64,000 nucleotides of DNA, taken from positions 1 to 64,000 of the forward strand of contig NZ_BMGG01000006.1 in assembly GCF_014640075.1 (NCBI RefSeq). The letters run 5' to 3'. Of this stretch, positions 1-64,000 are shown one piece after another; position 1 is the first letter of the stretch; each line of letters begins with the position of its first letter. Below the pieces are notes generated by a model that was not told where the DNA came from, did no database searches, and saw nothing but the letters and a program-made list of their open reading frames with translations. The position numbers were made by a program, and so were the translations under genes. Origin of the DNA: Chelatococcus reniformis. Its GTDB lineage: Bacteria > Pseudomonadota > Alphaproteobacteria > Rhizobiales > Beijerinckiaceae.

Positions 1-240
1 GGCCACCCCATCCGCGACCTGGTGACGGTGAACGGCGTGCGGATCACCACCGACGACGGCACCTGGGGGCTGGTGCGCGCCTCCTCCAACAAGCCCGAGC
101 TGGTGGTCGTCGTCGAGAGCCCGGTTTCCGAGCCCCGCCTCCACCAGATGTTCCACGCCCTCGACGCCATCCTCCGCGAAAACCCCGAGGTCGGACCCTA
201 CAACCAGACGCTCGGCCACTCATCGGAGACCACGCCTTGA
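1..240 (+). CDS. Phosphomannomutase/phosphoglucomutase, C-terminal end (partial)
   Basis: The reading frame is open from base 1 and stops at 238-240, giving the last 79 residues of a larger protein. The tail contains VNGVRI, DDGTWGLVRASSNKPEL and VVVESP, which match the C-terminal phosphate-binding domain of the alpha-D-phosphohexomutase family (AlgC/ManB type). The RASSNKPEL segment is the loop that normally contacts the sugar phosphate. The enzyme interconverts hexose 6- and 1-phosphates in the cytoplasm and supplies GDP-mannose or related nucleotide sugars, which fits the polysaccharide genes that follow. The N-terminal catalytic serine loop lies outside the window, so activity and exact substrate cannot be judged. 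Confidence 0.85.
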   Translation, partial: GHPIRDLVTVNGVRITTDDGTWGLVRASSNKPELVVVVESPVSEPRLHQMFHALDAILRENPEVGPYNQTLGHSSETTP

Positions 241-797
241 CCACCGGCCCGCGAAGGCTCCGCACACCATCCTCGCAACGCGAGCAAGCGCCATCGAACG
301 GCGGCTGCGGCGACGGGAGCCTGCACGGAGGATCCAGCGGCAAGCGTGCTTGGGATCACGTCTGGCGTCCAGATGACGACCGAGAGCGCTTTCGAGCGAA
401 GTGGACGCCGGTTCGCGTGACGAAAACGCGACAAATCAAACAGATAGAGCATTTTGGCGATTCGAAGAAACGCGGAATTGCTCTAGCGACAGACGCAGCC
501 GCGAGCGACGCCCATTTCGTGTCGGCCAAGCGGATCGAACTCGACCTGCGCCGGCCGGGCCTCTCCGCGGGATCGTATTCTACCCACCTTGATGAGGCGA
601 CGAACCCAAAGCCGAGGCGCTCCTCCTACTTCGATAGGTTCGTACTTGTCACAACGCCCGCTCTATCGCGACGAATTCTATCCTCTTCCGCGTCGACGAA
701 GGCAGGCTTCACACACCACGCCATCAAATGCATGCTCACCTGACATCGCCGGCGTCCAGCCGCGCCGCTCGCGGCGGCTCTCGGGGCTAGGCGGCTG
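241..797. other. Intergenic region containing a dispersed repeat
   Basis: The gap between the phosphomannomutase stop and the flippase start holds one copy of the 106-bp repeat (381-486). Open frames here lack ribosome-binding sites and recognisable domains. No convincing promoter was identified, although the flippase gene must be transcribed from here or from further upstream. Confidence 0.6.
381..486 (+). repeat. 106-bp two-palindrome dispersed repeat, copy 1
   Basis: This copy differs from copies at 10364-10469 and 45471-45576 at only a handful of positions. The shared core includes AGTGGACGCCGGTTCGCGTG and CAGATAGAGCATTT. The left half forms an imperfect stem (CGCTTTCGAGCGAA against TTCGCGTGACGAAAACG). 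The right half forms another (GAGCATTTT against GGAATTGCTC). The left end here is degenerate (CGAG in place of CTAG) while the right end is CTCTAG. Size and double-palindrome form resemble RIME-type elements of rhizobia; that identification is an inference. Confidence 0.85.
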
Positions 798-2306
798 ATG
801 ACGATCAAACGCACCGCATCAGGCGCGGCCCTGCTGATAGCCGGTCGCATGATCGCGCGCATGCTCGACTTCATCACTCTACTGGTCCTCGCGCGGATTC
901 TGAGCCCGGCGGACTTCGGCATCGTGGCGATCGCCACGACAGTCGTGGTCATCGTCGAGGCGCTCCTGGAGTTGCCGGTCGGGCTGGTGCTCGTTCGTCT
1001 GCCCAGGGTCGATCGAGCCGACGTCGACACGGCCTTCACCCTGGCAACCCTCCGCGCCATCACGGTTGCCGCGACATTGGCACTTCTGGCCTGGCCGGTT
1101 TCGGCGTTCTATGGCGACCCACGCCTGTTCGCTCTCATCTGTGCAATCGGACTTGCTCCGGCGGCGCGCAGCCTCTGCAGCCCGCGCCTGGCGCTCTTCG
1201 CGCGCGATCTCAACTTCAAGCCCGACTTCGCGCTCGAGGTCATCGGCAAGTCGACCTCGCTCGTCGTCGCCATCGGCTGGGCCCTTCTCACCACGAGCTA
1301 TTGGGCCCTGGTCGCCGGCACGCTGGCGGCGCCGCTCGCCATGATCGTCGCCTCGTATGTCATCGCCCCCTGTCGTCCCCGGCTCTCATTGCGGAACTGG
1401 CGCCCATTCGCATCCTTCCTGGGCTGGACGAGTGCCTCGCAGCTCGCCAGCGCCATCAACTGGCAGTGCGACCGGCTGCTCCTGGCCCGCTTCGTCACGC
1501 CGACGCAGTTCGGCCAATTCTCGATGGCGACCGATCTGTCATACATGCCGACGCAAGCACTCGTGGTGCCGGCCATGCGTTCGGTCATGCCCGGCTTCGT
1601 GACGCTCAGCGCCGATGCCCAGGCGATCCGAACTGCCTATCAGAATGCCGTGTTCGCCATTTGCGCCATTGTGATGCCCGCCACGGTCGGTTTGGCGCTG
1701 CTGTCCGAACCTGTGATCCGCATTGCGCTGAGCGACAAATGGCTTCCCGCTGCGCCCATTCTCGTTTGGATGGCGCTGGCGACGATTCCCGAACTGCTGG
1801 TGGCGCCGCTGGGCGCATTGGCGATGGCCCTGAACCAGACGAATGTGTTGCTCCGCCGCAGTCTGGCCGAGCTTTCGATCAAGTTGCCGCTCACCGCAAT
1901 CGCCGCTGCCTTCTACGGCATCTCCGGCGTCGTCCTCGTGCGTGTCGCGGTGTCAAGTATAATTTGCCTCGTCTCCATGGTATTGGTGCGCAAGCTCATC
2001 GCTCTTCCCGTCCGAAATCAGCTTGTCGGGCCGTGGCGTATATACTTGAGCTCCGGCCTCATGGCATGCGTTGTCCTGGTGGTGCGGCCATGGGTCCTTG
2101 ACGCGTCGAGAGAACAACTACCGCTGCACCTCGCTGCCGCCGTCGCCTTGGGCGCCCTGGCATACGGCGCATCCCTCTTCGGACTGTGGCTGGCCGCGGG
2201 GCGCCCCGCAGGGGTCGAAGCCGCCGTCGTGAGGGGCCTTCAGCAGCAAATCCATACTCTGAAGCCAATTTATGATAAGCTTTTCGGACCGGCCACAGCG
2301 CGATGA
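798..2306 (+). CDS. Oligosaccharide flippase, Wzx/MOP superfamily
   Basis: A 502-residue, almost entirely hydrophobic protein with about a dozen membrane segments. The N-terminus has the hallmark of polysaccharide-biosynthesis MOP transporters: a first helix, then VLARILSPADFGIVAIATTV. This family flips undecaprenyl-linked oligosaccharide repeat units across the inner membrane before polymerisation. The ATG at 798 follows a GGCGG stretch. It is the first gene of the plus-strand run that continues with the C-PCP-TE gene 106 bp downstream, so the two may be co-transcribed. A Wzy-like polymerase and ExoF-like export protein lie about 38-46 kb away in the same window, so this may be the flippase of that system. 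Assignment to a specific polymer is not possible. Confidence 0.85.
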   Translation: MTIKRTASGAALLIAGRMIARMLDFITLLVLARILSPADFGIVAIATTVVVIVEALLELPVGLVLVRLPRVDRADVDTAFTLATLRAITVAATLALLAWPVSAFYGDPRLFALICAIGLAPAARSLCSPRLALFARDLNFKPDFALEVIGKSTSLVVAIGWALLTTSYWALVAGTLAAPLAMIVASYVIAPCRPRLSLRNWRPFASFLGWTSASQLASAINWQCDRLLLARFVTPTQFGQFSMATDLSYMPTQALVVPAMRSVMPGFVTLSADAQAIRTAYQNAVFAICAIVMPATVGLALLSEPVIRIALSDKWLPAAPILVWMALATIPELLVAPLGALAMALNQTNVLLRRSLAELSIKLPLTAIAAAFYGISGVVLVRVAVSSIICLVSMVLVRKLIALPVRNQLVGPWRIYLSSGLMACVVLVVRPWVLDASREQLPLHLAAAVALGALAYGASLFGLWLAAGRPAGVEAAVVRGLQQQIHTLKPIYDKLFGPATAR

Positions 2307-2412
2307 CTAAGCAGCAGTATCCCCATCGACAGATACAGAAAAACGACCAGGCGGACGCCTTTGCAATCGCGGCACCGACCTGCGCAATGAAGATCGTATC
2401 CGGGAGGGTCAG

Positions 2413-4953
2413 ATGAGCACCTCGGCAATGAGTAATCCTCCGGTCGCGCCGGAAGCCCAGCCGGATATTCTCCACTTCCCGTGTTCCTCGTCGCAGCAAC
2501 GTTGCTGGTTCATCGATGCGCTGGATCCCGGCAGCGCCGCACTCAACGTCGCGCTGCGCTGGGAGCTGACCGGTCTGATCAACGAGACACTCATCGAGCG
2601 GGCCTTCAACGTCATCGTCGAGCGTCACGAGGTGCTGCGGACGCGCTTCATCGAGGTCGACGGCGAGCCGATGCAGGAGGTGGTGCCCAGGCTGCGGCTG
2701 AAGCTGTCGAATATCGACCTGCGCCACCTACCCGAGGAGTTGCGGGACGGCGAGGCACGGAAGCTGGCCGAGCGCGAGGCGCATACCCCGTTCGACATCC
2801 ACGAACTACCGCTGATCCGGGTCACGTTGCTGCGGTTAGCGGCCGATCGCGCCAACCTTTTGCTCACCGTGCACCAGATCGCCTTCGACGGCTGGTCGAT
2901 CCGCATCGTCGCCGCCGAGTTCGGCGAGATCGCCGCGGCTTACGAGCAGGGCCGGTCCAGCCCGCTGCCGGAGCTACCGCTGCAATACGGCGACTATGCC
3001 CGCTGGCAAACGGAATACCTGGCAAGCCAGGCCAAGCGCTACGAGCGTTACTGGTACGACCAGCTGATCCATGCGCCTTATTTCGAGGTGCCCGGCGATT
3101 TCGAGAAGCCAGCCCGGCCGACCCACCGGGGCAACATACTGGCGGAGATGCTGAGCCCGGAGATGGGCGAGCGTATGGAGGAGACGGCGCGCCGTCTCGG
3201 CGTCACGTCATTCGCGCTCGGCTGCGCGGCGACTGTTGCGCTGCTCAAGCGCCTGACCGGCCACACCGACATCATCCTGGGCACGCAGGTCGCCGGGCGA
3301 GACGAGACCGACCTCGAGCCGCTGATCGGCGTCTTCATCAACAACCTGGTGCTGCGGGTCGATACGCGCCATGCGCACACGTTCGACACGCTGCTGGCGC
3401 GGACCAACGAGACGGTCAGTGAGGCCCTGATCCATCAGCGCATGCCGTTCCATCGGCTGGTCGAGCTGATCAATCCGCCGCGCGATCCGGCCAGGACGCC
3501 GCTGATCTCGATCAACTTCACGATGCTGAAGGAAGTGCTCGACCACAAGCAGTATGGCGGCCTGTTCCTGCATGGTCTGCCGTCCGTTTCGGCGGGATCG
3601 CTCTACGACCTCAATTTCTTCGTCGTAAAATGGCCCGACGGCTGGCGCATGGCCATGGAGTACAATCCGGACATCTTCCGCGATGACACCGCGCGCGCCT
3701 TCATCAAGCTCTGGCGGCAGGCGCTGGAGAGCGCAGTTGCCGATCCGGCCTTCCCGCTCGACAGCCTCGAGCCGCCGGCGCGGACCGCGCCTGTGCCCAC
3801 ATCGCCGCGCCGGGCCCTATCAGCGGCCGCCCTTCCCGTCGCGGGGGCGCGGCTAGGCCCCATGCCTGACCCGGCGACGGAACTGGCGCTGGCGGACATT
3901 TGGCGCGACGTCCTCGGAGCCGAGGAGGTCACCGCCGACTCCCACTTCTTCGAGCTTGGCGGACACTCATTGCTCGCTGTGCGCATGCTGGCGCGGGTTC
4001 ACGCCAGGTTCGGTCGGCGCATCGACCCGCTCACGCTGTTCGAGGCCCCGACCCTGCGCCAGCTCGCACTCCGGTTGAGCGACGCGCAAGAGGCGGTCCC
4101 GGCATGGAGCCTTGTACCGATTCAGCCGCAAGGGACCGGAACGCCCGTCATCGCGATCAACAACACGCTCGCCTACTACAACGTGGCGCGGGCGATTGGC
4201 GCCGACCGGCCGTTCATCGGCGTTCAGCTGTTCGATCCGAATGCGCCCCGGGAATTGGAGGATCGTCCGCTCGAGGACATCGCACGTGACTATGTGAAGC
4301 TGATCCGCCGAGCTCGGCCGCGCGGACCGTATGTTCTGATCGGGCTGTGCGTGGCCGGCGCCATCGCCTATGAGGCGGCCCGCCAGCTTGAGGAGGATGG
4401 CGAGGACGTGCCGCTCGTCGTTCTGGCCGATCTGTGGCTGCCCGGCTATCTCGCCAACCTGCCGAAACGCCGAAAGGCAAGGTTCCGCCAAGCCTATCGT
4501 TGGCACGTGATCAAGCACCACCGCATGCAGTTGGCGACCGGCAACACGACGCTGCCGGATGTGCTGGCGACATACTCGATCGTCCGCAAAACGCGGCTGC
4601 TCGAGGCGGCAGCCGGCCTCGGGCTGATTGAGAACAGGCCCTACAATCAGGATGACTGGGGTAACCGCTGGTTCGTGCCTGCGCTGCAGCGGGCGCGTGA
4701 GGTCTATCGGGCGCGCCCGTTCCGAGGCCGCGTTGTGCTCCTGCGGAGCGACGAGATGATCCTCGCCGGCCTCGGCGAAGACATGGGATGGACGACAGTC
4801 CTGCCCAAGCCACCCTCGTCCTATGCCATCCCCGGATGGCATGCGGACATGTTCCAGGACGAGGGCGCGCGGGTGATCGCCGAGAAGCTCCGGCCCTTCC
4901 TCGAGGAGGTCGATGCCGAAGCGAAAGCGGCGGAGCCATCGGCGGCCACGTGA
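2413..4953 (+). CDS. Free-standing NRPS protein: condensation - carrier - thioesterase, no adenylation domain
   Basis: An 846-residue protein. Residues ~20-450 are a condensation domain, ~480-560 a peptidyl carrier (LGGHSL, phosphopantetheine Ser519) and ~580-830 a type I thioesterase. The condensation core motif reads HQIAFDG at residues 154-160 instead of HHxxxDG, so the second, catalytic His is Gln. The thioesterase nucleophile elbow reads GLCVAG with Cys646 in place of Ser; His810 (GWHADMF) fits the triad. The start ATG follows a strong GGGAGGG. There is no adenylation domain to load its own carrier, so it must work with an amino acid activated in trans, most likely by the proteins encoded at 27514-37463. 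The stop overlaps the next ATG (TGATG), indicating coupled translation. Domain calls are firm; activity of the altered motifs is not known. Confidence 0.88.
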   Translation: MSTSAMSNPPVAPEAQPDILHFPCSSSQQRCWFIDALDPGSAALNVALRWELTGLINETLIERAFNVIVERHEVLRTRFIEVDGEPMQEVVPRLRLKLSNIDLRHLPEELRDGEARKLAEREAHTPFDIHELPLIRVTLLRLAADRANLLLTVHQIAFDGWSIRIVAAEFGEIAAAYEQGRSSPLPELPLQYGDYARWQTEYLASQAKRYERYWYDQLIHAPYFEVPGDFEKPARPTHRGNILAEMLSPEMGERMEETARRLGVTSFALGCAATVALLKRLTGHTDIILGTQVAGRDETDLEPLIGVFINNLVLRVDTRHAHTFDTLLARTNETVSEALIHQRMPFHRLVELINPPRDPARTPLISINFTMLKEVLDHKQYGGLFLHGLPSVSAGSLYDLNFFVVKWPDGWRMAMEYNPDIFRDDTARAFIKLWRQALESAVADPAFPLDSLEPPARTAPVPTSPRRALSAAALPVAGARLGPMPDPATELALADIWRDVLGAEEVTADSHFFELGGHSLLAVRMLARVHARFGRRIDPLTLFEAPTLRQLALRLSDAQEAVPAWSLVPIQPQGTGTPVIAINNTLAYYNVARAIGADRPFIGVQLFDPNAPRELEDRPLEDIARDYVKLIRRARPRGPYVLIGLCVAGAIAYEAARQLEEDGEDVPLVVLADLWLPGYLANLPKRRKARFRQAYRWHVIKHHRMQLATGNTTLPDVLATYSIVRKTRLLEAAAGLGLIENRPYNQDDWGNRWFVPALQRAREVYRARPFRGRVVLLRSDEMILAGLGEDMGWTTVLPKPPSSYAIPGWHADMFQDEGARVIAEKLRPFLEEVDAEAKAAEPSAAT

Positions 4954-6122
4954 TGGCCACGGTCTGGACGAATCGCGGAGCGTTGATCGCGGCGGGCGCG
5001 GCGACCGTCGCTTTCGTCGCGGCCGCTTGGCCGGGGACTTTCGCCATGTATGCGCATGCCCTGCGGGCAAGCACCGTCATCGCATCATCCCTCGTCTCCC
5101 GTCTCGGCACCCTGGTCGCGCCACCAGGCGCCGACGTGATCCACATCACTCAGATCCTCGCCGCGGACAGGGGAGAAGATCGCCTGCCGATCACCGTCGA
5201 CGTGTGGTCCAGCAGCACTCAGGCGCCGGCCCCGCCGGCGCCATCGATGAATGGAACCACGGGCCCGCTGCGCACGCTCTTGCTGTATACAGCCGGCGGC
5301 GCTCACACACGGGCCGACAATGCCGCGACGGCTGCGGCCTTGGCGCGACGCGGCTACACCGTCGTCGCCCTCGACGATATCGAGCGCGCGCCCGAACATG
5401 AGGCCCGCAGGATCGAACCGCTGAGCTTCGATTTCAGTTCGGCGGAGGGGTACGAGCGTACGCTGCGGCGCAGCGACGCCAAGGTGCACCAGCAGGCCAT
5501 TCGGCTCGTCGAGACGCTGAATCTGCTCACCGCGCAGTCGCGCCGACCGGGAGCGCCCGCATGGATGACGGGGCTGCGTCTTGACGCCGTGGGCGCCTTC
5601 GGCTGGTCGCTCGGCGGTGCGACGGCGGCGGAGGCCAGCATCCTGGACAGTCGCGTGCGGGCGGCCGCCAATCTCGACGGCTGGCTGTTCGGCCAGGCGG
5701 CGCGGGGGCGCGTCCGCGTACCCTACATGCTCGTCATGAGCGACTATCCCATCCCGAGCGACAACGAGCTCGACGATCCGGTCGCCAGTCGGCGGTATGA
5801 GGCCCGGCTCACGCGCCGCGACCTCACCGAGGAGCGACGGCTCATTGGCCGGCCCGGCAGCCTGGGGCTTCGCCTTCCGCATGCGGTGCATGAGAACCTC
5901 TCGGACAGCGCGCTCGGCCTTGCATTCTGGCGCACATGGTTCCGCGTCGATCCGATCCGCGCCAAGGCTCTGGTCAACGGGTGCCTCGACGCCTTCTTCG
6001 ACCACCACCTCAAAGGCGCGGCGCCGCGTGGCTGCCTGGACGAGGCCTATGCAGCTCAAGGCATCCAGCGTCTGACCACGATCGAGTGGCCCGGCGCGGG
6101 CACCGCGACGGCGCCCATATAG
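4953..6122 (+). CDS. PAF-acetylhydrolase-like alpha/beta hydrolase, N-terminally membrane-anchored
   Basis: A 389-residue protein whose ATG overlaps the stop of the thioesterase gene. Residues 10-30 form a hydrophobic segment that could be a signal anchor, placing the hydrolase outside the cytoplasm. The catalytic triad can be read as Ser219 in GWSLGG, Asp241 in NLDGWLFG and His313 in HAVHENLSD. This spacing and the LDGW motif are typical of bacterial homologues of platelet-activating-factor acetylhydrolase. Family members hydrolyse esters or lactones; the true substrate here is unknown. Translational coupling to the C-PCP-TE gene suggests a role in processing, releasing or degrading the assembly-line product. 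Its 3' end overlaps the convergent PPTase gene by 67 bp. Confidence 0.75.
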   Translation: MATVWTNRGALIAAGAATVAFVAAAWPGTFAMYAHALRASTVIASSLVSRLGTLVAPPGADVIHITQILAADRGEDRLPITVDVWSSSTQAPAPPAPSMNGTTGPLRTLLLYTAGGAHTRADNAATAAALARRGYTVVALDDIERAPEHEARRIEPLSFDFSSAEGYERTLRRSDAKVHQQAIRLVETLNLLTAQSRRPGAPAWMTGLRLDAVGAFGWSLGGATAAEASILDSRVRAAANLDGWLFGQAARGRVRVPYMLVMSDYPIPSDNELDDPVASRRYEARLTRRDLTEERRLIGRPGSLGLRLPHAVHENLSDSALGLAFWRTWFRVDPIRAKALVNGCLDAFFDHHLKGAAPRGCLDEAYAAQGIQRLTTIEWPGAGTATAPI

Positions 6123-6739
6123 CCGGCGGCGGGCTCAAAGTGGAAGAGTTCCCATTGGGACGATGCTTCGGGTGCACCGGCAAGACGCAGAAGGCGAGGC
6201 TCCTCGGAGGGCCCCAAGGTCACATCGAAAGCGTCGAGCGGTTGGGCAAGGCCGAGCCCGAGCGCCTTGATGACAGCCTCCTTTCGCGTCCAGCAACGAT
6301 AAAAGCAGGCCAGCCATTCGGCGCCGCCATAGACGGCTAGCGCGGACCTTTCCGCTGGCGAGAACGAGATCTCCGCAACGCCGGCCTCGATCTGTACGAT
6401 CTGCTCGATGTCGAGGCCGAACGGCACGCTCCGCCCTATGCCCAAAGCGGCAAGGGCGCCGGAATGGCTCAAGTTGAAGTGAGGCCCCGCGTCGCCGGCC
6501 AGCGTCGGCTTGCCGTGCGCGTTATAGGCGAAGCCAAGTGAAGCTGGATCCCGGTCGACCTCCGCGCCGAGAATACGCCGCAACATGCCCCTCGCCGCCG
6601 TGAAACGCAGACGATCCCGCGCACGGACGAAGCGAGCCGCCCTGTCCCGCTCGTCCGGGGACAGCCATCGTTCCAAATGGCACATCTCGTCGAGCGCGCG
6701 GTCCAGGCCGAAGAGCCACACATCGATCTGGCTGGTCAC
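6056..6739 (-). CDS. Sfp-type 4'-phosphopantetheinyl transferase
   Basis: A 227-residue enzyme that moves the phosphopantetheine arm of CoA onto the serine of carrier domains. The diagnostic motifs are present: NLSHSG, FGLDIE with the Mg-binding acids, and WTRKEAVIKALG. I chose the GTG at 6739; an in-frame ATG lies 16 codons upstream, but the extra residues look unlike the family. It probably activates the ACP and PCP domains of the three NRPS/PKS proteins in this window, since no other PPTase is visible. It is convergent with, and overlaps, the hydrolase gene. Confidence 0.88.
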   Translation of the reverse strand: MTSQIDVWLFGLDRALDEMCHLERWLSPDERDRAARFVRARDRLRFTAARGMLRRILGAEVDRDPASLGFAYNAHGKPTLAGDAGPHFNLSHSGALAALGIGRSVPFGLDIEQIVQIEAGVAEISFSPAERSALAVYGGAEWLACFYRCWTRKEAVIKALGLGLAQPLDAFDVTLGPSEEPRLLRLAGAPEASSQWELFHFEPAAGYMGAVAVPAPGHSIVVRRWMP

Positions 6740-6817
6740 CCCACAACGCCTCGCATTGGCCCAACACCCCAGCTTGGCACTGTGCACCAGGCAAGGCGGC
6801 GCTGGCCAGCTGGCCGT

Positions 6818-7801
6818 TCACAAAGCGAACAGACCGGGGGCGGACTCGGCCAGTGACCTCATCGCGGCATATTGGGGTCCGAACGAGAAATGCCCGGCGA
6901 ACGCGCGCGTGGTGACCACGCCCGGCCGAGACAGGCTGACAGCATTCCTGCAGATGTGCGCCTCGTCGGCACCAAGCGTGCTCTGCCCGGCCAGCAGCCT
7001 CCTGCGGAAGACGGGAAAATGACCTATCGCGTCCCACAGCGAGCGTTCGAACGCAATCAAGCCGATGCTGAACTGAATCGGGCAGAGCAGCGTCCGGGGC
7101 GTTGCAGAGAGCCGGGCCGCGGTCTCCTCGAGGGGGGCGGTGTGCTCCCACATCCAGATGGCTGCGGCCGGGTCCGTCTGGATCGGAACCCCCGAGGCCG
7201 CCACGCGAGCGCGACCGAACCGCTGTTCGAACTCGCCCAGCAATCCCAGCATTTTGAGCAGATAGCGATAGCAGAAACCGTTGACCGGAATCATTGGCGC
7301 CACGAACCCGGGATCGACAATACCCTCGGCTTTAATTCGGTGATATTCCTCGACCAACTTGGAGATCGTGTTCTCCAGCAAGAACATATCCTCATCCAGC
7401 TTGATGAAGAGCTCCGCCTTGTCGTGCAGGGCGAAACCAATATTCTGTGCCAGCGAAACATCGTTGGTCGCCGTACTGAGATAGCTCCAACCTTCACTCA
7501 GGCATAGGCTCGCCAATTCATCGCTGTACATGCCGGGCGACACGATGCAGACATCCGCATCGATCAGCGCCGCCTTGAAACGGGGCATGACGAAGGGCCA
7601 CAAATCTCGTTTGTAGCCTGCCAGCATGCAGATGAGCTGGGTCGAACCACGGCTGCGATCCTCGAATCGCACGCGATCAAGAGAACCGAGCCGACGGTCG
7701 ATGCCTTTCGCCCACGTCTTGAGACCACTATAGACCGATGGGATGACATTGCGCGCCTGGCGCGATGTCACGGTCCCACGCGCCACCAACTCAGCTGCCA
7801 T
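6818..7801 (-). CDS. Putative glycosyltransferase-like protein of unknown specificity
   Basis: A 327-residue soluble protein with no signal peptide. The segment FIKLDEDMFL near residue 140 resembles the metal- and nucleotide-binding acidic motif of GT-A glycosyltransferases, and an acid-rich ADEAH lies near residue 280. I do not recognise a named family. The ATG at 7801 is preceded by AAGGGG. The gene lies 78 bp upstream of, and co-directional with, the PPTase gene, and is separated from the heptose operon by about 360 bp with a hairpin. It may be a sugar transferase of the surface polymer; an alternative is a processing enzyme for the NRPS product. Confidence 0.5.
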   Translation of the reverse strand: MAAELVARGTVTSRQARNVIPSVYSGLKTWAKGIDRRLGSLDRVRFEDRSRGSTQLICMLAGYKRDLWPFVMPRFKAALIDADVCIVSPGMYSDELASLCLSEGWSYLSTATNDVSLAQNIGFALHDKAELFIKLDEDMFLLENTISKLVEEYHRIKAEGIVDPGFVAPMIPVNGFCYRYLLKMLGLLGEFEQRFGRARVAASGVPIQTDPAAAIWMWEHTAPLEETAARLSATPRTLLCPIQFSIGLIAFERSLWDAIGHFPVFRRRLLAGQSTLGADEAHICRNAVSLSRPGVVTTRAFAGHFSFGPQYAAMRSLAESAPGLFAL

Positions 7802-8161
7802 TGTGGCCCCTTTGTCTCGCGCGCTTCACGCGGTCCTGTGCGGCTCCGCGTCCGACTCGATAACAAGGCGAGCCGACCTGAACCGGCCGACGGAGCGCGC
7901 GTCAGCTCATTGTCGGCCCCCGTCCCTATTTCGCTAGTGCGAAAACGACGGACACCCCGCCGTCATAATGAGTAGCCCAAACGGCGGCTCCGCTGGCTGC
8001 GGAATGCGAACGGCCAGCCGCCTGCACCGCCTATGTCCGCCGCAGCGCCAATGGCCGGGCCGTGCCTCGGCGTGGGCCTGACGTGTGGTCAGGCCCACGT
8101 TGTCGCCGCAGGAATGATGCCCGCCGTATTCGCCTTGCGGGGCCTGGAGGGACGTGCGGCG
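7802..8161. other. Intergenic region with a terminator-like hairpin
   Basis: No gene is supported here. It separates the glycosyltransferase-like gene from the end of the heptose operon and contains the 12-bp-stem hairpin at 8071-8099. The promoter for the 6818-7801 gene and the PPTase probably lies here, but I cannot point to its boxes. Confidence 0.5.
8071..8099 (-). terminator. Perfect 12-bp stem-loop downstream of the heptose operon
   Basis: CGTGGGCCTGAC and its exact reverse complement flank a 5-base loop (GTGTG). It lies 62 bp past the stop of the last minus-strand heptose-operon gene. There is no T-run on the minus-strand 3' side, so it may be a weak intrinsic terminator or an mRNA-stabilising hairpin. 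Confidence 0.55.
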
Positions 8162-9562
8162 TCAACCGACCGCAGCGCGCGCTGAAGCCGGGCGCGCACG
8201 GGCCCCCTCCCTATTATCCGGGCGCTGCGCGCGGGCCGTTGAGGGGCTGGAGGCCCTGTGAATTTCGGTCCCGAAGAACAGCGCATCCTGCTCGGCCCGC
8301 AGTCGAACGCTCAGTCTTCCCGACGGCAGCTCCACATCATTGTACGTGACGACCTGATCCCTTGGTATGTCGCGCTTCAATCTGCATCCCTCGGCAATCC
8401 CCATCGGAAGCAGCCGCTCGGTAACCACCACGTCCGCCCTCTCGGCAAGGCCGTAGGTCATGTAATGGCCGATCCCGTCGATGACCTCACCGGCGCTGAG
8501 GTCGCGTTTCGCGGCAGCGACCACGTCGACGCACGGCGGCCCGATCGGTGCTATGGCCGCGTCGCCGAACAGGACCGCACGCGCGATCGTCGTTGGCACC
8601 TCGAAATGGCAAAGATGGTAAGGCCAGTAGAAGCAATAGAGCGGCCCCGGGCCCATCTTGTATAGCGAGAGGTAATGCTTCTCCGTACGATCGTCCGTGG
8701 TGCCGAGCACGAAGACCCCTGGATTTGGCATCGCGCCGACGACGTAGTCCACGATCCCGGGCCCTTCGAGGAGATCCTCGGCAGGATACCAACCGACCGC
8801 CCCCTGGATCGGCGTGCCCGGCTCGACGGTTGGCCCGTACATTCCCCTCTTGGCGACGGTCATCCCGGTCGCATTTGCCACAATGGCATTCTCGAACGAG
8901 ATCTTCGTGCCATCGGCGAAGGAGGTTACCATCGGAGCCTTCATGCCCCAGGTCTTCGCGAAGCCCTCCTGCGTCGTCGGATTACGATATGGATCGTGCA
9001 GCCCCTTGATGTTGCCGCACAGCACCGGCCTGATCCCAAGCCCCCGGACCCAGCGGAAGAGATTCATGATTACGCCCGGCTGATCCCCCTCCGTGTTCGT
9101 AATCACGACCCCCGCGCGGTCGGCATAGACCTTGAGCAACGGGCCGATGGTGCTGTCGAGCTCCGCGTTCATCAGCGCGACATGCTTGCCCTGCGTGATC
9201 GCGCGCACCGCCACGAGCGCCGAGAATTCCACCGCGCCGGTTACCTCTACGATAGCATCTATGTTGCCGGCATCGCACAGGAGCATCGGATCGTCAGTCA
9301 CGGCGCGGCGACCGGCCGCGATCGCGCTCTCGAGCTGCTGGACGCTGGACACCGAAACAATATCGGTGGCACCTGCATCGGAATAAGCGCTGCGCGCGTT
9401 CTCAACGTTCCGGTTGGAGATGGCGACCAGCTCCATGCCGGAGAAATAGCGCAGGAGCTGCATGGCGATCCCGCGCGCCATGAAGCCAGCTCCGACCATC
9501 CCGACCCGAATGGGCCGGCCTTCGGCCGCCCGCTTTGCGAGCGCGTTGTCAACGATGAACAT
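8162..9562 (-). CDS. NAD(P)-dependent oxidoreductase with SAF domain (homoserine dehydrogenase-like)
   Basis: A 466-residue protein. The N-terminal Rossmann fold carries GMVGAGFMARGIA near residue 22. The middle resembles the catalytic region of homoserine-dehydrogenase-like enzymes, with ISNRN at the cofactor ribose position and EVTGAVEF. The C-terminal third contains an SAF-domain stretch (RDLSAGEVIDGIGHYMTYG). The start ATG follows GGGAGAG and lies 15 bp after the cupin gene. Proteins of this build are often annotated as Gfo/Idh-like or SAF-domain oxidoreductases with unknown substrate. As the last gene of an apparent nucleotide-heptose operon, it may oxidise or reduce the sugar nucleotide. 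The last ~35 residues are low-complexity and not conserved-looking. Confidence 0.7.
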   Translation of the reverse strand: MFIVDNALAKRAAEGRPIRVGMVGAGFMARGIAMQLLRYFSGMELVAISNRNVENARSAYSDAGATDIVSVSSVQQLESAIAAGRRAVTDDPMLLCDAGNIDAIVEVTGAVEFSALVAVRAITQGKHVALMNAELDSTIGPLLKVYADRAGVVITNTEGDQPGVIMNLFRWVRGLGIRPVLCGNIKGLHDPYRNPTTQEGFAKTWGMKAPMVTSFADGTKISFENAIVANATGMTVAKRGMYGPTVEPGTPIQGAVGWYPAEDLLEGPGIVDYVVGAMPNPGVFVLGTTDDRTEKHYLSLYKMGPGPLYCFYWPYHLCHFEVPTTIARAVLFGDAAIAPIGPPCVDVVAAAKRDLSAGEVIDGIGHYMTYGLAERADVVVTERLLPMGIAEGCRLKRDIPRDQVVTYNDVELPSGRLSVRLRAEQDALFFGTEIHRASSPSTARAQRPDNREGARARPASARAAVG

Positions 9563-9577
9563 CGATCTCTCCCGCCC

Positions 9578-10150
9578 CTATGAGGTCGCCAGCGCGTGGG
9601 GTATCGGCATAAGTTCCGGCTCTTCGGCGAAGTCCGGCCAGTTCGAATCCTTCGCCGAAATGACCTTCGGCTCGACCGGCCACGAGATCCCGAACGACGG
9701 ATCGTTCCAGCGAATGCCTCGTTCAGCTCCGGGTGCATAGAACTGCGATACGAGATATGTGACTTCGGTGTCGTCCTCCATCGTGAGGAATGCGTTGGCA
9801 CAGCCCTTGGGCACCAGAAGCATCGCATAGTTCGCGCCTGTCAGCGCGACGCTGATATGCTTCTTGAAGGTCGGCGATTGCGGCCTCAGATCGATCACGA
9901 CATCATGCACGGCACCGCGCGTACAACGCAGGAACTTGTCTTCCTGGTGGGGCGCGAGCTGGTGGTGAAAGCCGCGCAGCGTATGCTTGCTCCGGTTGAA
10001 CGAGATATTCGTCTGGGCCACCTCGCCGCTCAGCCCGTGCGCCTCAAACTCCTTCCTGCACCACCCGCGCGCAAAGAAGCCGCGCTCGTCGGTGAAGGGC
10101 TGCAATCGCACGAGCTTGACGCCCGCGATCGCCGTGTCTTCGAACTGCAT
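9578..10150 (-). CDS. RmlC-like nucleotide-sugar 3,5-epimerase (cupin)
   Basis: A 190-residue cupin. DERGFFAR near the N-terminus, the LRGFHHQ segment with the proposed catalytic His, and EVTYLVSQFYAPG with the conserved Tyr all match dTDP-4-dehydrorhamnose 3,5-epimerases. No rmlA, rmlB or rmlD is in the window. The neighbours instead make GDP-heptose, so a role on a GDP-4-keto-6-deoxyheptose, as with the MlghB-type epimerases of Campylobacter, is more plausible than rhamnose synthesis. The ATG at 10150 has GGGAG six bases upstream. A 315-bp gap containing the dispersed repeat separates it from hddA, so it may have its own promoter. Confidence 0.8.
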   Translation of the reverse strand: MQFEDTAIAGVKLVRLQPFTDERGFFARGWCRKEFEAHGLSGEVAQTNISFNRSKHTLRGFHHQLAPHQEDKFLRCTRGAVHDVVIDLRPQSPTFKKHISVALTGANYAMLLVPKGCANAFLTMEDDTEVTYLVSQFYAPGAERGIRWNDPSFGISWPVEPKVISAKDSNWPDFAEEPELMPIPHALATS

Positions 10151-10465
10151 GTAAGCTCCCTCTTAGCTGGGGCGGAGCCCTGAACGATCCGAAATCCGCC
10201 GGCAGCCGAAACGGCTCAGCACTGGACGACTTCGGAAGCGGCAGAGCGGCTTCGAGCACTTCGCCATTGGATGAGATCATCCAATTGCACCGAAACGCTC
10301 CGACTCGCTGAACCTGGAGCACTTCTTTTGCGATTGAGTGTTGCCGCCCAACCGCGAGGCATTCTAGAGCGTTTCCGCGTTTCTTCGAATCGCCGAAATG
10401 CTCTATCTGTTTGTTTTGTCGCGTTTTCTTCACGCGAACCGGCGTCCACTTCGCTCGAAAACGCT
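10151..10465. other. Gap inside the heptose operon, with repeat and a palindrome
   Basis: Most of the right side is the dispersed repeat (10364-10469). Further left, TTGGATGAGATCATCCAA near 10264-10281 is a near-perfect palindrome. Its ATCTCATCCAATTGC half also appears near 45660, close to another repeat copy. No gene is supported. Confidence 0.5.
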
Positions 10466-10469
10466 CTAG
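10364..10469 (-). repeat. 106-bp two-palindrome dispersed repeat, copy 2
   Basis: The best preserved copy, with CTAGAGCGTTT-type inverted ends on both sides (CTAGAGCGTTTCCGCG on one, CTAGAGCGTTTTCGAG on the other). Read on the minus strand it starts directly at the stop codon of hddA: the TAG at 10468-10466 is part of the element's terminal CTCTAG. Confidence 0.9.
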
Positions 10470-11539
10470 AGCCCGAAGAGTACGCGCGAACCGTGTGCTT
10501 CATATCCAAGGTGGACGAACTTCATGTCCGACAAGGCGCTGGCAACGCGCTCGCGGTGTTCGGGTCGAACGACGAACATCAGGAAGCCGCCACCTCCGGC
10601 GCCGCATAGCTTGCCGCCTTCCGCACCGGCGGCCATGGCCCGCTCGTACCGGTCGTCGATGAACGGATTCGAGACGGCCGACGCAAGCTCCCGCTTCATC
10701 TCCCAGTTCTTCTTGAGGGCACGGCCGAACTCAATGGGGTCGATGGCGTGATCCGTGCAACGCTCATGCAGCGCGTAGGCGTCATCGCGCATCTGACGCA
10801 GGACGTCGAGCTTCTTGCGCGTGTTCGCCTTCTGCTCGGTGAGGACGGAGCTCGCAGCCCGCTGATGACCGGTCCAGAACATCATCAGATGATCGAAAAG
10901 ATGTACGACGGCCCGATGGGTGACGCGCTGCGGCTCGACCGAAACTGCGCCACCACGCCTGAAGCTAAGGAGATTGAGGCCGCCGAATGCTGCTGCGTAC
11001 TGGTCCTGCTTGCCGATCGGCTCCCCGAGCACGTCCATCTCGATGTGACAAGCTTCTTCCGCCAGTTGGCCGGCAGTGATCCGCTCGCCCCTGAAAGCAT
11101 GCAACGCGTTCAACAGACCAACCGTAAACGAGCTCGATCCGCCCATCCCTGATGACGCCGGCATGTCGCCGACCGAGCTGATATAGATCGGCGGGTCGAC
11201 ATCGAGATAACGAAGGCATTCGCGCGCGATGTTGTTCTTCAGCTCGTCGATGGTGTTCGCCTGCTCCGTCTGCGAGTAGTTCAAGCGGATCGGTTCGTTG
11301 AACAATTCACTGTGGCGTTTCACCGTCACGAAGACATATTTGTCGACGGACGCACTGAGTACGGCTCCGGTCTCAATGTTGTAGAAATCCGGCAGGTCGG
11401 TGCCACCGCCGGCGAAGCTGATCCTCAGCGGTGTCCGCGTCAACACCATCGAGGGTGTCGACTGCCGCAGGATGCTCGGCAGCTCGAGCCCGTGTCCCAG
11501 CGACACGGAGCTCGGTGCGTCTTCCACCAGGACTGCCAT
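10466..11539 (-). CDS. hddA: D-glycero-alpha-D-manno-heptose 7-phosphate kinase, GHMP family
   Basis: A 357-residue GHMP kinase. TPLRISFAGGGTDLPDFY near residue 30 is the N-terminal signature of HddA-type sugar kinases, PASSGMGGSSSF is the GHMP ATP-binding loop, and KLCGAGGGGFLMFV is the C-terminal motif. It phosphorylates D-glycero-alpha-D-manno-heptose 7-phosphate at C1 to the 1,7-bisphosphate. I chose the ATG at 11539 because GGGAG lies eight bases upstream; upstream in-frame codons overlap the preceding gene. The neighbouring gmhA and hddC-gmhB genes complete the GDP-heptose route. Its stop codon (..FGL then TAG) is supplied by the dispersed repeat, so the original C-terminus may have been slightly different. 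Confidence 0.85.
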   Translation of the reverse strand: MAVLVEDAPSSVSLGHGLELPSILRQSTPSMVLTRTPLRISFAGGGTDLPDFYNIETGAVLSASVDKYVFVTVKRHSELFNEPIRLNYSQTEQANTIDELKNNIARECLRYLDVDPPIYISSVGDMPASSGMGGSSSFTVGLLNALHAFRGERITAGQLAEEACHIEMDVLGEPIGKQDQYAAAFGGLNLLSFRRGGAVSVEPQRVTHRAVVHLFDHLMMFWTGHQRAASSVLTEQKANTRKKLDVLRQMRDDAYALHERCTDHAIDPIEFGRALKKNWEMKRELASAVSNPFIDDRYERAMAAGAEGGKLCGAGGGGFLMFVVRPEHRERVASALSDMKFVHLGYEAHGSRVLFGL

Positions 11540-11613
11540 CGCGTCATCTCCCTCGAGCCGGGACCGGAGGCGCACCGGCCCCGCAGGCGGCATGCACACG
11601 CTACGCTTGAGGA

Positions 11614-12672
11614 TCACGCCGCCATTGCGGCCCAGCGCAGCTGGCCGTCGACCTGCCCGCTGTCGATCAGATGCCGCAGCCAGTGCAGCCGTGTGAACCG
11701 CTTGTCCTTGAAGTCGGCAGCGGTCAGGCCGATCCTCGTAAAGGCCTCGTAAAGCTCTCGCGCGCCGTCCCGTGGGGTCCACAAGAATTGGAACGCGGGG
11801 AACGTTCGCTTGAACTTACCAAACCCGGCCTTGTACGTACGCTGGTCCGCGCCCGGTTGGGGCACCATCTCCAGCGTGCAGCCCGGCACGGTTTCGGTGA
11901 CGATCCGGGCAAGGTCGGCGATCTGATGATTGAGATGGTCGGCGCCCATGTTGAACGCCTGGTCATGAATGTCGGCACGCGGCGCTTCGAGGATCGTCTG
12001 AAAGGACCGCGCCACATCCTGGACGTGGACAACCGGACGCCAGGGGGTGCCGTCGCTGAAGACCTGGACGCGGCCCGCGCTCACAGCCATGCCCATCAGG
12101 TTGTTCAACACGGTGTCGAAGCGCATGCGCGGGGAGAGGCCGTAGACCGTTCCGTTCCGGCAGAAGACTGGCGAGAAGCTGTCGTCGGCCAACTCGCTGA
12201 GCGCGGCCTCTGCCGTAACCTTGGACCGGGCGTACTCGGTCTGTGGAGCCAGCGGAGCATCCTCGTTCGCCTCGGCGACCTCCGACATCCCGTACATGAT
12301 GCAGGACGAGGAGAAGACGAAGCGCTTGACGCCCGCTTGCTTGGCGCATCTGGCAAGGCGCACGCTACCGGTGTGATTGATGTCGCGGGTCCAGTCTTCC
12401 CTGAGGTTGCCGATCGGATCGTTGCTCAATGCCGCCAGGTGGACGATGGCGTCGAACCCATCGAGATCTCGCGGCGTCACCTCCCGCAGGTCCTTCTCGA
12501 TTGTCGGGATGTTGTCCTTGTCAGGGACGAGCGAGCACTGCTGGAAGAGATTGCTGTCGAGGCCGACGACATCGAAGCCGGCTCTCTTGAACCACGGTCC
12601 CATGACGGAACCGATATACCCATTGTTCCCCGTTATCAGGATGCGTTCCGGCTTGCTGTCAACTTGGGTCAT
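11614..12672 (-). CDS. NAD-dependent epimerase/dehydratase (extended SDR)
   Basis: A 352-residue extended short-chain dehydrogenase. GNNGYIG near residue 15 is the NAD-binding glycine loop, SSSCIMYG provides the catalytic Ser region, and YARSK near residue 145 is the YxxxK pair. Family members are nucleotide-sugar 4-epimerases, 4,6-dehydratases or reductases. In this operon, between a heptose kinase and a guanylyltransferase-phosphatase fusion, the likely substrate is GDP-D-glycero-manno-heptose or its 4-keto form. The start ATG lies 4 bp after the fusion gene stop, indicating tight co-translation. The exact reaction cannot be read from the sequence. Confidence 0.8.
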   Translation of the reverse strand: MTQVDSKPERILITGNNGYIGSVMGPWFKRAGFDVVGLDSNLFQQCSLVPDKDNIPTIEKDLREVTPRDLDGFDAIVHLAALSNDPIGNLREDWTRDINHTGSVRLARCAKQAGVKRFVFSSSCIMYGMSEVAEANEDAPLAPQTEYARSKVTAEAALSELADDSFSPVFCRNGTVYGLSPRMRFDTVLNNLMGMAVSAGRVQVFSDGTPWRPVVHVQDVARSFQTILEAPRADIHDQAFNMGADHLNHQIADLARIVTETVPGCTLEMVPQPGADQRTYKAGFGKFKRTFPAFQFLWTPRDGARELYEAFTRIGLTAADFKDKRFTRLHWLRHLIDSGQVDGQLRWAAMAA

Positions 12673-12676
12673 GGCG

Positions 12677-13927
12677 TCATCCGGCAGAGGCCAGGTTCGT
12701 CGCTGAGGCTCGACAATCTCGCTTCAAGACGTGGCTGGCGATGTGGAGCAGTGATCGATCGGCGGTCACTTGCAGGAAGGGGCACTCGGCCGCATCGGCG
12801 GCCAGCTTGTCGCGTTCATCGTCACCGATGAACAGCGTTCTACTCATGTCGAGGGAGAACTCCCTTTGCGCCTGAAACAACATGCCAGGCTTCGGCTTAC
12901 GACAGTCGCAGCCCTCGTCCCAGTCGTGCGGGCAATAATAGATCGCATCTATACGCCCGCCTGACTGAGCGATGTCACGCTTCATCCGGTCATGGATGAC
13001 CTCGACATCGCCCCTCGTCATCGCGCCCCTGTTGACGCCCGCCTGGTTCGAGACGATGAGCACCCGATACCCGGCCTGGGTAAACCGTGCGACCGCGTCC
13101 CTGGAACCGGGCAGCCACTCCCATTCATCCCAAGACCGGACATAGTGGGCGCGCGCCGGCTTCCTGTTGAGGACCCCATCGCGGTCGAGGATAACGGTCG
13201 GCTGCCGCATGAAGAATGTTTCGGTGGCCGGGAGCCGTTCGAGCGAACCGACGCTGTAGTAGCGGTGGTCGCTCACATAGGCGGAAAGCCTTCCCTGCGC
13301 GGCGAGCGGCGTGTAGACCGCTTCTTCGAACAGCAGATCCTCCTCCGGCAGCAGGTCGAGGGTGCGGTCGGTGAGAATGGCGTAGCTGATCTCGACGCCC
13401 TGAAGTCCCGGCGTTGTTCGAAGGCGGTCGAACACCGTGACGTTGTCGTCCTCGTCGAGGATCACGCTGCCGCGCGAATATGCGTCCTTGTTGCTGTACA
13501 CTGTTATCATGCCCGGCTTTTGTGCCTGCAGGAACCGCTGCCACATGCGGTCCATGTTCATGGGCCAATAATTGTCGCAGTAAAGCATCAGAAAGCACGG
13601 GTCGATCAGGTGACGAGCGGTCCGCACACGACTACTGGTCAGATCGTCCGGTCCGGTCACGGAATACTCGATCTGCATGCCCCAGTCACGCCCGTCCCCG
13701 AAATAATCCTGGATCACATGCGGAAGATAGCCGAGCAGCAGCAGCACGCGTTCGAAGCCCTGATTGCGCAGCTGCTCGAGCTGGTAGGCGAGGAATGGAC
13801 GCCCGAGAACCGGGACCATTGGCTTGGGCCGATCGGCCGTCAGGGGTCGCATCCGGGTCCCGCGCCCCCCGGCAAGGATGACTGCCTGGCGTGGCCGCTC
13901 GTAGTTTCGTCCTTCGATCAAGGTCAC
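12677..13927 (-). CDS. Bifunctional heptose nucleotidyltransferase - heptose-bisphosphate phosphatase fusion (HddC-GmhB)
   Basis: A 416-residue two-domain protein. Residues ~12-235 are a nucleotidyltransferase with VILAGGRGTRMRPLT and KPMVPV. Residues ~240-400 are a HAD-IIIA phosphatase with LDRDGVLN, IVSNQAGV, a Zn-type Cys/His cluster (CPHDWDEGCDC) and GDDERD. The first half would transfer GMP (or another nucleotide) to heptose 1-phosphate; the second removes the C7 phosphate from the bisphosphate. The two steps are consecutive, so the fusion would channel heptose 1-phosphate. The start is GTG at 13927 after a G-rich stretch; the ATG just upstream is out of frame. Separate HddC and GmhB proteins are the usual arrangement. 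Confidence 0.87.
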   Translation of the reverse strand: MTLIEGRNYERPRQAVILAGGRGTRMRPLTADRPKPMVPVLGRPFLAYQLEQLRNQGFERVLLLLGYLPHVIQDYFGDGRDWGMQIEYSVTGPDDLTSSRVRTARHLIDPCFLMLYCDNYWPMNMDRMWQRFLQAQKPGMITVYSNKDAYSRGSVILDEDDNVTVFDRLRTTPGLQGVEISYAILTDRTLDLLPEEDLLFEEAVYTPLAAQGRLSAYVSDHRYYSVGSLERLPATETFFMRQPTVILDRDGVLNRKPARAHYVRSWDEWEWLPGSRDAVARFTQAGYRVLIVSNQAGVNRGAMTRGDVEVIHDRMKRDIAQSGGRIDAIYYCPHDWDEGCDCRKPKPGMLFQAQREFSLDMSRTLFIGDDERDKLAADAAECPFLQVTADRSLLHIASHVLKRDCRASATNLASAG

Positions 13928-13953
13928 TGCATCCGCCCCCCGGATCGCTCGCG

Positions 13954-14595
13954 TCAGGCATTCACGGCAAGGGTTGCAACTGGGGGCAGGCGCACGATCA
14001 CGTCCTCCTCGGTCACGACGTCGGCAATGAGATACTTGGTAATGGAATGCATCAGAGCCGAATGCACATCCTCGACAAGCTCGTAGGCACCTTTCTCGGA
14101 ATCGACGAGAACGATGTCGTCACAGAGGCCCTTAAGCTTGCCGCCATCGAAGCCCAGCAGAGCAAGCGTCGTCATGCCACGGTCCTTCGCCAATTCGACC
14201 GCCGAAATCAAATTGGGAGAGTTGCCGCTGGCCGAGATGACGACCAGCACGTCGCCCCGCTCGGCGAAGTTCTCGAGCTGGCCTGAAAAGACCCGCTCAT
14301 AGCCTTCGTCGTTGCCGAGCGCCGTCAGCCACGAGATGTTGTCGCTGAGGCTCGTGACGCGGAATGGAGGCCGTCCCGAGCGCTTGGCTGCCTTGCCGAG
14401 GTCGTTGACCCAATGTGATGCCGTCGCCGCACTGCCGCCGTTGCCCGCAATGAAGACGCGTGCGCGCCGGTCGCGCGCCTCGCGCAGGGTTTGGCAAACG
14501 CGTTCAACAGCACCCGTGTCGACATCAGCAAGCATCGCGCCCAGGGAGCGAAGGTAGGTGGTCGTTGCATGTCGAATGGATCGTTGCTGTTTCAT
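13954..14595 (-). CDS. gmhA: Sedoheptulose 7-phosphate isomerase (SIS domain)
   Basis: A 213-residue SIS-domain protein. FIAGNGGSAATASHWVNDL near residue 50 and ISASGNSPN near residue 120 are the phosphosugar-binding motifs of GmhA. It converts sedoheptulose 7-phosphate to D-glycero-D-manno-heptose 7-phosphate, the first step of heptose synthesis. I chose the ATG at 14595; an in-frame ATG at 14685 would add 30 residues that do not look conserved. It is the first gene of the minus-strand operon gmhA, hddC-gmhB, epimerase, hddA, so the operon promoter should lie between 14596 and 15026. Confidence 0.85.
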   Translation of the reverse strand: MKQQRSIRHATTTYLRSLGAMLADVDTGAVERVCQTLREARDRRARVFIAGNGGSAATASHWVNDLGKAAKRSGRPPFRVTSLSDNISWLTALGNDEGYERVFSGQLENFAERGDVLVVISASGNSPNLISAVELAKDRGMTTLALLGFDGGKLKGLCDDIVLVDSEKGAYELVEDVHSALMHSITKYLIADVVTEEDVIVRLPPVATLAVNA

Positions 14596-15026
14596 GATGG
14601 CACTTTGGCTGCTTGCAACTGCGAAAGATCGTTGCGCTTTCCGCAAGTGAGAGCGAGACCGCCTATCGGCCAGGGGATTAACCATTTAGATGGATGCTCG
14701 AACTCAGCTTCCGAGTTGGACGAGCGTTCCCGTCGTCGCAAGTGGCGGACGCTCCCGCCAACAGTTCGCTCGCGCACCCTTCGACCGGTCCGAATGCAGC
14801 AACGCGCCGTCACCCATCTGATTTGACGATGCGGATACGTCTTTCGAACATGGGCACCTTCCTTTGAGAGGGAGACACTTGTCGCTTGAGACGCGCATTT
14901 TCATCATGATCTGCGCAGAATATTCGACGCCCATGCCGGGACGCATTGCCTACAAGGAGGCTCTCGGCAAATGCAAAGTTCCACGACCCCTTCATACATG
15001 CCGCGGAGCCAGAAGGGAGCCATACG
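14596..15026. promoter_or_regulatory. Divergent intergenic region between gmhA and a GT2 gene
   Basis: This 430-bp gap separates oppositely transcribed genes and must hold promoters for both the heptose operon and the GT2-acyltransferase pair. It is visibly richer in A and T than its surroundings. No specific boxes could be assigned with confidence. Confidence 0.4.
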
Positions 15027-16037
15027 ATGCACGACCGGTCCGCTCGGCCCCTCGTCGCCATCTCCACTCCAGTTTACAATGGCGCGCGCTATCTTGCTGA
15101 GACGATGGCGTGCGTCCAGGCGCAGACGTATGGCAATCTCATTCACCTGGTCGTCGATAACGCCAGCACGGATGAGACGCCTCGGATTATCGACAGCTTC
15201 AAGGGCGGGCGAGTGCCGGTCGTCTCGCTGCGCAATCCCGTGACCGTGCCGATGACCGACAACTGGAACGCTGCCGCCCGCCTCGCACCGGCGCAGGCAG
15301 CCTATTTCCGGATCCTACCTGCGGACGACCTTATCCTTCCGCAAGGCATCGAGAAGATGGTTGCCGTCGGCGAGCGCCACCCGGAAGTGGGTATCATCGG
15401 CTGCCAGGAGTACATGGGAACCGCGCTTGTGGGCAACGGCCTGTGCCCCGACCACGAAGTGTTCGACGGGCGCGCGATCGTCCGCGGCTCCCTGCTCAAC
15501 GCGATCCACGGCTTCCCTCACCTTCATTGCCTTTACAGAGTGCCGCCGGGAGGGCTCGCCGACCCGTTCTACGAGACGGAGTTTCGCGGCGCGGAGTTGT
15601 TGTGCATCGATTCCGACGCGGCCATGCGGGCGCTCGCCCGCGGTCCCTATGGCTTCGTTCACGAGCCACTGGTCGTCACCCGGCTTCACGAAGGCTCTCA
15701 AACGTCCACGGTGGTGAGCCCGACGCGCATGAAGATGTGGCAGGAATTGCAGTTGATCGATCGCTGGGGACCGATCGTCTTTGATAGCGAGCAGGCCTAC
15801 CGTCGGTGCCGCGCAAAGCATTTGCGATACTACTACAGGTACCTCTTGATGTGGCGCGCAAAGCGACAGCGGGCCCACATAGAGCAGCATTCGGGCCTGC
15901 TGCGCTGTGCCGCCGCCGTTCCCCGGTTGATCGACTACGCCGCGGCCGTCGCCGAATGGCCGATACGGCACCTCGCGAAGGGGCTGCGTCGCGCCGCGGT
16001 CGGCACGGGCCTTGCCCCCCGATATCAGAGGTTCTGA
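15027..16037 (+). CDS. Family 2 glycosyltransferase
   Basis: A 336-residue GT2 enzyme. The GT-A fold is shown by STPVYNGARYL near residue 14, VVDNASTDETPR near residue 48, and LPADDLILP near residue 100 as the DxD-type metal site. It should transfer a sugar from a nucleotide donor to a lipid-linked oligosaccharide at the inner face of the membrane. I chose ATG 15027, which follows GGGAG; an in-frame ATG 27 codons upstream has no such site. The acyltransferase gene follows after 14 bp, so the two are an operon. The GDP-heptose pathway diverges from here, so heptose is one possible donor. Confidence 0.8.
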   Translation: MHDRSARPLVAISTPVYNGARYLAETMACVQAQTYGNLIHLVVDNASTDETPRIIDSFKGGRVPVVSLRNPVTVPMTDNWNAAARLAPAQAAYFRILPADDLILPQGIEKMVAVGERHPEVGIIGCQEYMGTALVGNGLCPDHEVFDGRAIVRGSLLNAIHGFPHLHCLYRVPPGGLADPFYETEFRGAELLCIDSDAAMRALARGPYGFVHEPLVVTRLHEGSQTSTVVSPTRMKMWQELQLIDRWGPIVFDSEQAYRRCRAKHLRYYYRYLLMWRAKRQRAHIEQHSGLLRCAAAVPRLIDYAAAVAEWPIRHLAKGLRRAAVGTGLAPRYQRF

Positions 16038-16051
16038 AGGGAGCTCCTTAG

Positions 16052-17431
16052 ATGGTCAGCGTTGACAAGCCGAGTCGTGGCGCGCCTGAGCTTAAGGCAG
16101 GCGCGCCACTTTCGAGACCCGACGCTGACCACGTGCCGACGCGAACGGAAGCGGTTCGGCCCGCGGACTATCCCGTAGGCTCGCACGCAGGGCCGACGGG
16201 AGCACACTCCCCTTCCCACGCCGTGCGAAGCAGCGCTCGCGTGCTGGAGGTCGATGGCCTGCGGGCGCTGGCGATGATCGCCGTCGTCGCTCAGCACTGC
16301 CTTATCTTTCCGCCTGGCTGGGCCGGCGTGTGGCTGTTCTACGTCATCTCTGGCTACGTCATCACGCGCGTTTTGCTGGAGGAGGTGGCTACCGCGGCTC
16401 CGGTCGCCCGTCTCAGGGCATTCGTATGGCGCCGCGTATTTCGCATTGTTCCGGTCTACCTTCTCTATATCGCGATCGCCGGGGTGATCGTCAGCGCCCT
16501 CGGCTACGCCTCATACCTGAGAGACCTGCCGGCGCTGCTTACGTTTCTTTACAACTGGCAAACAGCCATCGTTCCCGGGCAGCCGGTCTTCAATCACTTG
16601 TGGTCACTCAGCGTCGAAGAGCAGTTTTACTTGATTTACCCGCTGCTCTTTTTGTTTCTGCCGCGACGGACCTATCTTTGGGCCATCGCGGCCATCGTGT
16701 TATGTGGCCCACTGATCCGCGCAGCCACGGTTCTTCTCATATCGCAGACGGACCTGCCGGTGGAGCGATATCCGTGGTTCATCTATCACGGGTCCATCTG
16801 CCATTTCGATGCGTTTCTGGCCGGCGCGCTGATTGCGAACTTCGAGCCCAGATTGAAGAATGATCGCCGCGTCGTCCCCATATTGATCGCGGCGACGATT
16901 ATTGCGGCGCTTTCGTATCTTGCATTCTGTACGTCGTGGGACCGCGTCGGACAAGTTGGGGTCTTCAAGCTGCTTACGGAGCACGCGTTCCCGGAGAATC
17001 TCATTGGCAGAGGACGCGAACTCTTCGCCTACTCAGTCATTAATCTTGCATCGGTAACGGCCTTGTGCTTCGCGATCAACGGGGCGGGGAAGGCTAAGTT
17101 GCTCGCATTCCGCTGGCTGGTTCAAGTTGGCAAGATATCCTATGGCGGATACCTCTATCATAATCTCGTGCTGTGGATCTTCATTACACTGATCATGCCA
17201 TTTCCATTCAAGGACATGGGCGTGATGCAAAGACTCCCCTGGTTCCTCGTCGTCTTGGCAGTAACGGTCGCAGCTGCTTACGTATCGTTTTACAGATTCG
17301 AGCTGCCGATCATGCAGCGGCGCCGTCTGCGGATGGGGCCAAGGCCCGGGCTGGACGCCATGCCCGATGAACTGTCGGTAGGTCGAAGTGCCGACCTCGC
17401 CGGCGTTCCCCTGCCTCTTCGAGGCCGCTGA
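16052..17431 (+). CDS. Membrane O-acyltransferase, acyltransferase-3 (OafA/YrhL) family
   Basis: A 459-residue integral membrane protein with about ten helices after a ~65-residue hydrophilic N-terminal extension. RVLEVDGLRALAMIAVVAQHC near residue 65 holds the family's conserved first-helix Arg-Ala and His. WRRVFRIVPVYLL and LWSLSVEEQFYLIYP are the other two signatures. Such proteins transfer acetyl or other acyl groups from the cytoplasm to surface sugars. It is translated with the GT2 gene (14-bp gap, GGGAG before the ATG), suggesting it decorates the sugar that enzyme adds. The long polar N-terminus is unusual and of unknown role. Confidence 0.85.
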   Translation: MVSVDKPSRGAPELKAGAPLSRPDADHVPTRTEAVRPADYPVGSHAGPTGAHSPSHAVRSSARVLEVDGLRALAMIAVVAQHCLIFPPGWAGVWLFYVISGYVITRVLLEEVATAAPVARLRAFVWRRVFRIVPVYLLYIAIAGVIVSALGYASYLRDLPALLTFLYNWQTAIVPGQPVFNHLWSLSVEEQFYLIYPLLFLFLPRRTYLWAIAAIVLCGPLIRAATVLLISQTDLPVERYPWFIYHGSICHFDAFLAGALIANFEPRLKNDRRVVPILIAATIIAALSYLAFCTSWDRVGQVGVFKLLTEHAFPENLIGRGRELFAYSVINLASVTALCFAINGAGKAKLLAFRWLVQVGKISYGGYLYHNLVLWIFITLIMPFPFKDMGVMQRLPWFLVVLAVTVAAAYVSFYRFELPIMQRRRLRMGPRPGLDAMPDELSVGRSADLAGVPLPLRGR

Positions 17432-17699
17432 CGGAAGCGCGGTCCTGGCCGGTCAGGAGGTCGCCAGGGCCGTGCGCAATGGGAGGCCGCTGGCGCGAAG
17501 CGCGATCGTGTCCCGCAAAGTGGTGTAGCTGGAGTGGGCATCGGCGGTTGCCGGTTAGGTTCGCGTTGCTAGGACCGGCACCCGACCGTAGCCCTGCGGC
17601 GCGGCACCGCCGTTGCGCTTCGGCCTCCGCGGCCTTCGCCGTCCGCTGGCCCTCGGCCCGCCTTCACGAGCGGGTCAATGCATCCTTCCGCCCGCGCTC

Positions 17700-18479
17700 T
17701 CACGAAGAGGTTGCGGTGATCGCCCCGGTGCGACGCGCGGCAGCGTGCAGGTGGGGCAGGATCGCCGCCAGGTGGTCGTCGGTCAGCCGCGCGTGGACGG
17801 CGACGACGCTGAGCGACAGCACCGGCGCCCCGGCCCGCGTCGGCACGGCTACGCCGATGCCTCGCACCCCCGGTATCGGCTTGTCGGAAATATCGGCGAA
17901 GCCGTCCCTGCGCGCCTGCGCGACGCGGGCGCGGAGCTCCGCGACCGGGATCGGCGTCGCCGCGTAGGCGGCCGAGCCGAGGATCTCCTCCGCCTCGTGC
18001 GGCCGCATCGCCGCGAGCAGCGCCACACCGCCGGTGCCGATGCCAAGCATCAGCCGCGAGCCCACCTCCCACACCGCCGCGCGGATCGGATAGCCGCCGT
18101 CCGCCCGATCGAGGCACACGGTCTCGATGCCCGTGCGCATCGCCAGGAACACCGAGTCGCCGGTCTCAAGCGCCAGCTGCCGCAGGCGCGGGCGGCAGCT
18201 CTCGACGAGCTGAGCATGCGAGCCGGCGGCGAGCCCGAGCTCGAAGGCGAGCGCGCCGAGCCGATAGAGCCTGGTGACGGGATCCTGCACGACGAACTGC
18301 TCGTGGACGAGCGCCTTGAGGATGCGGTGCGTCGTCGGTTCCGTCAGCCCCGCCGACAGCGCCAGGTCACGCAGCCGCCGCCCCTCCACCGCGCCGCGCG
18401 GAATGGCGCGCAGGATCTCCGCGGCCCTGGCGATGAGCTGTGCCCCCTGCGGGGCGCCAGCTGTTTCGGTCGATCCCAC
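17700..18479 (-). CDS. IclR-family transcriptional regulator
   Basis: A 259-residue regulator. Residues ~13-75 are the winged helix-turn-helix (RAAEILRAI, then LALSAGLTEPTTHRILKALV). Residues ~85-250 are the IclR effector domain, with LALETGDSVFLAMRTG and GIGTGGVALLA. It diverges from the monooxygenase-importer operon and two matching palindromes lie in the shared 212-bp region (18486-18498 and 18595-18607). It therefore probably controls that operon and itself, in response to a small organic compound taken up or degraded by the operon. Confidence 0.9.
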   Translation of the reverse strand: MGSTETAGAPQGAQLIARAAEILRAIPRGAVEGRRLRDLALSAGLTEPTTHRILKALVHEQFVVQDPVTRLYRLGALAFELGLAAGSHAQLVESCRPRLRQLALETGDSVFLAMRTGIETVCLDRADGGYPIRAAVWEVGSRLMLGIGTGGVALLAAMRPHEAEEILGSAAYAATPIPVAELRARVAQARRDGFADISDKPIPGVRGIGVAVPTRAGAPVLSLSVVAVHARLTDDHLAAILPHLHAAARRTGAITATSS

Positions 18480-18485
18480 GAAAAC

Positions 18486-18498
18486 TCCATAATGTGGA
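18486..18498. promoter_or_regulatory. Candidate IclR operator 1
   Basis: TCCATAATGTGGA is an inverted repeat (TCCA-5-TGGA) just upstream of the iclR-type start. It shares ten of 13 bases or more with the site at 18595-18607. IclR-family operators are commonly short palindromes of this kind. Confidence 0.5.
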
Positions 18499-18594
18499 AC
18501 TAACTAGGCCTGACGGTTCGTCCGCTCGATGGCCCCTATCAACAGTTACGCTTGAACTTCCAGCGAAAGTGGCACAGACTTAGCAACATAAACA

Positions 18595-18607
18595 TCCACT
18601 ATGTGGA
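18595..18607. promoter_or_regulatory. Candidate IclR operator 2
   Basis: TCCACTATGTGGA is the second copy of the palindrome, 109 bp from the first and 85 bp upstream of the monooxygenase start. Paired sites in a divergent region fit joint control of both transcripts. Confidence 0.5.
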
Positions 18608-18691
18608 AGTTGTCAATTCCCCGCGTTGGACGCCTTGGCCAACCGACGCGCGCCGGACCCCGGCGGGATCGTTGTGAGGAGGAGTTCGCCC

Positions 18692-19966
18692 GTGAAGGTG
18701 CATTGGTTCGCGGAGGCCAGTTATCCGCATCTGCCGCCGAATTTCCGCGAGACCGGCCTGTCGAGCTGGGTGACCACCCCGGCGCATCTGCACGATCCCT
18801 ACGAGGTGGGCGAAATGTGCCGGATGTTCATCCGGCTGATGCAACAGGCGGATCGCGAGGGCTTCGACGGCCTGGCCGTCAACGAGCATCACCAGACGCC
18901 CTTCGCGGTGACGCCGTCGCCGAACCTGCTCGCCGCGACCCTGGCGACGACGACCGAGAAGGCGGCGCTGCTGATCATCGGCGACTCGCTCGCCCTCTAC
19001 AACCCGCCGATGCGCGTGGCCGAGGAGATGGCCTGGCTCGATTGCCTGTCCAACGGCCGCGTCATCGCCGGCTTCGTCTTCGGCACGCCGATGGATTCGC
19101 TCTATTGCTACGGCGTGCCGCCGCTGGAACTGCGGGAACGCTTCCACGAGGCGCGCGATCTCATCACCCGGGCCTGGAGCGAGCCGGAGCCCTTCGCCTT
19201 CAACGGCAAATACACCAAGCTGCGTTACGTGAACCTGTGGCCGCGGCCGCTTCAGCCGCGCATGCCGATGTGGGTGCCCGGCTCCGGCAGCGTCGAGACC
19301 TGGGACCTCGCCCTCGACAACGACTATTGCTACGGCCACCTGTCGTTCTCGGGCCTGCATTCGGCCAAGCCGCTCGTCGACGCCTTCTGGGACTACGTCG
19401 ACGAGAAGGGCATCGAGGCCAATCCCTACCGCATGGCCTTCACGCAGCTCATCTGCTGCGCGGAAACCGATGCCGAAGCCGAGGCGAAATACGCCGAGGC
19501 GGTGAAATACTTCTACCGCAACCGCTATGTGCATCCGGGCTTCGAGTCCGTGCCGGGCTACCGGACGGCGAAGTCGATGCAGTCCATGGCGCAGCACGCC
19601 CAGCAGACCACCTCGAAGCTGTCGCCGGAGGACAAGGCGCGTGCCGGCCGCGGCGAGATGGGCTTCTGGGAGTACGACAAGCACGGCTTCATCGTCGCGG
19701 GCTCGCCGGAGACGGTGCGCCAGCGCCTCGAGGAGCTCGCCAAGGACCTGAAGATCGGCCAGCTCATCGGTTGCCTGCACATGGGCAACCTCGCGGAGGA
19801 GGTTGCGGTGGAGAACACGCACCTGCTCGGCACGCGCGTCATCCCCAAGCTGAAGCACCTGTGGACGGAGTTCGAGGACCGCTGGACGCCTACGCCGCCC
19901 GCGCGGGGCGTGCGCGCATCCGCGACGCCGGCCCTGGTCCGCAACCGCGAGCTGGCGAGGGCATGA
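18692..19966 (+). CDS. Luciferase-like (LLM class) flavin-dependent monooxygenase
   Basis: A 424-residue protein of the bacterial-luciferase superfamily. The N-terminal strand KVHWFAEASYPHLP, VNEHHQTPFAVTPSPNLLAA near residue 70 and GRVIAGFVFGTP form the flavin-barrel pattern. Enzymes of this class use reduced FMN or F420 to oxygenate or oxidise small organic molecules. I chose the GTG at 18692 because GAGGAGGAG lies eight bases before it. The stop overlaps the next start (ATGA), followed by two hydrolases and a Dpp-type importer. The gene set looks like a pathway that imports a compound, oxidises it and hydrolyses the product. Substrate unknown. Confidence 0.85.
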   Translation: MKVHWFAEASYPHLPPNFRETGLSSWVTTPAHLHDPYEVGEMCRMFIRLMQQADREGFDGLAVNEHHQTPFAVTPSPNLLAATLATTTEKAALLIIGDSLALYNPPMRVAEEMAWLDCLSNGRVIAGFVFGTPMDSLYCYGVPPLELRERFHEARDLITRAWSEPEPFAFNGKYTKLRYVNLWPRPLQPRMPMWVPGSGSVETWDLALDNDYCYGHLSFSGLHSAKPLVDAFWDYVDEKGIEANPYRMAFTQLICCAETDAEAEAKYAEAVKYFYRNRYVHPGFESVPGYRTAKSMQSMAQHAQQTTSKLSPEDKARAGRGEMGFWEYDKHGFIVAGSPETVRQRLEELAKDLKIGQLIGCLHMGNLAEEVAVENTHLLGTRVIPKLKHLWTEFEDRWTPTPPARGVRASATPALVRNRELARA

Positions 19967-20742
19967 TGCAGATCGTTCTGGAGACCATCGGCACGACACC
20001 CGTCCGCTCCTGGACCGGTGGCCAGGGCGCGCCGCTCTTCTACCTGCACGGCTTCGAGCAGCATCCGGGCGCCGCCTCCTTCCTGCGGCGCCTGACCGAG
20101 GACCGCGCCGTCCGCGCCCCCGAACATCCCGGCTTCGGCCGGAGCGGCGGCTTCGAAGCGCTCGTCGACATCAGCGACCTCGTCCTGCACTACCGCGCGG
20201 TGATCGAGGCGGCGGCCGCGCAGCACGGGTCGGTCGATCTCGTCGGGCATTCGCTCGGCGGCATGTTCGCCGCGGAGATCGCCGCCTTCTGCCCCGACTT
20301 GGTGCGCAAGCTGGTGCTCGTCGCGCCCTACGGCCTCTGGCTGGACGAGGCGCCGCTGCCGGACCCGTTCGCCATCACGCTGCCGGAACTCACCAAGGCC
20401 AAGTGGTCCGATCCCGAGGCCTGGACCGCGCGGGAGCCGAACGGCTTCGCCGCGGGAGACGCGCCGAGCTACGACGCCTATCGCCAGCAGAACCTGGGGG
20501 CCGCCACCAAATACATGTGGCCCATTCCCGACCGCGGCCTCGCCCGCCGCCTGCCCCGTGTGCGGGCGCAGACGCTCATCATCTACGGCGCCGACGACCG
20601 CCTGGTGCCGCCAGTCTACGCCGACGCTTTCAGCCGTCTGCTGCCGAACGCCCGCAGCGTCATCCTCCCCCGTTGCGGCCATCTGCCGATGATCGAGGCC
20701 GAGGATGCCTTCCTCGCCGAAGTCCGATCCTTCCTGGGCTGA
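19963..20742 (+). CDS. Alpha/beta hydrolase
   Basis: A 259-residue cytoplasmic hydrolase. The triad reads Ser97 in GHSLGG, Asp in YGADDRLVP near residue 211, and His240 in RCGHLPMIE; the oxyanion loop is LHGFEQ near residue 29. It overlaps the monooxygenase stop by 4 bp (ATGATG offers two starts). In this operon it may cleave the ester, lactone or C-C bond formed after oxygenation. A second, only distantly similar hydrolase follows 15 bp later. Confidence 0.85.
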   Translation: MMQIVLETIGTTPVRSWTGGQGAPLFYLHGFEQHPGAASFLRRLTEDRAVRAPEHPGFGRSGGFEALVDISDLVLHYRAVIEAAAAQHGSVDLVGHSLGGMFAAEIAAFCPDLVRKLVLVAPYGLWLDEAPLPDPFAITLPELTKAKWSDPEAWTAREPNGFAAGDAPSYDAYRQQNLGAATKYMWPIPDRGLARRLPRVRAQTLIIYGADDRLVPPVYADAFSRLLPNARSVILPRCGHLPMIEAEDAFLAEVRSFLG

Positions 20743-20757
20743 GACGGAGGCAGAGAG

Positions 20758-21573
20758 GTGAGCGACCACCCCGATCCGGTTGCCGGCACTGCTCGGGTGA
20801 ACGGCATCGAGCTGCATTTCGAGATCGGCGGCGACGGCCCGCCGCTGCTGCTCATCAGCGGGCTCGGGCAGCATTCGGGCGCCTGGGCCGGGGTGCTGCC
20901 GCGCCTGCGCCAGCGCTTCCGCACGTTGGTCTTCGACAATCGCGGCACCGGGCGCAGCGCCGTGCCGCCCGGGCCCTACCCCATCGACGCGATGGCCGAC
21001 GATGCGGCGGCGCTGCTGGAGCATCTCGGCATTCCCGTAACCGCGGCCGTCGGCTGGTCGCTGGGCGGCTCGGTGCTGCAGTCCATGCTGATCCGCCACG
21101 GGCGGCGGCTCTCAGCCGCCGTCTTGCTCAACGCCTTCCCGAGCTACACCGAGCTCCAGCACATCTGGCTGGATGCGCTGATCGCGCTGCGCCGCAGCGA
21201 CGCGTCGCCGGAGGCCAAGGCGGCGTTCGCCATGCCATGGGGGCTGACGCCGCTCGGGCTCGCCGACCACGCGCTCGCCATGCAGGGCGTGCGGGCGGCG
21301 GCCGCCGATCCCTACCCCACGAGCCATGCCGCCTTCGAGGCGCAGGCGGCAGGACTGCGCGTCTACGACGCCCGCCCCGGCCTGCCCACGGTAAAGACGC
21401 CGACGCTGGTGCTCGCCGGCGCCGAGGACGTGCTGACGCCGGTGGCACAATCGGCGGAGATCGCGTCGCTCATTCCCGGCGCGCGGCTGCACGTGATGGG
21501 AAAAGGCGGCCACCGCATGATCGTCGAGTATCCCGACGAGGTGCTCCGTCTCATCGACGGTTTCGTGCGGTAG
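20758..21573 (+). CDS. Alpha/beta hydrolase (enol-lactonase-like)
   Basis: A 271-residue hydrolase starting at GTG 20758 behind GGAGG. The fold is shown by GGDGPPLLLISGLGQHS near residue 25, FDNRGTGRS near residue 59, Ser101 in GWSLGGSV, and AGAEDVLTP and GKGGHRMIVE for Asp and His. FDNRGTGRS is common in 3-oxoadipate enol-lactonase-like and related esterases. It belongs to the monooxygenase-importer operon. Its specific reaction is not known. Confidence 0.85.
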   Translation: MSDHPDPVAGTARVNGIELHFEIGGDGPPLLLISGLGQHSGAWAGVLPRLRQRFRTLVFDNRGTGRSAVPPGPYPIDAMADDAAALLEHLGIPVTAAVGWSLGGSVLQSMLIRHGRRLSAAVLLNAFPSYTELQHIWLDALIALRRSDASPEAKAAFAMPWGLTPLGLADHALAMQGVRAAAADPYPTSHAAFEAQAAGLRVYDARPGLPTVKTPTLVLAGAEDVLTPVAQSAEIASLIPGARLHVMGKGGHRMIVEYPDEVLRLIDGFVR

Positions 21574-21722
21574 GGCCCGATCCGCTCGAAACAGAGGCTT
21601 GGAGCGCGGCCGATCGGGTGGAGGCACCGGCAGGCGGCGCTGCAGACGACACGACGACCACAACGAAGGGCGGCCGGGGCCAACCGGCGCCCGCATCAGG
21701 AAACCAAGAGGAGAGCCATTCC

Positions 21723-23252
21723 ATGAAGCGCAGGCAGCTTCTCCAGTCGGCCGCCGTGATGGCCGCCGGAGCCATGCTTCCCAGGAGCGCCTGGGCGAAC
21801 AAGGCCGCCGATACGCTGAACGTGCCGCTGACCTTCGGCATCGAGAACATCGACCGCTACTACAACAGCGTCGTCGACGGCGGCATCCTGGCCCGGCACA
21901 TCTGGGACACGCTGATCTATCGCGACCCCGTGACCTTCGCCTACAAGCCGGCGCTCGCCACGGCCTGGCGCTGGACCGACGACAAGACGCTGGAGTTCGA
22001 CCTGCGCCAGGGCGTCAAGTTTCACAACGGCGACGACTTCAGCGCCGACGACGTGATCTTCACGCTGAATTTTGTCTCGAATCCCGCCAACAAGGCCACC
22101 GGCCAGGACAACGTCAACTTCATCGAGAAGGCCGAGAAGCTCTCCGACTACAAGGTGCGCGTGCAGCTGAAGCACTCCTTCCCGCCGGCGCTCGAATATG
22201 TCTCCGGCGAGTGGCCCATCTACCCAGGCAAATACTACGAGCGCGTCGGGCCGCGCGGCATGGGCGAGAAGCCGGTCGGCACCGGCCCCTATCGCGTGGT
22301 TTCGCTGGTGCCGTCGCGCGAATTCGTGCTCGAGCGCTTCGACGAGCACTATAAGGACAGCCCGAAGCTGGAGAAGGGCGGCAACATCCCCCGCATCAAG
22401 GCCCGGCTGCTGCCGGATATGGCGACGCAGGTGGCCGAGCTGCTCGGCGGCGGCATCGACTGGATGTGGTACGTGCCGGCCGACCAGGCCGAGCAACTGG
22501 CGCAGATGCCGAACCTCACCGTGGTCAACGAGGAGGTCTTCCGCACCGGCTCGCTGGTCATCGACGCCACCGGCCGCAGCGGCGTGCCGGCGCTGAAGGA
22601 CAAGCGGGTGCGCAAGGCCATCGCCTATGCGATCAACCGCCAGGAAATGATCGACAACCTGGTGAAGGGCAAGTCGAAGCGCCTCGACGTGCCGTGCTAC
22701 CCGACCCAGTTCGGCTGCAACGCTGCCAAGGCCGTGGTCTATGACTTCAATGTCCAGAAGGCCAAGGACCTGATGAAGGAGGCTGGCTTCGCCGACGGCT
22801 TCAGCGTCGACATGTACGCCTGGCGCAGCCGCGAATGGTCGGAGGCCATCGTCGCCTATCTCGCCGCCATCGGCATCCGTGTGAACCTGCAGCAGATGGA
22901 CTATTTCGCCATCCGCGACCTGATGCGCTCCGGCAAGACGCCGATCACCTTCATCGACGACGGCTACTACCGGCTGAACGATTCCGCCACCATCTGGCAG
23001 CGCTTCTTCGCCAAGGCGCCGGACGACCAGGCCCATGACGACGAAGTGAAGGCGTGGGTCGAGGCGGCCGCCCGCATCAACGACCCGGCCAAGCGCCAGG
23101 AGTTCTACGACCGCATCATCGCCAAGGTGACGGACGAGGCCTACTGGGCGCCGCTGTTCACCTTCTCCACCAACTATGCCTTCACCAAGGATCTCGCCTT
23201 CACGCCGAACATCGACGAGATGCCGCGCTGGTATAATGCGCGCTGGACGTAA
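21723..23252 (+). CDS. ABC-type solute-binding protein, family 5 (Dpp/Opp type)
   Basis: A 509-residue periplasmic binding protein. The N-terminus KRRQLLQSAAVMAAGAM followed by SAWA is a signal peptide with a twin-arginine-like start. FDLRQGVKFHNGDDFSADDV near residue 95 is the family-5 signature, and ARLLPDMATQVAELLGG follows the usual fold. It would capture an oligopeptide, a nickel-type chelate or another small organic ligand and hand it to the two permeases encoded next. Family members bind diverse compounds, so the ligand cannot be named. The next gene follows after 102 bp containing an inverted repeat. Confidence 0.9.
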   Translation: MKRRQLLQSAAVMAAGAMLPRSAWANKAADTLNVPLTFGIENIDRYYNSVVDGGILARHIWDTLIYRDPVTFAYKPALATAWRWTDDKTLEFDLRQGVKFHNGDDFSADDVIFTLNFVSNPANKATGQDNVNFIEKAEKLSDYKVRVQLKHSFPPALEYVSGEWPIYPGKYYERVGPRGMGEKPVGTGPYRVVSLVPSREFVLERFDEHYKDSPKLEKGGNIPRIKARLLPDMATQVAELLGGGIDWMWYVPADQAEQLAQMPNLTVVNEEVFRTGSLVIDATGRSGVPALKDKRVRKAIAYAINRQEMIDNLVKGKSKRLDVPCYPTQFGCNAAKAVVYDFNVQKAKDLMKEAGFADGFSVDMYAWRSREWSEAIVAYLAAIGIRVNLQQMDYFAIRDLMRSGKTPITFIDDGYYRLNDSATIWQRFFAKAPDDQAHDDEVKAWVEAAARINDPAKRQEFYDRIIAKVTDEAYWAPLFTFSTNYAFTKDLAFTPNIDEMPRWYNARWT

Positions 23253-23288
23253 GCAACGCACGTACAGAGCGTGATCGAGACAGACGTG

Positions 23289-23322
23289 GAGCAGGATGGT
23301 TCGAAGCTGAATCATCTCGCTC
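23289..23322 (+). repeat. Imperfect inverted repeat between binding-protein and permease genes
   Basis: GAGCAGGATG and CATCTCGCTC arms, with TTC and GAA also pairing inside, form a 34-base imperfect hairpin. In family-5 importers a hairpin here commonly keeps binding-protein mRNA more abundant than permease mRNA. It could also be a short dispersed repeat. Confidence 0.5.
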
Positions 23323-23354
23323 CGGATGCCTGAGGGGAAGGACGGCGACCGGTC

Positions 23355-24278
23355 ATGGCGCGCTATCTTGTGCAGAGGCTGCTGCTGGCGCTCGGCGTGA
23401 TCGTCTTCGTGTCGGCGCTCACCTTCGCCCTGACGGAGGCGACCGTCGATCCGGCGCTCGCCGTCGCGGGTGAGGGCGCGACCGAGGAGGCCATCCAGCA
23501 GATCCGCCGGCAGTACGGCTTCGACCGCCCCCTCGTCGAACGCTACCTCGGCTGGCTCGGCGGCATCGCCTCCGGCGATCTCGGCGAGTCCTACCGCATG
23601 CGCCGGCCCGTCGCCGACATCATCGGCGAGCATCTGCCGGTAACCTTGAAGCTCGGCTTCCTCAGCCTGGCCTTCGCCATCCTCGTCGCCATCCCCCTGG
23701 GGGTGCTGGCGGCGGTGAGGCAGAACACCTGGATCGACCGCTTCGCCCTCTCGGTCTCGGTCATCGGCCAGGCCCTGCCCAACTTCCTGTTCGCGCTCCT
23801 GCTCATCATCGTCTTCGGCGTCAACCTACGCTGGCTGCCGATCTCCGGCTCCGGCACCTGGCAGCATTTCGTCATGCCGACCATCGCGCTCGGCTACTAT
23901 GCCATGCCCGCGCTGATGCGCCTCACCCGCTCGGGCATGATCGAGGCGCTGGAGGCCGATTACGTGCGCACGGCGCTGGCCAAGGGCCTGTCGCCAGGCA
24001 CGGTGGTCTTCCGCCACGCGCTGCAGAACGCCATCCTGCCGGTGGTCTCGCTTGGCGCGGTGCAGTTCGGCTTCATGTTGGGCGGCTCGGTCATCATCGA
24101 GGTGGTGTTCGGCCTCAACGGCCTCGGCTATCTCGCCCGCGAATCCATCCGCCGCGCCGACCTGCCGGTGGTCCAGTCCATCGTCCTGCTGATCTCGTTC
24201 TTCTACGTGGTGCTGATCCTACTCGCCGACGTCCTCAACGGCCTGCTCGATCCGCGCATCAGGAGCACCGGCGCATGA
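23355..24278 (+). CDS. ABC transporter permease, DppB type
   Basis: A 307-residue permease with about six membrane helices. The N-terminal MARYLVQRLLLALGVIVF and the cytoplasmic EAA loop (EADYVRTALAKGLSPG near residue 200) are typical of DppB/OppB proteins. It forms the import channel with the DppC-type partner, whose start overlaps its stop (ATGA). It acts in the inner membrane with the binding protein of 21723-23252. Confidence 0.92.
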   Translation: MARYLVQRLLLALGVIVFVSALTFALTEATVDPALAVAGEGATEEAIQQIRRQYGFDRPLVERYLGWLGGIASGDLGESYRMRRPVADIIGEHLPVTLKLGFLSLAFAILVAIPLGVLAAVRQNTWIDRFALSVSVIGQALPNFLFALLLIIVFGVNLRWLPISGSGTWQHFVMPTIALGYYAMPALMRLTRSGMIEALEADYVRTALAKGLSPGTVVFRHALQNAILPVVSLGAVQFGFMLGGSVIIEVVFGLNGLGYLARESIRRADLPVVQSIVLLISFFYVVLILLADVLNGLLDPRIRSTGA

Positions 24279-25199
24279 ACGATGCCACCGCCACCGCCGC
24301 GCCGGCCCCTGCCGCCCCGGAATCGCCCACGGCGGCCACGCTGCACCGCATGCGGCGCCACAAGGGCTTCATGATCGGCGCCGGCATCCTCGCCGTCATG
24401 GTGCTGGTGGGACTACTGGCGCCGCTGCTCGCCCCGCACGACCCCTACCTGCAGAGCCTGGCCAAGCGGCGCATCCCGCCGATCTGGCATGCCTGGTTCT
24501 ACGGCAGCCCGCGCGCCACCACGCTGCACCTGCTGGGGACCGACCAACTCGGCCGCGACTATCTCAGCCGCATGCTCTATGGCGCCCGCATCTCGCTTGC
24601 CATCGGCCTCTCCACCGCCCTTATCTCGGCCGTCATCGGCACGGCGCTCGGCATGCTGGCGGGCTACTTTCGCGGACACGTCGATGCGGTCGTCAGCTTC
24701 CTCATCTCGGCCCGGCTCTGCGTGCCCCTGATCCTCGTGGCACTCACCGTCGTGGCCCTGGTCGGCAGCTCGCTGATGACGCTGATCCTGGTGCTCGGGC
24801 TCCTGCTGTGGGATCGCTTCGCGGTGATCACCCGCACCGCCACCATGCAACTCGCCAACGCCGATTTCGTCCTGGCGTCACGGGCGGCGGGGTCGTCGTG
24901 GCTGCGCATCCTCGCTAGCGAGATCTTCCCCAACCTCGCCAATGCCTGGATCGTCGTGCTGACCCTGGAGATGGCCAACGCCATCGTCATCGAGGCGGCC
25001 CTGTCCTTCCTCGGGCTCGGCGTGCAGGCGCCGCTGCCGTCCTGGGGGCTGATGCTGGCCGAAGGCCGCAACGACATGTTCTTCAACCCGTGGATCATCG
25101 CCATCCCCGGGGCGGCGCTGTTCGCGCTGGTGCTGGCCATCAACCTGCTGGGCGACGGGCTGCGCGACGTGACCGCGCCGGAAGGGCGGGGAGGCGCGC

Positions 25200-25207
<8 letters not shown>
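24275..25207 (+). CDS. ABC transporter permease, DppC type
   Basis: A 310-residue permease. [19 protein letters not shown] and [22 protein letters not shown] are the DppC/OppC signatures, and [18 protein letters not shown] near residue 195 is the EAA loop. The first ~25 residues are Ala/Pro-rich. It overlaps the DppB-type gene by 4 bp and the following ATPase gene by 8 bp, so the channel and motor genes are translated as one unit. Confidence 0.92.
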
Positions 25208-27034
<1,827 letters not shown>

Positions 27035-27513
27035 CGTCGAGCGCCGCGCCCGCCCACCGCGGCTTTGCTCTCCTCGCCCTCAGAGCACGTCTACCCTTGG
27101 CTCAACGTCGACGAGAATGTGGCCGGTATCGCGGTCCCGGAGGAACCTCACGGCAAGGCTCTACACGACGTCAACACCCCCCGCCGTTCACCGATCAACC
27201 CACAGGCGTCCGTCCGCGTTGATGATCGTCTCGCCGCCGGAGAGGGCGTCCATGAAACGTGCGATCGCCGGTCCGAGCGCAGTGCGCTTCTCTGGCTGCC
27301 CTTCCAGCCAAATGTCCGCAAGGGCTGTGTTCCGTCGGTAGTGAACGCCCCGTGCCCACCGAGAACCGTATCATCGTCCAGGTCGAGTAGTCGCCTCTGG
27401 CCCTCCGATCGGCCGCGGCTCGATCCTGCGTGGATGGCCAGAAGCACCGCCGCGGCGTTGACGCGTACGAGACGCCTCACGCGGCACTGCCGAGGGTCTC
27501 CGGCATACGCCGA
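27035..27513. other. Convergent gap between importer and PKS-NRPS genes, with a possible gene remnant
   Basis: No intact gene is supported. On the minus strand, 27286-27188 encodes a short frame with RTALGPAIARF and NADGRLWVDR followed by a stop (see separate entry). Sequence to either side is interrupted by stops in that frame. Confidence 0.45.
27188..27286 (-). pseudogene. Possible remnant of a TrbB/CpaF-like secretion ATPase gene
   Basis: Reading the minus strand, RTALGPAIARF is followed after a short divergent stretch by IINADGRLWVDR and then TGA. This spacing and wording resemble the N-terminal region of conjugative-transfer ATPase TrbB. No Walker motif or other part of the gene is present. 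The match is from memory and short, so coincidence is possible. Confidence 0.3.
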
Positions 27514-30500
27514 TCATCCGACCCTCGCCATCGGGTGCACGTTGTCACGCCGGAAGCTGCTGAGCGACGGCGGAACCGGAAAGGCCTCGTCGTTCTCGGT
27601 CATCGCGTCGGCCACGCGGGCAAGCTCCGCTACCGTCGGGTGCCGGATCAGGTGCTTGGCCTCGAGGCCGAGGCCCTGGTCCAGCATACGTGCTGCGATC
27701 CTGAAGACGTGGATCGAATCGGCGCCGAGCATGAACAGATTATCTTCGACGCCAACGTCGTCGATCTGCAAGACGTCGCCCCAAATGCCCGCCAGGATTC
27801 GTTCCGTAGCATTGCGGGGCGCGACCGGTGTACGAATGTCACGCGGACGGGCTACCTCCGGCTTGGGCAGGGCCTTGCGATCGAGCTTGCCATTGGGTGT
27901 CAGCGGCAGAGCGTCCAGACGCACCCACTGCGCCGGCAGCATATAGTCCGGAAGGCGCTTGCTCAGGTGGGCCTGCAACTGGGCGATGTCCGCCATCGAT
28001 CCCGGCTGTCCCACGTAGTAGCCGACGAGCCGCGTGGTCGAGCCTTCGCCGACAAGGCCCACCGCGGCCGCCGCGACCCCGGAGCAGTCCCGCGCGACAC
28101 ACTCGATGTCTTCAAGCTCGATGCGGAAGCCGCGCAACTTGATCTGAAGGTCGCGCCGGCCGAGGTGCTGGATGCGCCCGTCGGGCAACCGCCGCGCCAA
28201 ATCACCGGTGTGGTAGAACAGACGCGGGAAGCCGCCGGCGATCGTCTCCTCGCGGAAAGCCGCCGCGGTCAGCTGCGGCTGGCCGAAATAACCATTCGCC
28301 AGCCCCTGGCCACCGATGATGAGCTCGCCTGGCACGCCGATGGGGGCGACCTGGCCGCTGGCGTCGAGCACGTGCAGCTCGGTGTTCAGCACGGGATCAC
28401 CGATGGTGATCGGGCCGTCGTCGAGCACGACGCGTCCGGCGCTCGACCAGATCGTCGTCTCCGTCGGGCCATAGACGTTCCACAGCTCCCCCGCCCCGCT
28501 CCCGAGCTGCTCGGCCAGATCGCGCGGAAGCGGCTCGCCGCCGCAGAGCATGCGCAGCCCCTCGTACGGCCTGAAGCCGGCTTCCAGCAGCATGCGCCAA
28601 AGCGACGGCGTGGCTTGGATATGCGTCGGCCGCAGCCGGTCGATGGAGCCGGCCAGCCCAAAGCCGCTGCGCACCTCCTCCCGATCGGCGATCACGACGG
28701 TCCCGCCGGTGATCAACGGCAGGAACAGCTCGAGGAGGGCAATGTCGAACGTCACCGTGGTCACGGCCAACAACGTGTCGCCCGCCGTGAACCCGGGCCG
28801 CGCGGCAAACGACCACAGCAGGTTGGCGAGAGCGAGGTGGCTGACCTCCACCCCCTTCGGCGCGCCCGTCGAGCCCGACGTGAAGATGACGTAGGCGGAG
28901 TCGGCGGGCCGCACCGCCGGCAGATCGATCGGGCGCAGCTGCATATGGCTGCCGGCAGCCATGGCAAGATCCACGAGCGGCAGGCCCGGCGCGAGCGCAC
29001 CGTGGCGGGCATCGTCGGTGACGATGGCGGCCAGGCCTGCATTGTCGGCGATCAGCCGCAGCCGTGCCTCCGGATGGTCCGGGTCGAGCGGTACGAAGGC
29101 GTGACCGGCCTTCATGATCCCGACGAGGCCGACCATGAGGTCGAGCGAGCGCTTGGCGAGGATCGCGACGCGGCTGCCGGCCTGCGGCACCAGCTCACGC
29201 AGGCGCTTGGCCAGCGTGTCCGATGCCCGATCGAGCTCCCAGTAGGTGAGCGACCGATCGCGCCATTGCACGGCCTTGGCATCGGGCGTGCGCCTGGCTT
29301 GGGCGTGGACGAGCTCGGGCAGCGCGCGCAGATCGAGCGCCTCGCGGACGGTGTCGTTGAGCTCCCTGGTCAACCAGCCGAGCGTGGCGGCGTTGTCGAT
29401 GGCGACATCGCGAACGTGCTGTGCAGCATCCTCGGCCAAGGACCGCAGCGCCTGCTCGAAATGTCCGAGCCAACGCGCAATCGTCGCAGCGTCAAACAGA
29501 TCGGTGTTGTAGTCGCAGTCGAGGCGCAGCCCGTCGGGGCCCTCGATTACGTTGAGGAACAGATCGAAATTGGTGAAGGCCTTGGCATTGGGCGCCACGC
29601 GAGCAGTCGCGTCGCCGAATTTCAGCGCATCGCCAAGCCGCTCCAGGTTGAATTGCACTTGGGTGAGCGGCAGTCGCGCCGGCTGGCGGGCGATGTCGAG
29701 CTTGCGCACCAACGTGCCGAACGTGAAATCCTGGTGCTCGTTGAGGTCCACCATCGCCCGCTGCACGGATTTGAGCAGGTCGCCTGCCGGCGCATTTGGA
29801 TCGATTTGCGTCCTGAGCGGCAGGAAGTTGACGCAGTGACCGACGAGGGGACCGCCGTCCACCAGGCTTTGTCCGGCCGTTGGGATGGCGACCACCTGAT
29901 CGCTCTCGCCGGTCAGGTGCCACATCACGATCTGAAAGGCGCTGGCGAGGGTCGTGAACAGCGTCGCCCCCTGACGAGCTCCCGCCTTCTTGACCGTGCG
30001 ATAGAGCTCAGCGTCGATCTCGGCCCGGTAGGTATCGCCCTTGTAAGTCCTCATCGCGGCGCGGGGCCGGTCCGAGGGCAGCTCGGCGTCCGGCGGCAGG
30101 CGCTCGAACCGCTTCAACCAGTAGGTTTCACTCGCTGTCGGCGCCGTGCCCCCCCGCGCCTGGCCGAGGGCGTAGCGGCGGAACGGCAGCGCCGGCTCCA
30201 GCACCGGCAGCGCCGCCCCGCGCTCCGCCTCGTAGAGGTGCGCCAGCTCCTGGAGGATGATGTTCATCGACCAGCCGTCGCACACGATATGGTGGGCCGT
30301 CAGCACCAGCACGTGGCGCTTCGGCGCCAGCGCCACGAGCGTGGCGCGCACGAGCGGCCCGTCGATCAGATCGAACGGTGTAGCCGCATCCGCCGCCAGG
30401 ATAGCCGCCAGCTCGGCCTCTGCGTCACTCGCCGCGCCGTCGCCTCGCTGCTCGATCGTAACCTTCAGGTCGGGATCGACCACGAACATCTCACCGGTTC

Positions 30501-33500
30501 GCTCGAAGCGACCGCGCAGCGCGTCGTGCCGCGACACCACTTCGTCGAGCGCGCGCTGCAGGGCCGCGGCATCCAATGCCCCGTCGAACCGGATGCTGAC
30601 CGATTCGTTGAACGCGCACGAGATCTCGTCGCCGCCCTGGGCCGCCAGCCAGATCTCGCGCTGCGGCTCGGTCGGAGCGACCTCGTCCGGCAGCGGTCGC
30701 TCGGCCGGCGCGGCCGCAATCGTCGCCGCTGGCGCAAGGGGGGCGTCGGCGAGGATGCCCGCCGCCTGAAGCGCATCGAGGCTCTGCGAAAAGATGCGGG
30801 CGATGGTCTCGATCTCCTCGTCGCCGTGAGCCGTCGTCAGGAAGGCGGGGAAGCCGTCCTGGATATGCAGGCCGAGCGACCGCGCCTGCTGGAAGAACAG
30901 GCCGCCGAGACGATCCTCGTCGTTGAAGTTCAGGTAGAACCAGCTGCTGTAGGTCTCGGCCCGGCTGGTGATGCCGCGCCGCTCCAGGTCCGCGTTGATG
31001 CGGGCGACGAGGCGGCCGGTACGCGCCGCCAGTTGCTGCTGGAGCGCCGGCCCGGCGTCGCGCAGGTGCAGCAGCACGGCACGGGCGGCGGCCAGCGCCA
31101 GCGGGTGGCGCACGAAGGTGCCGGCGAAGAAGGTCGGCGCGACCTCGGGAACGGAATCGTCGCCGTAGCGCCATTGGCCGCCGTCGAGCGCATCCATGAA
31201 GCGCGCCGAGCCGGCCAGCACGCCGATGGGCAGGCCTCCGCCGACGACCTTGCCGTAGGTCGCAAGGTCCGCCTTCAGGCCGAGCACGGCCTGCATGCCG
31301 CCCGGATGGGTGCGGAAGCCCGTCACCACCTCGTCCAGGACGAATGCGGTACCGGACTGCTCCGTGACGGTGCGCAGCTCGCGCAGGAATTCGATGGGCA
31401 GCAGCCCGGGATGGCGGCTCTGCACCGGTTCGGTGATGACCGCCGCGATCGAGTCCGCGTTGGCCTTGATCCACTCAAGGCTGTCGGGCGCGGCGTAGGG
31501 CAGCACGACCATATTGCCGACCGAGCCGCGCGGGATACCCGGCGCCACGGGCAGAGCGCGAGGCGGCGCCGTACGGCCGCCGCCCTTCACCAGCACTTCG
31601 TCGAACTGGCCATGGTAGCCACCGCCGAACAGCACGACGCGGTCACGGCCCGTGACGGTGCGGGCGATGCGCATCGCCGCCATCACGGCCTCGGACCCGG
31701 TGTTGCAGAAGGTGACGCGCTCGTTGCCGGTGAGTTCGCAGAGCAGCTCGGCCACCTCTCCTGCCAGCGGCGATTGTGGGCCGATGGCGAAGCCCTCGCC
31801 CATCTGCGCCGCCACGGCATCGAGGACGAAGTCCGGCGCGTGACCGAAGGCGGTCTGGCCGTAGCCGTTGACCAGATCGATGTACTCGTTGCCGTCCACG
31901 TCCCAGAACCGGGCTCCCTTCGAGCGGGCGCAGACGATCGGAAATACGAGCTCCTTCCACTCGGCGCGAAAGCCGGCGGCGGCGCGCGGATCGGCCAGTG
32001 CGGCGCGATGCGTCTGGGTGTAGGCCTTGGAGCCCGCGGCCCGGCCGCTCAGCCGGCGCGCCAAGTCCTCGATGAAGTCCTGCTGCACGGGGCTCAGGGC
32101 GGCGGCCGCCGCCTTGCCCGGCCGATAGACCTGGAAGCGCGAGCCGGCGTCGGCCGTTGTCAGAGATGCCTCGGCCAGCTGCGCCTCGGTGGAGGACGGC
32201 TCGGCGGAGGTCGGCACGGCTGCGATCGCCGCGAGAGGTCCTCCGGCCGAGGACGGCTGCACCGCCGCGACCGCCGCGACCGCCGCGACCGCCGGTCGAG
32301 CCACCGTGGCGCTGGCAGAGCCGGCGGCCCCGTCGAGGCCCGCGCCCGCTCCTTGCAGAACGGCGATCTGCTGGCTGATGACCTGCTGCATCGCGCCGAG
32401 CTGCTGGCGAAACAGATCGGCGATTCCTCCTGCTGGCTCCGCCGCCGTCGCAAGGACCACGGGCGCCGGCGGTAGGGCGACGGGCTGAGCCTGCGCCGGC
32501 GCGGCGGCCGGAGCTTGCGTGGGCGTTGCTTGCCGAGCTGGTGCGGGCGCCACGACCGCTGCGGCGCGCGGCGGCAGGTGCGGGGCGAGGTAGGCGCCAA
32601 GGGCGGCGATGGACGGCAGATCGCCAAGCAGCTGCCGGAACGTCAGCGGCACCTTGAACGTCTGCTGTACGCGTGTCGCGACCTGGGCGAGAAACAGGGA
32701 ATCGAAGCCGAGCTCCAGAAACGACGCATGGTGATCGTCGTCGGCGATCGGCTCGCCTGAGAGATCCTCGAGAATGGCGACGATCTCGGCCGCAAGACCG
32801 GTGTCTGCGATGGTGATAGGCGCAGGCGACGGCTCGGCCTGATCGGACATGGAGGGCGTTCCTTCTGTGCTGTTCGTATTGATCTCTGCAGACGGCTGCT
32901 GCACCGCAGCGGGCGGCTCGATCCAATGCCGCTGGCGCTGAAACCGGTAGGTGGGCAGGGAGACGCGGCGACGGCCGGTGCCGGTCAGCGCGTTCCAATC
33001 GGGCTCGCTGCCGTGGGCCCAGAGAGCGCCTACTGCGTCGCGCACCGCAATGACGTCGTCGCCGTCCGCCGGCAACGTCGTGAGGATGGCGGCATACTGC
33101 TCCTTACGGAGCGATTGCCGGGCCAGCGTGGCCAGCGTCTGGCCCGGACCGACCTCGAGCAGAATGGGCCTGTCGAGCTCCCCCAGCGTCGCCATCGCCC
33201 GGCCGAAGACCACCGCCGCCCGGCACTGGCGGCCCCAATAGTCGGGGGCGCCGGCCTCGGCATCGGTGATCCAGGTCCCGCTCACACTGGACACGTAGGG
33301 AATGGCAGGGCGCTCCGCCGGCATGGCGGCGAAGCGCTGGCGAAGCGGCTCGACCACCGGCTCCATCATGGCGGAGTGGAACGCGTGCGTCGTTCGTAGC
33401 TGCCGGCAGGCGATCCCGCGGCCGGCCAGCGACGCCTCCAAGGCCCCGATCGCCTCGCTGCTGCCGGCCGCGACGCTGTGCTTCGGCCCGTTGGCGGCGG

Positions 33501-35595
33501 CAATGTCCGCGCCCGGCGGCAGCAGCGCCGCGAGCTCATCGGCCGCCAGTCTGACCGACAGCATGACGCCGCGGGGCTGCGCCTGCATCAGGCGGCCGCG
33601 ATCGGCGATCGCTCGCGCGGCGTCCTCATAGCTGAACACGCCCGCGATCGTGGCCGCCACGAGCTCGCCGATGCTGTGGCCGACCATGGCGTCCGGCTTG
33701 AGGCCCCAGCTCATCAGCAGGCGGGCGGTAGCGTGCTCGATCAGGAACAACGCCGGCTGGGTGTTCGCCGTGGCGTCGAGCGGATCGTCGTCGCCCACCG
33801 CGGCATCCGAGAACATCAGTTCACGTACGTCCGCCCCGGTCACCTCGGCCACGCAGGCCGCCCCCCGGTCGACGAAGTGGCGAAACAGCGCCTCGGACTC
33901 GTAAAGCCCCCGTCCCATGTTCCTTGCCTGCGCGCCCTGACCGGGAAACATGAAGACCAGCGGGCGTCCCGGCTCGGCCGTGGCAGTGACGGCCTGCTCA
34001 CGCAGCCGCGCCGCCAGCTCGCCAGCCGAACGGGCGGCCACCGCCGAGCGGTGGGCGAAGGCGCGACGGCCAACCTGAAGGGTGTGAGCGACGTCGCCCA
34101 ACCGCACCTCGCCAGGGCGCTCCATATGATCGGCCAGCGCTGCCCGAGCGTCGATCAGCGCCTGGTCGCTCTTGCCGGAGAGCGGGAAGACGAACGCCAT
34201 TCCCTCCGGGTCGGGCGTCCGCGCCGGACCGGCCGGCGCCTCCTCCATGACCACGTGCACGTTGGTGCCACCGACGCCGAGGGCACTGGTGCCGGTCCGT
34301 CGTGGCGCCGCCCCGGCCGGCCATGCCTGGAGCTCGCGATTGACGTAGAAGGGACTTGCCGCCAGATCGATGCCCGGATTTGGCCGGTCGAAGTGGAGCA
34401 GCGGGGGGATCTCGCCGTGCCGCAGCACAAGCGCCGCCTTGATCAGGCCGGTCACGCCGGCCGCGGCATCGAGATGCCCGACGTTGGCCTTGACCGAACC
34501 GAGGGCGCAGAAGCCGCTCTTGTCCGTGCTGGCGCGGAAGGCCTTGCCGAGCCCGGCGAACTCGATCGGATCGCCCAGCGGCGTGGCGGTGCCGTGAGCC
34601 TCGACGAAGCCGATCGTGTCGGCGGTGATGCCCGCCTGCTGATGCGCCAGGGCGACGACGCGCGCCTGCCAATCGACGCTCGGCGAGGTGAAGCCGACCT
34701 TGCCCGAACCGTCGTTGTTGACGGCACAGCCGCGAATGACCGCATAGACCTGGTCGCCGTCGGCGATGGCATCCTCGAGCCGTCGCAGCACGACGAGCGC
34801 AGCACCGCTGCCGAACACCGTGCCGCCGGCAGCCGCATCGAAGGGCCGGCAGCGCCCATCGGGCGACACCATGCCGCCCTCCTGGTGCAGGTAGCCGCGC
34901 TGCTGCGGAAACGAGATCGAGACGCCCCCGGCGATCGCCATGTCGCACTGGTAGGTCTGCAGGCTTTGCGCTGCCTGGGCCACGGCGAGCAGCGACGTCG
35001 AGCAAGCGCTCGCGACGGTCATGGCGGGCCCGTGCAGATCGAGCTTGTAGGCGACGCGCGTCGCGATGAAATCGTGCCCGGCGCCGACCAGCAACGGATA
35101 TTGGCCAACCTGAAATTCGTTGGTGAAATCCTCGATGACGCGGCGGTCGGCGCAGACGTTGCGAAGAAAGTAGGTGTTGAGCGAGCAGCCGGCGAACACG
35201 CCGATGGCGCCTGCGAAGGTAGCGGGGTCGTGGCCTGCGTCCTCGAGCCCTTGCCACGCGCACTCCAGGAAGACGCGGTGCTGCGGGTCGGTGAGCGCAG
35301 CCTCGCGAGCGTGCATGCCGAAGAACGACGCGTCGAACGTGTCCACGTTCGTGAGGATCGGGCGGGCGGCGACGTAGCTGGCGTCGGCACGCACTTGCGA
35401 AGCGAAGCTGTCGTCGATGTCGGCGGGATCGAAGCGGGAGATGGACTCCACGCCCTGGCGCAGGTTCTGCCAGAAGGCCTCCACCGACCCCGCCCCGGGA
35501 AAGCGCCCGGCAACCCCGACGATGGCGACGGCGCCCAGGTCGAGAAGCTCGCGCGCGGCGCAGTCGTTCGGCTCCGTATCAGCCACAGTCGTCAT
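27514..35595 (-). CDS. Hybrid PKS - aminotransferase - NRPS: KS-AT-ACP-AMT-C-A-PCP
   Basis: A 2693-residue megasynthase. KS at ~20-450 with Cys198 (SACSTS), His334 and His374. AT at ~545-850 with GHSIGE (Ser641) and HAFHS, the malonyl-CoA signature. ACP at ~930-1000 (GFDSL, Ser966). An Ala/Pro-rich linker, 1005-1150. A class III aminotransferase at ~1200-1610 with DEVVTGF and PLP-Lys1449 (TYGKVVGGG). C at ~1640-2070 with an intact HHIVCDG. A at ~2090-2580 with TSGSTGAPKG and Lys2570. PCP with Ser2627 (GADSI). No KR or DH is present, so the beta-ketone made by KS-AT would be transaminated. My manual reading of the A-domain code is DILQLGVIWK, close to the glycine code. The start overlaps the A-PCP stop (ATGA). 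Order resembles the AMT modules of mycosubtilin/iturin and microcystin synthetases. Confidence 0.93.
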   Translation of the reverse strand: MTTVADTEPNDCAARELLDLGAVAIVGVAGRFPGAGSVEAFWQNLRQGVESISRFDPADIDDSFASQVRADASYVAARPILTNVDTFDASFFGMHAREAALTDPQHRVFLECAWQGLEDAGHDPATFAGAIGVFAGCSLNTYFLRNVCADRRVIEDFTNEFQVGQYPLLVGAGHDFIATRVAYKLDLHGPAMTVASACSTSLLAVAQAAQSLQTYQCDMAIAGGVSISFPQQRGYLHQEGGMVSPDGRCRPFDAAAGGTVFGSGAALVVLRRLEDAIADGDQVYAVIRGCAVNNDGSGKVGFTSPSVDWQARVVALAHQQAGITADTIGFVEAHGTATPLGDPIEFAGLGKAFRASTDKSGFCALGSVKANVGHLDAAAGVTGLIKAALVLRHGEIPPLLHFDRPNPGIDLAASPFYVNRELQAWPAGAAPRRTGTSALGVGGTNVHVVMEEAPAGPARTPDPEGMAFVFPLSGKSDQALIDARAALADHMERPGEVRLGDVAHTLQVGRRAFAHRSAVAARSAGELAARLREQAVTATAEPGRPLVFMFPGQGAQARNMGRGLYESEALFRHFVDRGAACVAEVTGADVRELMFSDAAVGDDDPLDATANTQPALFLIEHATARLLMSWGLKPDAMVGHSIGELVAATIAGVFSYEDAARAIADRGRLMQAQPRGVMLSVRLAADELAALLPPGADIAAANGPKHSVAAGSSEAIGALEASLAGRGIACRQLRTTHAFHSAMMEPVVEPLRQRFAAMPAERPAIPYVSSVSGTWITDAEAGAPDYWGRQCRAAVVFGRAMATLGELDRPILLEVGPGQTLATLARQSLRKEQYAAILTTLPADGDDVIAVRDAVGALWAHGSEPDWNALTGTGRRRVSLPTYRFQRQRHWIEPPAAVQQPSAEINTNSTEGTPSMSDQAEPSPAPITIADTGLAAEIVAILEDLSGEPIADDDHHASFLELGFDSLFLAQVATRVQQTFKVPLTFRQLLGDLPSIAALGAYLAPHLPPRAAAVVAPAPARQATPTQAPAAAPAQAQPVALPPAPVVLATAAEPAGGIADLFRQQLGAMQQVISQQIAVLQGAGAGLDGAAGSASATVARPAVAAVAAVAAVQPSSAGGPLAAIAAVPTSAEPSSTEAQLAEASLTTADAGSRFQVYRPGKAAAAALSPVQQDFIEDLARRLSGRAAGSKAYTQTHRAALADPRAAAGFRAEWKELVFPIVCARSKGARFWDVDGNEYIDLVNGYGQTAFGHAPDFVLDAVAAQMGEGFAIGPQSPLAGEVAELLCELTGNERVTFCNTGSEAVMAAMRIARTVTGRDRVVLFGGGYHGQFDEVLVKGGGRTAPPRALPVAPGIPRGSVGNMVVLPYAAPDSLEWIKANADSIAAVITEPVQSRHPGLLPIEFLRELRTVTEQSGTAFVLDEVVTGFRTHPGGMQAVLGLKADLATYGKVVGGGLPIGVLAGSARFMDALDGGQWRYGDDSVPEVAPTFFAGTFVRHPLALAAARAVLLHLRDAGPALQQQLAARTGRLVARINADLERRGITSRAETYSSWFYLNFNDEDRLGGLFFQQARSLGLHIQDGFPAFLTTAHGDEEIETIARIFSQSLDALQAAGILADAPLAPAATIAAAPAERPLPDEVAPTEPQREIWLAAQGGDEISCAFNESVSIRFDGALDAAALQRALDEVVSRHDALRGRFERTGEMFVVDPDLKVTIEQRGDGAASDAEAELAAILAADAATPFDLIDGPLVRATLVALAPKRHVLVLTAHHIVCDGWSMNIILQELAHLYEAERGAALPVLEPALPFRRYALGQARGGTAPTASETYWLKRFERLPPDAELPSDRPRAAMRTYKGDTYRAEIDAELYRTVKKAGARQGATLFTTLASAFQIVMWHLTGESDQVVAIPTAGQSLVDGGPLVGHCVNFLPLRTQIDPNAPAGDLLKSVQRAMVDLNEHQDFTFGTLVRKLDIARQPARLPLTQVQFNLERLGDALKFGDATARVAPNAKAFTNFDLFLNVIEGPDGLRLDCDYNTDLFDAATIARWLGHFEQALRSLAEDAAQHVRDVAIDNAATLGWLTRELNDTVREALDLRALPELVHAQARRTPDAKAVQWRDRSLTYWELDRASDTLAKRLRELVPQAGSRVAILAKRSLDLMVGLVGIMKAGHAFVPLDPDHPEARLRLIADNAGLAAIVTDDARHGALAPGLPLVDLAMAAGSHMQLRPIDLPAVRPADSAYVIFTSGSTGAPKGVEVSHLALANLLWSFAARPGFTAGDTLLAVTTVTFDIALLELFLPLITGGTVVIADREEVRSGFGLAGSIDRLRPTHIQATPSLWRMLLEAGFRPYEGLRMLCGGEPLPRDLAEQLGSGAGELWNVYGPTETTIWSSAGRVVLDDGPITIGDPVLNTELHVLDASGQVAPIGVPGELIIGGQGLANGYFGQPQLTAAAFREETIAGGFPRLFYHTGDLARRLPDGRIQHLGRRDLQIKLRGFRIELEDIECVARDCSGVAAAAVGLVGEGSTTRLVGYYVGQPGSMADIAQLQAHLSKRLPDYMLPAQWVRLDALPLTPNGKLDRKALPKPEVARPRDIRTPVAPRNATERILAGIWGDVLQIDDVGVEDNLFMLGADSIHVFRIAARMLDQGLGLEAKHLIRHPTVAELARVADAMTENDEAFPVPPSLSSFRRDNVHPMARVG
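32261..32294. repeat. Tandem 9-bp repeat in the PKS linker
   Basis: ACCGCCGCG is repeated about 3.8 times without a spacer. On the coding strand it encodes an Ala-Ala-Val repeat in the flexible linker between the ACP and the aminotransferase. Copy number may vary between strains without breaking frame. Confidence 0.8.
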
Positions 35596-37463
35596 AGTGT
35601 CCGCTCCAGGCTGCGCCGGCGAAAGCGTTGCAGCGCCGCTTGGCGGGCGGCGCCACGCACCCCCGGATCGTCGACAAGCCGGTCGCGCGCCGGCTCGTCA
35701 CCGCCGAGGCGCGCCGCCAAGCTTGCTATGGTGGGGTTCTCGAACAGCGCGACCAGCGGCAGGTTCGGCAGGCCGAGCGCCCGCAGACGCGCATGCACGT
35801 TCATCAAGAGCAGCGACGTGCCGCCCAGATCGAAGAAGTTCACGTCGCGCGGCACTTGCGCCCGCCCGAGCACGGCGGCCCACACGCCGCCGACGGTGAC
35901 CTCCAGCTCTGCCGTCGGGACGGCGCCGGGCGCGACGCCGACAGGTGCGTCGAGGGCCGCGGGCGCCGCCGCGGCGAGCTTCGCGCGGTCGATCTTGCCG
36001 TTCGTGGTCAGCGGAAACCCATCCACCACGCTGAAGGCCGAAGGTACCATGTAGGCCGGCAGCGCCCGCCGCAGCCGCTCTCCCAAGCCGGCGGCAGCGA
36101 TATCGTCGCGGGAGCCCCCCGCGGTGGCGTTGAGGAAGGCGACAAGGCGGCGGGCCCCCGCCGGCCCCTCGCACACCACGACGGCGGCATCCGCTACGCC
36201 GGGCTCGGCGCGCAGCGCCGTCTCGATCTCCTCGATCTCGACACGCTTGCCATCGAGCTTGATCTGGCGATCCATCCGGCCGAGGAACTCGTAGGCTCCG
36301 TCCGGCCGGCGGCGAGCCAGGTCCCCGGTGAGGTAGAGCCGCTTGCCGATGGCCGGCACATGGACGAACTTGCTGGCGGTGAGTTCGGGCGCATTCAGGT
36401 AGCCGAGCGCGAGCCCGTCGCCGCCGACGCACAGCTGTCCCGGCTGGTCGGCGGCAACGGGGCGTAGATCGTCGCCCAGGAGGTGGACGGTTCCGTGGGC
36501 GATCGGCCGTCCGATGGGGATCGGGCCGTCGTCATCCGTCCCGATCGCGTGGCAGCACGAGAAGGTGGTGTTTTCGGTGGGCCCATAGCCGTTGACGAAG
36601 CGACAGTGCGGCAGCGCCTGCCGCGCGCGCTGCATGTGGGACGGCGAAAGCACGTCGCCGCCGGCGAGGATCTGGCGCAGCGGGCGCAGCCCGTCGAGCC
36701 GTTGGTCGACCAGCAGGTGAAAGAGCCCTGCGGTAAACCACGCCGTCGTGGCGCCGTAGGCGGCGATCGCCGTAACGATGTCGTCAACGGACGGCCGCGT
36801 CTCGTGCACGATTCCGAGCTTTGCGCCGTTCAGCAGCGCCCCCCAGATTTCGAACGTGCTGGCGTCGAAGGCGAGCGGCGCCAGATGAAGAAAGGTCTCG
36901 TCCGCTTCGAAGCGCGCGTAGGTTTGGCCGCGAACCAGCCGAACGATGGCGCGATGCGGCACGACCACGCCCTTCGGCCGACCGGTCGATCCCGACGTGT
37001 ACATGACATAGGCGGCGTCCCCCGGCCCTCCGACGTCCGGCTGCGTATCGCCCGGCAGCGACGCGGCCTCGGCCAGCGCCTGGTCGAGGTCTATGAAGCG
37101 GCTCCCTTGCGCCGGCGCCAGAGCCGCGCGTCCGACCACGAGCGCCGGCCTCGCGTCGTCCAGCATCGCCGCGAGGCGCGCGTGGGGATAGACGGGATCG
37201 AGGGGGACGAAGGCGGCGCCGAGCTTGAGCACCGCGAGCATGGCCACGACGGCGCCGGCCGACCGCTCCGCCAGCAGAGCCACCCGGTCGCCCTGCCCGA
37301 CGCCCTTGATTGCCAGGTACCGGGCCAGCCTGTTCGATAGCTGTTCGATGTCCGCGTAGCTATACTGGCGTGAACACTCGATGACCGCCGTCGCAAATGG
37401 CGTTTCCGAAGCTTGCCGAGCGAAGGCGCCGTGGACGGTCGCCTCGCGATCGAAATGATGCAT
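35592..37463 (-). CDS. NRPS loading protein: adenylation - carrier (A-PCP)
   Basis: A 623-residue protein. The adenylation domain spans ~10-500, with YTSGSTGRPKG near 155, YGPTE near 293, TGDLARRRPDG near 379 and the catalytic Lys490 (NGK). The carrier spans ~515-585 with LGGTSL and Ser550. Reading the pocket by hand gives DAFWLGGTFK, which differs at one position from the classic valine code DAFWIGGTFK. There is no condensation domain, so it should act as a starter, handing an aminoacyl group to the KS of the overlapping downstream gene. The Arg-rich C-terminal tail (QRFRRRSLERTL) may be a docking element. It is the first gene of the assembly-line operon; the promoter should be in 37464-37729, shared with a divergent glycosidase gene. 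Confidence 0.92.
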   Translation of the reverse strand: MHHFDREATVHGAFARQASETPFATAVIECSRQYSYADIEQLSNRLARYLAIKGVGQGDRVALLAERSAGAVVAMLAVLKLGAAFVPLDPVYPHARLAAMLDDARPALVVGRAALAPAQGSRFIDLDQALAEAASLPGDTQPDVGGPGDAAYVMYTSGSTGRPKGVVVPHRAIVRLVRGQTYARFEADETFLHLAPLAFDASTFEIWGALLNGAKLGIVHETRPSVDDIVTAIAAYGATTAWFTAGLFHLLVDQRLDGLRPLRQILAGGDVLSPSHMQRARQALPHCRFVNGYGPTENTTFSCCHAIGTDDDGPIPIGRPIAHGTVHLLGDDLRPVAADQPGQLCVGGDGLALGYLNAPELTASKFVHVPAIGKRLYLTGDLARRRPDGAYEFLGRMDRQIKLDGKRVEIEEIETALRAEPGVADAAVVVCEGPAGARRLVAFLNATAGGSRDDIAAAGLGERLRRALPAYMVPSAFSVVDGFPLTTNGKIDRAKLAAAAPAALDAPVGVAPGAVPTAELEVTVGGVWAAVLGRAQVPRDVNFFDLGGTSLLLMNVHARLRALGLPNLPLVALFENPTIASLAARLGGDEPARDRLVDDPGVRGAARQAALQRFRRRSLERTL

Positions 37464-37729
37464 GTCTGAAATCTTCTGGCAGTCGTGGAACTCGGGAACG
37501 TCGTCGGACCGGACTCGCTCCGTTCTGGTTGCAGCCAGTGTGACTTCAATCGTGACCTGGGCGCTCGATGCAAACGGCGGATCGCCGACCCTCTTTCGGC
37601 GTAGGCCGATCCGCCTTAAGAGCCGCGCGATTTCCTCGTTTGGAGACGGCTCGAAATGACGTCGCTGCGGGCATCCTACGGTGCATGAACCGGGCCACGG
37701 CCCGGCGGTCCGCTTTGCCGGGAGACACG

Positions 37730-38743
37730 ATGCTCCGTTACTTGCGCCGCGCGCTCTTCGTCGCCTGTACGACGGCTGCGCCCCTGCTCGCGCCTTGCGC
37801 CCACGCGGGCGATCTGCTCTGGGGCCTCAACGGCCACCCGCTCGTATCCTATCCGGGCGTGACGTTCGACCAGCAGATCGAGCTGGTCAAGCAGCTCGGC
37901 GCCAAGTCCTACCGCGTGGACGTCGTGCGGCTCGACGCGATGGAAGGCTTGGCGAGGCTGGTGGACACCGCGGCCGCGCGCGGCGTTGCAGTGCTGCCGG
38001 TGCTCCTTCCACCGCTTGATCTGAAAAGCGAGTCGGCTGGCGACCTGAAGCGCAAGAGTGCCCAGTTTGCCGAGGCCTTCGTACGGCGGTTTCCGCAGAT
38101 CGAGGTTTGGGAGCTCGGCAACGAGCTGGAGAACTATGCTATTCTTCAGCCCTGCGAAACAATGGACGATGGCAGGAAGTATCCATGCGAATGGGGCCCC
38201 GCGGGCGGCGTCACCGCACTTGAGTATTATGGCCCCCGCTACGCCAAGGTCGCCGCGGTTCTCGGCGGGCTGGCGGAAGGCGTACGGGCCGCAAGCGCCA
38301 CGGCCAAGCGTGCGATAGGATCAGCGGGATGGGGCCACCTCGGCATCTTCGAGCGCCTGAAGCAGGACGGTATACCTTGGGAAATCACGGTCTGGCACTG
38401 GTACGACGGCGACCCGGAGCCGTCGTTCAAGGCCCTGGCCCAATATGGCAAGCCCATCTGGGTCACCGAATTCAACCATTCGTACGGAAGCCAGCGTGAC
38501 GGCGAAGACGGGCAGGCCCGCGGTCTCGCCGACAAGATGGCGTTGCTGCGCAAGCTGGCGCCCACTTACGGCATTCAGGCGGCGCACGTCTATGAATTGC
38601 TCGACGAGACCTATTGGGCGCCGAGCTTCGAGGCCTTCATGGGTCTGATCCGTCTCGAGCGAACGCCGGATGGCAAAGGCTGGATGCTCGGAAGCCCCAA
38701 GCCGGCCTTCTACACCTATCGCGACGCCGCCACGCAGAAGTAA
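37730..38743 (+). CDS. Secreted glycoside hydrolase, clan GH-A (GH39-like)
   Basis: A 337-residue protein. The start ATG follows GGGAG, and residues 1-26 form a signal peptide ending in AHA, so the enzyme is exported. WELGNELENYA near residue 136 has the Asn-Glu pair of the acid/base in clan A enzymes. WVTEFNHSYG near residue 245 supplies the likely nucleophile Glu. GAKSYRVDVV fits the first barrel strands. In polysaccharide clusters such enzymes trim, release or clear polymer in the periplasm. The ExoY-type gene follows in the same direction. The exact glycosidic bond is unknown. Confidence 0.75.
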   Translation: MLRYLRRALFVACTTAAPLLAPCAHAGDLLWGLNGHPLVSYPGVTFDQQIELVKQLGAKSYRVDVVRLDAMEGLARLVDTAAARGVAVLPVLLPPLDLKSESAGDLKRKSAQFAEAFVRRFPQIEVWELGNELENYAILQPCETMDDGRKYPCEWGPAGGVTALEYYGPRYAKVAAVLGGLAEGVRAASATAKRAIGSAGWGHLGIFERLKQDGIPWEITVWHWYDGDPEPSFKALAQYGKPIWVTEFNHSYGSQRDGEDGQARGLADKMALLRKLAPTYGIQAAHVYELLDETYWAPSFEAFMGLIRLERTPDGKGWMLGSPKPAFYTYRDAATQK

Positions 38744-38847
38744 TCGGCGGTGCAGACCACGGGGTGGTAGATGGAAGCCGTACGCCTTACCTCTTCCTCC
38801 TTATCGGCGTACACGTTCGTTCCATTGGCTACCTCTTCTAAGCGCTT

Positions 38848-38859
38848 GGTCACGTGACC
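38848..38859. promoter_or_regulatory. Perfect 12-bp palindrome before the ExoY-like gene
   Basis: GGTCACGTGACC is an exact palindrome located 18 bp upstream of the chosen start codon. It could be an operator, but the protein that would bind is unknown. Confidence 0.35.
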
Positions 38860-38877
38860 GTCTCAGGCGGAAAATCC

Positions 38878-39606
38878 ATGGGCACGCTCGGAGGAGACCA
38901 GCTTCAAGTGTTGGACGATCAGCCATTCCCCGTCATGTCGGCGCCGCCTTTCGCCGGGCCGAGAACCCGCGACTCATCGGCCGCAAGGCATGCGCGCGGC
39001 GGTCTCGCCAAGCGCGCCTTCGACATTTGCGTCGCCGCAACGGCGATCATACTGTTGCTGCCGCTCATGGCGATTGTCGCGATCTTGATCATGGGGTCGA
39101 TGGGAGCCCCCATCTTCTTCGGCCACCAACGCATCGGCCTCGGCGGCAAAGTATTTCGCTGCTACAAATTCCGAACCATGGTGCGTGACGGTGATCGCGT
39201 TCTCCAGGAGCACCTGCGCACCAATCCCGAGGCGGCTGCCGAGTGGCGGGATACCCGCAAGCTTGCCGACGATCCGCGCATCACCTTCGTCGGTCGGGTG
39301 CTTCGCAGCTCCAGCCTGGACGAGCTGCCGCAACTCGTGAATGTCCTGCGCGGCGACATGAGCTGCGTCGGGCCACGCCCTATCGTCCACGACGAGATTA
39401 CTCTTTACGGCCCGAGCGCCGACGACTATCTGCGCACGCGCCCCGGCATAACCGGTGCCTGGCAGGTCAGTGGACGCAGCAGCCTGTCCTATGCGGAGCG
39501 CGTCGCCATCGATTCGGACTATGTGCGCAACTGGTCGTTCTGGACCGACTTGACGATCATCGTGCGGACGATCCCGGCGCTCGTCCGCACCCACCAGACG
39601 TCCTGA
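38878..39606 (+). CDS. Undecaprenyl-phosphate sugar phosphotransferase (ExoY-like)
   Basis: A 242-residue bacterial sugar transferase. One membrane helix (AATAIILLLPLMAIVAILIM) is followed by the conserved cytoplasmic domain: YKFRTMVRDGD, LRSSSLDELPQLVNVLRGDM, GPRPIV and RPGITGAWQVSGRSS. It puts the first sugar phosphate on undecaprenyl phosphate and so starts each repeat unit of an exopolysaccharide. I chose ATG 38878 behind AGGCGG; GTG 38854 is in frame but lies inside the palindrome region. The Wzy-like polymerase and ExoF-like genes further on complete a Wzx/Wzy-type export route. Confidence 0.9.
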   Translation: MGTLGGDQLQVLDDQPFPVMSAPPFAGPRTRDSSAARHARGGLAKRAFDICVAATAIILLLPLMAIVAILIMGSMGAPIFFGHQRIGLGGKVFRCYKFRTMVRDGDRVLQEHLRTNPEAAAEWRDTRKLADDPRITFVGRVLRSSSLDELPQLVNVLRGDMSCVGPRPIVHDEITLYGPSADDYLRTRPGITGAWQVSGRSSLSYAERVAIDSDYVRNWSFWTDLTIIVRTIPALVRTHQTS

Positions 39607-39747
39607 GCACAAGTGTCGGCGCCGCCGCGGGCCTTCCGCCAGGACGTCGCCTCGATCAGGGCATCCGGCCGGACTGGCGCGCTGCGCCTGCCTGAAGCCG
39701 GGACAGCTGTGCCGCAACCTCGGACATCGCCCGGTGCCGACGCACGC

Positions 39748-40002
39748 TCAGCGCCGCGGTCGCCGTTGCCTGAACTGCCGCCAGCCTGCCGAGATGAGCA
39801 GGCCTACGATGTATCCCGCCTGGAGGCACACGATGGCGACGAGCGATCGGCCCAAGGTCGGCAGGATGGGTTCGCCTGCCATCAAGCCGATCCCGACGCC
39901 CACCGCTGCGACAATGGCCGTCGCGGCCAGGAGGGCAGGCGCCCGGAACCGCAGCCCGATCGCTGCGCCGAGCAAGCCGGCCAGCCCCCACACTCCGCTC
40001 AC
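39748..40002 (-). CDS. Small membrane protein of unknown function
   Basis: An 84-residue protein starting at GTG 40002 with GGAG about ten bases before it. It has three hydrophobic stretches (GVWGLAGLLGAAIGL, LLAATAIVAAVGVGIGLMAG, SLVAIVCLQAGYIVGLLISA) and a basic tail ending in QRRPRR. The hydrophobic pattern and lack of stops argue for a real gene. It sits on the opposite strand between the priming transferase and polymerase genes and diverges from the polymerase start by 44 bp. I do not recognise a family. An accessory role in polymer assembly is a guess from position. Confidence 0.55.
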   Translation of the reverse strand: MSGVWGLAGLLGAAIGLRFRAPALLAATAIVAAVGVGIGLMAGEPILPTLGRSLVAIVCLQAGYIVGLLISAGWRQFRQRRPRR

Positions 40003-40046
40003 CGCGGCGCTCCGCCGCCGCGGCGCCGACCCGGCCGCGGCGTGAC

Positions 40047-41462
40047 ATGACCCCGTCCCTTGAAGGGTTCCTGGTCTGCGGTGTGCTGCTCCTGGTCGGA
40101 CACGCTCTGGGCTCCCCGGTCCTCGTCGCACTCATGGCATCCCTGGCCTTAGGCTCGACCGCGTTCGCCAGTTTGTCGAGCCTCGGCGGCTCGTCACCGC
40201 TGATCTATACACTGTTCTCGATCATTCTCATCGCGAAGCTCGTCCTTCGACCCGGAGGCCTGCGCGATGTCCACGCCGAACTGGTGCGCCATCCCATCAG
40301 CGTGATCATTCTACTGCTCGTTGTTTACACGGCCGGAACGGCATTGGTTCTGCCGCGGCTGTTTCAGGGCGACCATAGCGCAATCGTCCCGGTCAACGGG
40401 GCGCCTATGGAAGTCCCCCTGGCGCCCGTGTCGGGCAACATCACGCAACCGGCCTACTTTGCACTCGGTGCCCTGACCTGCATCACCCTCTGCATCGCCC
40501 TTCGCGAGCCAGGGGCCCTCATGACCATTCGACGCGCCTTCTTCGCGTGGGTCGTCCTGAACGGCGCTCTCGGCATTCTCGATCTGCTCGGCAAGGCGGC
40601 CGGCGCCGGCGACGTCCTGCTGCCCATCCGCACGGCGAACTACTCCCTGCTTACGGACGCGGAGCAGTCCGGGTTCTCGAGGATTGCGGGAGGCCATCCC
40701 GAGGCTTCCTCGTTTGCCGCAGCAATGTTCGCCGGACTGGCTTTCCTCGCGACCTATTGGCGGGTCACGCAGCAGCGCGTCGTCTTCGTCCTCACGATGA
40801 TCGCCATCATCCTCCTCCTGCTGTCGACCTCGACGACGGCCTACGCCTGCGTCGGTGCCTACGCGGCCTTGCTGGGGGCTTCGGCCGGCCTGTCGCTGCT
40901 CAAGGGGCACATCCGCCGCACCGATCTGATCCTTGCCGGCACGGTGCTCGTGGGCGTGACAGCGTGCCTGGGCATCTATCTCGTCGACGATACCGCATTC
41001 GCTGATGCGCAGCGCCTATTCGAAACCACGGTGCTGACGAAGTCCCAATCCGCGTCCGCGATCGAGCGCAACTATTTCAACGCACTCAGCCTGCAGACGT
41101 TTTTCGATACGGGCGGTCTCGGTATCGGCATGGGAAGCTCCCGCGCATCGAACTGGCTCATCGCGGTGGTGAGCCAGATCGGCATCATCGGCGCGACGCT
41201 TCAGCTCGTGCTCGTCGGGGTGCTGCTGCGCCCTCCGCCGCGATCGGCACGCGTCGACGTGGGCCTCCTTGCCTTGCACGAAGGCGCCCGAGCGGCGGGC
41301 CTGGCATCGCTGTTCGGCAACCTGGTGTCCGGCGGCAGCGCCGACCCCGGCGTCTTGTTCTTCATCTGCCTGGCTACGGTGATCTCGTGCCGCGATGCTC
41401 TCGCTGTGCAGAGCCCGGCAAACCTGCCCCGGCTGCCGGCCAGCCGACCGCAAGCAATCTAG
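40047..41462 (+). CDS. Wzy-like polysaccharide polymerase / O-antigen ligase-like membrane protein
   Basis: A 471-residue protein with about ten to twelve membrane helices. The large loop after residue ~330 ends with TFFDTGGLGIGMGSSRASNW, the small conserved patch typical of Wzy/WaaL-like proteins. Sequence is otherwise poorly conserved, as is normal for polymerases. It would join undecaprenyl-linked repeat units at the periplasmic face. It follows the ExoY-like gene in the same direction. Assignment as polymerase rather than ligase rests on context. Confidence 0.75.
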   Translation: MTPSLEGFLVCGVLLLVGHALGSPVLVALMASLALGSTAFASLSSLGGSSPLIYTLFSIILIAKLVLRPGGLRDVHAELVRHPISVIILLLVVYTAGTALVLPRLFQGDHSAIVPVNGAPMEVPLAPVSGNITQPAYFALGALTCITLCIALREPGALMTIRRAFFAWVVLNGALGILDLLGKAAGAGDVLLPIRTANYSLLTDAEQSGFSRIAGGHPEASSFAAAMFAGLAFLATYWRVTQQRVVFVLTMIAIILLLLSTSTTAYACVGAYAALLGASAGLSLLKGHIRRTDLILAGTVLVGVTACLGIYLVDDTAFADAQRLFETTVLTKSQSASAIERNYFNALSLQTFFDTGGLGIGMGSSRASNWLIAVVSQIGIIGATLQLVLVGVLLRPPPRSARVDVGLLALHEGARAAGLASLFGNLVSGGSADPGVLFFICLATVISCRDALAVQSPANLPRLPASRPQAI

Positions 41463-42054
41463 AACCCGTCGCAATTGAATGAGCACCACCCAATTGCAGA
41501 TAGGCGCCCAACGTCTTCGAACTTGTGGAAATTTTCTTGCGATCGTGGGATTCCACCGAACGCGAAGCGCCTGAGAGCCGCAGAAGCGTGCACCGCTTCT
41601 GCGTCCGGGACTGCGCCAGAACAAAGTGATAGAGCACGTTCGGCAAAAGCGGGCTTCGCCGGACATGCTCCAGCGAGGGCGGCGCACCCCGCTCGCACGG
41701 AACTCCCCACGACGGATGGCTTGGCCGCCGCAAGTGCCGGTCTTCACCGGCACAGGGCCGGAGGCAGGCGCCCGTGCGCAGGCCGCCACGGCCGTGCCGC
41801 CATTCCCGTTTGGCCACCATCACGCTGTCACCCACCGCCCGATCCCAGATCGGTGGAAGCGCGGCTTTGGCTGGTCAAAGCTGGATCCGCACCACTCTCC
41901 AGGCCGGCAGGCCCCGGGGGCAAGCCAAGGAGCCCCGGGGCTCCGATCGGTCGCATCCAGGAGGGCTCCAGCTTGTTGAATCTGGAATGCTCTTCCCTCA
42001 CTCGATTCCATCCGATCGGCAGACGCTCCGGCGTGGCGCAGAGCTCTCGCCCGA
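41463..42054. other. Convergent intergenic region without a recognisable gene
   Basis: About 590 bp between the ends of the polymerase and methyltransferase genes. Open frames exist in several frames but none has a convincing start, ribosome-binding site or domain. A strong inverted repeat lies at 41911-41943. Confidence 0.5.
41911..41943. terminator. GC-rich inverted repeat, possible bidirectional terminator
   Basis: GCCCCGGGG and CCCCGGGGC are exact inverted arms with a 13-base spacer, and GAGCCCCGGGGCTC (41930-41943) is itself a perfect 14-bp palindrome. The position between convergent genes fits transcription termination, but no T-run follows. Confidence 0.4.
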
Positions 42055-42837
42055 TCACTTGATGGCGATCGTAAAGGCGTAGTTTGCCAGCGGCTTGAAG
42101 TTGGTGGATTTGCACCAGCGCGTCACCTGGGCCGAGATCTCCCGCAATATCGGCACCTTGCGGTAATATGCATGTCCATAGAAGGGTAGGACTGCAACAT
42201 CCCGGAAGCCGAGCGCCTTGATTCTTGACGGCACATCGTCGGTGGCTCGGCACCACGAATACCAGGCGGGAAATTTGGGGTGCGTATCGTCATTGCGCTC
42301 ATTGAAAACAAACCTGAGCACCGATCGCGACAACGTTTCAGGCATGAAACGATTCACGACAAATGGCGGACTATACAGTATCGGATGGAAGTTCAGAACG
42401 ACTCCATTGGGATTTAGGAGTCGGCTCAAGTTCGAATAGGCCATTCGGGCATCACGGACGTGCTCGAAGACCATCTTCGAAAATATGAGGTCGAACTTCT
42501 CGTTGTGCGCAGCCGGCCCGGCGATATCGAAGCAGGACTTTTCCACATAGGCAGGTGCGCGGTCGAGCTCCTTCTGCTCGATGTCATTGACGGTGTAGGC
42601 GACGTTGAGATCGGCGATCTCCTGCTGCGAGAACAGGGGAAAGCGTCCTCCACCGATTTCCAACACCCGCTCCGGCCGATACGCCCGAACGAGTGACACG
42701 ACGGAGGGCTTGTAGTTCGCCCAGGCCCAGCCAGCATCGTTCTCGTAGCCGATGCGCTTACGAATCTCCTCCACAGTGGCGACCGCCGGTGTCTCCCGCA
42801 CGCTCATATCAGGTTGCCGGCGCAGGGCCTTCGACAT
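42055..42837 (-). CDS. Class I SAM-dependent methyltransferase
   Basis: A 260-residue protein. VLEIGGGRFPLFS near residue 55 is the SAM-binding motif I, and FDLIFSKMVFEHVRDARMA near residue 110 is the motif IV region with the typical acid and His. It should methylate a small molecule or sugar. The ATG at 42837 lies immediately after the stop of the upstream GT4 gene (TAAGCATG), with GGGAG inside the GT4 end, so the two are co-translated. Methylation of the sugar added by that transferase is the simplest reading. Confidence 0.8.
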   Translation of the reverse strand: MSKALRRQPDMSVRETPAVATVEEIRKRIGYENDAGWAWANYKPSVVSLVRAYRPERVLEIGGGRFPLFSQQEIADLNVAYTVNDIEQKELDRAPAYVEKSCFDIAGPAAHNEKFDLIFSKMVFEHVRDARMAYSNLSRLLNPNGVVLNFHPILYSPPFVVNRFMPETLSRSVLRFVFNERNDDTHPKFPAWYSWCRATDDVPSRIKALGFRDVAVLPFYGHAYYRKVPILREISAQVTRWCKSTNFKPLANYAFTIAIK

Positions 42838-42839
42838 GC

Positions 42840-44039
42840 TTATCTCCCATCCGTCGAGCCGTAGGGCCCAGGTAACATCGCCTCCCCGCCGATCGCCGAC
42901 GGGGCCGCCGCTGTCCCGATCAGGTCGGTGCGGCCATCGATCCGCGCCATCAGCTCGAGGTAGGTCTCGGCCACGCGCCTCCAGGTGAACTGCCGCGAGC
43001 GTTGATAGCCGGCCCGGCGCAGCCTCGACCGCAGAGCGGGATTGTGGTGCAGCGATGCCACGGCGCGCACCCAGCCGGGCTCGTCGTCCGGATCGGCATA
43101 GAGCGCGGCGTCGCCACAGACTTCGGGGATCGCCGGCGCGGTCGACGCGACCACGGCGCAACCGCGTGCCATCGCTTCGGCCGCTGGCAGGCCAAAGCCC
43201 TCGATTCGGGAGGGAAACAGAAAGCACACGGCGTTCGACATCGCCGCCGCGAGCTCGTCGTCGTCAACGCGCCCGATGAAATGCACGTTGTCACTCGGCG
43301 TGGGCCCAGCGCTCCCGACGTCACCCGCCACCAGGACATCGAGCCCGAGTTGCTTCAGCGCCGGCGCGATGCGCCAGATGAGCGACATGTTCTTGTATGG
43401 CTGATCGCGCCCGATGCAGAGGACGAAAGGCTTCCGCTCGATGTAGCTGCGCGCGGAGCGCGCCGGCCGCCAGCGATCCGCATGATCACTGCCGTTGTAC
43501 GCGACGACGATCTTGTCGCGCGGCACGATACCGAGCGTATCGAGGTGGTCGCGCGACAGCCCCGACACCGTCGTCACGAGTCGCACACGCCGCCCCAGCA
43601 CCGGCAGAATGAGACGGTGAGCCAGCCTGAACATCCTTCCGTAGCTTTGAGGCATGACGTAGGTGTGGGCATCGTGAATGCAGAGCACCTGCTGCCTGAC
43701 GCTCATCGGGGCCAGATTGCAGAAGCTGAGCAGCCCTCCCTCGACGTGCCTGGGCAACTGCAATTGCGACCAGACCTGCGGCAGGCGCGGCGTGCGGAAC
43801 TCGGGCACCACCTTCACCGCCATCCGCCGGAGCGGCAGGTCGAGCGGCTCCCGCGGCGCGATGAGCGTCAGGTCCAGATCGCGCGCCAGTGGATGGCGCT
43901 CGGCGACCAGGGCGTCGAGCGCCGACGTCACCTCCCTGGCGTAACGTGCCACCCCTGTCGGCTTGAGGTTCACGAAGTCGCCATTGACGGTCCAAACGCG
44001 GCGCTCAGATGCCCTCGACCATTGGGCGTCGGCATTCAC
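42840..44039 (-). CDS. Family 4 glycosyltransferase
   Basis: A 399-residue GT-B enzyme. The N-terminal WTVNGDFVNLKPTGVARYARE, the donor-domain start FVLCIGRDQPYKN and the EGFGLPAAEAMARG motif with the two nucleotide-contacting Glu residues define GT4. I chose GTG 44039 because GGAGG lies nine bases upstream; this also gives the same length as its divergent paralogue at 44272-45474. The two proteins share many segments (LLSFCNLAPM/LLSLCNTGPI, QVLCIHDAHT/QILCIHDVNT) and arose by duplication and inversion. Donor and acceptor are unknown. Confidence 0.87.
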   Translation of the reverse strand: MNADAQWSRASERRVWTVNGDFVNLKPTGVARYAREVTSALDALVAERHPLARDLDLTLIAPREPLDLPLRRMAVKVVPEFRTPRLPQVWSQLQLPRHVEGGLLSFCNLAPMSVRQQVLCIHDAHTYVMPQSYGRMFRLAHRLILPVLGRRVRLVTTVSGLSRDHLDTLGIVPRDKIVVAYNGSDHADRWRPARSARSYIERKPFVLCIGRDQPYKNMSLIWRIAPALKQLGLDVLVAGDVGSAGPTPSDNVHFIGRVDDDELAAAMSNAVCFLFPSRIEGFGLPAAEAMARGCAVVASTAPAIPEVCGDAALYADPDDEPGWVRAVASLHHNPALRSRLRRAGYQRSRQFTWRRVAETYLELMARIDGRTDLIGTAAAPSAIGGEAMLPGPYGSTDGR

Positions 44040-44271
44040 CTTCGAAAACCTCCATGCTCGCATCCGCCTTGATCGAGGCACTGGCGAACGGCGTCAACAC
44101 GGCAATCGGAGGGTGGCTTTACGCTATGGATCGAGGTCATCGTGCAGAAGGGGTATGCTCTCTCGACTTCCTACGCCCAATGCTAGCTGGCGCAGAACTC
44201 GGCTGTGAAAGACATTCGCCGAGCGCGACTTCCACGTGCCCGCGCGCCTGTGAACAAGGCCAATTCAAAGA

Positions 44272-45474
44272 ATGACCCGATGCTGGACGATCAACGGACG
44301 CTTCCTGACGCAACCGCTCACTGGCGTTCAGCGCTATGCTCACGAGATCGTCGCCAGCCTGGATCGTCTGATCCGTGATGGACATCCCCTCGCGCAGGGG
44401 CTCGATGTCGAGCTGGTCATGCCCAAGCACGGCAACCAAGTCTCGCTGGAGCAGATCGCAGTGCGTCGCGCCGGTAATTTCGGCGGCCACCTGTGGGAAC
44501 AGCTGGTGCTCCCGGGCCAGGCGCGAGAAGGGCTGCTCAGCCTGTGCAATACCGGCCCCATCCTCGCCTCCAAGCAGATCCTGTGCATCCACGACGTCAA
44601 CACGCGCGCCTTCCCGCAGAGTTACTCGCGCCAGTTTCGCCTGCTGCACAGATTGCTCATCCCGCTCATCGCCAAGCGGGCAGCGCGCGTCACCACGGTC
44701 TCAGCGTTCTCGGCAGCCGAGATTGTCAGGGAGGGAATCTGCCCGCCGGGCAGCGTCACCGTCATTCCCAACGGGCATGAGCATGCGTTGGCGTGGTCAC
44801 CGAAACACTCCGACGAAACACGTCGGGTCGCAGGCCCCAATACGATCGTCGTGATCGGCAGCCCGGCGCCGCACAAGAACGTCGGCATGCTGCTGGCCCT
44901 GGCACCGCGGTTGGCCGCAGCGGGCTTCCGCCTGGCCCTCGTCGGCGGGCTGGACTCCAGGGTGTTTCAGGCGGGCGCCGGGCCGAGCGACGATGTCAAT
45001 GTCGCCGCTCTCGGCCGACTGTCCGACAACGAGCTCGCGGCCTTGCTGTCGAGCTCACTGTGCCTCGCCTTTCCATCGTTCGTGGAGGGGTTCGGCCTAC
45101 CACCGCTGGAGGCGATGGTGATCGGCTGTCCCGTCGTCGTCTCCGACCGGGCCAGCCTGCCGGAGCTCTGTGCCGATGCGGCGATTTACGCACCGCCGGA
45201 CCAGCCGGACGCCTGGATCGAAGCGTTCAAGCGGCTGCGCGCCGATCCCACGCTCCGCTTCAGAATGGCGGCTACCGGCCGGGCTCGCGCCCAGGAGTTC
45301 AGATGGTCGGTATCGGCGGAGGCCTACCTCAAGGAGATGGCGGTCGCAGACGGCTTGATCACGGCGGCGGAGGCAGCCAGCATGACCGGCTCGAAATCCG
45401 CATCGCTGGGCGGCGGAGCCGAATTCAGGGCGACGCGCCCAGAGGCGCGCGTCGCTGCCGCGCGCGGTCTCTAG
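44272..45474 (+). CDS. Family 4 glycosyltransferase, paralogue of the divergent neighbour
   Basis: A 400-residue GT4 enzyme with WTINGRFLTQPLTGVQRYA at the N-terminus, VVIGSPAPHKN at the donor domain and EGFGLPPLEAMVIG carrying the catalytic-site Glu pair. It is encoded head-to-head with its paralogue across a ~230-bp promoter region. The C-terminal ~35 residues (from TGSKSAS on) look unconserved. The stop codon TAG at 45472-45474 is part of the dispersed repeat that begins at 45471, and a 9-bp hairpin (GCGACGCGC with its complement) lies inside the last codons at 45430-45455. Confidence 0.87.
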   Translation: MTRCWTINGRFLTQPLTGVQRYAHEIVASLDRLIRDGHPLAQGLDVELVMPKHGNQVSLEQIAVRRAGNFGGHLWEQLVLPGQAREGLLSLCNTGPILASKQILCIHDVNTRAFPQSYSRQFRLLHRLLIPLIAKRAARVTTVSAFSAAEIVREGICPPGSVTVIPNGHEHALAWSPKHSDETRRVAGPNTIVVIGSPAPHKNVGMLLALAPRLAAAGFRLALVGGLDSRVFQAGAGPSDDVNVAALGRLSDNELAALLSSSLCLAFPSFVEGFGLPPLEAMVIGCPVVVSDRASLPELCADAAIYAPPDQPDAWIEAFKRLRADPTLRFRMAATGRARAQEFRWSVSAEAYLKEMAVADGLITAAEAASMTGSKSASLGGGAEFRATRPEARVAAARGL

Positions 45475-45576
45475 AGCGTTTTCGAGCGAAGTGGACGCCG
45501 GTTCGCGTGAAGAAAACGCGACAAACCAAACAGATAGAGCATTTCGGCGATTCGAAGAAACGCGGAAATGCCCTAG
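45471..45576 (+). repeat. 106-bp two-palindrome dispersed repeat, copy 3
   Basis: Nearly identical to copy 2 apart from the right end (CCCTAG in place of CTCTAG). The left terminal CTAG supplies the stop codon of the GT4 gene, just as in hddA, with the same ending (Gly-Leu-stop) in both proteins. Confidence 0.9.
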
Positions 45577-45848
45577 GGCGTTCCGAGGCCGAAGCAGGGC
45601 TGATCGGGCAAGGGATCGCTCCTGCTCAAAGAACCCTCTCGTTTCCATAGGTTTGGAAGATCTCATCCAATTGCCGCGTGCTCGCGCTGCGGCAGGCATG
45701 GGCCACGCCTACCGCTCGTCCGAGCAGATCGTGCCCGGCGCGAGATGGTCCGGGACGATGGAAGGGACGGTCATCGCGCCAAGTCGTAAACCAGGCGCAA
45801 AGCTGGGCCGTGTTGCCGCAATGGGGCGCGAACCACGCGTTGCCCCCG
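45577..45848. other. Convergent gap after repeat copy 3
   Basis: No gene is supported. GATCTCATCCAATTGC near 45659-45674 echoes a palindromic segment near 10270, which also lies beside a repeat copy, so a second short repeat may accompany the first. Confidence 0.4.
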
Positions 45849-47069
45849 TCAGCGGAAGCTGGCGCGATGGACCTCCATGGTCATGTCGAAGGCCCGGGTG
45901 ATGCCCTGATGGAAGCGCTCAGTGGAGAATCGGCTCGCGCGCTGGCGGCACGCGTCGGGCGAGAAATTGGCCCGGCACGTCTCGAAGGCGGCGACGGCAT
46001 CGATCAGTGTGGCCTCGTCCTGACGGTCGAACAGGATGCCCGTGGGCTCATGCCCTCCCCCAAACGGGACGACGATGTCGCGGGCGCCGCCGCGGCCGAA
46101 GGCGACGAGGGGCGTGCCGAGCGCCTGGGCCTCGGCGAGCGCGATGCCGAAATCCTCGCAGCCGGCGAATACCAGTGCACGGGCCCGGGCGACGGTGCGC
46201 AGGTAAGCGGCGCGCGAGAGATATCCGGTGAACTCGACGTTAGGGCCCGCCATGGACCGAAGCGCACGCGACTGCTGACCTTCGCCGACCACGAGCAGCC
46301 GCCGGTTCGGCATCGCGTTGAAGGCGCGGATGACGAGATCGGTCCGCTTGTAAGGCGCCAGGAAGGATGCGGTGACGTAGTAGTCGTCCTTGTCGCGGCT
46401 GAATGCCTCCTGCGCGACGTCCACAGGCGGAAAGACGACCTCTGCGTCGCGACCGTAGATGCGCCGTATGCGCGCCCTGACGAAATTCGAGTTTGCCACC
46501 ATCACGTCCGGCGCGTGAGCGGTGCGCGTGTCCCAGGTCCTCATGTGGTGCATGAGGATCCTGAACAGGAGCCCCCCGGCTTTTCCCATGCGCATCTGGT
46601 CGATGTAGGAGAACTGCTCGTCCCACGCGTACCGCATGGGACTGTGCACGTAGCACAGGTGCGGCTGATCGGGGCGTGTGATGATGCCCCGCGCGAACGC
46701 AGCCGACGAGCTCACCACGGCGTCGAAGCCGGTCACGTCGAACTGCTCCATGAGAAAGGGACAGAGGGGGAAGAGGTGGCGATAGAACTTGCGCACGCCG
46801 GGCCAGTTGTTAGCAGCCGACGTGTGAAACTCAGTCTCAGGGAAATGGGCGTCCAGGACGTCCCGCTCCAGAAACTGGAACAGCGTGAAGATATGGTCGG
46901 CCTCGAATACCCTGCGCAACTCCGCGAGCACGCGTTCCCCGCCGCGGAAGGAGGGGCACCAGTCGTGGACCAGAGCGACCGAGCCATAGGCATTCAACGA
47001 CTTCGTGGGGGGAGCGGAACCAACATCACTGCTTCGCGTCGCCGCGTCCGCCGCCACAAACTGGTTCAT
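45849..47069 (-). CDS. Family 4 glycosyltransferase (WbaZ-like)
   Basis: A 406-residue GT-B enzyme. VALVHDWCPSFRGGERVLAEL near residue 30 and HLCYVHSPMRYAWD near residue 130 are typical of mannosyl- or hexosyl-transferases related to WbaZ. EDFGIALAEAQALGTP near residue 320 is the GT4 EX7E motif. I chose ATG 47069, with GGAGG seven bases upstream; the in-frame upstream sequence lacks such a site. It is convergent with the 44272-45474 gene and diverges from the GT2 gene at 47325. Substrates are unknown. Confidence 0.85.
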   Translation of the reverse strand: MNQFVAADAATRSSDVGSAPPTKSLNAYGSVALVHDWCPSFRGGERVLAELRRVFEADHIFTLFQFLERDVLDAHFPETEFHTSAANNWPGVRKFYRHLFPLCPFLMEQFDVTGFDAVVSSSAAFARGIITRPDQPHLCYVHSPMRYAWDEQFSYIDQMRMGKAGGLLFRILMHHMRTWDTRTAHAPDVMVANSNFVRARIRRIYGRDAEVVFPPVDVAQEAFSRDKDDYYVTASFLAPYKRTDLVIRAFNAMPNRRLLVVGEGQQSRALRSMAGPNVEFTGYLSRAAYLRTVARARALVFAGCEDFGIALAEAQALGTPLVAFGRGGARDIVVPFGGGHEPTGILFDRQDEATLIDAVAAFETCRANFSPDACRQRASRFSTERFHQGITRAFDMTMEVHRASFR

Positions 47070-47324
47070 TGCATGCCTCCGACCGGGCATCGCGATGCCC
47101 CATGCGCTCATCATCCGACGATACGCGCCTGCCCCCAATCCATTCTTTCGGAACAGGGTTGCGCCATGTGGTGCCTCGCCCCCGCGCGATCCGTACCAAT
47201 TTTGAAGTAGCACCGGCTTGGCCTAAGACCGCGGGCATCGGATTTGGTACTGCAGGCTTGCAGTCATCTCACCTACTGTTCCAGCATTGATCGCCGCAGT
47301 TGCGTGGGGAGCAGCAGGGAAAGT

Positions 47325-48194
47325 ATGCACATCACGCTGATCGTCCCGACGAATGGTCGACCGTCGCTCGTCTCGAGGCTATTGGCGCACCTGGAGCGCC
47401 AGACTCTGCACCCGGACCACGTCATCGTCTCGGCCACGACACCGAACGACATCGAGGTGCGTCCCGACATCAGCTTCAAGGTGTCATACGTCTTCGGCGA
47501 TCCGGGCCTGTGCGCACAGCGCAATCGCGCGATGGCGCTGTGCGATGGCACGACCGACATTATCAGCTTCTTCGACGACGACTTCGTTCCCTGCGACTCA
47601 TACCTGGAAACGCTGTCGCGGGTCTTTCGAGAGCACCCCGTGTACGCGGTGGTCACCGGCGATCTGCTGGCCGACGGTGCACAGGGGCCGGGCTTGGGCT
47701 TCGATGAGGCGGTCGCCATGCTCGACGCCTATCGCCCGTCCTCCTTGCCGGCGCACGTCAGGGACCATCCCGGCGCATACGGCTGCAACATGTCGATCCG
47801 CGCCCAGGTGATCGGCGATCTACGCTTCGACGAGCGGCTGCCTCTCTACGGCTGGCAGGAGGACATCGACTTCACCAGCCAGTTGCGGGCGCACGGGCGC
47901 ATCGTCAACATCGGGCAGCTCTGGGGCGTGCATCTCGGCGCCAAGGGCGGCCGTGTCAACGGCGTGCGGCTCGGCTACTCGCAGATCGTCAACCCCATCT
48001 ATCTCATCGGCAAGGGGACGATGCAGCGTTGGTTCGGCATCCGCCTGATCTGCCGCAATCTCGTCGCCAACACGCTGAAGAGCCTGAGGCCGGAGCCCTA
48101 CATCGATCGCCGCGGCAGGCTGAAGGGGAACATGATCGGCTTTGCCCATGTCCTCACACGGCGCGCCGACCCCGAACACATCCTGAAACTGTGA
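47325..48194 (+). CDS. Family 2 glycosyltransferase
   Basis: A 289-residue GT-A enzyme. LIVPTNGRPSLVSRLLAHL at the N-terminus, GLCAQRNRAM and ISFFDDDFVP (the DxD metal site near residue 84) match GT2. YGWQEDIDFTSQLR near residue 185 holds the ED pair of the catalytic base region. The ATG follows AGCAGGGA. Its stop overlaps the in-frame GTG that could begin the export-protein gene, so the two genes are an operon. It likely adds one sugar of the exopolysaccharide unit. Confidence 0.85.
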   Translation: MHITLIVPTNGRPSLVSRLLAHLERQTLHPDHVIVSATTPNDIEVRPDISFKVSYVFGDPGLCAQRNRAMALCDGTTDIISFFDDDFVPCDSYLETLSRVFREHPVYAVVTGDLLADGAQGPGLGFDEAVAMLDAYRPSSLPAHVRDHPGAYGCNMSIRAQVIGDLRFDERLPLYGWQEDIDFTSQLRAHGRIVNIGQLWGVHLGAKGGRVNGVRLGYSQIVNPIYLIGKGTMQRWFGIRLICRNLVANTLKSLRPEPYIDRRGRLKGNMIGFAHVLTRRADPEHILKL

Positions 48195-48205
48195 AGAACC
48201 TCGCG

Positions 48206-49519
48206 ATGAGAATCCCTTTGCCGAAGCCGCTTCGCGTGATCGCCGCCCTCGCGGCGTTCACCATCGCGTCCGTACCCCTCGCACGCGCCGCGGAGAGCTA
48301 CACCCTAGGCCCGCAGGACAAACTGCGCATCAAGGTCTACGAGTGGCGCGCCTCCCAAGACAAGCTGGTGGAGTGGGAAGGGCTCAACGACGAGTTCATC
48401 GTGGCGGCGAACGGCACCATTTCCCTGCCGCTGGTCGGCGAGGTCATGGCGACCGGCAAGACGCCGTCCGAGGTCGCCAGCGCCATCGGCCAGAGGCTGC
48501 AAAGGCGGATGAACCTGGTCCAGCCGCCGGATACGAACGTTGACGTCATTTTGTACAGGCCCGTCTACGTGGTCGGAGATGTCACGAAGCCCGGCGACTT
48601 CCCCTTCCGTCCGGGCCTTACCGTCCTGCAGGCCGTCTCGCTGGCAGGTGGCGTCCTCAGGACCAGCGACCTGGCTCGCGATGCCCTGACGACGCAGGGC
48701 GAGCTCGCAAGCACCGCGCTCCAGCGAGACGGGCTGATCGCCAGGCAGGCGCGCCTGAAGTCCGAGGCTGCAGGCGGTGACGCGGTCACCTTCCCCCAGG
48801 CGCTGCTGGCGCGCCGATCGGCGCCGCAGATCGCCGCGCTGCTCGACCAGGAGGTCTCGATCTTCAAGACGCGGGCGGAGGCATACCGCACGCAGACCAA
48901 TGCTCTGAGTGCGCTCAAGTCCTATCTCGAAAAGGAAGTCACCTCGCTGGTCGCCCAGATGGAGACCGAAACCACCCAGGCAGCGCTCATCAACAAGGAA
49001 CTCGAAGGGATTTCGTCGCTCGTGGCCAAGGGCCTCGCCGCGGCGCCGCGGCAATACGCCTTGGAGCGCGCCAAGGCCGAAATGCAGGGCGCCCGCCTGC
49101 GCCTCGAAGCCAGCATGCTCCGCGCCCACCAGGAGATCAGCAAGGCTGACATCAGCCTCCTCGAACTCAAGAACAAGCGCGAAGGCGACGTCGCCATCGA
49201 GATCCGCGAGACCGACCAGAAGTTGCAGGAGCTAAGAAACCGGACCAGGGTCACTGAAGGCATCCTCAACCAGATGGGCCCGCTCGTGGACGGCGGCCCG
49301 CGCCGGCCTGAGCCGAGCTTCACGATTTTGCGCGCGGGACAACCGGATGCGGCGCCGGTTGCAGCCAGCGACGCCTCCGCCGTGCAACCGGGCGACACGA
49401 TCAAGGTGATCCTGCCGACGTACGACATCCGGCAGACGGGCGAGGCCGTAGATTCGGCCGATACCCCCGCGCCGGGGTCCACGCCGGTCGCGTCGGCAAA
49501 GTCGAGCGCCTCGAACTGA
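48206..49519 (+). CDS. Polysaccharide export protein (ExoF/Wza-like)
   Basis: A 437-residue exported protein. Residues 1-27 are a signal peptide ending in ARA. YTLGPQDKLRIKVYEW starts the polysaccharide export (Poly_export) domain, YRPVYVVGDVTKPGDFPF near residue 115 starts an SLBB-like domain, and ~190-390 is a long helical region suited to coiled coil. This layout and length match ExoF-type proteins of rhizobia, which form the outer part of the export channel. GTG 48191 is an alternative start overlapping the GT2 stop. No Wzc/ExoP-type kinase is in the window. Confidence 0.87.
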   Translation: MRIPLPKPLRVIAALAAFTIASVPLARAAESYTLGPQDKLRIKVYEWRASQDKLVEWEGLNDEFIVAANGTISLPLVGEVMATGKTPSEVASAIGQRLQRRMNLVQPPDTNVDVILYRPVYVVGDVTKPGDFPFRPGLTVLQAVSLAGGVLRTSDLARDALTTQGELASTALQRDGLIARQARLKSEAAGGDAVTFPQALLARRSAPQIAALLDQEVSIFKTRAEAYRTQTNALSALKSYLEKEVTSLVAQMETETTQAALINKELEGISSLVAKGLAAAPRQYALERAKAEMQGARLRLEASMLRAHQEISKADISLLELKNKREGDVAIEIRETDQKLQELRNRTRVTEGILNQMGPLVDGGPRRPEPSFTILRAGQPDAAPVAASDASAVQPGDTIKVILPTYDIRQTGEAVDSADTPAPGSTPVASAKSSASN

Positions 49520-49606
49520 GCATATCCCGCAAGAGGGAACGTCGGGCTTTGGAGGAACGGGAGCGCCGCGCCGTTAGCGCGGACGCGACGATCGCGAGCG
49601 GCGAGA

Positions 49607-50353
49607 TCACCCGGCGAAGCCGCCTCGCAAGTCCGTATCTAGATCGCGCGTCAGGAAGGCGACTTCCGTCCTGTTTCGCGCGTTGAGCTTGCGCATGATG
49701 GTTCTGACGTGAACCTTGACGGTGCTCTCGCACATCGCCAACTCGTCGGCGATCACCTTGTTGGGCAAGCCTTTGCGCATGGCACGGGCAACGGCGAGCT
49801 GCCGTGGCGAGAGCAGCGTGGAGAGCTCGGCGGCCCGTGGAGCCCCCTCCTCGGCGGAGGTCATAGCCGCCAGGGTGCTCGCCGGGATGAAGCTGCCGCC
49901 TGCGCGCACGAGATCCAGGACTTTGACCGCCATCTCCACACCCATGCTCGTGGGCAGGAAGGCGCTCGCGCCACTGTGCATCACATAGACGACGCAGTCG
50001 GCGCTCTCGTGGTCGGACATCACCACCACCGGCGGCGCCTCAGGCAGCTGCAGCACTTGCTTCAGGCGAGAGGCGAAGACGTTATCGGGTTCCGGTGGCA
50101 TGGATGGCGCCGACATCCACAGAACCAGCAGAGACGTGCGCGCTGCCGCCGCGCTCTGCTCCCAGGCAGCCACGCTCTCGAAGGCCTGGAATTCCTGATC
50201 GGATTCCATCGCGCTCAAAGACGCCAGGACGCATTCGCGGAAAAAGGTCCGGTCCTCGATCAGAACGGTGCACGGCAGGGCGTCGGCTGCCCCGCCATTG
50301 TCAGAGTTGCTCGATCTCCTGAGATCGTCGCGTTCGGAAGCTTCCGTGCTCAA
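49607..50353 (-). CDS. LuxR-family regulator with degenerate receiver domain
   Basis: A 248-residue protein. Residues ~20-140 have a receiver-like fold: VLIEDRTFFRECVLASL, VVVMSDHESAD and SGASAFLPTSM. The strand that should end with the phospho-acceptor Asp reads SLLVLWMSAPS, with no Asp. Residues ~175-240 are a LuxR helix-turn-helix (LSPRQLAVARAMRKGLPNKVIADEL, then STVKVHVRTIMRKL). The best start is TTG 50353 behind GGGGGG, since no ATG precedes the domain. It is convergent with the ExoF-like gene and probably regulates the polysaccharide genes without phosphorylation. That role is inferred from position. Confidence 0.8.
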   Translation of the reverse strand: MSTEASERDDLRRSSNSDNGGAADALPCTVLIEDRTFFRECVLASLSAMESDQEFQAFESVAAWEQSAAAARTSLLVLWMSAPSMPPEPDNVFASRLKQVLQLPEAPPVVVMSDHESADCVVYVMHSGASAFLPTSMGVEMAVKVLDLVRAGGSFIPASTLAAMTSAEEGAPRAAELSTLLSPRQLAVARAMRKGLPNKVIADELAMCESTVKVHVRTIMRKLNARNRTEVAFLTRDLDTDLRGGFAG

Positions 50354-51418
50354 CTTAGCCCCCCGTTGAACTTGCGACCTCCGAGCGTTGCGAAGCCAAT
50401 CCGAACGACTTTGGGGCGAATTTACGCTCCTGCTGAGTGTTCGGCTCGAACGTCCGGCGTCTGTTGCGTCCCTGTCTTCACCACCATTTCTTCCCCGCCG
50501 TCGTGCGCCCGACCGGCGTCTGCGAGCGGCCTTGTCATCAATGCGAGGCGCCCGCAGCCTTCCCCGTCGGCCCGGCATCAACCGCGTATCGCCGCCCCGC
50601 GCTCATGCCTGCAAAACTGACATCAAATTCGCAGCCCCTTGCCATGGGCCGCGACAGGGCGGAGGCACCTGCCTCACCCGGATCAACAGAAGGGCGCCAG
50701 TCAGCGCGCCGACCGTCAACGCGGCGCCAAATCGATGCGGAAATGGCGGCGGATGCGCTATTCAACTGGTTTATGACCATCATCAAAATTCCTTGAATTT
50801 TGATCGGTCGCCCAAACTCATCCACTGCGGCACTGCAACGAATATGGCAAATCAAATTTTGTTGCTCGCCGAATGATGAGCCCGCCCCGTCGGCAGCCGG
50901 CTCATCGGCAACGCGCCAGGCACCGTCCGCGCTCGGCCTCTCCCTGCCCGCTATGGACCTCAAGTAAGCCCAATCGACGCCAGGCCGGTAAAAGGCGCTT
51001 TTGAGGTCGCACCGTCGATCATCGGGCAATCCGCTGACTCGAGCACCAACGCCGTTGGCCAGGTCATTCAGAACATCCCGAAATGAAGCCGGATCAAGTG
51101 TTACTTCGTATAAGCGATCGGCGACGCCCTTCTCCGTCTGCTTCGGCTGAGATCGTCAGTCTTCATCGCCGATCTTGCACGCTAGAGCTCGTCCGTTCCA
51201 CCCCCATTTGGGCGTGAGTCCGCGTTGCCCGGAAACCATTCGCGATTGGACACCCCCATCCAACGGCGAAATCGCCTGGCCGGAGGCCGAGCTTGCGCGG
51301 AGGTGGCGTGAGGCCGCCACGTGCGCGGTTGCGGCCGATTCCCTTCGAGCGGCTTTGCCAGCGTCGATACGGGCGATTGGGTATTGCCGGATCGTCGAGC
51401 GCCGGCGCACGCCGCCGG
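50354..51418. other. Long intergenic region with an AT-rich palindrome
   Basis: About 1.06 kb with no supported gene. Several open frames exist but lack domains and plausible starts. The stretch 50750-50880 is distinctly AT-rich for this genome and contains the palindrome at 50782-50804. It probably holds the promoter of the LuxR-type gene. Confidence 0.5.
50782..50804. promoter_or_regulatory. Perfect AT-rich palindrome, candidate operator
   Basis: ATCAAAATTC and GAATTTTGAT are exact inverted arms around CTT. It lies in an AT-rich patch ~430 bp upstream of the LuxR-type gene. CAAATTTTG-like wording recurs near 50852. Function unknown. Confidence 0.45.
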
Positions 51419-52051
51419 TCATCGACCGATCTGCGCGCCCTTGACGACCGGGATCTCAAGTTCCCGCAGCCGCAGCCGCGCCGCGCCGTCCGAGCCGTCG
51501 AGATCGAGGGACCGGCAGGCATCGTCGATCAGCACCGCTGCGAAGCCCAGGCGATGAGCATCTTCAGCCGACCAAAGGACGCAGACGTCGAACGCGAGCC
51601 CCGTCAGGAACACGCGCTCGAACCCGCGCTCGCGCATGTAGCCGGCCAATCCCGTCGGGGTCGTGCGGTCGTTCTCCATGAATGCCGAATAGGAGTCGAT
51701 GCCTCGGTCACACCCCTTGCGCAGCACCAGCTCCGCCCTGGTCAGGTCGAGATCCGGATGGAACTCGGCGCCGCGCGAGCCTTGGACGCAGTGGTCTGGC
51801 CAAAGAATTTGAGGACCGTAGGCGAGCGCAACCGTGTCGTAGGGCTGACGGCCGGGATGGGCGGATGCGAACGACATATGGTCCGCCGGGTGCCAGTCCT
51901 GAGTGAGGACGGTATGATCGAAGCGGCCCATCAGGCGATTGATCGGGGCGACAACCTCGCCGCCGCCCGGCACCGGGAGGAGCCCACCCGGGCAAAAGTC
52001 GTTCTGCACGTCCACGACCAGCAACAGATCCGTATCAGGCTTCACGAGCAT
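51419..52051 (-). CDS. pncA: Nicotinamidase
   Basis: A 210-residue isochorismatase-fold enzyme. The catalytic triad is Asp14 (DVQNDF), Lys112 (LRKG) and Cys157 (AFDVCV). Metal-site residues are Asp52, His54 and His58 (QDWHPADH). It hydrolyses nicotinamide to nicotinate for NAD salvage in the cytoplasm. Length and motifs are standard. The ATG shares one base with the stop of the upstream DUF763 gene (TGATG), so the pair is translationally coupled. Confidence 0.93.
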   Translation of the reverse strand: MLVKPDTDLLLVVDVQNDFCPGGLLPVPGGGEVVAPINRLMGRFDHTVLTQDWHPADHMSFASAHPGRQPYDTVALAYGPQILWPDHCVQGSRGAEFHPDLDLTRAELVLRKGCDRGIDSYSAFMENDRTTPTGLAGYMRERGFERVFLTGLAFDVCVLWSAEDAHRLGFAAVLIDDACRSLDLDGSDGAARLRLRELEIPVVKGAQIGR

Positions 52052-53370
52052 CAGGGCGTCCGTCCGTGCGAAAGGGCCGGCCGTATGGAAACACGCTGCC
52101 CAGGGTCATCCTCCGGGCGGACCTCGCAACGCTCGGCCGGCGGGGGAGGCTCCCAGCCGAAGACGCCGCGACCTCCGTACTCATGCGAGCGTCGTCGTTC
52201 AGCCGCGACGAACGCCGGCAGAGAGGGCCCGGTGGCGTCGCGTTCCATCGTCCGGGTCTGCGCATCGAGCCGGCGGATGGCCTCGAGCCGCTCGCCATTG
52301 CCGAGCTTGGCACTGCTGATCGCGGCCTTCAGGACCTCGATGGTCCTGTCGTAGACGAGGGTCGGCACGGGATAGGGATGCCGGTCCTTGCCACCCAGCG
52401 CCAACGCGTGGCGGGCCGGGTCGGCGAAGCGGCACGGCGCGCCGTGGATCACCTCCGCCACCAGGGCGAGCGAATGGACGGTGCGCGCGCCGACGCCAGG
52501 CACCAGCAGCAGCTCGGCGAAGTCAGCCGGGCCTCGGTCGGCTGCAGCAGCGAGCGCGCCATGCAGACGCCGGCTCATCACGTCCTTCGGCCGCACGTCG
52601 TGGTGGGCGGGCATGACGAGATGCGGTAGCAGCGGCTGCCGTGCCGCAGCCGCCGGCGCATCTTCCCCCAGGACGTCCGCCAGCAGCCGCAGGACGCGAT
52701 CAGGCCCCTCCCGCACGAGATCCAGTTGCCCGCTGCGTGAGGCGGCCGCACGCCGATCGGTGAGATTGACGATCTTGCCAGCCGCCCTCCCCTCGATCGC
52801 GGCATGCGGCGCCTCCACGAAGCTGCTCAGGCCTTCCGACAGCCAATGGTATCTGCGCGCGAGACCGCTACCGCCGTTCATGCCCTGCTGCACGACCACC
52901 CATCGGCCATCGTCGGCAACGATGAAGCCGTGCAGATAGAGCTCGAAGCCGTCCTGTACGGCGGCGCTGTCCACCTTCGCCACGAGACGGCTCGCCCGCG
53001 CCAGGGCGACACCGTCGAAGCCCACGCGCTCACCCACGGCGAGCAGTTCGTGCGGCGTCTGGCGCGAATGGCTGCCGCGGCCGCCGCACACATGCAGCCC
53101 GAGTTCGCCGGAGAGCGGGCCGAGGCCGCGCTTCAGGGCGCCGATGACGCTCGTGGTGATGCCGGACGAGTGCCAGTCCATCCCCATGACCGCGCCGAAG
53201 GACTGGAACCAGAACGGATGCGACAGTCGGCGCAGGAATTCGTCGCGGCCATAGTGGTGAACGATCGCTTGGGCAATGACCGCACCGAGCCGCGCCATGC
53301 GTTGGCCGAGCCACGCGGGCACGCGCCCGTTGTGCAGAGGCAGATCGGCGCTACCGGCCCGTCGAGCCAT
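52051..53370 (-). CDS. DUF763 family protein
   Basis: A 439-residue protein matching DUF763 from memory. RAGSADLPLHNGRVPAWL at the N-terminus, FGAVMGMDWHSSGITTSVIGAL near residue 60 and CGGRGSHSRQTP near residue 97 are the conserved blocks. A helix-hairpin-helix-like LLLVPGVGARTVHSLAL near residue 290 suggests nucleic-acid binding. The biochemical role of this family is not established. I chose ATG 53370 behind CGGGGACC. It is coupled to nicotinamidase downstream, which hints at an NAD-related function, but that is inference only. Confidence 0.82.
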   Translation of the reverse strand: MARRAGSADLPLHNGRVPAWLGQRMARLGAVIAQAIVHHYGRDEFLRRLSHPFWFQSFGAVMGMDWHSSGITTSVIGALKRGLGPLSGELGLHVCGGRGSHSRQTPHELLAVGERVGFDGVALARASRLVAKVDSAAVQDGFELYLHGFIVADDGRWVVVQQGMNGGSGLARRYHWLSEGLSSFVEAPHAAIEGRAAGKIVNLTDRRAAASRSGQLDLVREGPDRVLRLLADVLGEDAPAAAARQPLLPHLVMPAHHDVRPKDVMSRRLHGALAAAADRGPADFAELLLVPGVGARTVHSLALVAEVIHGAPCRFADPARHALALGGKDRHPYPVPTLVYDRTIEVLKAAISSAKLGNGERLEAIRRLDAQTRTMERDATGPSLPAFVAAERRRSHEYGGRGVFGWEPPPPAERCEVRPEDDPGQRVSIRPALSHGRTP

Positions 53371-53701
53371 CGGGTCCCCGCAAACAAAACAGGAACATCG
53401 GTGTACCACGGCCGCGGCCGCAACGCGAGCCCGAGGGCCACATCGGCATCAACCCGCGGCCTGGAGCACCATCGCCCGGCGGCGTGGGGCTGCCGAGCGC
53501 ACGCAGAAGCGGGTCGAGGTACGTCGGCTTGACCAGGAACAATCGCCCGGTCTGCTGGCGCGGGCGATGCGCTTGGGCCGTATCCGTCTTGGCGGCTGCG
53601 CCCACGACGCTCGATCCATGCCTGCTCCCCGTCGGCGCCGACGGCGCGCGCCGCGGCCGCGATGGCCTCGAGCGGTCTTTCGGCCTTCCCAGCGCCGCCC
53701 G
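53371..53701. other. Intergenic region between RND pump and DUF763 genes
   Basis: About 330 bp without a supported gene. It follows the end of the RND pump gene on the minus strand and precedes the DUF763 gene, so it likely contains a terminator and the DUF763-pncA promoter. Neither could be pinpointed. Confidence 0.4.
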
Positions 53702-56700
53702 TCAGTGCCCGGTGCTCGGCATCGCGGCGGCCGGCGGCGGGCCGGCCTCGGCCGCGTCTTCCTGCGCGGCCGGCGGATCGGCCGCCACCCGCCGGCGCTG
53801 GAACATGCGCATCACGACGACGAAGAAGACCGGCACGAAGAACACCGCGAGCACCGTCGCGGCGATCATGCCACCCATCACGCCCGTGCCGATCTCCTGC
53901 TGGCTCTTCGATGCGGCACCGGTCGCGATGGCCAGGGGCACCACGCCGAAGATGAAGGCCAGCGAGGTCATGACGATCGGGCGGAAGCGCTGCGTCGCCG
54001 CCTGCACGGTCGCCTCGATCAGCGATGTGCCGGGCTTCCAGAGCTCCCGGGCGAACTCGACGATGAGGATCGCATTCTTGGCGGAGAGGCCGATGATGGT
54101 GATCAGGCCGATCTTGAAATAGACGTCATTGGGCATGCCGCGCAGATAGACGGCGGCGACCGCCCCGATGACGCCGAGGGGAATGACCAGCAGCACCGAG
54201 AACGGGATCGACCAGCTCTCGTAGAGCGCCGCCAGGCAGAGGAAGACGATCAGGATCGACAGCGCCAGGAGCAGCGACGCCTGGGATCCTGCCTCCTTCT
54301 CCTGCAGCGATTGGCCTGTCCAGGTGTAGCCGAAGCCCTTGGGCAGCTGCTCCATCAGCCGCTCCATCTCGGCGATCGCCTGGCCGGTCGTGTAGCCCGG
54401 CGCTGGCTCGCCCGTGACGCGGACCGACTGATAGCCATTGAAGCCGACGATCTGCGCCGGGCCGACGCTCCACTTCAGGCTGGCGAAGGACGACATGGGC
54501 ACCACGGCGCCGTTGACGTTCTTGACGGTATAATTGAGCAGATCCGACGCATTGAGCCGTTGCAGATCCTCGGACTGCACGATCACGCGCTGCATCTTGC
54601 CGCGGTTGGGGAAGTCGTTGGTGTAGACCGATCCCAGGTTCACCTGGATGGTGTCGTTGATGTCCTTGAAGTCGACGCCGAGCGCCGCCGCCTTCTCGCG
54701 GTCGATGACCAGCTCGGCCTGCGGCGCCGGCGGCAGCCCCTCCACGTAGACGTTGCGGAGCACCGGGCTGCTGCGGGCAAGCCCCAGGAGTTGCTGCTCG
54801 GCGGCCATCAATGCGGAGTAGCCCATCTGCGCCCGGTCCTGCAGGCGCAGGCTGAATCCGGAGGCGTTGCCGAGATTGTCGATCGGCGGTGGCTCGAGCG
54901 CCTGGATGACCGCGTCGCGATAGCTGGCCAGCGCCTTGTTGGTGCCGCTCACCAGGGCCGCGGCCGAGTTGGCGCCGTCGCGCTCGCTCCACGGCTTCAG
55001 CGTCACGAAGGCCTGCGACGTCATCTGGCCCTGGCCGGAATACGAGAAGCCATTGACGACCGTGACCGTGGCGACGCCCGGCTGGGCCATCAGGTGTTCT
55101 TCGACCTTCTTCACGGCGGCCAGCGTGCGGTTGAAGGAGGAGCCGGGGGGCGTCTGGATGTCGACGGTGAAGAAGCCCTGGTCTTCCAGCGGCAGGAAGC
55201 CTTCCGGCATGCGCACGAAGGCATAGCCGAGCCCGCCCAGGAGGATCAGATAGACCATCATGACGCGCCCGCTACGCGCCAGCAGGCGAGAAACACCGCG
55301 TCCGTAACGCGCCGTCTCGCGGTCGACGAACCTGTTGAACCAGCCGAAGACGCCGCCCTTGGCGTGGCCGTGACCCCTGGCGATCGGCTTCAGCAGGGTG
55401 GCGCAGAGCGCCGGCGTCAGCGACAGCGCCAGCAGCGCCGAAAAGGCGATCGAGGTCACCATGGCGATGGAGAACTGCCGGTAGATGATGCCGACCGATC
55501 CCGGGAAGAAAGCCATCGGGATGAACACCGCGACGAGTACCAGCGTGATGCCGATGATCGCGCCGGTGATCTGGTCCATCGCCTTGCGCGTCGCCTCTTT
55601 GGGTGACAACCCCTCCTCGTTCATGATGCGCTCGACGTTCTCGACCACGACGATTGCATCGTCGACGAGGATGCCGATGGCCAGCACCATGCCGAACATG
55701 GTGAGCACGTTCACCGAGAAGCCGGCGAGCATCATCACCGTGCAGGTGCCGAGCAAGGCGATTGGCACGACGATGGTCGGAATGAGCGTGTAGCGGATGT
55801 TCTGGAGAAACAGGAACATCACGAGAAAGACCAGCGCCACCGCCTCGATGAGCGTGTGGATGACCTTCTCGATCGAGGCCTCGACCGCAGGCGTGATGTC
55901 GTAGGGAATGTCCCACTTCAGGTTGCTGGGAAAGAACTGGGACAGCTCCTGCATCTTGGCGCGAATGGCCTTGGCCGTCTCCATGGCGTTGCCGTCGGGC
56001 GCCAAGGTCACCGAGATGCCGGCCGCCTCGCCGCCGTTCAGCCGCGTGGTGAACTTGTAGTCCTCGCCGCCGAGCTCGATGCGCGCCACGTCCCGCAGCC
56101 GCACGGTCGAACCGTCTGGATTGGCCCGCAGGACGATGGCGCCGAACTCCTCGGGCGCCCGCATCTGGCCCTTGACGGTGATGGGGAAGTTGACGCCGTG
56201 GGTCGACGGGCTCGGCTGGGCGCCGACGGCGCCCGAGGCCACCTGGACGTTCTGGTTCTGGATCGCGGTCGAGACGTCGGACGCGTTGAGCGAGAAGCCG
56301 CGCAGCTTGTCCGGATCGACCCAGACGCGCAGGCTTCGCTCCGTCGAATAGAGCGTCGCGCGTCCGACGCCGGGGATGCGGCGGATCTCGTTGATGACGT
56401 TGCGAATCAGGAAGTCGCCGAGCCCCACCTCGTCCATGGAGCCGTCGGTGGAGACCAGGGTAATGATCACCAGCGTGGCGGCGGAGGCCTCCTCGACCAG
56501 GATGCCCTGCTGGCGGACCTCGGCCGGCAGGCGCGCCTCCACTCGCTTCAAGCGGTTCTGCACCTCGACCGAGGCGTAGCCCGGATCGGTGCCCGGCTTG
56601 AACGAGGCCGTAATCTCGACGACGCCGAAGGAATCGCTCGCCGATTCAAAGCTCTGGATGTTGGCCGCGCCGTTGAGCTCGTCCTCGATGAGGCGCGTCG

Positions 56701-56881
56701 TACCCGTGTAGAGATCCTCGACGGAGGCGCCCGGAAATGCGGTGGAGAGCGCGATCGAAGGCGGCGCAATGATCGGATATTGCGCCACGGGCAGGTTCGG
56801 GATGGCAATCAAGCCACCCAGGCAAATGAATAGCGCGAAGACCCAGGCGAAAATCGGCCGGTCAATGAAGAAGCGAGCCAT
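53702..56881 (-). CDS. RND multidrug efflux pump, AcrB/HAE1 type
   Basis: A 1059-residue inner-membrane pump. FFIDRPIFAWVFALFICLGG at the N-terminus, the proton-relay pair Asp407-Asp408 (GILVDDAIVVVENV) at the same numbers as in E. coli AcrB, and FPGASVEDLY are diagnostic of the HAE1 family. Twelve helices and two large periplasmic loops fit the length. I chose ATG 56881 (MARFF), as the upstream in-frame ATG adds an atypical tail. The adaptor gene lies 129 bp upstream in the same direction. No outer-membrane channel gene or dedicated regulator is visible, so a TolC elsewhere must serve. Confidence 0.93.
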   Translation of the reverse strand: MARFFIDRPIFAWVFALFICLGGLIAIPNLPVAQYPIIAPPSIALSTAFPGASVEDLYTGTTRLIEDELNGAANIQSFESASDSFGVVEITASFKPGTDPGYASVEVQNRLKRVEARLPAEVRQQGILVEEASAATLVIITLVSTDGSMDEVGLGDFLIRNVINEIRRIPGVGRATLYSTERSLRVWVDPDKLRGFSLNASDVSTAIQNQNVQVASGAVGAQPSPSTHGVNFPITVKGQMRAPEEFGAIVLRANPDGSTVRLRDVARIELGGEDYKFTTRLNGGEAAGISVTLAPDGNAMETAKAIRAKMQELSQFFPSNLKWDIPYDITPAVEASIEKVIHTLIEAVALVFLVMFLFLQNIRYTLIPTIVVPIALLGTCTVMMLAGFSVNVLTMFGMVLAIGILVDDAIVVVENVERIMNEEGLSPKEATRKAMDQITGAIIGITLVLVAVFIPMAFFPGSVGIIYRQFSIAMVTSIAFSALLALSLTPALCATLLKPIARGHGHAKGGVFGWFNRFVDRETARYGRGVSRLLARSGRVMMVYLILLGGLGYAFVRMPEGFLPLEDQGFFTVDIQTPPGSSFNRTLAAVKKVEEHLMAQPGVATVTVVNGFSYSGQGQMTSQAFVTLKPWSERDGANSAAALVSGTNKALASYRDAVIQALEPPPIDNLGNASGFSLRLQDRAQMGYSALMAAEQQLLGLARSSPVLRNVYVEGLPPAPQAELVIDREKAAALGVDFKDINDTIQVNLGSVYTNDFPNRGKMQRVIVQSEDLQRLNASDLLNYTVKNVNGAVVPMSSFASLKWSVGPAQIVGFNGYQSVRVTGEPAPGYTTGQAIAEMERLMEQLPKGFGYTWTGQSLQEKEAGSQASLLLALSILIVFLCLAALYESWSIPFSVLLVIPLGVIGAVAAVYLRGMPNDVYFKIGLITIIGLSAKNAILIVEFARELWKPGTSLIEATVQAATQRFRPIVMTSLAFIFGVVPLAIATGAASKSQQEIGTGVMGGMIAATVLAVFFVPVFFVVVMRMFQRRRVAADPPAAQEDAAEAGPPPAAAMPSTGH

Positions 56882-57010
56882 GGAGACCGCAGATGTAGAC
56901 GAGAACGGGGGTGCCGGCGGCGCAAGGCGGCACACGGCGTCGAAGGATGGTCAGGCCAAGGCCGGGCAGCCGCCGGCGAGCACGATGGCCCGCCGGCCGC
57001 TGCCGTTGGC

Positions 57011-58249
57011 TTAGCGGATCAGGGCCGAGCCGGCCGAGCTGACGTTGCCAGCGGCCTGAGCACTCGCCTGGCGCGTCCGCGCGGCGGTCGGAGCGGCCGT
57101 GGGCCTGACCTGCATGCCCGCGTTGATCCGCTGAAAGCCTTCAACCACGACGCGCTCACCCGGCTTGAGCCCCTGCCGGACAAGCCAGCTCGACCCGACC
57201 ACGGGCCCCAGCTCGACCGGCTGGCGCATCACCTTGTCGTCCGCCTTCACGACCCAGACCTCGGCCTTGCCATCGACGGTGCGCTGGATCGCCTGCTGCG
57301 GCAGGGTGATGGCATCGACGTCCACCCCCTGCTGGAGGCGAGCCCGCACATACATGCCGGGAAGCAGTTCGTCGTGGGGGTTGGGAAACTGGACGCGGAG
57401 GGTCACCTGCCCCGTGCCGGGGTCGGTCGTGACATCGGAGAACAGCAGCTTGCCCGGGTGCCCATAGGGCGTCCCGTCGTCCAGGATCAGTTGCACGGCA
57501 GCTGCGGCCTCGTCCAGGCTGGCAAGCTCGCCGCTCGCCAGGTCCCGGCGCAGCCGGTTCAGCTCGCCGACCGATTGGGTGATGTCGACGTAGATGGGAT
57601 CGAGTTGCTGGATCGTCGCGAGCACACCGCCGCCGGTCGCATCGATCAATGCGCCTTCGGTCAGCAGCGCCCGGCCGATCTTGCCGGAAATCGGCGCGCG
57701 CACGTTCGTGTAGTCCAGGTTGAGGCGGGCCCGGTCGCGCGAGGCCTTCGCAGCATCGACGTCGGCCTCGGCCTGCTTTTGTGTGGCGACGGCCACGTCG
57801 TACTGGGCCTGGCTGGCCGCCTGGCGGCTCAGCAGGGCCTTCAGGCGCTCGGCCTGCTGGCGCGTCAGCACCAGATTCGCCTCGGCACGGTCGAGCGCGG
57901 CCTCGGCGCTGGCGAGTTCGACGCGGTAGGGCGCGGGATCGATGGTGTAGAGGACGCTGCCCTCGGTCACCCGGCTGCCCTGCTCGAAGGTTCGCTTGAC
58001 GACGAGGCCGCCGACGCGGGCACGCACCTCGGCGATCCGCGTGGGCGTGACGCGTCCCGGCAATTCGCGTTCGTAGGGAATGGGCTCCGGCGTCACCGTC
58101 ATCACGGCGACCTCGGGCGGCGGGGCCGGCGGGGCCGCCTGCGCCTTGGCGCTGGGCTCGGTGCAGGCCGACAGGGCCAACGGCGCGATCAGCAGCAAGG
58201 GATAGGCGCAGCGTCTCGCTTTCGCGGCGCGACTTGAACGTTCAGACAT
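57011..58249 (-). CDS. RND efflux adaptor (membrane fusion protein, AcrA type)
   Basis: A 412-residue lipoprotein. Residues 1-28 are a lipoprotein signal with lipobox LSAC (Cys29). The lipoyl halves (VTPTRIAEVRARVGG and VRAPISGKIGRALL) flank a helical hairpin of ~70 residues, and the barrel region contains GELNRLRRDL and LLPGMYVRARL. It links the AcrB-type pump to an outer-membrane channel. I chose ATG 58249; in-frame upstream ATG 58321 would put the signal peptide inside the protein. Operon with the pump gene. Confidence 0.9.
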   Translation of the reverse strand: MSERSSRAAKARRCAYPLLLIAPLALSACTEPSAKAQAAPPAPPPEVAVMTVTPEPIPYERELPGRVTPTRIAEVRARVGGLVVKRTFEQGSRVTEGSVLYTIDPAPYRVELASAEAALDRAEANLVLTRQQAERLKALLSRQAASQAQYDVAVATQKQAEADVDAAKASRDRARLNLDYTNVRAPISGKIGRALLTEGALIDATGGGVLATIQQLDPIYVDITQSVGELNRLRRDLASGELASLDEAAAAVQLILDDGTPYGHPGKLLFSDVTTDPGTGQVTLRVQFPNPHDELLPGMYVRARLQQGVDVDAITLPQQAIQRTVDGKAEVWVVKADDKVMRQPVELGPVVGSSWLVRQGLKPGERVVVEGFQRINAGMQVRPTAAPTAARTRQASAQAAGNVSSAGSALIR

Positions 58250-58399
58250 GGTGACAATCGCCCCATTCGCTCCGACACGGCGCGCGCGACCTCGGTCAGC
58301 CAGCACTCCGGTGGGCGTCAATCGTGGAAAACCACTCGCTCACGAATCCATCGGGGATTGCGACAACGCTTCGGCGCGAACCGTCGCGTCGGGCAAATC

Positions 58400-58750
58400 C
58401 TAGGCTGCGTCAGCTTTGGGGGGGCGTTCGTCAGGGCTCAGACTGCGAGACCGGGCGCTCTCGTTGGTCGCGACCACCTTCGACCAGAAGGAGAATTCAG
58501 TGACCACCGCGGGGCACAACGCAAGCGTAATGTGGGACAGATCGGGGTCTGCCGCACAATTTGCGTTGCCGATGAAATGTCTCGGGACGCTGGCCGCCGC
58601 ATTGTCGGGCGCTGCCGCGCTCACTACGGACTCGATGCTCGACGTCGGCTCGTAGTCGGGGACCGCCTGCTGAGTGGCGGGCAGGATAATGCCCATCCAC
58701 AGCAGCAAGGCGATGCCGAGATATGAGATCGAGCTCCGATTCATAGCCAT
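58400..58750 (-). CDS. Small exported protein of unknown function
   Basis: A 116-residue frame with a clear N-terminal hydrophobic segment (SISYLGIALLLWMGIILPAT) that could be a signal peptide or anchor. It has two Cys in the mature part (NANCAADPDL and LALCPAVV). No family is recognised. ATGs at 58750 and 58744 are both possible, with AAGGGC some way upstream. It lies upstream of the efflux adaptor gene but is separated by 150 bp. Confidence 0.45.
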   Translation of the reverse strand: MAMNRSSISYLGIALLLWMGIILPATQQAVPDYEPTSSIESVVSAAAPDNAAASVPRHFIGNANCAADPDLSHITLALCPAVVTEFSFWSKVVATNESARSRSLSPDERPPKADAA

Positions 58751-59023
58751 CAGTCTAAGAACGCCCTTGCTGCGTTGCAATACGACTGCGACATTCTGTC
58801 CAGAAGTATAGGAAATCTTCAGGATTGTGGCAACAAGATGAAAATGGGTAAGACGCTTCGAGTCGCGCCCTGCCGGGAATGGATCGCAGTCTAGCCGCAG
58901 GATTGACTGATAGCGCACCGTGGTCTATTTTTGTTCACTCGACTAAAATATGAGCGCGTCGGGGCTGAAGACTGCCTCTTCTGAGGTCATGAAATCCAGC
59001 GGCCTGTCGCCTAAGTTTATTGC
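58751..59023. other. Intergenic region between two small orphan genes
   Basis: About 270 bp with locally higher AT content (for example around 58925-58950). It may carry divergent promoters for the small genes on each side. No specific site assigned. Confidence 0.35.
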
Positions 59024-59401
59024 ATGGGTATTGCCTGGCGCACGATGGCGAGGTCGGTCGATTGCCGAACGACGGTTTGGCGCGTTCGGCTGAGCCGATT
59101 GCTGCTGCTCCTGGTCGCCGCGACCTCCATCGGCATGAAGCTGGACCTGGACCATCTCGCCGTCCCGCGCGACGCGGGCGTCACAGTCGAGCAGCGCTTA
59201 ACCGCTGCGAGTCCGTCCCAAGCGCGGATCGAAGCGAGCGACGCCCCTTCGTGTCTCGACGTCGAATGTCCGCGGCTGGCGCCGCTCGCCTATTGCGTCG
59301 TAGGCCTTCGCGTCGCGCATCCAGTGACCTACCCCCGTCTCGCTGAGCCGCGCTGCGCGCATCAGAGCGAGAGCCCCCCTCTGCGACCGCCACGCGCCTG
59401 A
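59024..59401 (+). CDS. Hypothetical small membrane-associated protein
   Basis: A 125-residue frame with one hydrophobic segment (LSRLLLLLVAATSIGM near residue 24) and a Pro-rich C-terminus ending in LRPPRA. ATGs at 59024 and 59045 are possible, neither with a strong ribosome-binding site. No family recognised. It could be a chance frame in GC-rich DNA; the hydrophobic helix is the main argument in favour. Confidence 0.35.
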   Translation: MGIAWRTMARSVDCRTTVWRVRLSRLLLLLVAATSIGMKLDLDHLAVPRDAGVTVEQRLTAASPSQARIEASDAPSCLDVECPRLAPLAYCVVGLRVAHPVTYPRLAEPRCAHQSESPPLRPPRA

Positions 59402-60006
59402 GGCTCCGCCTCAGCCGCTGGTAGATCAGCCGCCCCGCCCTGCCGCCTCCAACGACGGCCAGGGTGAGCAGGCTGTCGGCCTCCACCGCACAACATTGCG
59501 AGCTGCCGTTCCCAGGCCGTAGCCGGCCGGCAGCAGCGCCCTTGGAGCACATATGTCGCTCGCGCACTCTATTCTGCTCGCCGTTCGCCTCCTCGATCCC
59601 GGCCTGAATCCGGAGTTTCCCCGTGCCGAGCCGGCCTTCACGTCCGAAGGTCGGCTGGTGAGGACATCGCGGGGAACGCTCTGCATCGACGGCCCGCATC
59701 ACCCCCACCGCGTGCACAAGCTACCCTCCGCCCCGGCCACATCGTCGGGCCACCACCGCGAACCGACGCGGGATAGCTACGTCCACTGCTCGGCGGAGAC
59801 ACTCGAGCGCGAGCGGCTCGGCGCCAGGTGAGAGCGTTGCAGGTGAGAGCGCTGGAGGCCGCACGTGGCACGCTGCCGCCGCGGCACAGCGGCCAACGTC
59901 GAAGCCGTGGCGCCTTGTACCGGAGCCCGGGCGTCGCAGTTCGGTTGCAGCGGACACCCGGCGGCGAGAGGATGGAGCACGCCCGTCGCCGAGCAACGAG
60001 CCAGCC
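59402..60006. other. Intergenic region with a short direct repeat
   Basis: About 600 bp with no supported gene. CAGGTGAGAGCG occurs at 59825-59836 and again at 59840-59851. Frames on both strands are open but lack domains and good starts. Confidence 0.4.
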
Positions 60007-60681
60007 ATGACGACCCTGGAAGACGTGACGATCGCGGTCGATGCCTACATCCGCGTCAGCGGGCTCTGGCAGCGGCCGGCGGCGGCGCGCGCCGTCCTGG
60101 TGCTGGCCCACGGCGCCGGCGTTGGCATGGCCCACAGAACGATGGCGGCGCTGGCCGATGGACTGGCGGACCGCAAGGTGGCCACGCTGCGCTATCAGTT
60201 TCCTTACATGGAGCGCGGCGGTGGCCGGCCCGACGGGCCCGCGCTCGCCCAGGCGACGGTGCGCGCGGCCGTCGCGGAGGCTGGCCGGCTGGCCGGTGCC
60301 CTGCCGCTGTTCGCCGGCGGCCGCTCATTCGGCGGCCGCATGACCTCTCAGGCACAAGCCGCAACGCCCCTAGCCGGCGTGCGCGGCCTGGTGTTCTTCG
60401 CGTTTCCGCTGCATCCAGCCGGCAAACCGGCGACCGCCCGTGCCGAACACCTCGGGACCATCGCCATCCCCATGTTGTTCCTTCAGGGCAGCCGCGACGC
60501 GCTTGCAGCGCTCGATTTGCTGGAGCCGGTCGTCGCCGGGCTCGGGACTTTCGCGACGCTCGTGCTGGCGCCCGATGCCGATCATTCGTTTCACGTTCCC
60601 GCCAGGACCGGGCGCAAGGACGCGGACGTGCTTGCCGACCTGCTCGACATCGCCGCGGCGTGGATGGCTGGCGCCGGCTGA
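60007..60681 (+). CDS. Alpha/beta hydrolase, KANL3/Tex30-like
   Basis: A 224-residue protein. VLVLAHGAGVGMAHRTM near residue 30, TLRYQFPYMERGGGRPD near residue 59 and AGGRSFGGRMTS (Ser in GxSxG) near residue 101 match the KANL3/Tex30 subfamily of alpha/beta hydrolases. FLQGSRDAL and ADHSFHVP supply the Asp and His. The biochemical function of bacterial members is not defined. A terminator-like hairpin follows, so it is probably a single-gene unit. Confidence 0.8.
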   Translation: MTTLEDVTIAVDAYIRVSGLWQRPAAARAVLVLAHGAGVGMAHRTMAALADGLADRKVATLRYQFPYMERGGGRPDGPALAQATVRAAVAEAGRLAGALPLFAGGRSFGGRMTSQAQAATPLAGVRGLVFFAFPLHPAGKPATARAEHLGTIAIPMLFLQGSRDALAALDLLEPVVAGLGTFATLVLAPDADHSFHVPARTGRKDADVLADLLDIAAAWMAGAG

Positions 60682-60730
60682 AGGGCGGCCCCGACGACGC
60701 GGCGGGCACTGCGCGTGTCGGCACGGAACC

Positions 60731-60760
60731 GAGCCCGGAGTGGCTTGCCGGGCTCCCTTT
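60731..60760 (+). terminator. Intrinsic terminator after the KANL3-like gene
   Basis: GAGCCCGG and CCGGGCTC form an exact 8-bp stem with a 9-base loop, followed by CCTTTCCCT. The T content is modest but the position, 50 bp past the stop, fits termination. Confidence 0.55.
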
Positions 60761-60810
60761 CCCTCCAGCGCGGTCGTTCGGCCCGTGGGCACGTCCGGCC
60801 GGCAGAGCGA

Positions 60811-60834
60811 TTGACAGTATTTTATAAAAAATAC
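60811..60834 (+). promoter_or_regulatory. TTGACA box overlapping an AT-rich palindrome upstream of the liv-type operon
   Basis: TTGACA at 60811-60816 matches the -35 consensus. It directly abuts the palindrome GTATTTT-ATAA-AAAATAC (60817-60834), whose 7-base arms pair exactly. The palindrome would occupy the -35/-10 spacer, where a bound repressor of the GntR type would block transcription. No -10 box at ideal spacing is evident. Confidence 0.45.
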
Positions 60835-60882
60835 ACGATCTGCCTCAGCCGACGCTGATCGGACAATAAATCGGGAGGAAAC

Positions 60883-62133
60883 ATGGCCCTGACGAGACGG
60901 TCAGTGGTGGCCGCAGGCGTTGCGGCTGCTGCGTTCACTGCAGCGCCCGTGCGGCGGGCGCGATCGCAATCGGCGCCGCTGCGCATCGGCATCATGTTCC
61001 CCATGTCCGGGATAGGGGCGGAAGCGGGAACGGCTTGGCTGCGCGGCGCCGAGCTGGCCGCGGCGCAATGGAATCGCTCCGGCGGCCTCCTCGGCCGGCA
61101 GATCGAGCTGGTGGTCCGCGACGACAAGTATTCGAGCGCCGGCTCGGTGGCCGCCGGGCGCGAGCTTGCCGGCATGGGCATCAACCTGCTGGTCGGCGCC
61201 GCGCAGTCGCCGATGGCGCTGGGGCTGTCGCCCGTGCTCGGCGAGCTCAAGGCCCTCTGCGTCGCGCCGACGCCGGCGGCCATGTCGCTCACCCACGAGA
61301 ACTTCAACCGGAACTTCTTCCGTCTCTGTCCCAACGCCTACACGCTGTACAGCGGGCTCGCCAAGATCGTGGCGACCCGCCATCCCGACGTCAGCGAATG
61401 GGCGAGCATCTCCTTCGACAGCGAGTACGGCCGCGACTCGGTGCGCTTCTTCGAATATGGCGTGCGCCACGCGGCCGGCGGCCGCAGCATCAACTTCCAG
61501 CCGCCGATCTTCGTGCCGCCGACCAAGACCGACCTCAAGGTCGAGATCAATGCGCTGATGAACTCGCCGGCGCAGGGACTCTACCTCGGCCTCATCGCCG
61601 CCCCCTGCATCAGCTTCCTGCAGCAGGCCCGCGCCGTCGGCCTGAACCGCAAGCTCAAGGTGATCGGCGAGGCGGGCACCGACCTGCTCATCGGCCGGGC
61701 CATGCAGAAGTCGACCCCGACCAATCTGTGGTCCGTCACCTACTGGTTTCCCGAGCACGAACCGTTCAAGAGCAACCCCATCAGCGAAGCGCTCTTCAAG
61801 GACTACGTCGCCGCCACCAACGACCGCCATCCCATCGGCTTGCTGACCACCAGCCACCGCGCCTGCCTCGCCCTGTTCAACGCGGTGAAGAAGGCCAACG
61901 CCACGGACACCGACAGCGTCATCTCGGCGCTCGAAGGGCTCACCTTCGACACGATCGGCGGCCCCTACTCGATCCGCAAGGAGGATCACCAGGGCTACGG
62001 CACCTCCTTCTACGCCAAGGTAGGGCCCCGTGATGCGCAGCCGTTCTACGGCCTCGACACCCTGGAGCAGTTGTCCGACGCCGAGGTGATCGAACCGGCC
62101 ACGCCCGGCCGGAAGTTCGAGTTGCCGAGCTGA
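60883..62133 (+). CDS. Branched-chain-type ABC substrate-binding protein (LivK-like)
   Basis: A 416-residue periplasmic protein. The N-terminus MALTRRSVVAAGVAAAAF is a twin-arginine signal, with cleavage near RARS. LRIGIMFPMSGIGAEAGTAWLRGAELAAAQ is split over the family's first strands, and KLKVIGEAGTDLLIG lies in the second lobe. ATG 60883 follows GGGAGGAAAC. Such proteins bind amino acids, amides, urea or aromatic acids and feed HAAT-type importers. The fused permease follows after 72 bp. Ligand unknown. Confidence 0.9.
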   Translation: MALTRRSVVAAGVAAAAFTAAPVRRARSQSAPLRIGIMFPMSGIGAEAGTAWLRGAELAAAQWNRSGGLLGRQIELVVRDDKYSSAGSVAAGRELAGMGINLLVGAAQSPMALGLSPVLGELKALCVAPTPAAMSLTHENFNRNFFRLCPNAYTLYSGLAKIVATRHPDVSEWASISFDSEYGRDSVRFFEYGVRHAAGGRSINFQPPIFVPPTKTDLKVEINALMNSPAQGLYLGLIAAPCISFLQQARAVGLNRKLKVIGEAGTDLLIGRAMQKSTPTNLWSVTYWFPEHEPFKSNPISEALFKDYVAATNDRHPIGLLTTSHRACLALFNAVKKANATDTDSVISALEGLTFDTIGGPYSIRKEDHQGYGTSFYAKVGPRDAQPFYGLDTLEQLSDAEVIEPATPGRKFELPS

Positions 62134-62205
62134 CGCGGTCGCCTGAGCCGGCACGCGGCAAGGCCGCCGCCGACGGCCGGCCGGCCCCAGGACGGGGATG
62201 ACGCG

Positions 62206-64000
62206 ATGAACCAGATCCTCTTTGCGGGTTTCAATGCCCTGGCCTTCGGCATGTCCATCTTTCTGGTGGCAGCGGGGCTCACACTCATCTTCGGCATTCT
62301 CAAGCTGCTGAACATGGCGCAGGGCGCCTTCTTCATGATCGGGGCCTACGTGGCCTTCTCGATCCTCGGAACGGGATCGTCCTCCTTCGGCTTCTTCCTG
62401 CTGGCGGCCCTGGGCGCCGGGCTCATCGTCGCGCTGCTCGGCCTCATCACCGATCGCCTCGTGCTGACGCGTCTGCGCCATGTCGACTACCACTACGTGC
62501 TGATCGCGACCTTCGCGCTGATGATGGTCTGCAACGGGCTGGTGAAGCTGATCTGGGGCGTCGAGTTCGTCAGCGTGAACCCGCCGACGGTGCTGGACGA
62601 GCCGGTCGAGCTCGGCTCGCTGTTCGTGTCCCGCTACACACTGTTCATCATCGCCGCCGGCCTCGTCGTGTACCTCGTCATGGAAGTGGCCTTGCACCGG
62701 CTGTGGTTCGGCAAGCTGATGCAGGCGCTCGCCGCCGACTCCTGGATGGCAGGCCTGCTCGGCCTCAACGTCCCGCTCGGGCTGGCGCTCAGCGTGATGG
62801 TGAGCTTCTTCCTGGCCGGACTGGCGGGCGGGCTGCTGCTCCCGAACCAGAGCCTGTCCCCCCAGCTCGGCGATTCCTACCTGCTGTTCGCTTTCTTCGC
62901 CGTCATCATCGGCGGGCTCGGCAACATCCGCGGCGCCTTCGTCGGCTCCATCCTGCTCGGCCTGGTGAGCAGCCTCAACACCGTGCTGCTGCCCGACATG
63001 CCGGGCATCGCCATCTACGTGGCACTCGCCGTCTTCCTGTTCGTGCGGCCGACGGGCCTTTTTCCGAGCCGCGCCACGCAAGCGGAGCCGGCTTCGGACG
63101 AGGGCGGCGGCAGCCTGGCGCGGTCGCGCATCGGCCGCGGCGTCTGGCAGGTGCTGGGGCTGGCCGTCGCCGCCTTCGCCGCGAGCATGCCGCTGTGGGC
63201 CAACGAGGGCCTGCTTTTCCTCGCCGGCTCTACCCTGGTGCAGGGCCTGTTCGCGCTGTCCTGGAACATTCTGTTCGGCTACGCCGGGCTGGCTTCGTTC
63301 GGCCACGCGGCCTTCTTCGCCCTCGGCGCCTATCTCGCCGGCGCCGTGCTGCGCTACTGGCCGGCCGTCCCCTTCCTTGCCACGCTGCTTGGCGCAGGTG
63401 CCCTCGGGGCAGCCGTGGCCTTCGTGGTCGGCGCGTTGGCGCTGCGCCGCATGAGCGGCATCTTCCTCGCCGTGCTCACCGTCGCGCTGAGCGAAGCCAT
63501 GCGGGTGCTCATCAGCTACAGCCCGTTGCTCGGACGCGAGGACGGGCTCGTCAACATCCCCAGGCCGGTGCTGCACCTGCCCTTCGCCATCGACCTCACG
63601 TCCTCCGCCGCCTACTTCTGGTTCCTCCTGGTCACCACCGCGGCGATCGTCGCCGTGCTGTGGTGGGCCATGCACGGCCGCTACGGACGCAAGCTCCTGA
63701 GCGTGCGGCAAGATCCCGAGCGGGCCGCCTTTCTCGGGGTCAACGTCACCGGCGTGCGCATCGGCGCTTTCATGCTGTCGGGCGGGGTGGCTGCCGTCGC
63801 GGGCGCGCTCTACGCGCCGTGGGCCAGGATCGTCACCCTCGACGAAGTGCACTGGCTCGCCTCCACCCAGCCGGTGCTCAACGCCATGCTCGGGGGCGTC
63901 AACTCGTTCTGGGGCCCGCTCCTGGGATCGGCCGTGTTCACCGTCATCAACTACGGCACGCGCACGCTGATCGGCTTGTCGGAGCTGATCGTGGGGACGA
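62206..64000 (+). CDS. Fused LivH-LivM branched-chain-type ABC permease (partial, runs off the window)
   Basis: The frame from ATG 62206 is open to the window end, at least 598 residues. Residues ~1-285 are a complete LivH-type permease (GLTLIFGILKLLNMAQGAFFM, then IIGGLGNIRGAFVGS and LFVRPTGLFP). A ~35-residue polar linker follows, then a LivM-type permease (LFALSWNILFGYAGLASFGHAAFFALGAY is split over its first helices). LivH and LivM are normally two genes; here no stop or start separates them. The C-terminus and any LivG/LivF ATPases lie beyond the window. Confidence 0.88.
   Translation, partial: MNQILFAGFNALAFGMSIFLVAAGLTLIFGILKLLNMAQGAFFMIGAYVAFSILGTGSSSFGFFLLAALGAGLIVALLGLITDRLVLTRLRHVDYHYVLIATFALMMVCNGLVKLIWGVEFVSVNPPTVLDEPVELGSLFVSRYTLFIIAAGLVVYLVMEVALHRLWFGKLMQALAADSWMAGLLGLNVPLGLALSVMVSFFLAGLAGGLLLPNQSLSPQLGDSYLLFAFFAVIIGGLGNIRGAFVGSILLGLVSSLNTVLLPDMPGIAIYVALAVFLFVRPTGLFPSRATQAEPASDEGGGSLARSRIGRGVWQVLGLAVAAFAASMPLWANEGLLFLAGSTLVQGLFALSWNILFGYAGLASFGHAAFFALGAYLAGAVLRYWPAVPFLATLLGAGALGAAVAFVVGALALRRMSGIFLAVLTVALSEAMRVLISYSPLLGREDGLVNIPRPVLHLPFAIDLTSSAAYFWFLLVTTAAIVAVLWWAMHGRYGRKLLSVRQDPERAAFLGVNVTGVRIGAFMLSGGVAAVAGALYAPWARIVTLDEVHWLASTQPVLNAMLGGVNSFWGPLLGSAVFTVINYGTRTLIGLSELIVGT

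What the first reader, a model, noticed from the sequence alone, without database searches (positions are those of the whole stretch)
27514..37463. Compact PKS-aminotransferase-NRPS assembly line with an apparently undescribed product
Two overlapping genes encode A-PCP and KS-AT-ACP-AMT-C-A-PCP. By hand the A-domain codes read DAFWLGGTFK (valine-like) and DILQLGVIWK (glycine-like), and the AT has the malonyl HAFHS motif. With no KR or DH, the AMT should aminate the beta-ketone formed from a valyl starter, giving a 3,4-diamino acid (3,4-diamino-5-methylhexanoyl) before glycine is added. A vicinal diamine from an AMT acting next to an amino-acid starter differs from the fatty-acyl starters of the mycosubtilin and iturin systems.
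Basis: partly seen in the sequence, partly recalled or inferred. Interest (0 to 1): 0.85.

Follow-up and report, generated by a model that had tools for sequence, protein, structure and literature searches.

The report
Diamine-peptide assembly line in slime locus
Three enzymes encoded among exopolysaccharide genes form an assembly line that is predicted to join valine, a two-carbon unit and glycine into a small molecule with two neighbouring amino groups, likely to be attached to the cell's sugar coat, which would be a new way for bacteria to decorate their surface.

Summary
35592-37463(-) is A-PCP and 27514-35595(-) is KS-AT-ACP-AMT-C-A-PCP; both A-domain codes and the AT motif are confirmed. 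In 11 relatives it lies directly downstream as the last enzyme of the line. Its A domain is absent, its C domain has HQ for HH, and its thioesterase has a Cys nucleophile, the constant feature of an otherwise variable release unit. The window is an exopolysaccharide (EPS) locus. A sugar-phosphate transferase lies within about 20 kb of the line in 14 of 32 genomes, 0.8 expected, and other EPS genes flank it in Beijerinckia and Methylobacterium, but not in Methylocella or Reyranella. Conflicting trees show that the line was exchanged while the EPS locus stayed. Most likely it makes 3,4-diamino-5-methylhexanoyl-glycine, delivered by the Cys-thioesterase to the polysaccharide; the chemistry, and above all the attachment, are inferred. 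Amino-acid starter plus AMT architectures were tabulated in 2013 (PMC3870968), so this is a new variant of a known kind; the EPS link is the more novel part, unreported in my searches.

The parts
35592..37463 (-). Loading protein A-PCP (623 aa); A about 35994-37424, PCP about 35706-35888; A code DAFWLGGTF (valine-type)
27514..35595 (-). KS-AT-ACP-AMT-C-A-PCP (2693 aa); KS ~34231-35529, AT ~33043-33957, ACP ~32587-32787, AMT ~30991-31947, C ~29398-30681, A ~27886-29307 (code DILQLGVIW, glycine-type), PCP ~27586-27804
2413..4953 (+). Third, displaced protein of the line: C-PCP-TE (846 aa); C ~2473-3768 with HQIAFDG in place of HHxxxDG, PCP ~3889-4068, TE ~4168-4893 with Cys nucleophile (GLCVAG)
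4953..6122 (+). Conserved alpha/beta hydrolase with N-terminal hydrophobic helix (likely membrane-anchored), next to the third protein in relatives; fold like feruloyl esterase, PAF-acetylhydrolase, PETase
6056..6787 (-). 4'-phosphopantetheinyl transferase, also beside the line in 11 of 16 relative regions
798..2306 (+). Wzx-type polysaccharide flippase
37568..38743 (+). EPS-locus protein (weak glycosyl-hydrolase-core hit below cut-off), syntenic upstream of A-PCP in Ancylobacter, Camelimonas, Methylobacterium Leaf104
38854..39606 (+). Bacterial sugar (undecaprenyl-phosphate sugar-phosphate) transferase; the only PF02397 match in this genome
40047..41462 (+). Hydrophobic Wzy-like protein (no Pfam match; assignment inferred from sequence and position)
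42840..44081 (-). Glycosyltransferase (GT4)
44272..45474 (+). Glycosyltransferase (GT4)
45849..47213 (-). Glycosyltransferase
47244..48194 (+). Glycosyltransferase family 2
48029..49519 (+). Wza-type polysaccharide export protein
49607..50581 (-). LuxR-type regulator; homologues also near the line in Ancylobacter and Camelimonas lactis

Best explanation
Three proteins - A-PCP, KS-AT-ACP-AMT-C-A-PCP and a C-PCP-TE encoded 22.6 kb away - lie in an exopolysaccharide locus and, as the matching contiguous genes of relatives indicate, likely form one assembly line that is predicted to make 3,4-diamino-5-methylhexanoyl-glycine and would likely hand it to the polysaccharide. Predicted steps: the first A domain loads valine on PCP1; KS extends the valyl thioester with malonyl carried by the ACP to a 4-amino-3-oxo chain; with no KR present, the AMT replaces the beta-ketone by an amine, giving a vicinal diamine; the second C domain joins it to glycine. 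The third protein has no A domain and its C domain has Gln for the catalytic His, so here it likely acts as a release cassette: the chain passes to its PCP and its Cys-thioesterase, which would transfer it to an amine or hydroxyl of a sugar of the EPS. The membrane-anchored alpha/beta hydrolase next door may trim or transfer the group outside the cytoplasm. Shown by sequence: domains, codes, third protein, conservation, EPS setting, exchange of the line. Inferred: substrates, amination, release mode, attachment.
For: Domains; codes and active sites; the best solved relative of the AMT is the mycosubtilin MycA AMT (6kfm, E 9e-115). The three proteins are contiguous and colinear in 11 of 49 relative loci printed. 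Release unit: TE Cys in 11 of 11 of these and in 119 of 119 alignable of 120 listed homologues, the window's own protein included; in genome G615 a Cys-TE is fused straight behind the second module's last PCP and no third protein is seen, so release directly after module 2 occurs. EPS link: BacTr (PF02397) within about 20 kb of the AMT in 14 of 32 genomes, window included, 0.84 expected, and in 5 of 9 hand-made lineage groups, 0.27 expected; GTs/Wzy/Wzz upstream in two Beijerinckia, and the window's EPS genes around the line in Methylobacterium Leaf104. In this genome the only BacTr lies 7 kb from this line, and the NRPS C domains outside the window are on other contigs. In the family, GT42840 is in 6 of 298 genomes and the AMT in 24; 4 have both (hypergeometric p 4e-4; without the window's genome 3 of 5, p 4e-3; neither corrected for kinship). 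The EPS tree pairs the window with Camelimonas (support 100), the assembly-line tree with Ancylobacter/Azorhizobium (support 100): the line is an exchangeable part of the EPS locus.
Against: Six Methylocella-type genomes with two-sided flanks show no EPS genes like my queries beside the line (in G507 it sits among COX3/SURF1 housekeeping genes and next to a RuBisCO-like gene), nor does Reyranella, so an adjacent EPS locus is not required. EPS loci of the same type lack the line in G059 and G682. BacTr lies farther than 20 kb or on another contig in 18 of 32 genomes, although at least four of these (G013, G041, G109, G602) have the line near a contig end or on a short contig. No enzyme of sugar acylation was identified and no chemistry is tested. 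The third C domain keeps HHxxxDG in other lines (G038, G053, G562, G706, G507, G533), so a release-only role is not a general rule. In this window the third gene is split from the others, so its partnership here rests on relatives. In Camelimonas the TE lacks the expected His/Asp residues.
Confidence: 0.4

Rival explanations
1. The line makes the same vicinal-diamine dipeptide but releases it as a free small molecule (metal chelator, signal or antibiotic); EPS genes are neighbours because both are surface or biofilm functions in a variable region.
For: The line is found without nearby EPS genes in Methylocella-type genomes and Reyranella; an Opp-type peptide/nickel ABC importer with two alpha/beta hydrolases lies beside it in the window; vicinal diamines bind metals (general chemistry).
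Against: EPS neighbours recur in several lineages far above chance; the importer and its hydrolases are not among the gene families shared by three or more regions, and relatives show only weak generic ABC matches. No exporter stands out among those shared families, though families F17 and F20 were not annotated.
Confidence: 0.35
2. The Cys-thioesterase cyclises the chain, so that the product is a small lactam, as SulM and ObiF Cys-thioesterases form four-membered rings.
For: Cys nucleophile in 119 of 119 alignable homologues; PMC11298585 (passages) notes Cys nucleophiles and small products for SulM and ObiF; free amines are present in the predicted chain.
Against: That paper places the SulM/ObiF catalytic Asp after strand 7, whereas the window TE keeps an Asp at what looks like the ordinary strand-6 site (LADLWLP), as in AB3403; the C-terminal residue is predicted glycine, which has no beta nucleophile for a four-membered ring. 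An acidic residue also sits near the second site, so the triad is unresolved.
Confidence: 0.12
3. The third module still adds a residue, with its PCP loaded in trans by another A domain, giving a tripeptide.
For: In G038 the line itself ends in C-A-PCP-TE with an intact HHIVCDG motif and an A code DILQLGMIW; paralogues with a full A domain exist in Methylocella silvestris; several other lines keep HHxxxDG.
Against: The window and 65 of 70 listed A-less homologues have Gln or Glu for the catalytic His; in G615 the TE follows the second module directly.
Confidence: 0.1

Closest known systems
Mycosubtilin synthetase subunit MycA (cis AMT between PKS and NRPS)
   Same: GSAM-type aminotransferase in cis after KS-AT-ACP and before C; MycA AMT is the best solved relative (6kfm)
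   Different: Starter is an aminoacyl unit from an A-PCP protein (valine-type code), not a fatty acid; the predicted product is a 3,4-diamino acid
Microcystin/nodularin McyE and NdaF
   Same: PKS module, AMT, then an NRPS module; beta-amination followed by an amino acid (PMC2885083 passages)
   Different: No C-methyltransferase domain here (its place in McyE is recalled); short amino-acid starter; Gly-type instead of Glu-activating A domain
A-CP-KS-AT-CP-PLP1 proteins in PMC3870968 Table 2 (Pedobacter C6XWU5, Thiorhodococcus G2E5C9; Salinisphaera F7QBN5 with a leading C)
   Same: Amino-acid module directly before KS-AT-CP-AMT; Pedobacter cluster predicted Nrp-Mal-Gly-Pk
   Different: Other bacterial groups; separate A-PCP protein and C-PCP-TE here; no EPS context is reported in the section read
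SulM and ObiF1 Cys-thioesterases
   Same: Cys nucleophile in an NRPS TE and a small product (PMC11298585 passages)
   Different: Asp position appears to be the ordinary one (by alignment only); no four-membered ring predicted

Membership tests
Hybrid PKS-NRPS with cis GSAM-type aminotransferase (MycA/McyE kind) | Aminotran_3 domain in cis between the PKS carrier and the C domain | tested here: met
   MycA AMT 6kfm E 9e-115 over query residues 1-430
Hybrid PKS-NRPS with cis GSAM-type aminotransferase (MycA/McyE kind) | Beta-ketone left for the AMT (no KR/DH in the module) | tested here: met
   No KR, DH or ER domain among Pfam hits
Hybrid PKS-NRPS with cis GSAM-type aminotransferase (MycA/McyE kind) | AMT active-site motif (TYGK; its role as PLP lysine is recalled) intact | tested here: met
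   window and 15 relatives aligned (one has SYGK)
Hybrid PKS-NRPS with cis GSAM-type aminotransferase (MycA/McyE kind) | Amination of the ACP-bound beta-ketothioester | not testable with these tools
   needs reconstitution
Mycosubtilin/iturin family | Fatty-acyl starter (acyl ligase loading) | tested here: not met
   Loading is by an A-PCP with a valine-type code
SulM/ObiF-type Cys-thioesterase | Cys nucleophile | tested here: met
   GLCVAG; Cys in 119 of 119 alignable homologues
SulM/ObiF-type Cys-thioesterase | Catalytic Asp on the loop after strand 7 | tested here: inconclusive
   By alignment an Asp is kept at the strand-6 site and an acidic residue near the second site; no TE structure made
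Wzx/Wzy-type exopolysaccharide locus | Sugar-phosphate transferase, flippase, glycosyltransferases, export protein | tested here: met
   PF02397, PF13440/PF01943, PF00534/PF00535, PF02563 in the window; the Wzy-like ORF has no Pfam hit
Polysaccharide acylation system | The assembled acyl group is transferred to a sugar | not testable with these tools
   needs EPS chemistry

The most novel reading that the evidence does not exclude
A modular PKS-NRPS assembly line serves as an exchangeable decoration cassette of exopolysaccharide: it builds a vicinal-diamine aminoacyl-glycine and its Cys-thioesterase installs it on the polysaccharide, giving a cationic, metal-binding sugar coat. Lineages swap the cassette, with altered starter A-domain codes, while keeping the polysaccharide locus.
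Probability: 0.33. Interest if true: 0.8.

Novelty: new variant of a known kind. Interest (0 to 1): 0.57.

Why it matters
If right, it joins two fields that are kept apart, assembly-line biosynthesis and surface polysaccharides, and gives a directly testable system in culturable soil bacteria (Ancylobacter, Azorhizobium, Beijerinckia). It would also supply an enzymatic route to 3,4-diamino acids. The release unit of these lines comes in forms from C-A-PCP-TE through C-PCP-TE and C-TE to a bare fused TE, always seen with Cys where it could be read, which is a natural series for studying how such lines end.

Tried and rejected
Reading the adjacent LLM/alpha-beta hydrolase/Opp transporter genes (18.6-27.0 kb) as part of the pathway: they are not among families shared by relatives, apart from one LLM homologue 15 kb from the Reyranella line; rejected as core.

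The full-A homologue of Methylocella silvestris BL2 (P0103) lies about 390 kb from the line in G507, and its counterpart in G041 is on another contig, so these are paralogues. Within lines, A is full in G038, a remnant-sized insert is present in others, and A is absent in the window; the order of events was not tested.

Filing the TE under SulM/ObiF: Cys met, Asp position not shown; not filed.

EPS link as universal: rejected, because Methylocella-type genomes and Reyranella lack EPS neighbours.

EPS link as a mere artefact of kinship: weakened, because gene orders differ (BacTr adjoins A-PCP in G038, lies about 18 kb off in the Hyphomonadaceae genome and 12-14 kb off in G053, G562 and G706) and trees conflict; kinship was not formally modelled. 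The null assumes BacTr genes fall at random, and the nine lineage groups were chosen by hand. The EPS tree has missing genes for several taxa (Camelimonas fluminis and two Ancylobacter were fetched only in part).

Literature: ten searches (two searches returned no paper; the others were seen as listings) gave no report of this cluster, of its product or of an NRPS-made EPS substituent. The library holds only open-licence papers. PMC11964084 (passages) reports more type I PKS clusters in cultured methanotrophic Beijerinckiaceae but names no such product in the passages seen. MIBiG and antiSMASH were not on hand.

Notebook slip: entry 2 says 15 of 32 genomes with BacTr; the right count is 14. 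Gene calls in relatives came from a simple codon-position script, so small genes may be missed, and EPS genes unlike the queries would not be seen. Relative loci L056-L086 were fetched but their architectures were not printed. The flanks of 5 of the 12 genomes of genus g40 were not fetched, and G041 is cut by a contig end. In one search the TE motif was sought by a crude pattern: Cys was read in 10 of 12 lines; G502 and G533 were not resolved.
Full report
WHAT IS THERE. The two ORFs of the finding are real and intact. Pfam finds AMP-binding and PP-binding in the 623-aa protein and KS, AT, ACP, Aminotran_3, Condensation, AMP-binding and PP-binding in the 2693-aa protein, with no reductive or methyltransferase domain. 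Alignment of A domains gives DAFWLGGTF and DILQLGVIW at the nine specificity positions; the valine and glycine meanings of these codes are recalled, not looked up. KS (ACSTS, EAHGT, NVGH), AT (GHSIG, HAFHS), AMT (LDEVVTG, TYGK) and all four carrier serines, including that of the third protein, are intact. The AMT's best match among solved structures is the mycosubtilin AMT.

THE MISSED THIRD PROTEIN. A scan of the whole genome for condensation domains showed another one in the window, and Pfam shows it to be C-PCP-TE at 2413-4953 on the + strand. In the genome collection, the AMT stretch found 80 loci. I printed architectures for 49 (L007-L055). In 11 of them (four Ancylobacter, Azorhizobium, a Hyphomonadaceae MAG, two Camelimonas, two Reyranella, Beijerinckia mobilis) the order is A-PCP, KS-AT-ACP-AMT-C-A-PCP, C-(PCP)-TE, head to tail on one strand. 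One more (L014) is cut by its contig; in the Hyphomonadaceae MAG the second protein is broken into two ORFs; the Reyranella third proteins show no PCP. The C-PCP-TE is thus most likely the third protein of this line, and in the window it lies 22.6 kb away and inverted, together with the adjoining hydrolase and phosphopantetheinyl transferase genes. Misassembly cannot be excluded without reads.

THE RELEASE UNIT. A protein search with the third protein gave 702 homologues at E <= 1e-60 (7991 candidates scored), of which 120 were listed, the window's own included. By insert length between C and PCP, 3 have a full A domain, 46 an insert of the size of the A C-terminal part, 1 is intermediate and 70 have none. 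Both His of HHxxxDG are kept in 3 of 3, 6 of 46, 0 of 1 and 5 of 70; the rest are HQ (86), HE (19) or HR (1). The TE nucleophile is Cys in 119 of 119 with that column. These are homologues, not all members of such lines: the full-A protein of Methylocella silvestris (P0103) lies about 390 kb from the line in G507. Reading the lines themselves: G038 ends in C-A-PCP-TE with HHIVCDG (A code DILQLGMIW); G507 and G533 have C-PCP-TE with a longer C-PCP gap and HH; G589, G628, G653 and Methylobacterium Leaf104 have HQ; G053, G562 and G706 have C-TE without PCP and with HH; G502 has C-TE with HHAIADG; G615 has no third protein found and a TE fused behind the second module. Cys was read in 10 of these 12; two were not resolved by the pattern used. 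Among the 11 close relatives, 7 have HQ, the two Camelimonas HHLAGDC and the two Reyranella HA/HS, and all 11 have Cys. So the Cys-TE is the constant part; the condensation part varies, and in the window it looks inactive.

CODES IN RELATIVES. Of the 11 loci, the starter code is DAFWLGGTF in 8, DLKNVGSDI in both Camelimonas and DPLIFGAII in the Hyphomonadaceae MAG; the second code is DILQLG(V/M)IW in 9 and differs in the two Reyranella. A valine-type starter and a glycine-type second residue are therefore the common but not the only settings.

SETTING. The window is a Wzx-type exopolysaccharide locus: flippase, sugar-phosphate transferase, at least four glycosyltransferases, export protein and sugar-nucleotide genes. 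Homologues of its EPS genes lie beside the line in four Ancylobacter, Azorhizobium, two Camelimonas and Methylobacterium Leaf104. Other EPS-type genes lie beside it in two Beijerinckia (two GT4, Wzy_C, and Wzz in one), G038 (Bac_transf next to A-PCP, Wzy_C), the Hyphomonadaceae MAG (UDP-glucose dehydrogenase, Wzy_C, Wzz, Bac_transf), four genomes of genus g12 (a Wzy_C protein; in three of them also Bac_transf and sugar epimerases within the fetched stretch) and G502 (Bac_transf). They are not seen in six Methylocella-type genomes with fetched two-sided flanks or in Reyranella. Bac_transf genes lie within about 20 kb of the AMT in 14 of 32 genomes, window included; expected 0.84 if placed at random. 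In this genome the single Bac_transf gene lies 7 kb from the line, and the four condensation domains outside the window are on contigs C1 and C7. In the family, the AMT at E <= 1e-130 is in 24 of 298 genomes, GT42840 in 6 and the 37568 protein in 7; four genomes have AMT and GT42840 (p 4e-4; without the window's genome 3 of 5, p 4e-3; kinship ignored). EPS loci of this type without the line exist (G059, G682), so the line is optional to the EPS locus. In the class, 6 of 385 genomes have an AMT at E <= 1e-90, the window's included.

CASSETTE EXCHANGE. Its EPS proteins are mostly a little closer to Camelimonas (BacTr and GT47244 level), but its assembly-line proteins are far closer to Ancylobacter: A-PCP 61-65% against 39-40%, C-PCP-TE 64-71% against 35-36%. 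Maximum-likelihood trees agree: the EPS set splits window plus Camelimonas from the rest with support 100; the assembly-line set splits window plus Ancylobacter plus Azorhizobium from Camelimonas and the rest with support 100 (some EPS genes missing for some taxa). The line has been exchanged inside a conserved EPS locus, in the window's lineage or in Camelimonas.

OTHER CORE GENES. An alpha/beta hydrolase with an N-terminal hydrophobic helix is shared by 13 of 17 regions compared, window included, next to the last synthetase gene; AlphaFold gives mean pLDDT 81 (lower in the N-terminal helix) and Foldseek's best matches are feruloyl esterases, PAF-acetylhydrolase and PETase. A Ser, a His and several Asp are invariant in 11 aligned members. 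A phosphopantetheinyl transferase adjoins the line in 11 of 16 relative regions.

MECHANISM. Established knowledge of these families gives: Val on PCP1, Claisen extension with malonyl, transamination of the beta-ketone, condensation with Gly. The predicted free product is C9H19N3O3. The release mode is inferred. A Cys-TE forms an acyl thioester; with a C domain lacking its catalytic His and no A domain, transfer of the finished chain rather than elongation is the simplest reading here. Because the line travels with EPS loci, I commit to an EPS sugar as the likely acceptor, at moderate confidence; a freely released compound is the main rival.

WHAT IS KNOWN. PMC3870968 (section 7 read; passages) lists amino-acid modules directly before KS-AT-CP-aminotransferase in Pedobacter and Thiorhodococcus, and in Salinisphaera; so the architecture is not unprecedented. 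McyE/NdaF (PMC2885083 passages) and MycA share the AMT position. SulM/ObiF share the Cys nucleophile (PMC11298585 passages). Ten paper searches found neither this cluster nor an NRPS-made EPS decoration (listed in Tried and rejected). Verdict: observation confirmed, interpretation partly supported, new variant of a known kind with a potentially new role.

Noticed in passing
window 18626-27030 (+): Luciferase-like monooxygenase, two alpha/beta hydrolases and an Opp-type ABC importer (SBP_bac_5, OppB/C/D/F) in a row, lying between the displaced C-PCP-TE block and the line; not among neighbours shared by relatives, though a similar LLM lies 15 kb from the Reyranella line.
   Followed up: partly
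window 9578-14685 (-): dTDP-sugar isomerase, GHMP kinase, epimerase, nucleotidyltransferase-HAD fusion and SIS protein: looks like a GDP-heptose pathway for the EPS.
   Followed up: no
L101-L105 (Camelimonas): Same line but starter A code DLKNVGSDI, third C domain HHLAGDC and a TE that keeps Cys but lacks the expected His and Asp: perhaps another starter and another release mode.
   Followed up: partly
L176-L177 (G615): Variant line: first protein 1338 aa with a partial extra A domain, second protein ending in a fused Cys-TE, no third protein found nearby.
   Followed up: partly
   Followed up: partly
window 60901-63852 (-): 983-aa open frame with no Pfam match, overlapping a 416-aa frame on the other strand.
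   Followed up: no
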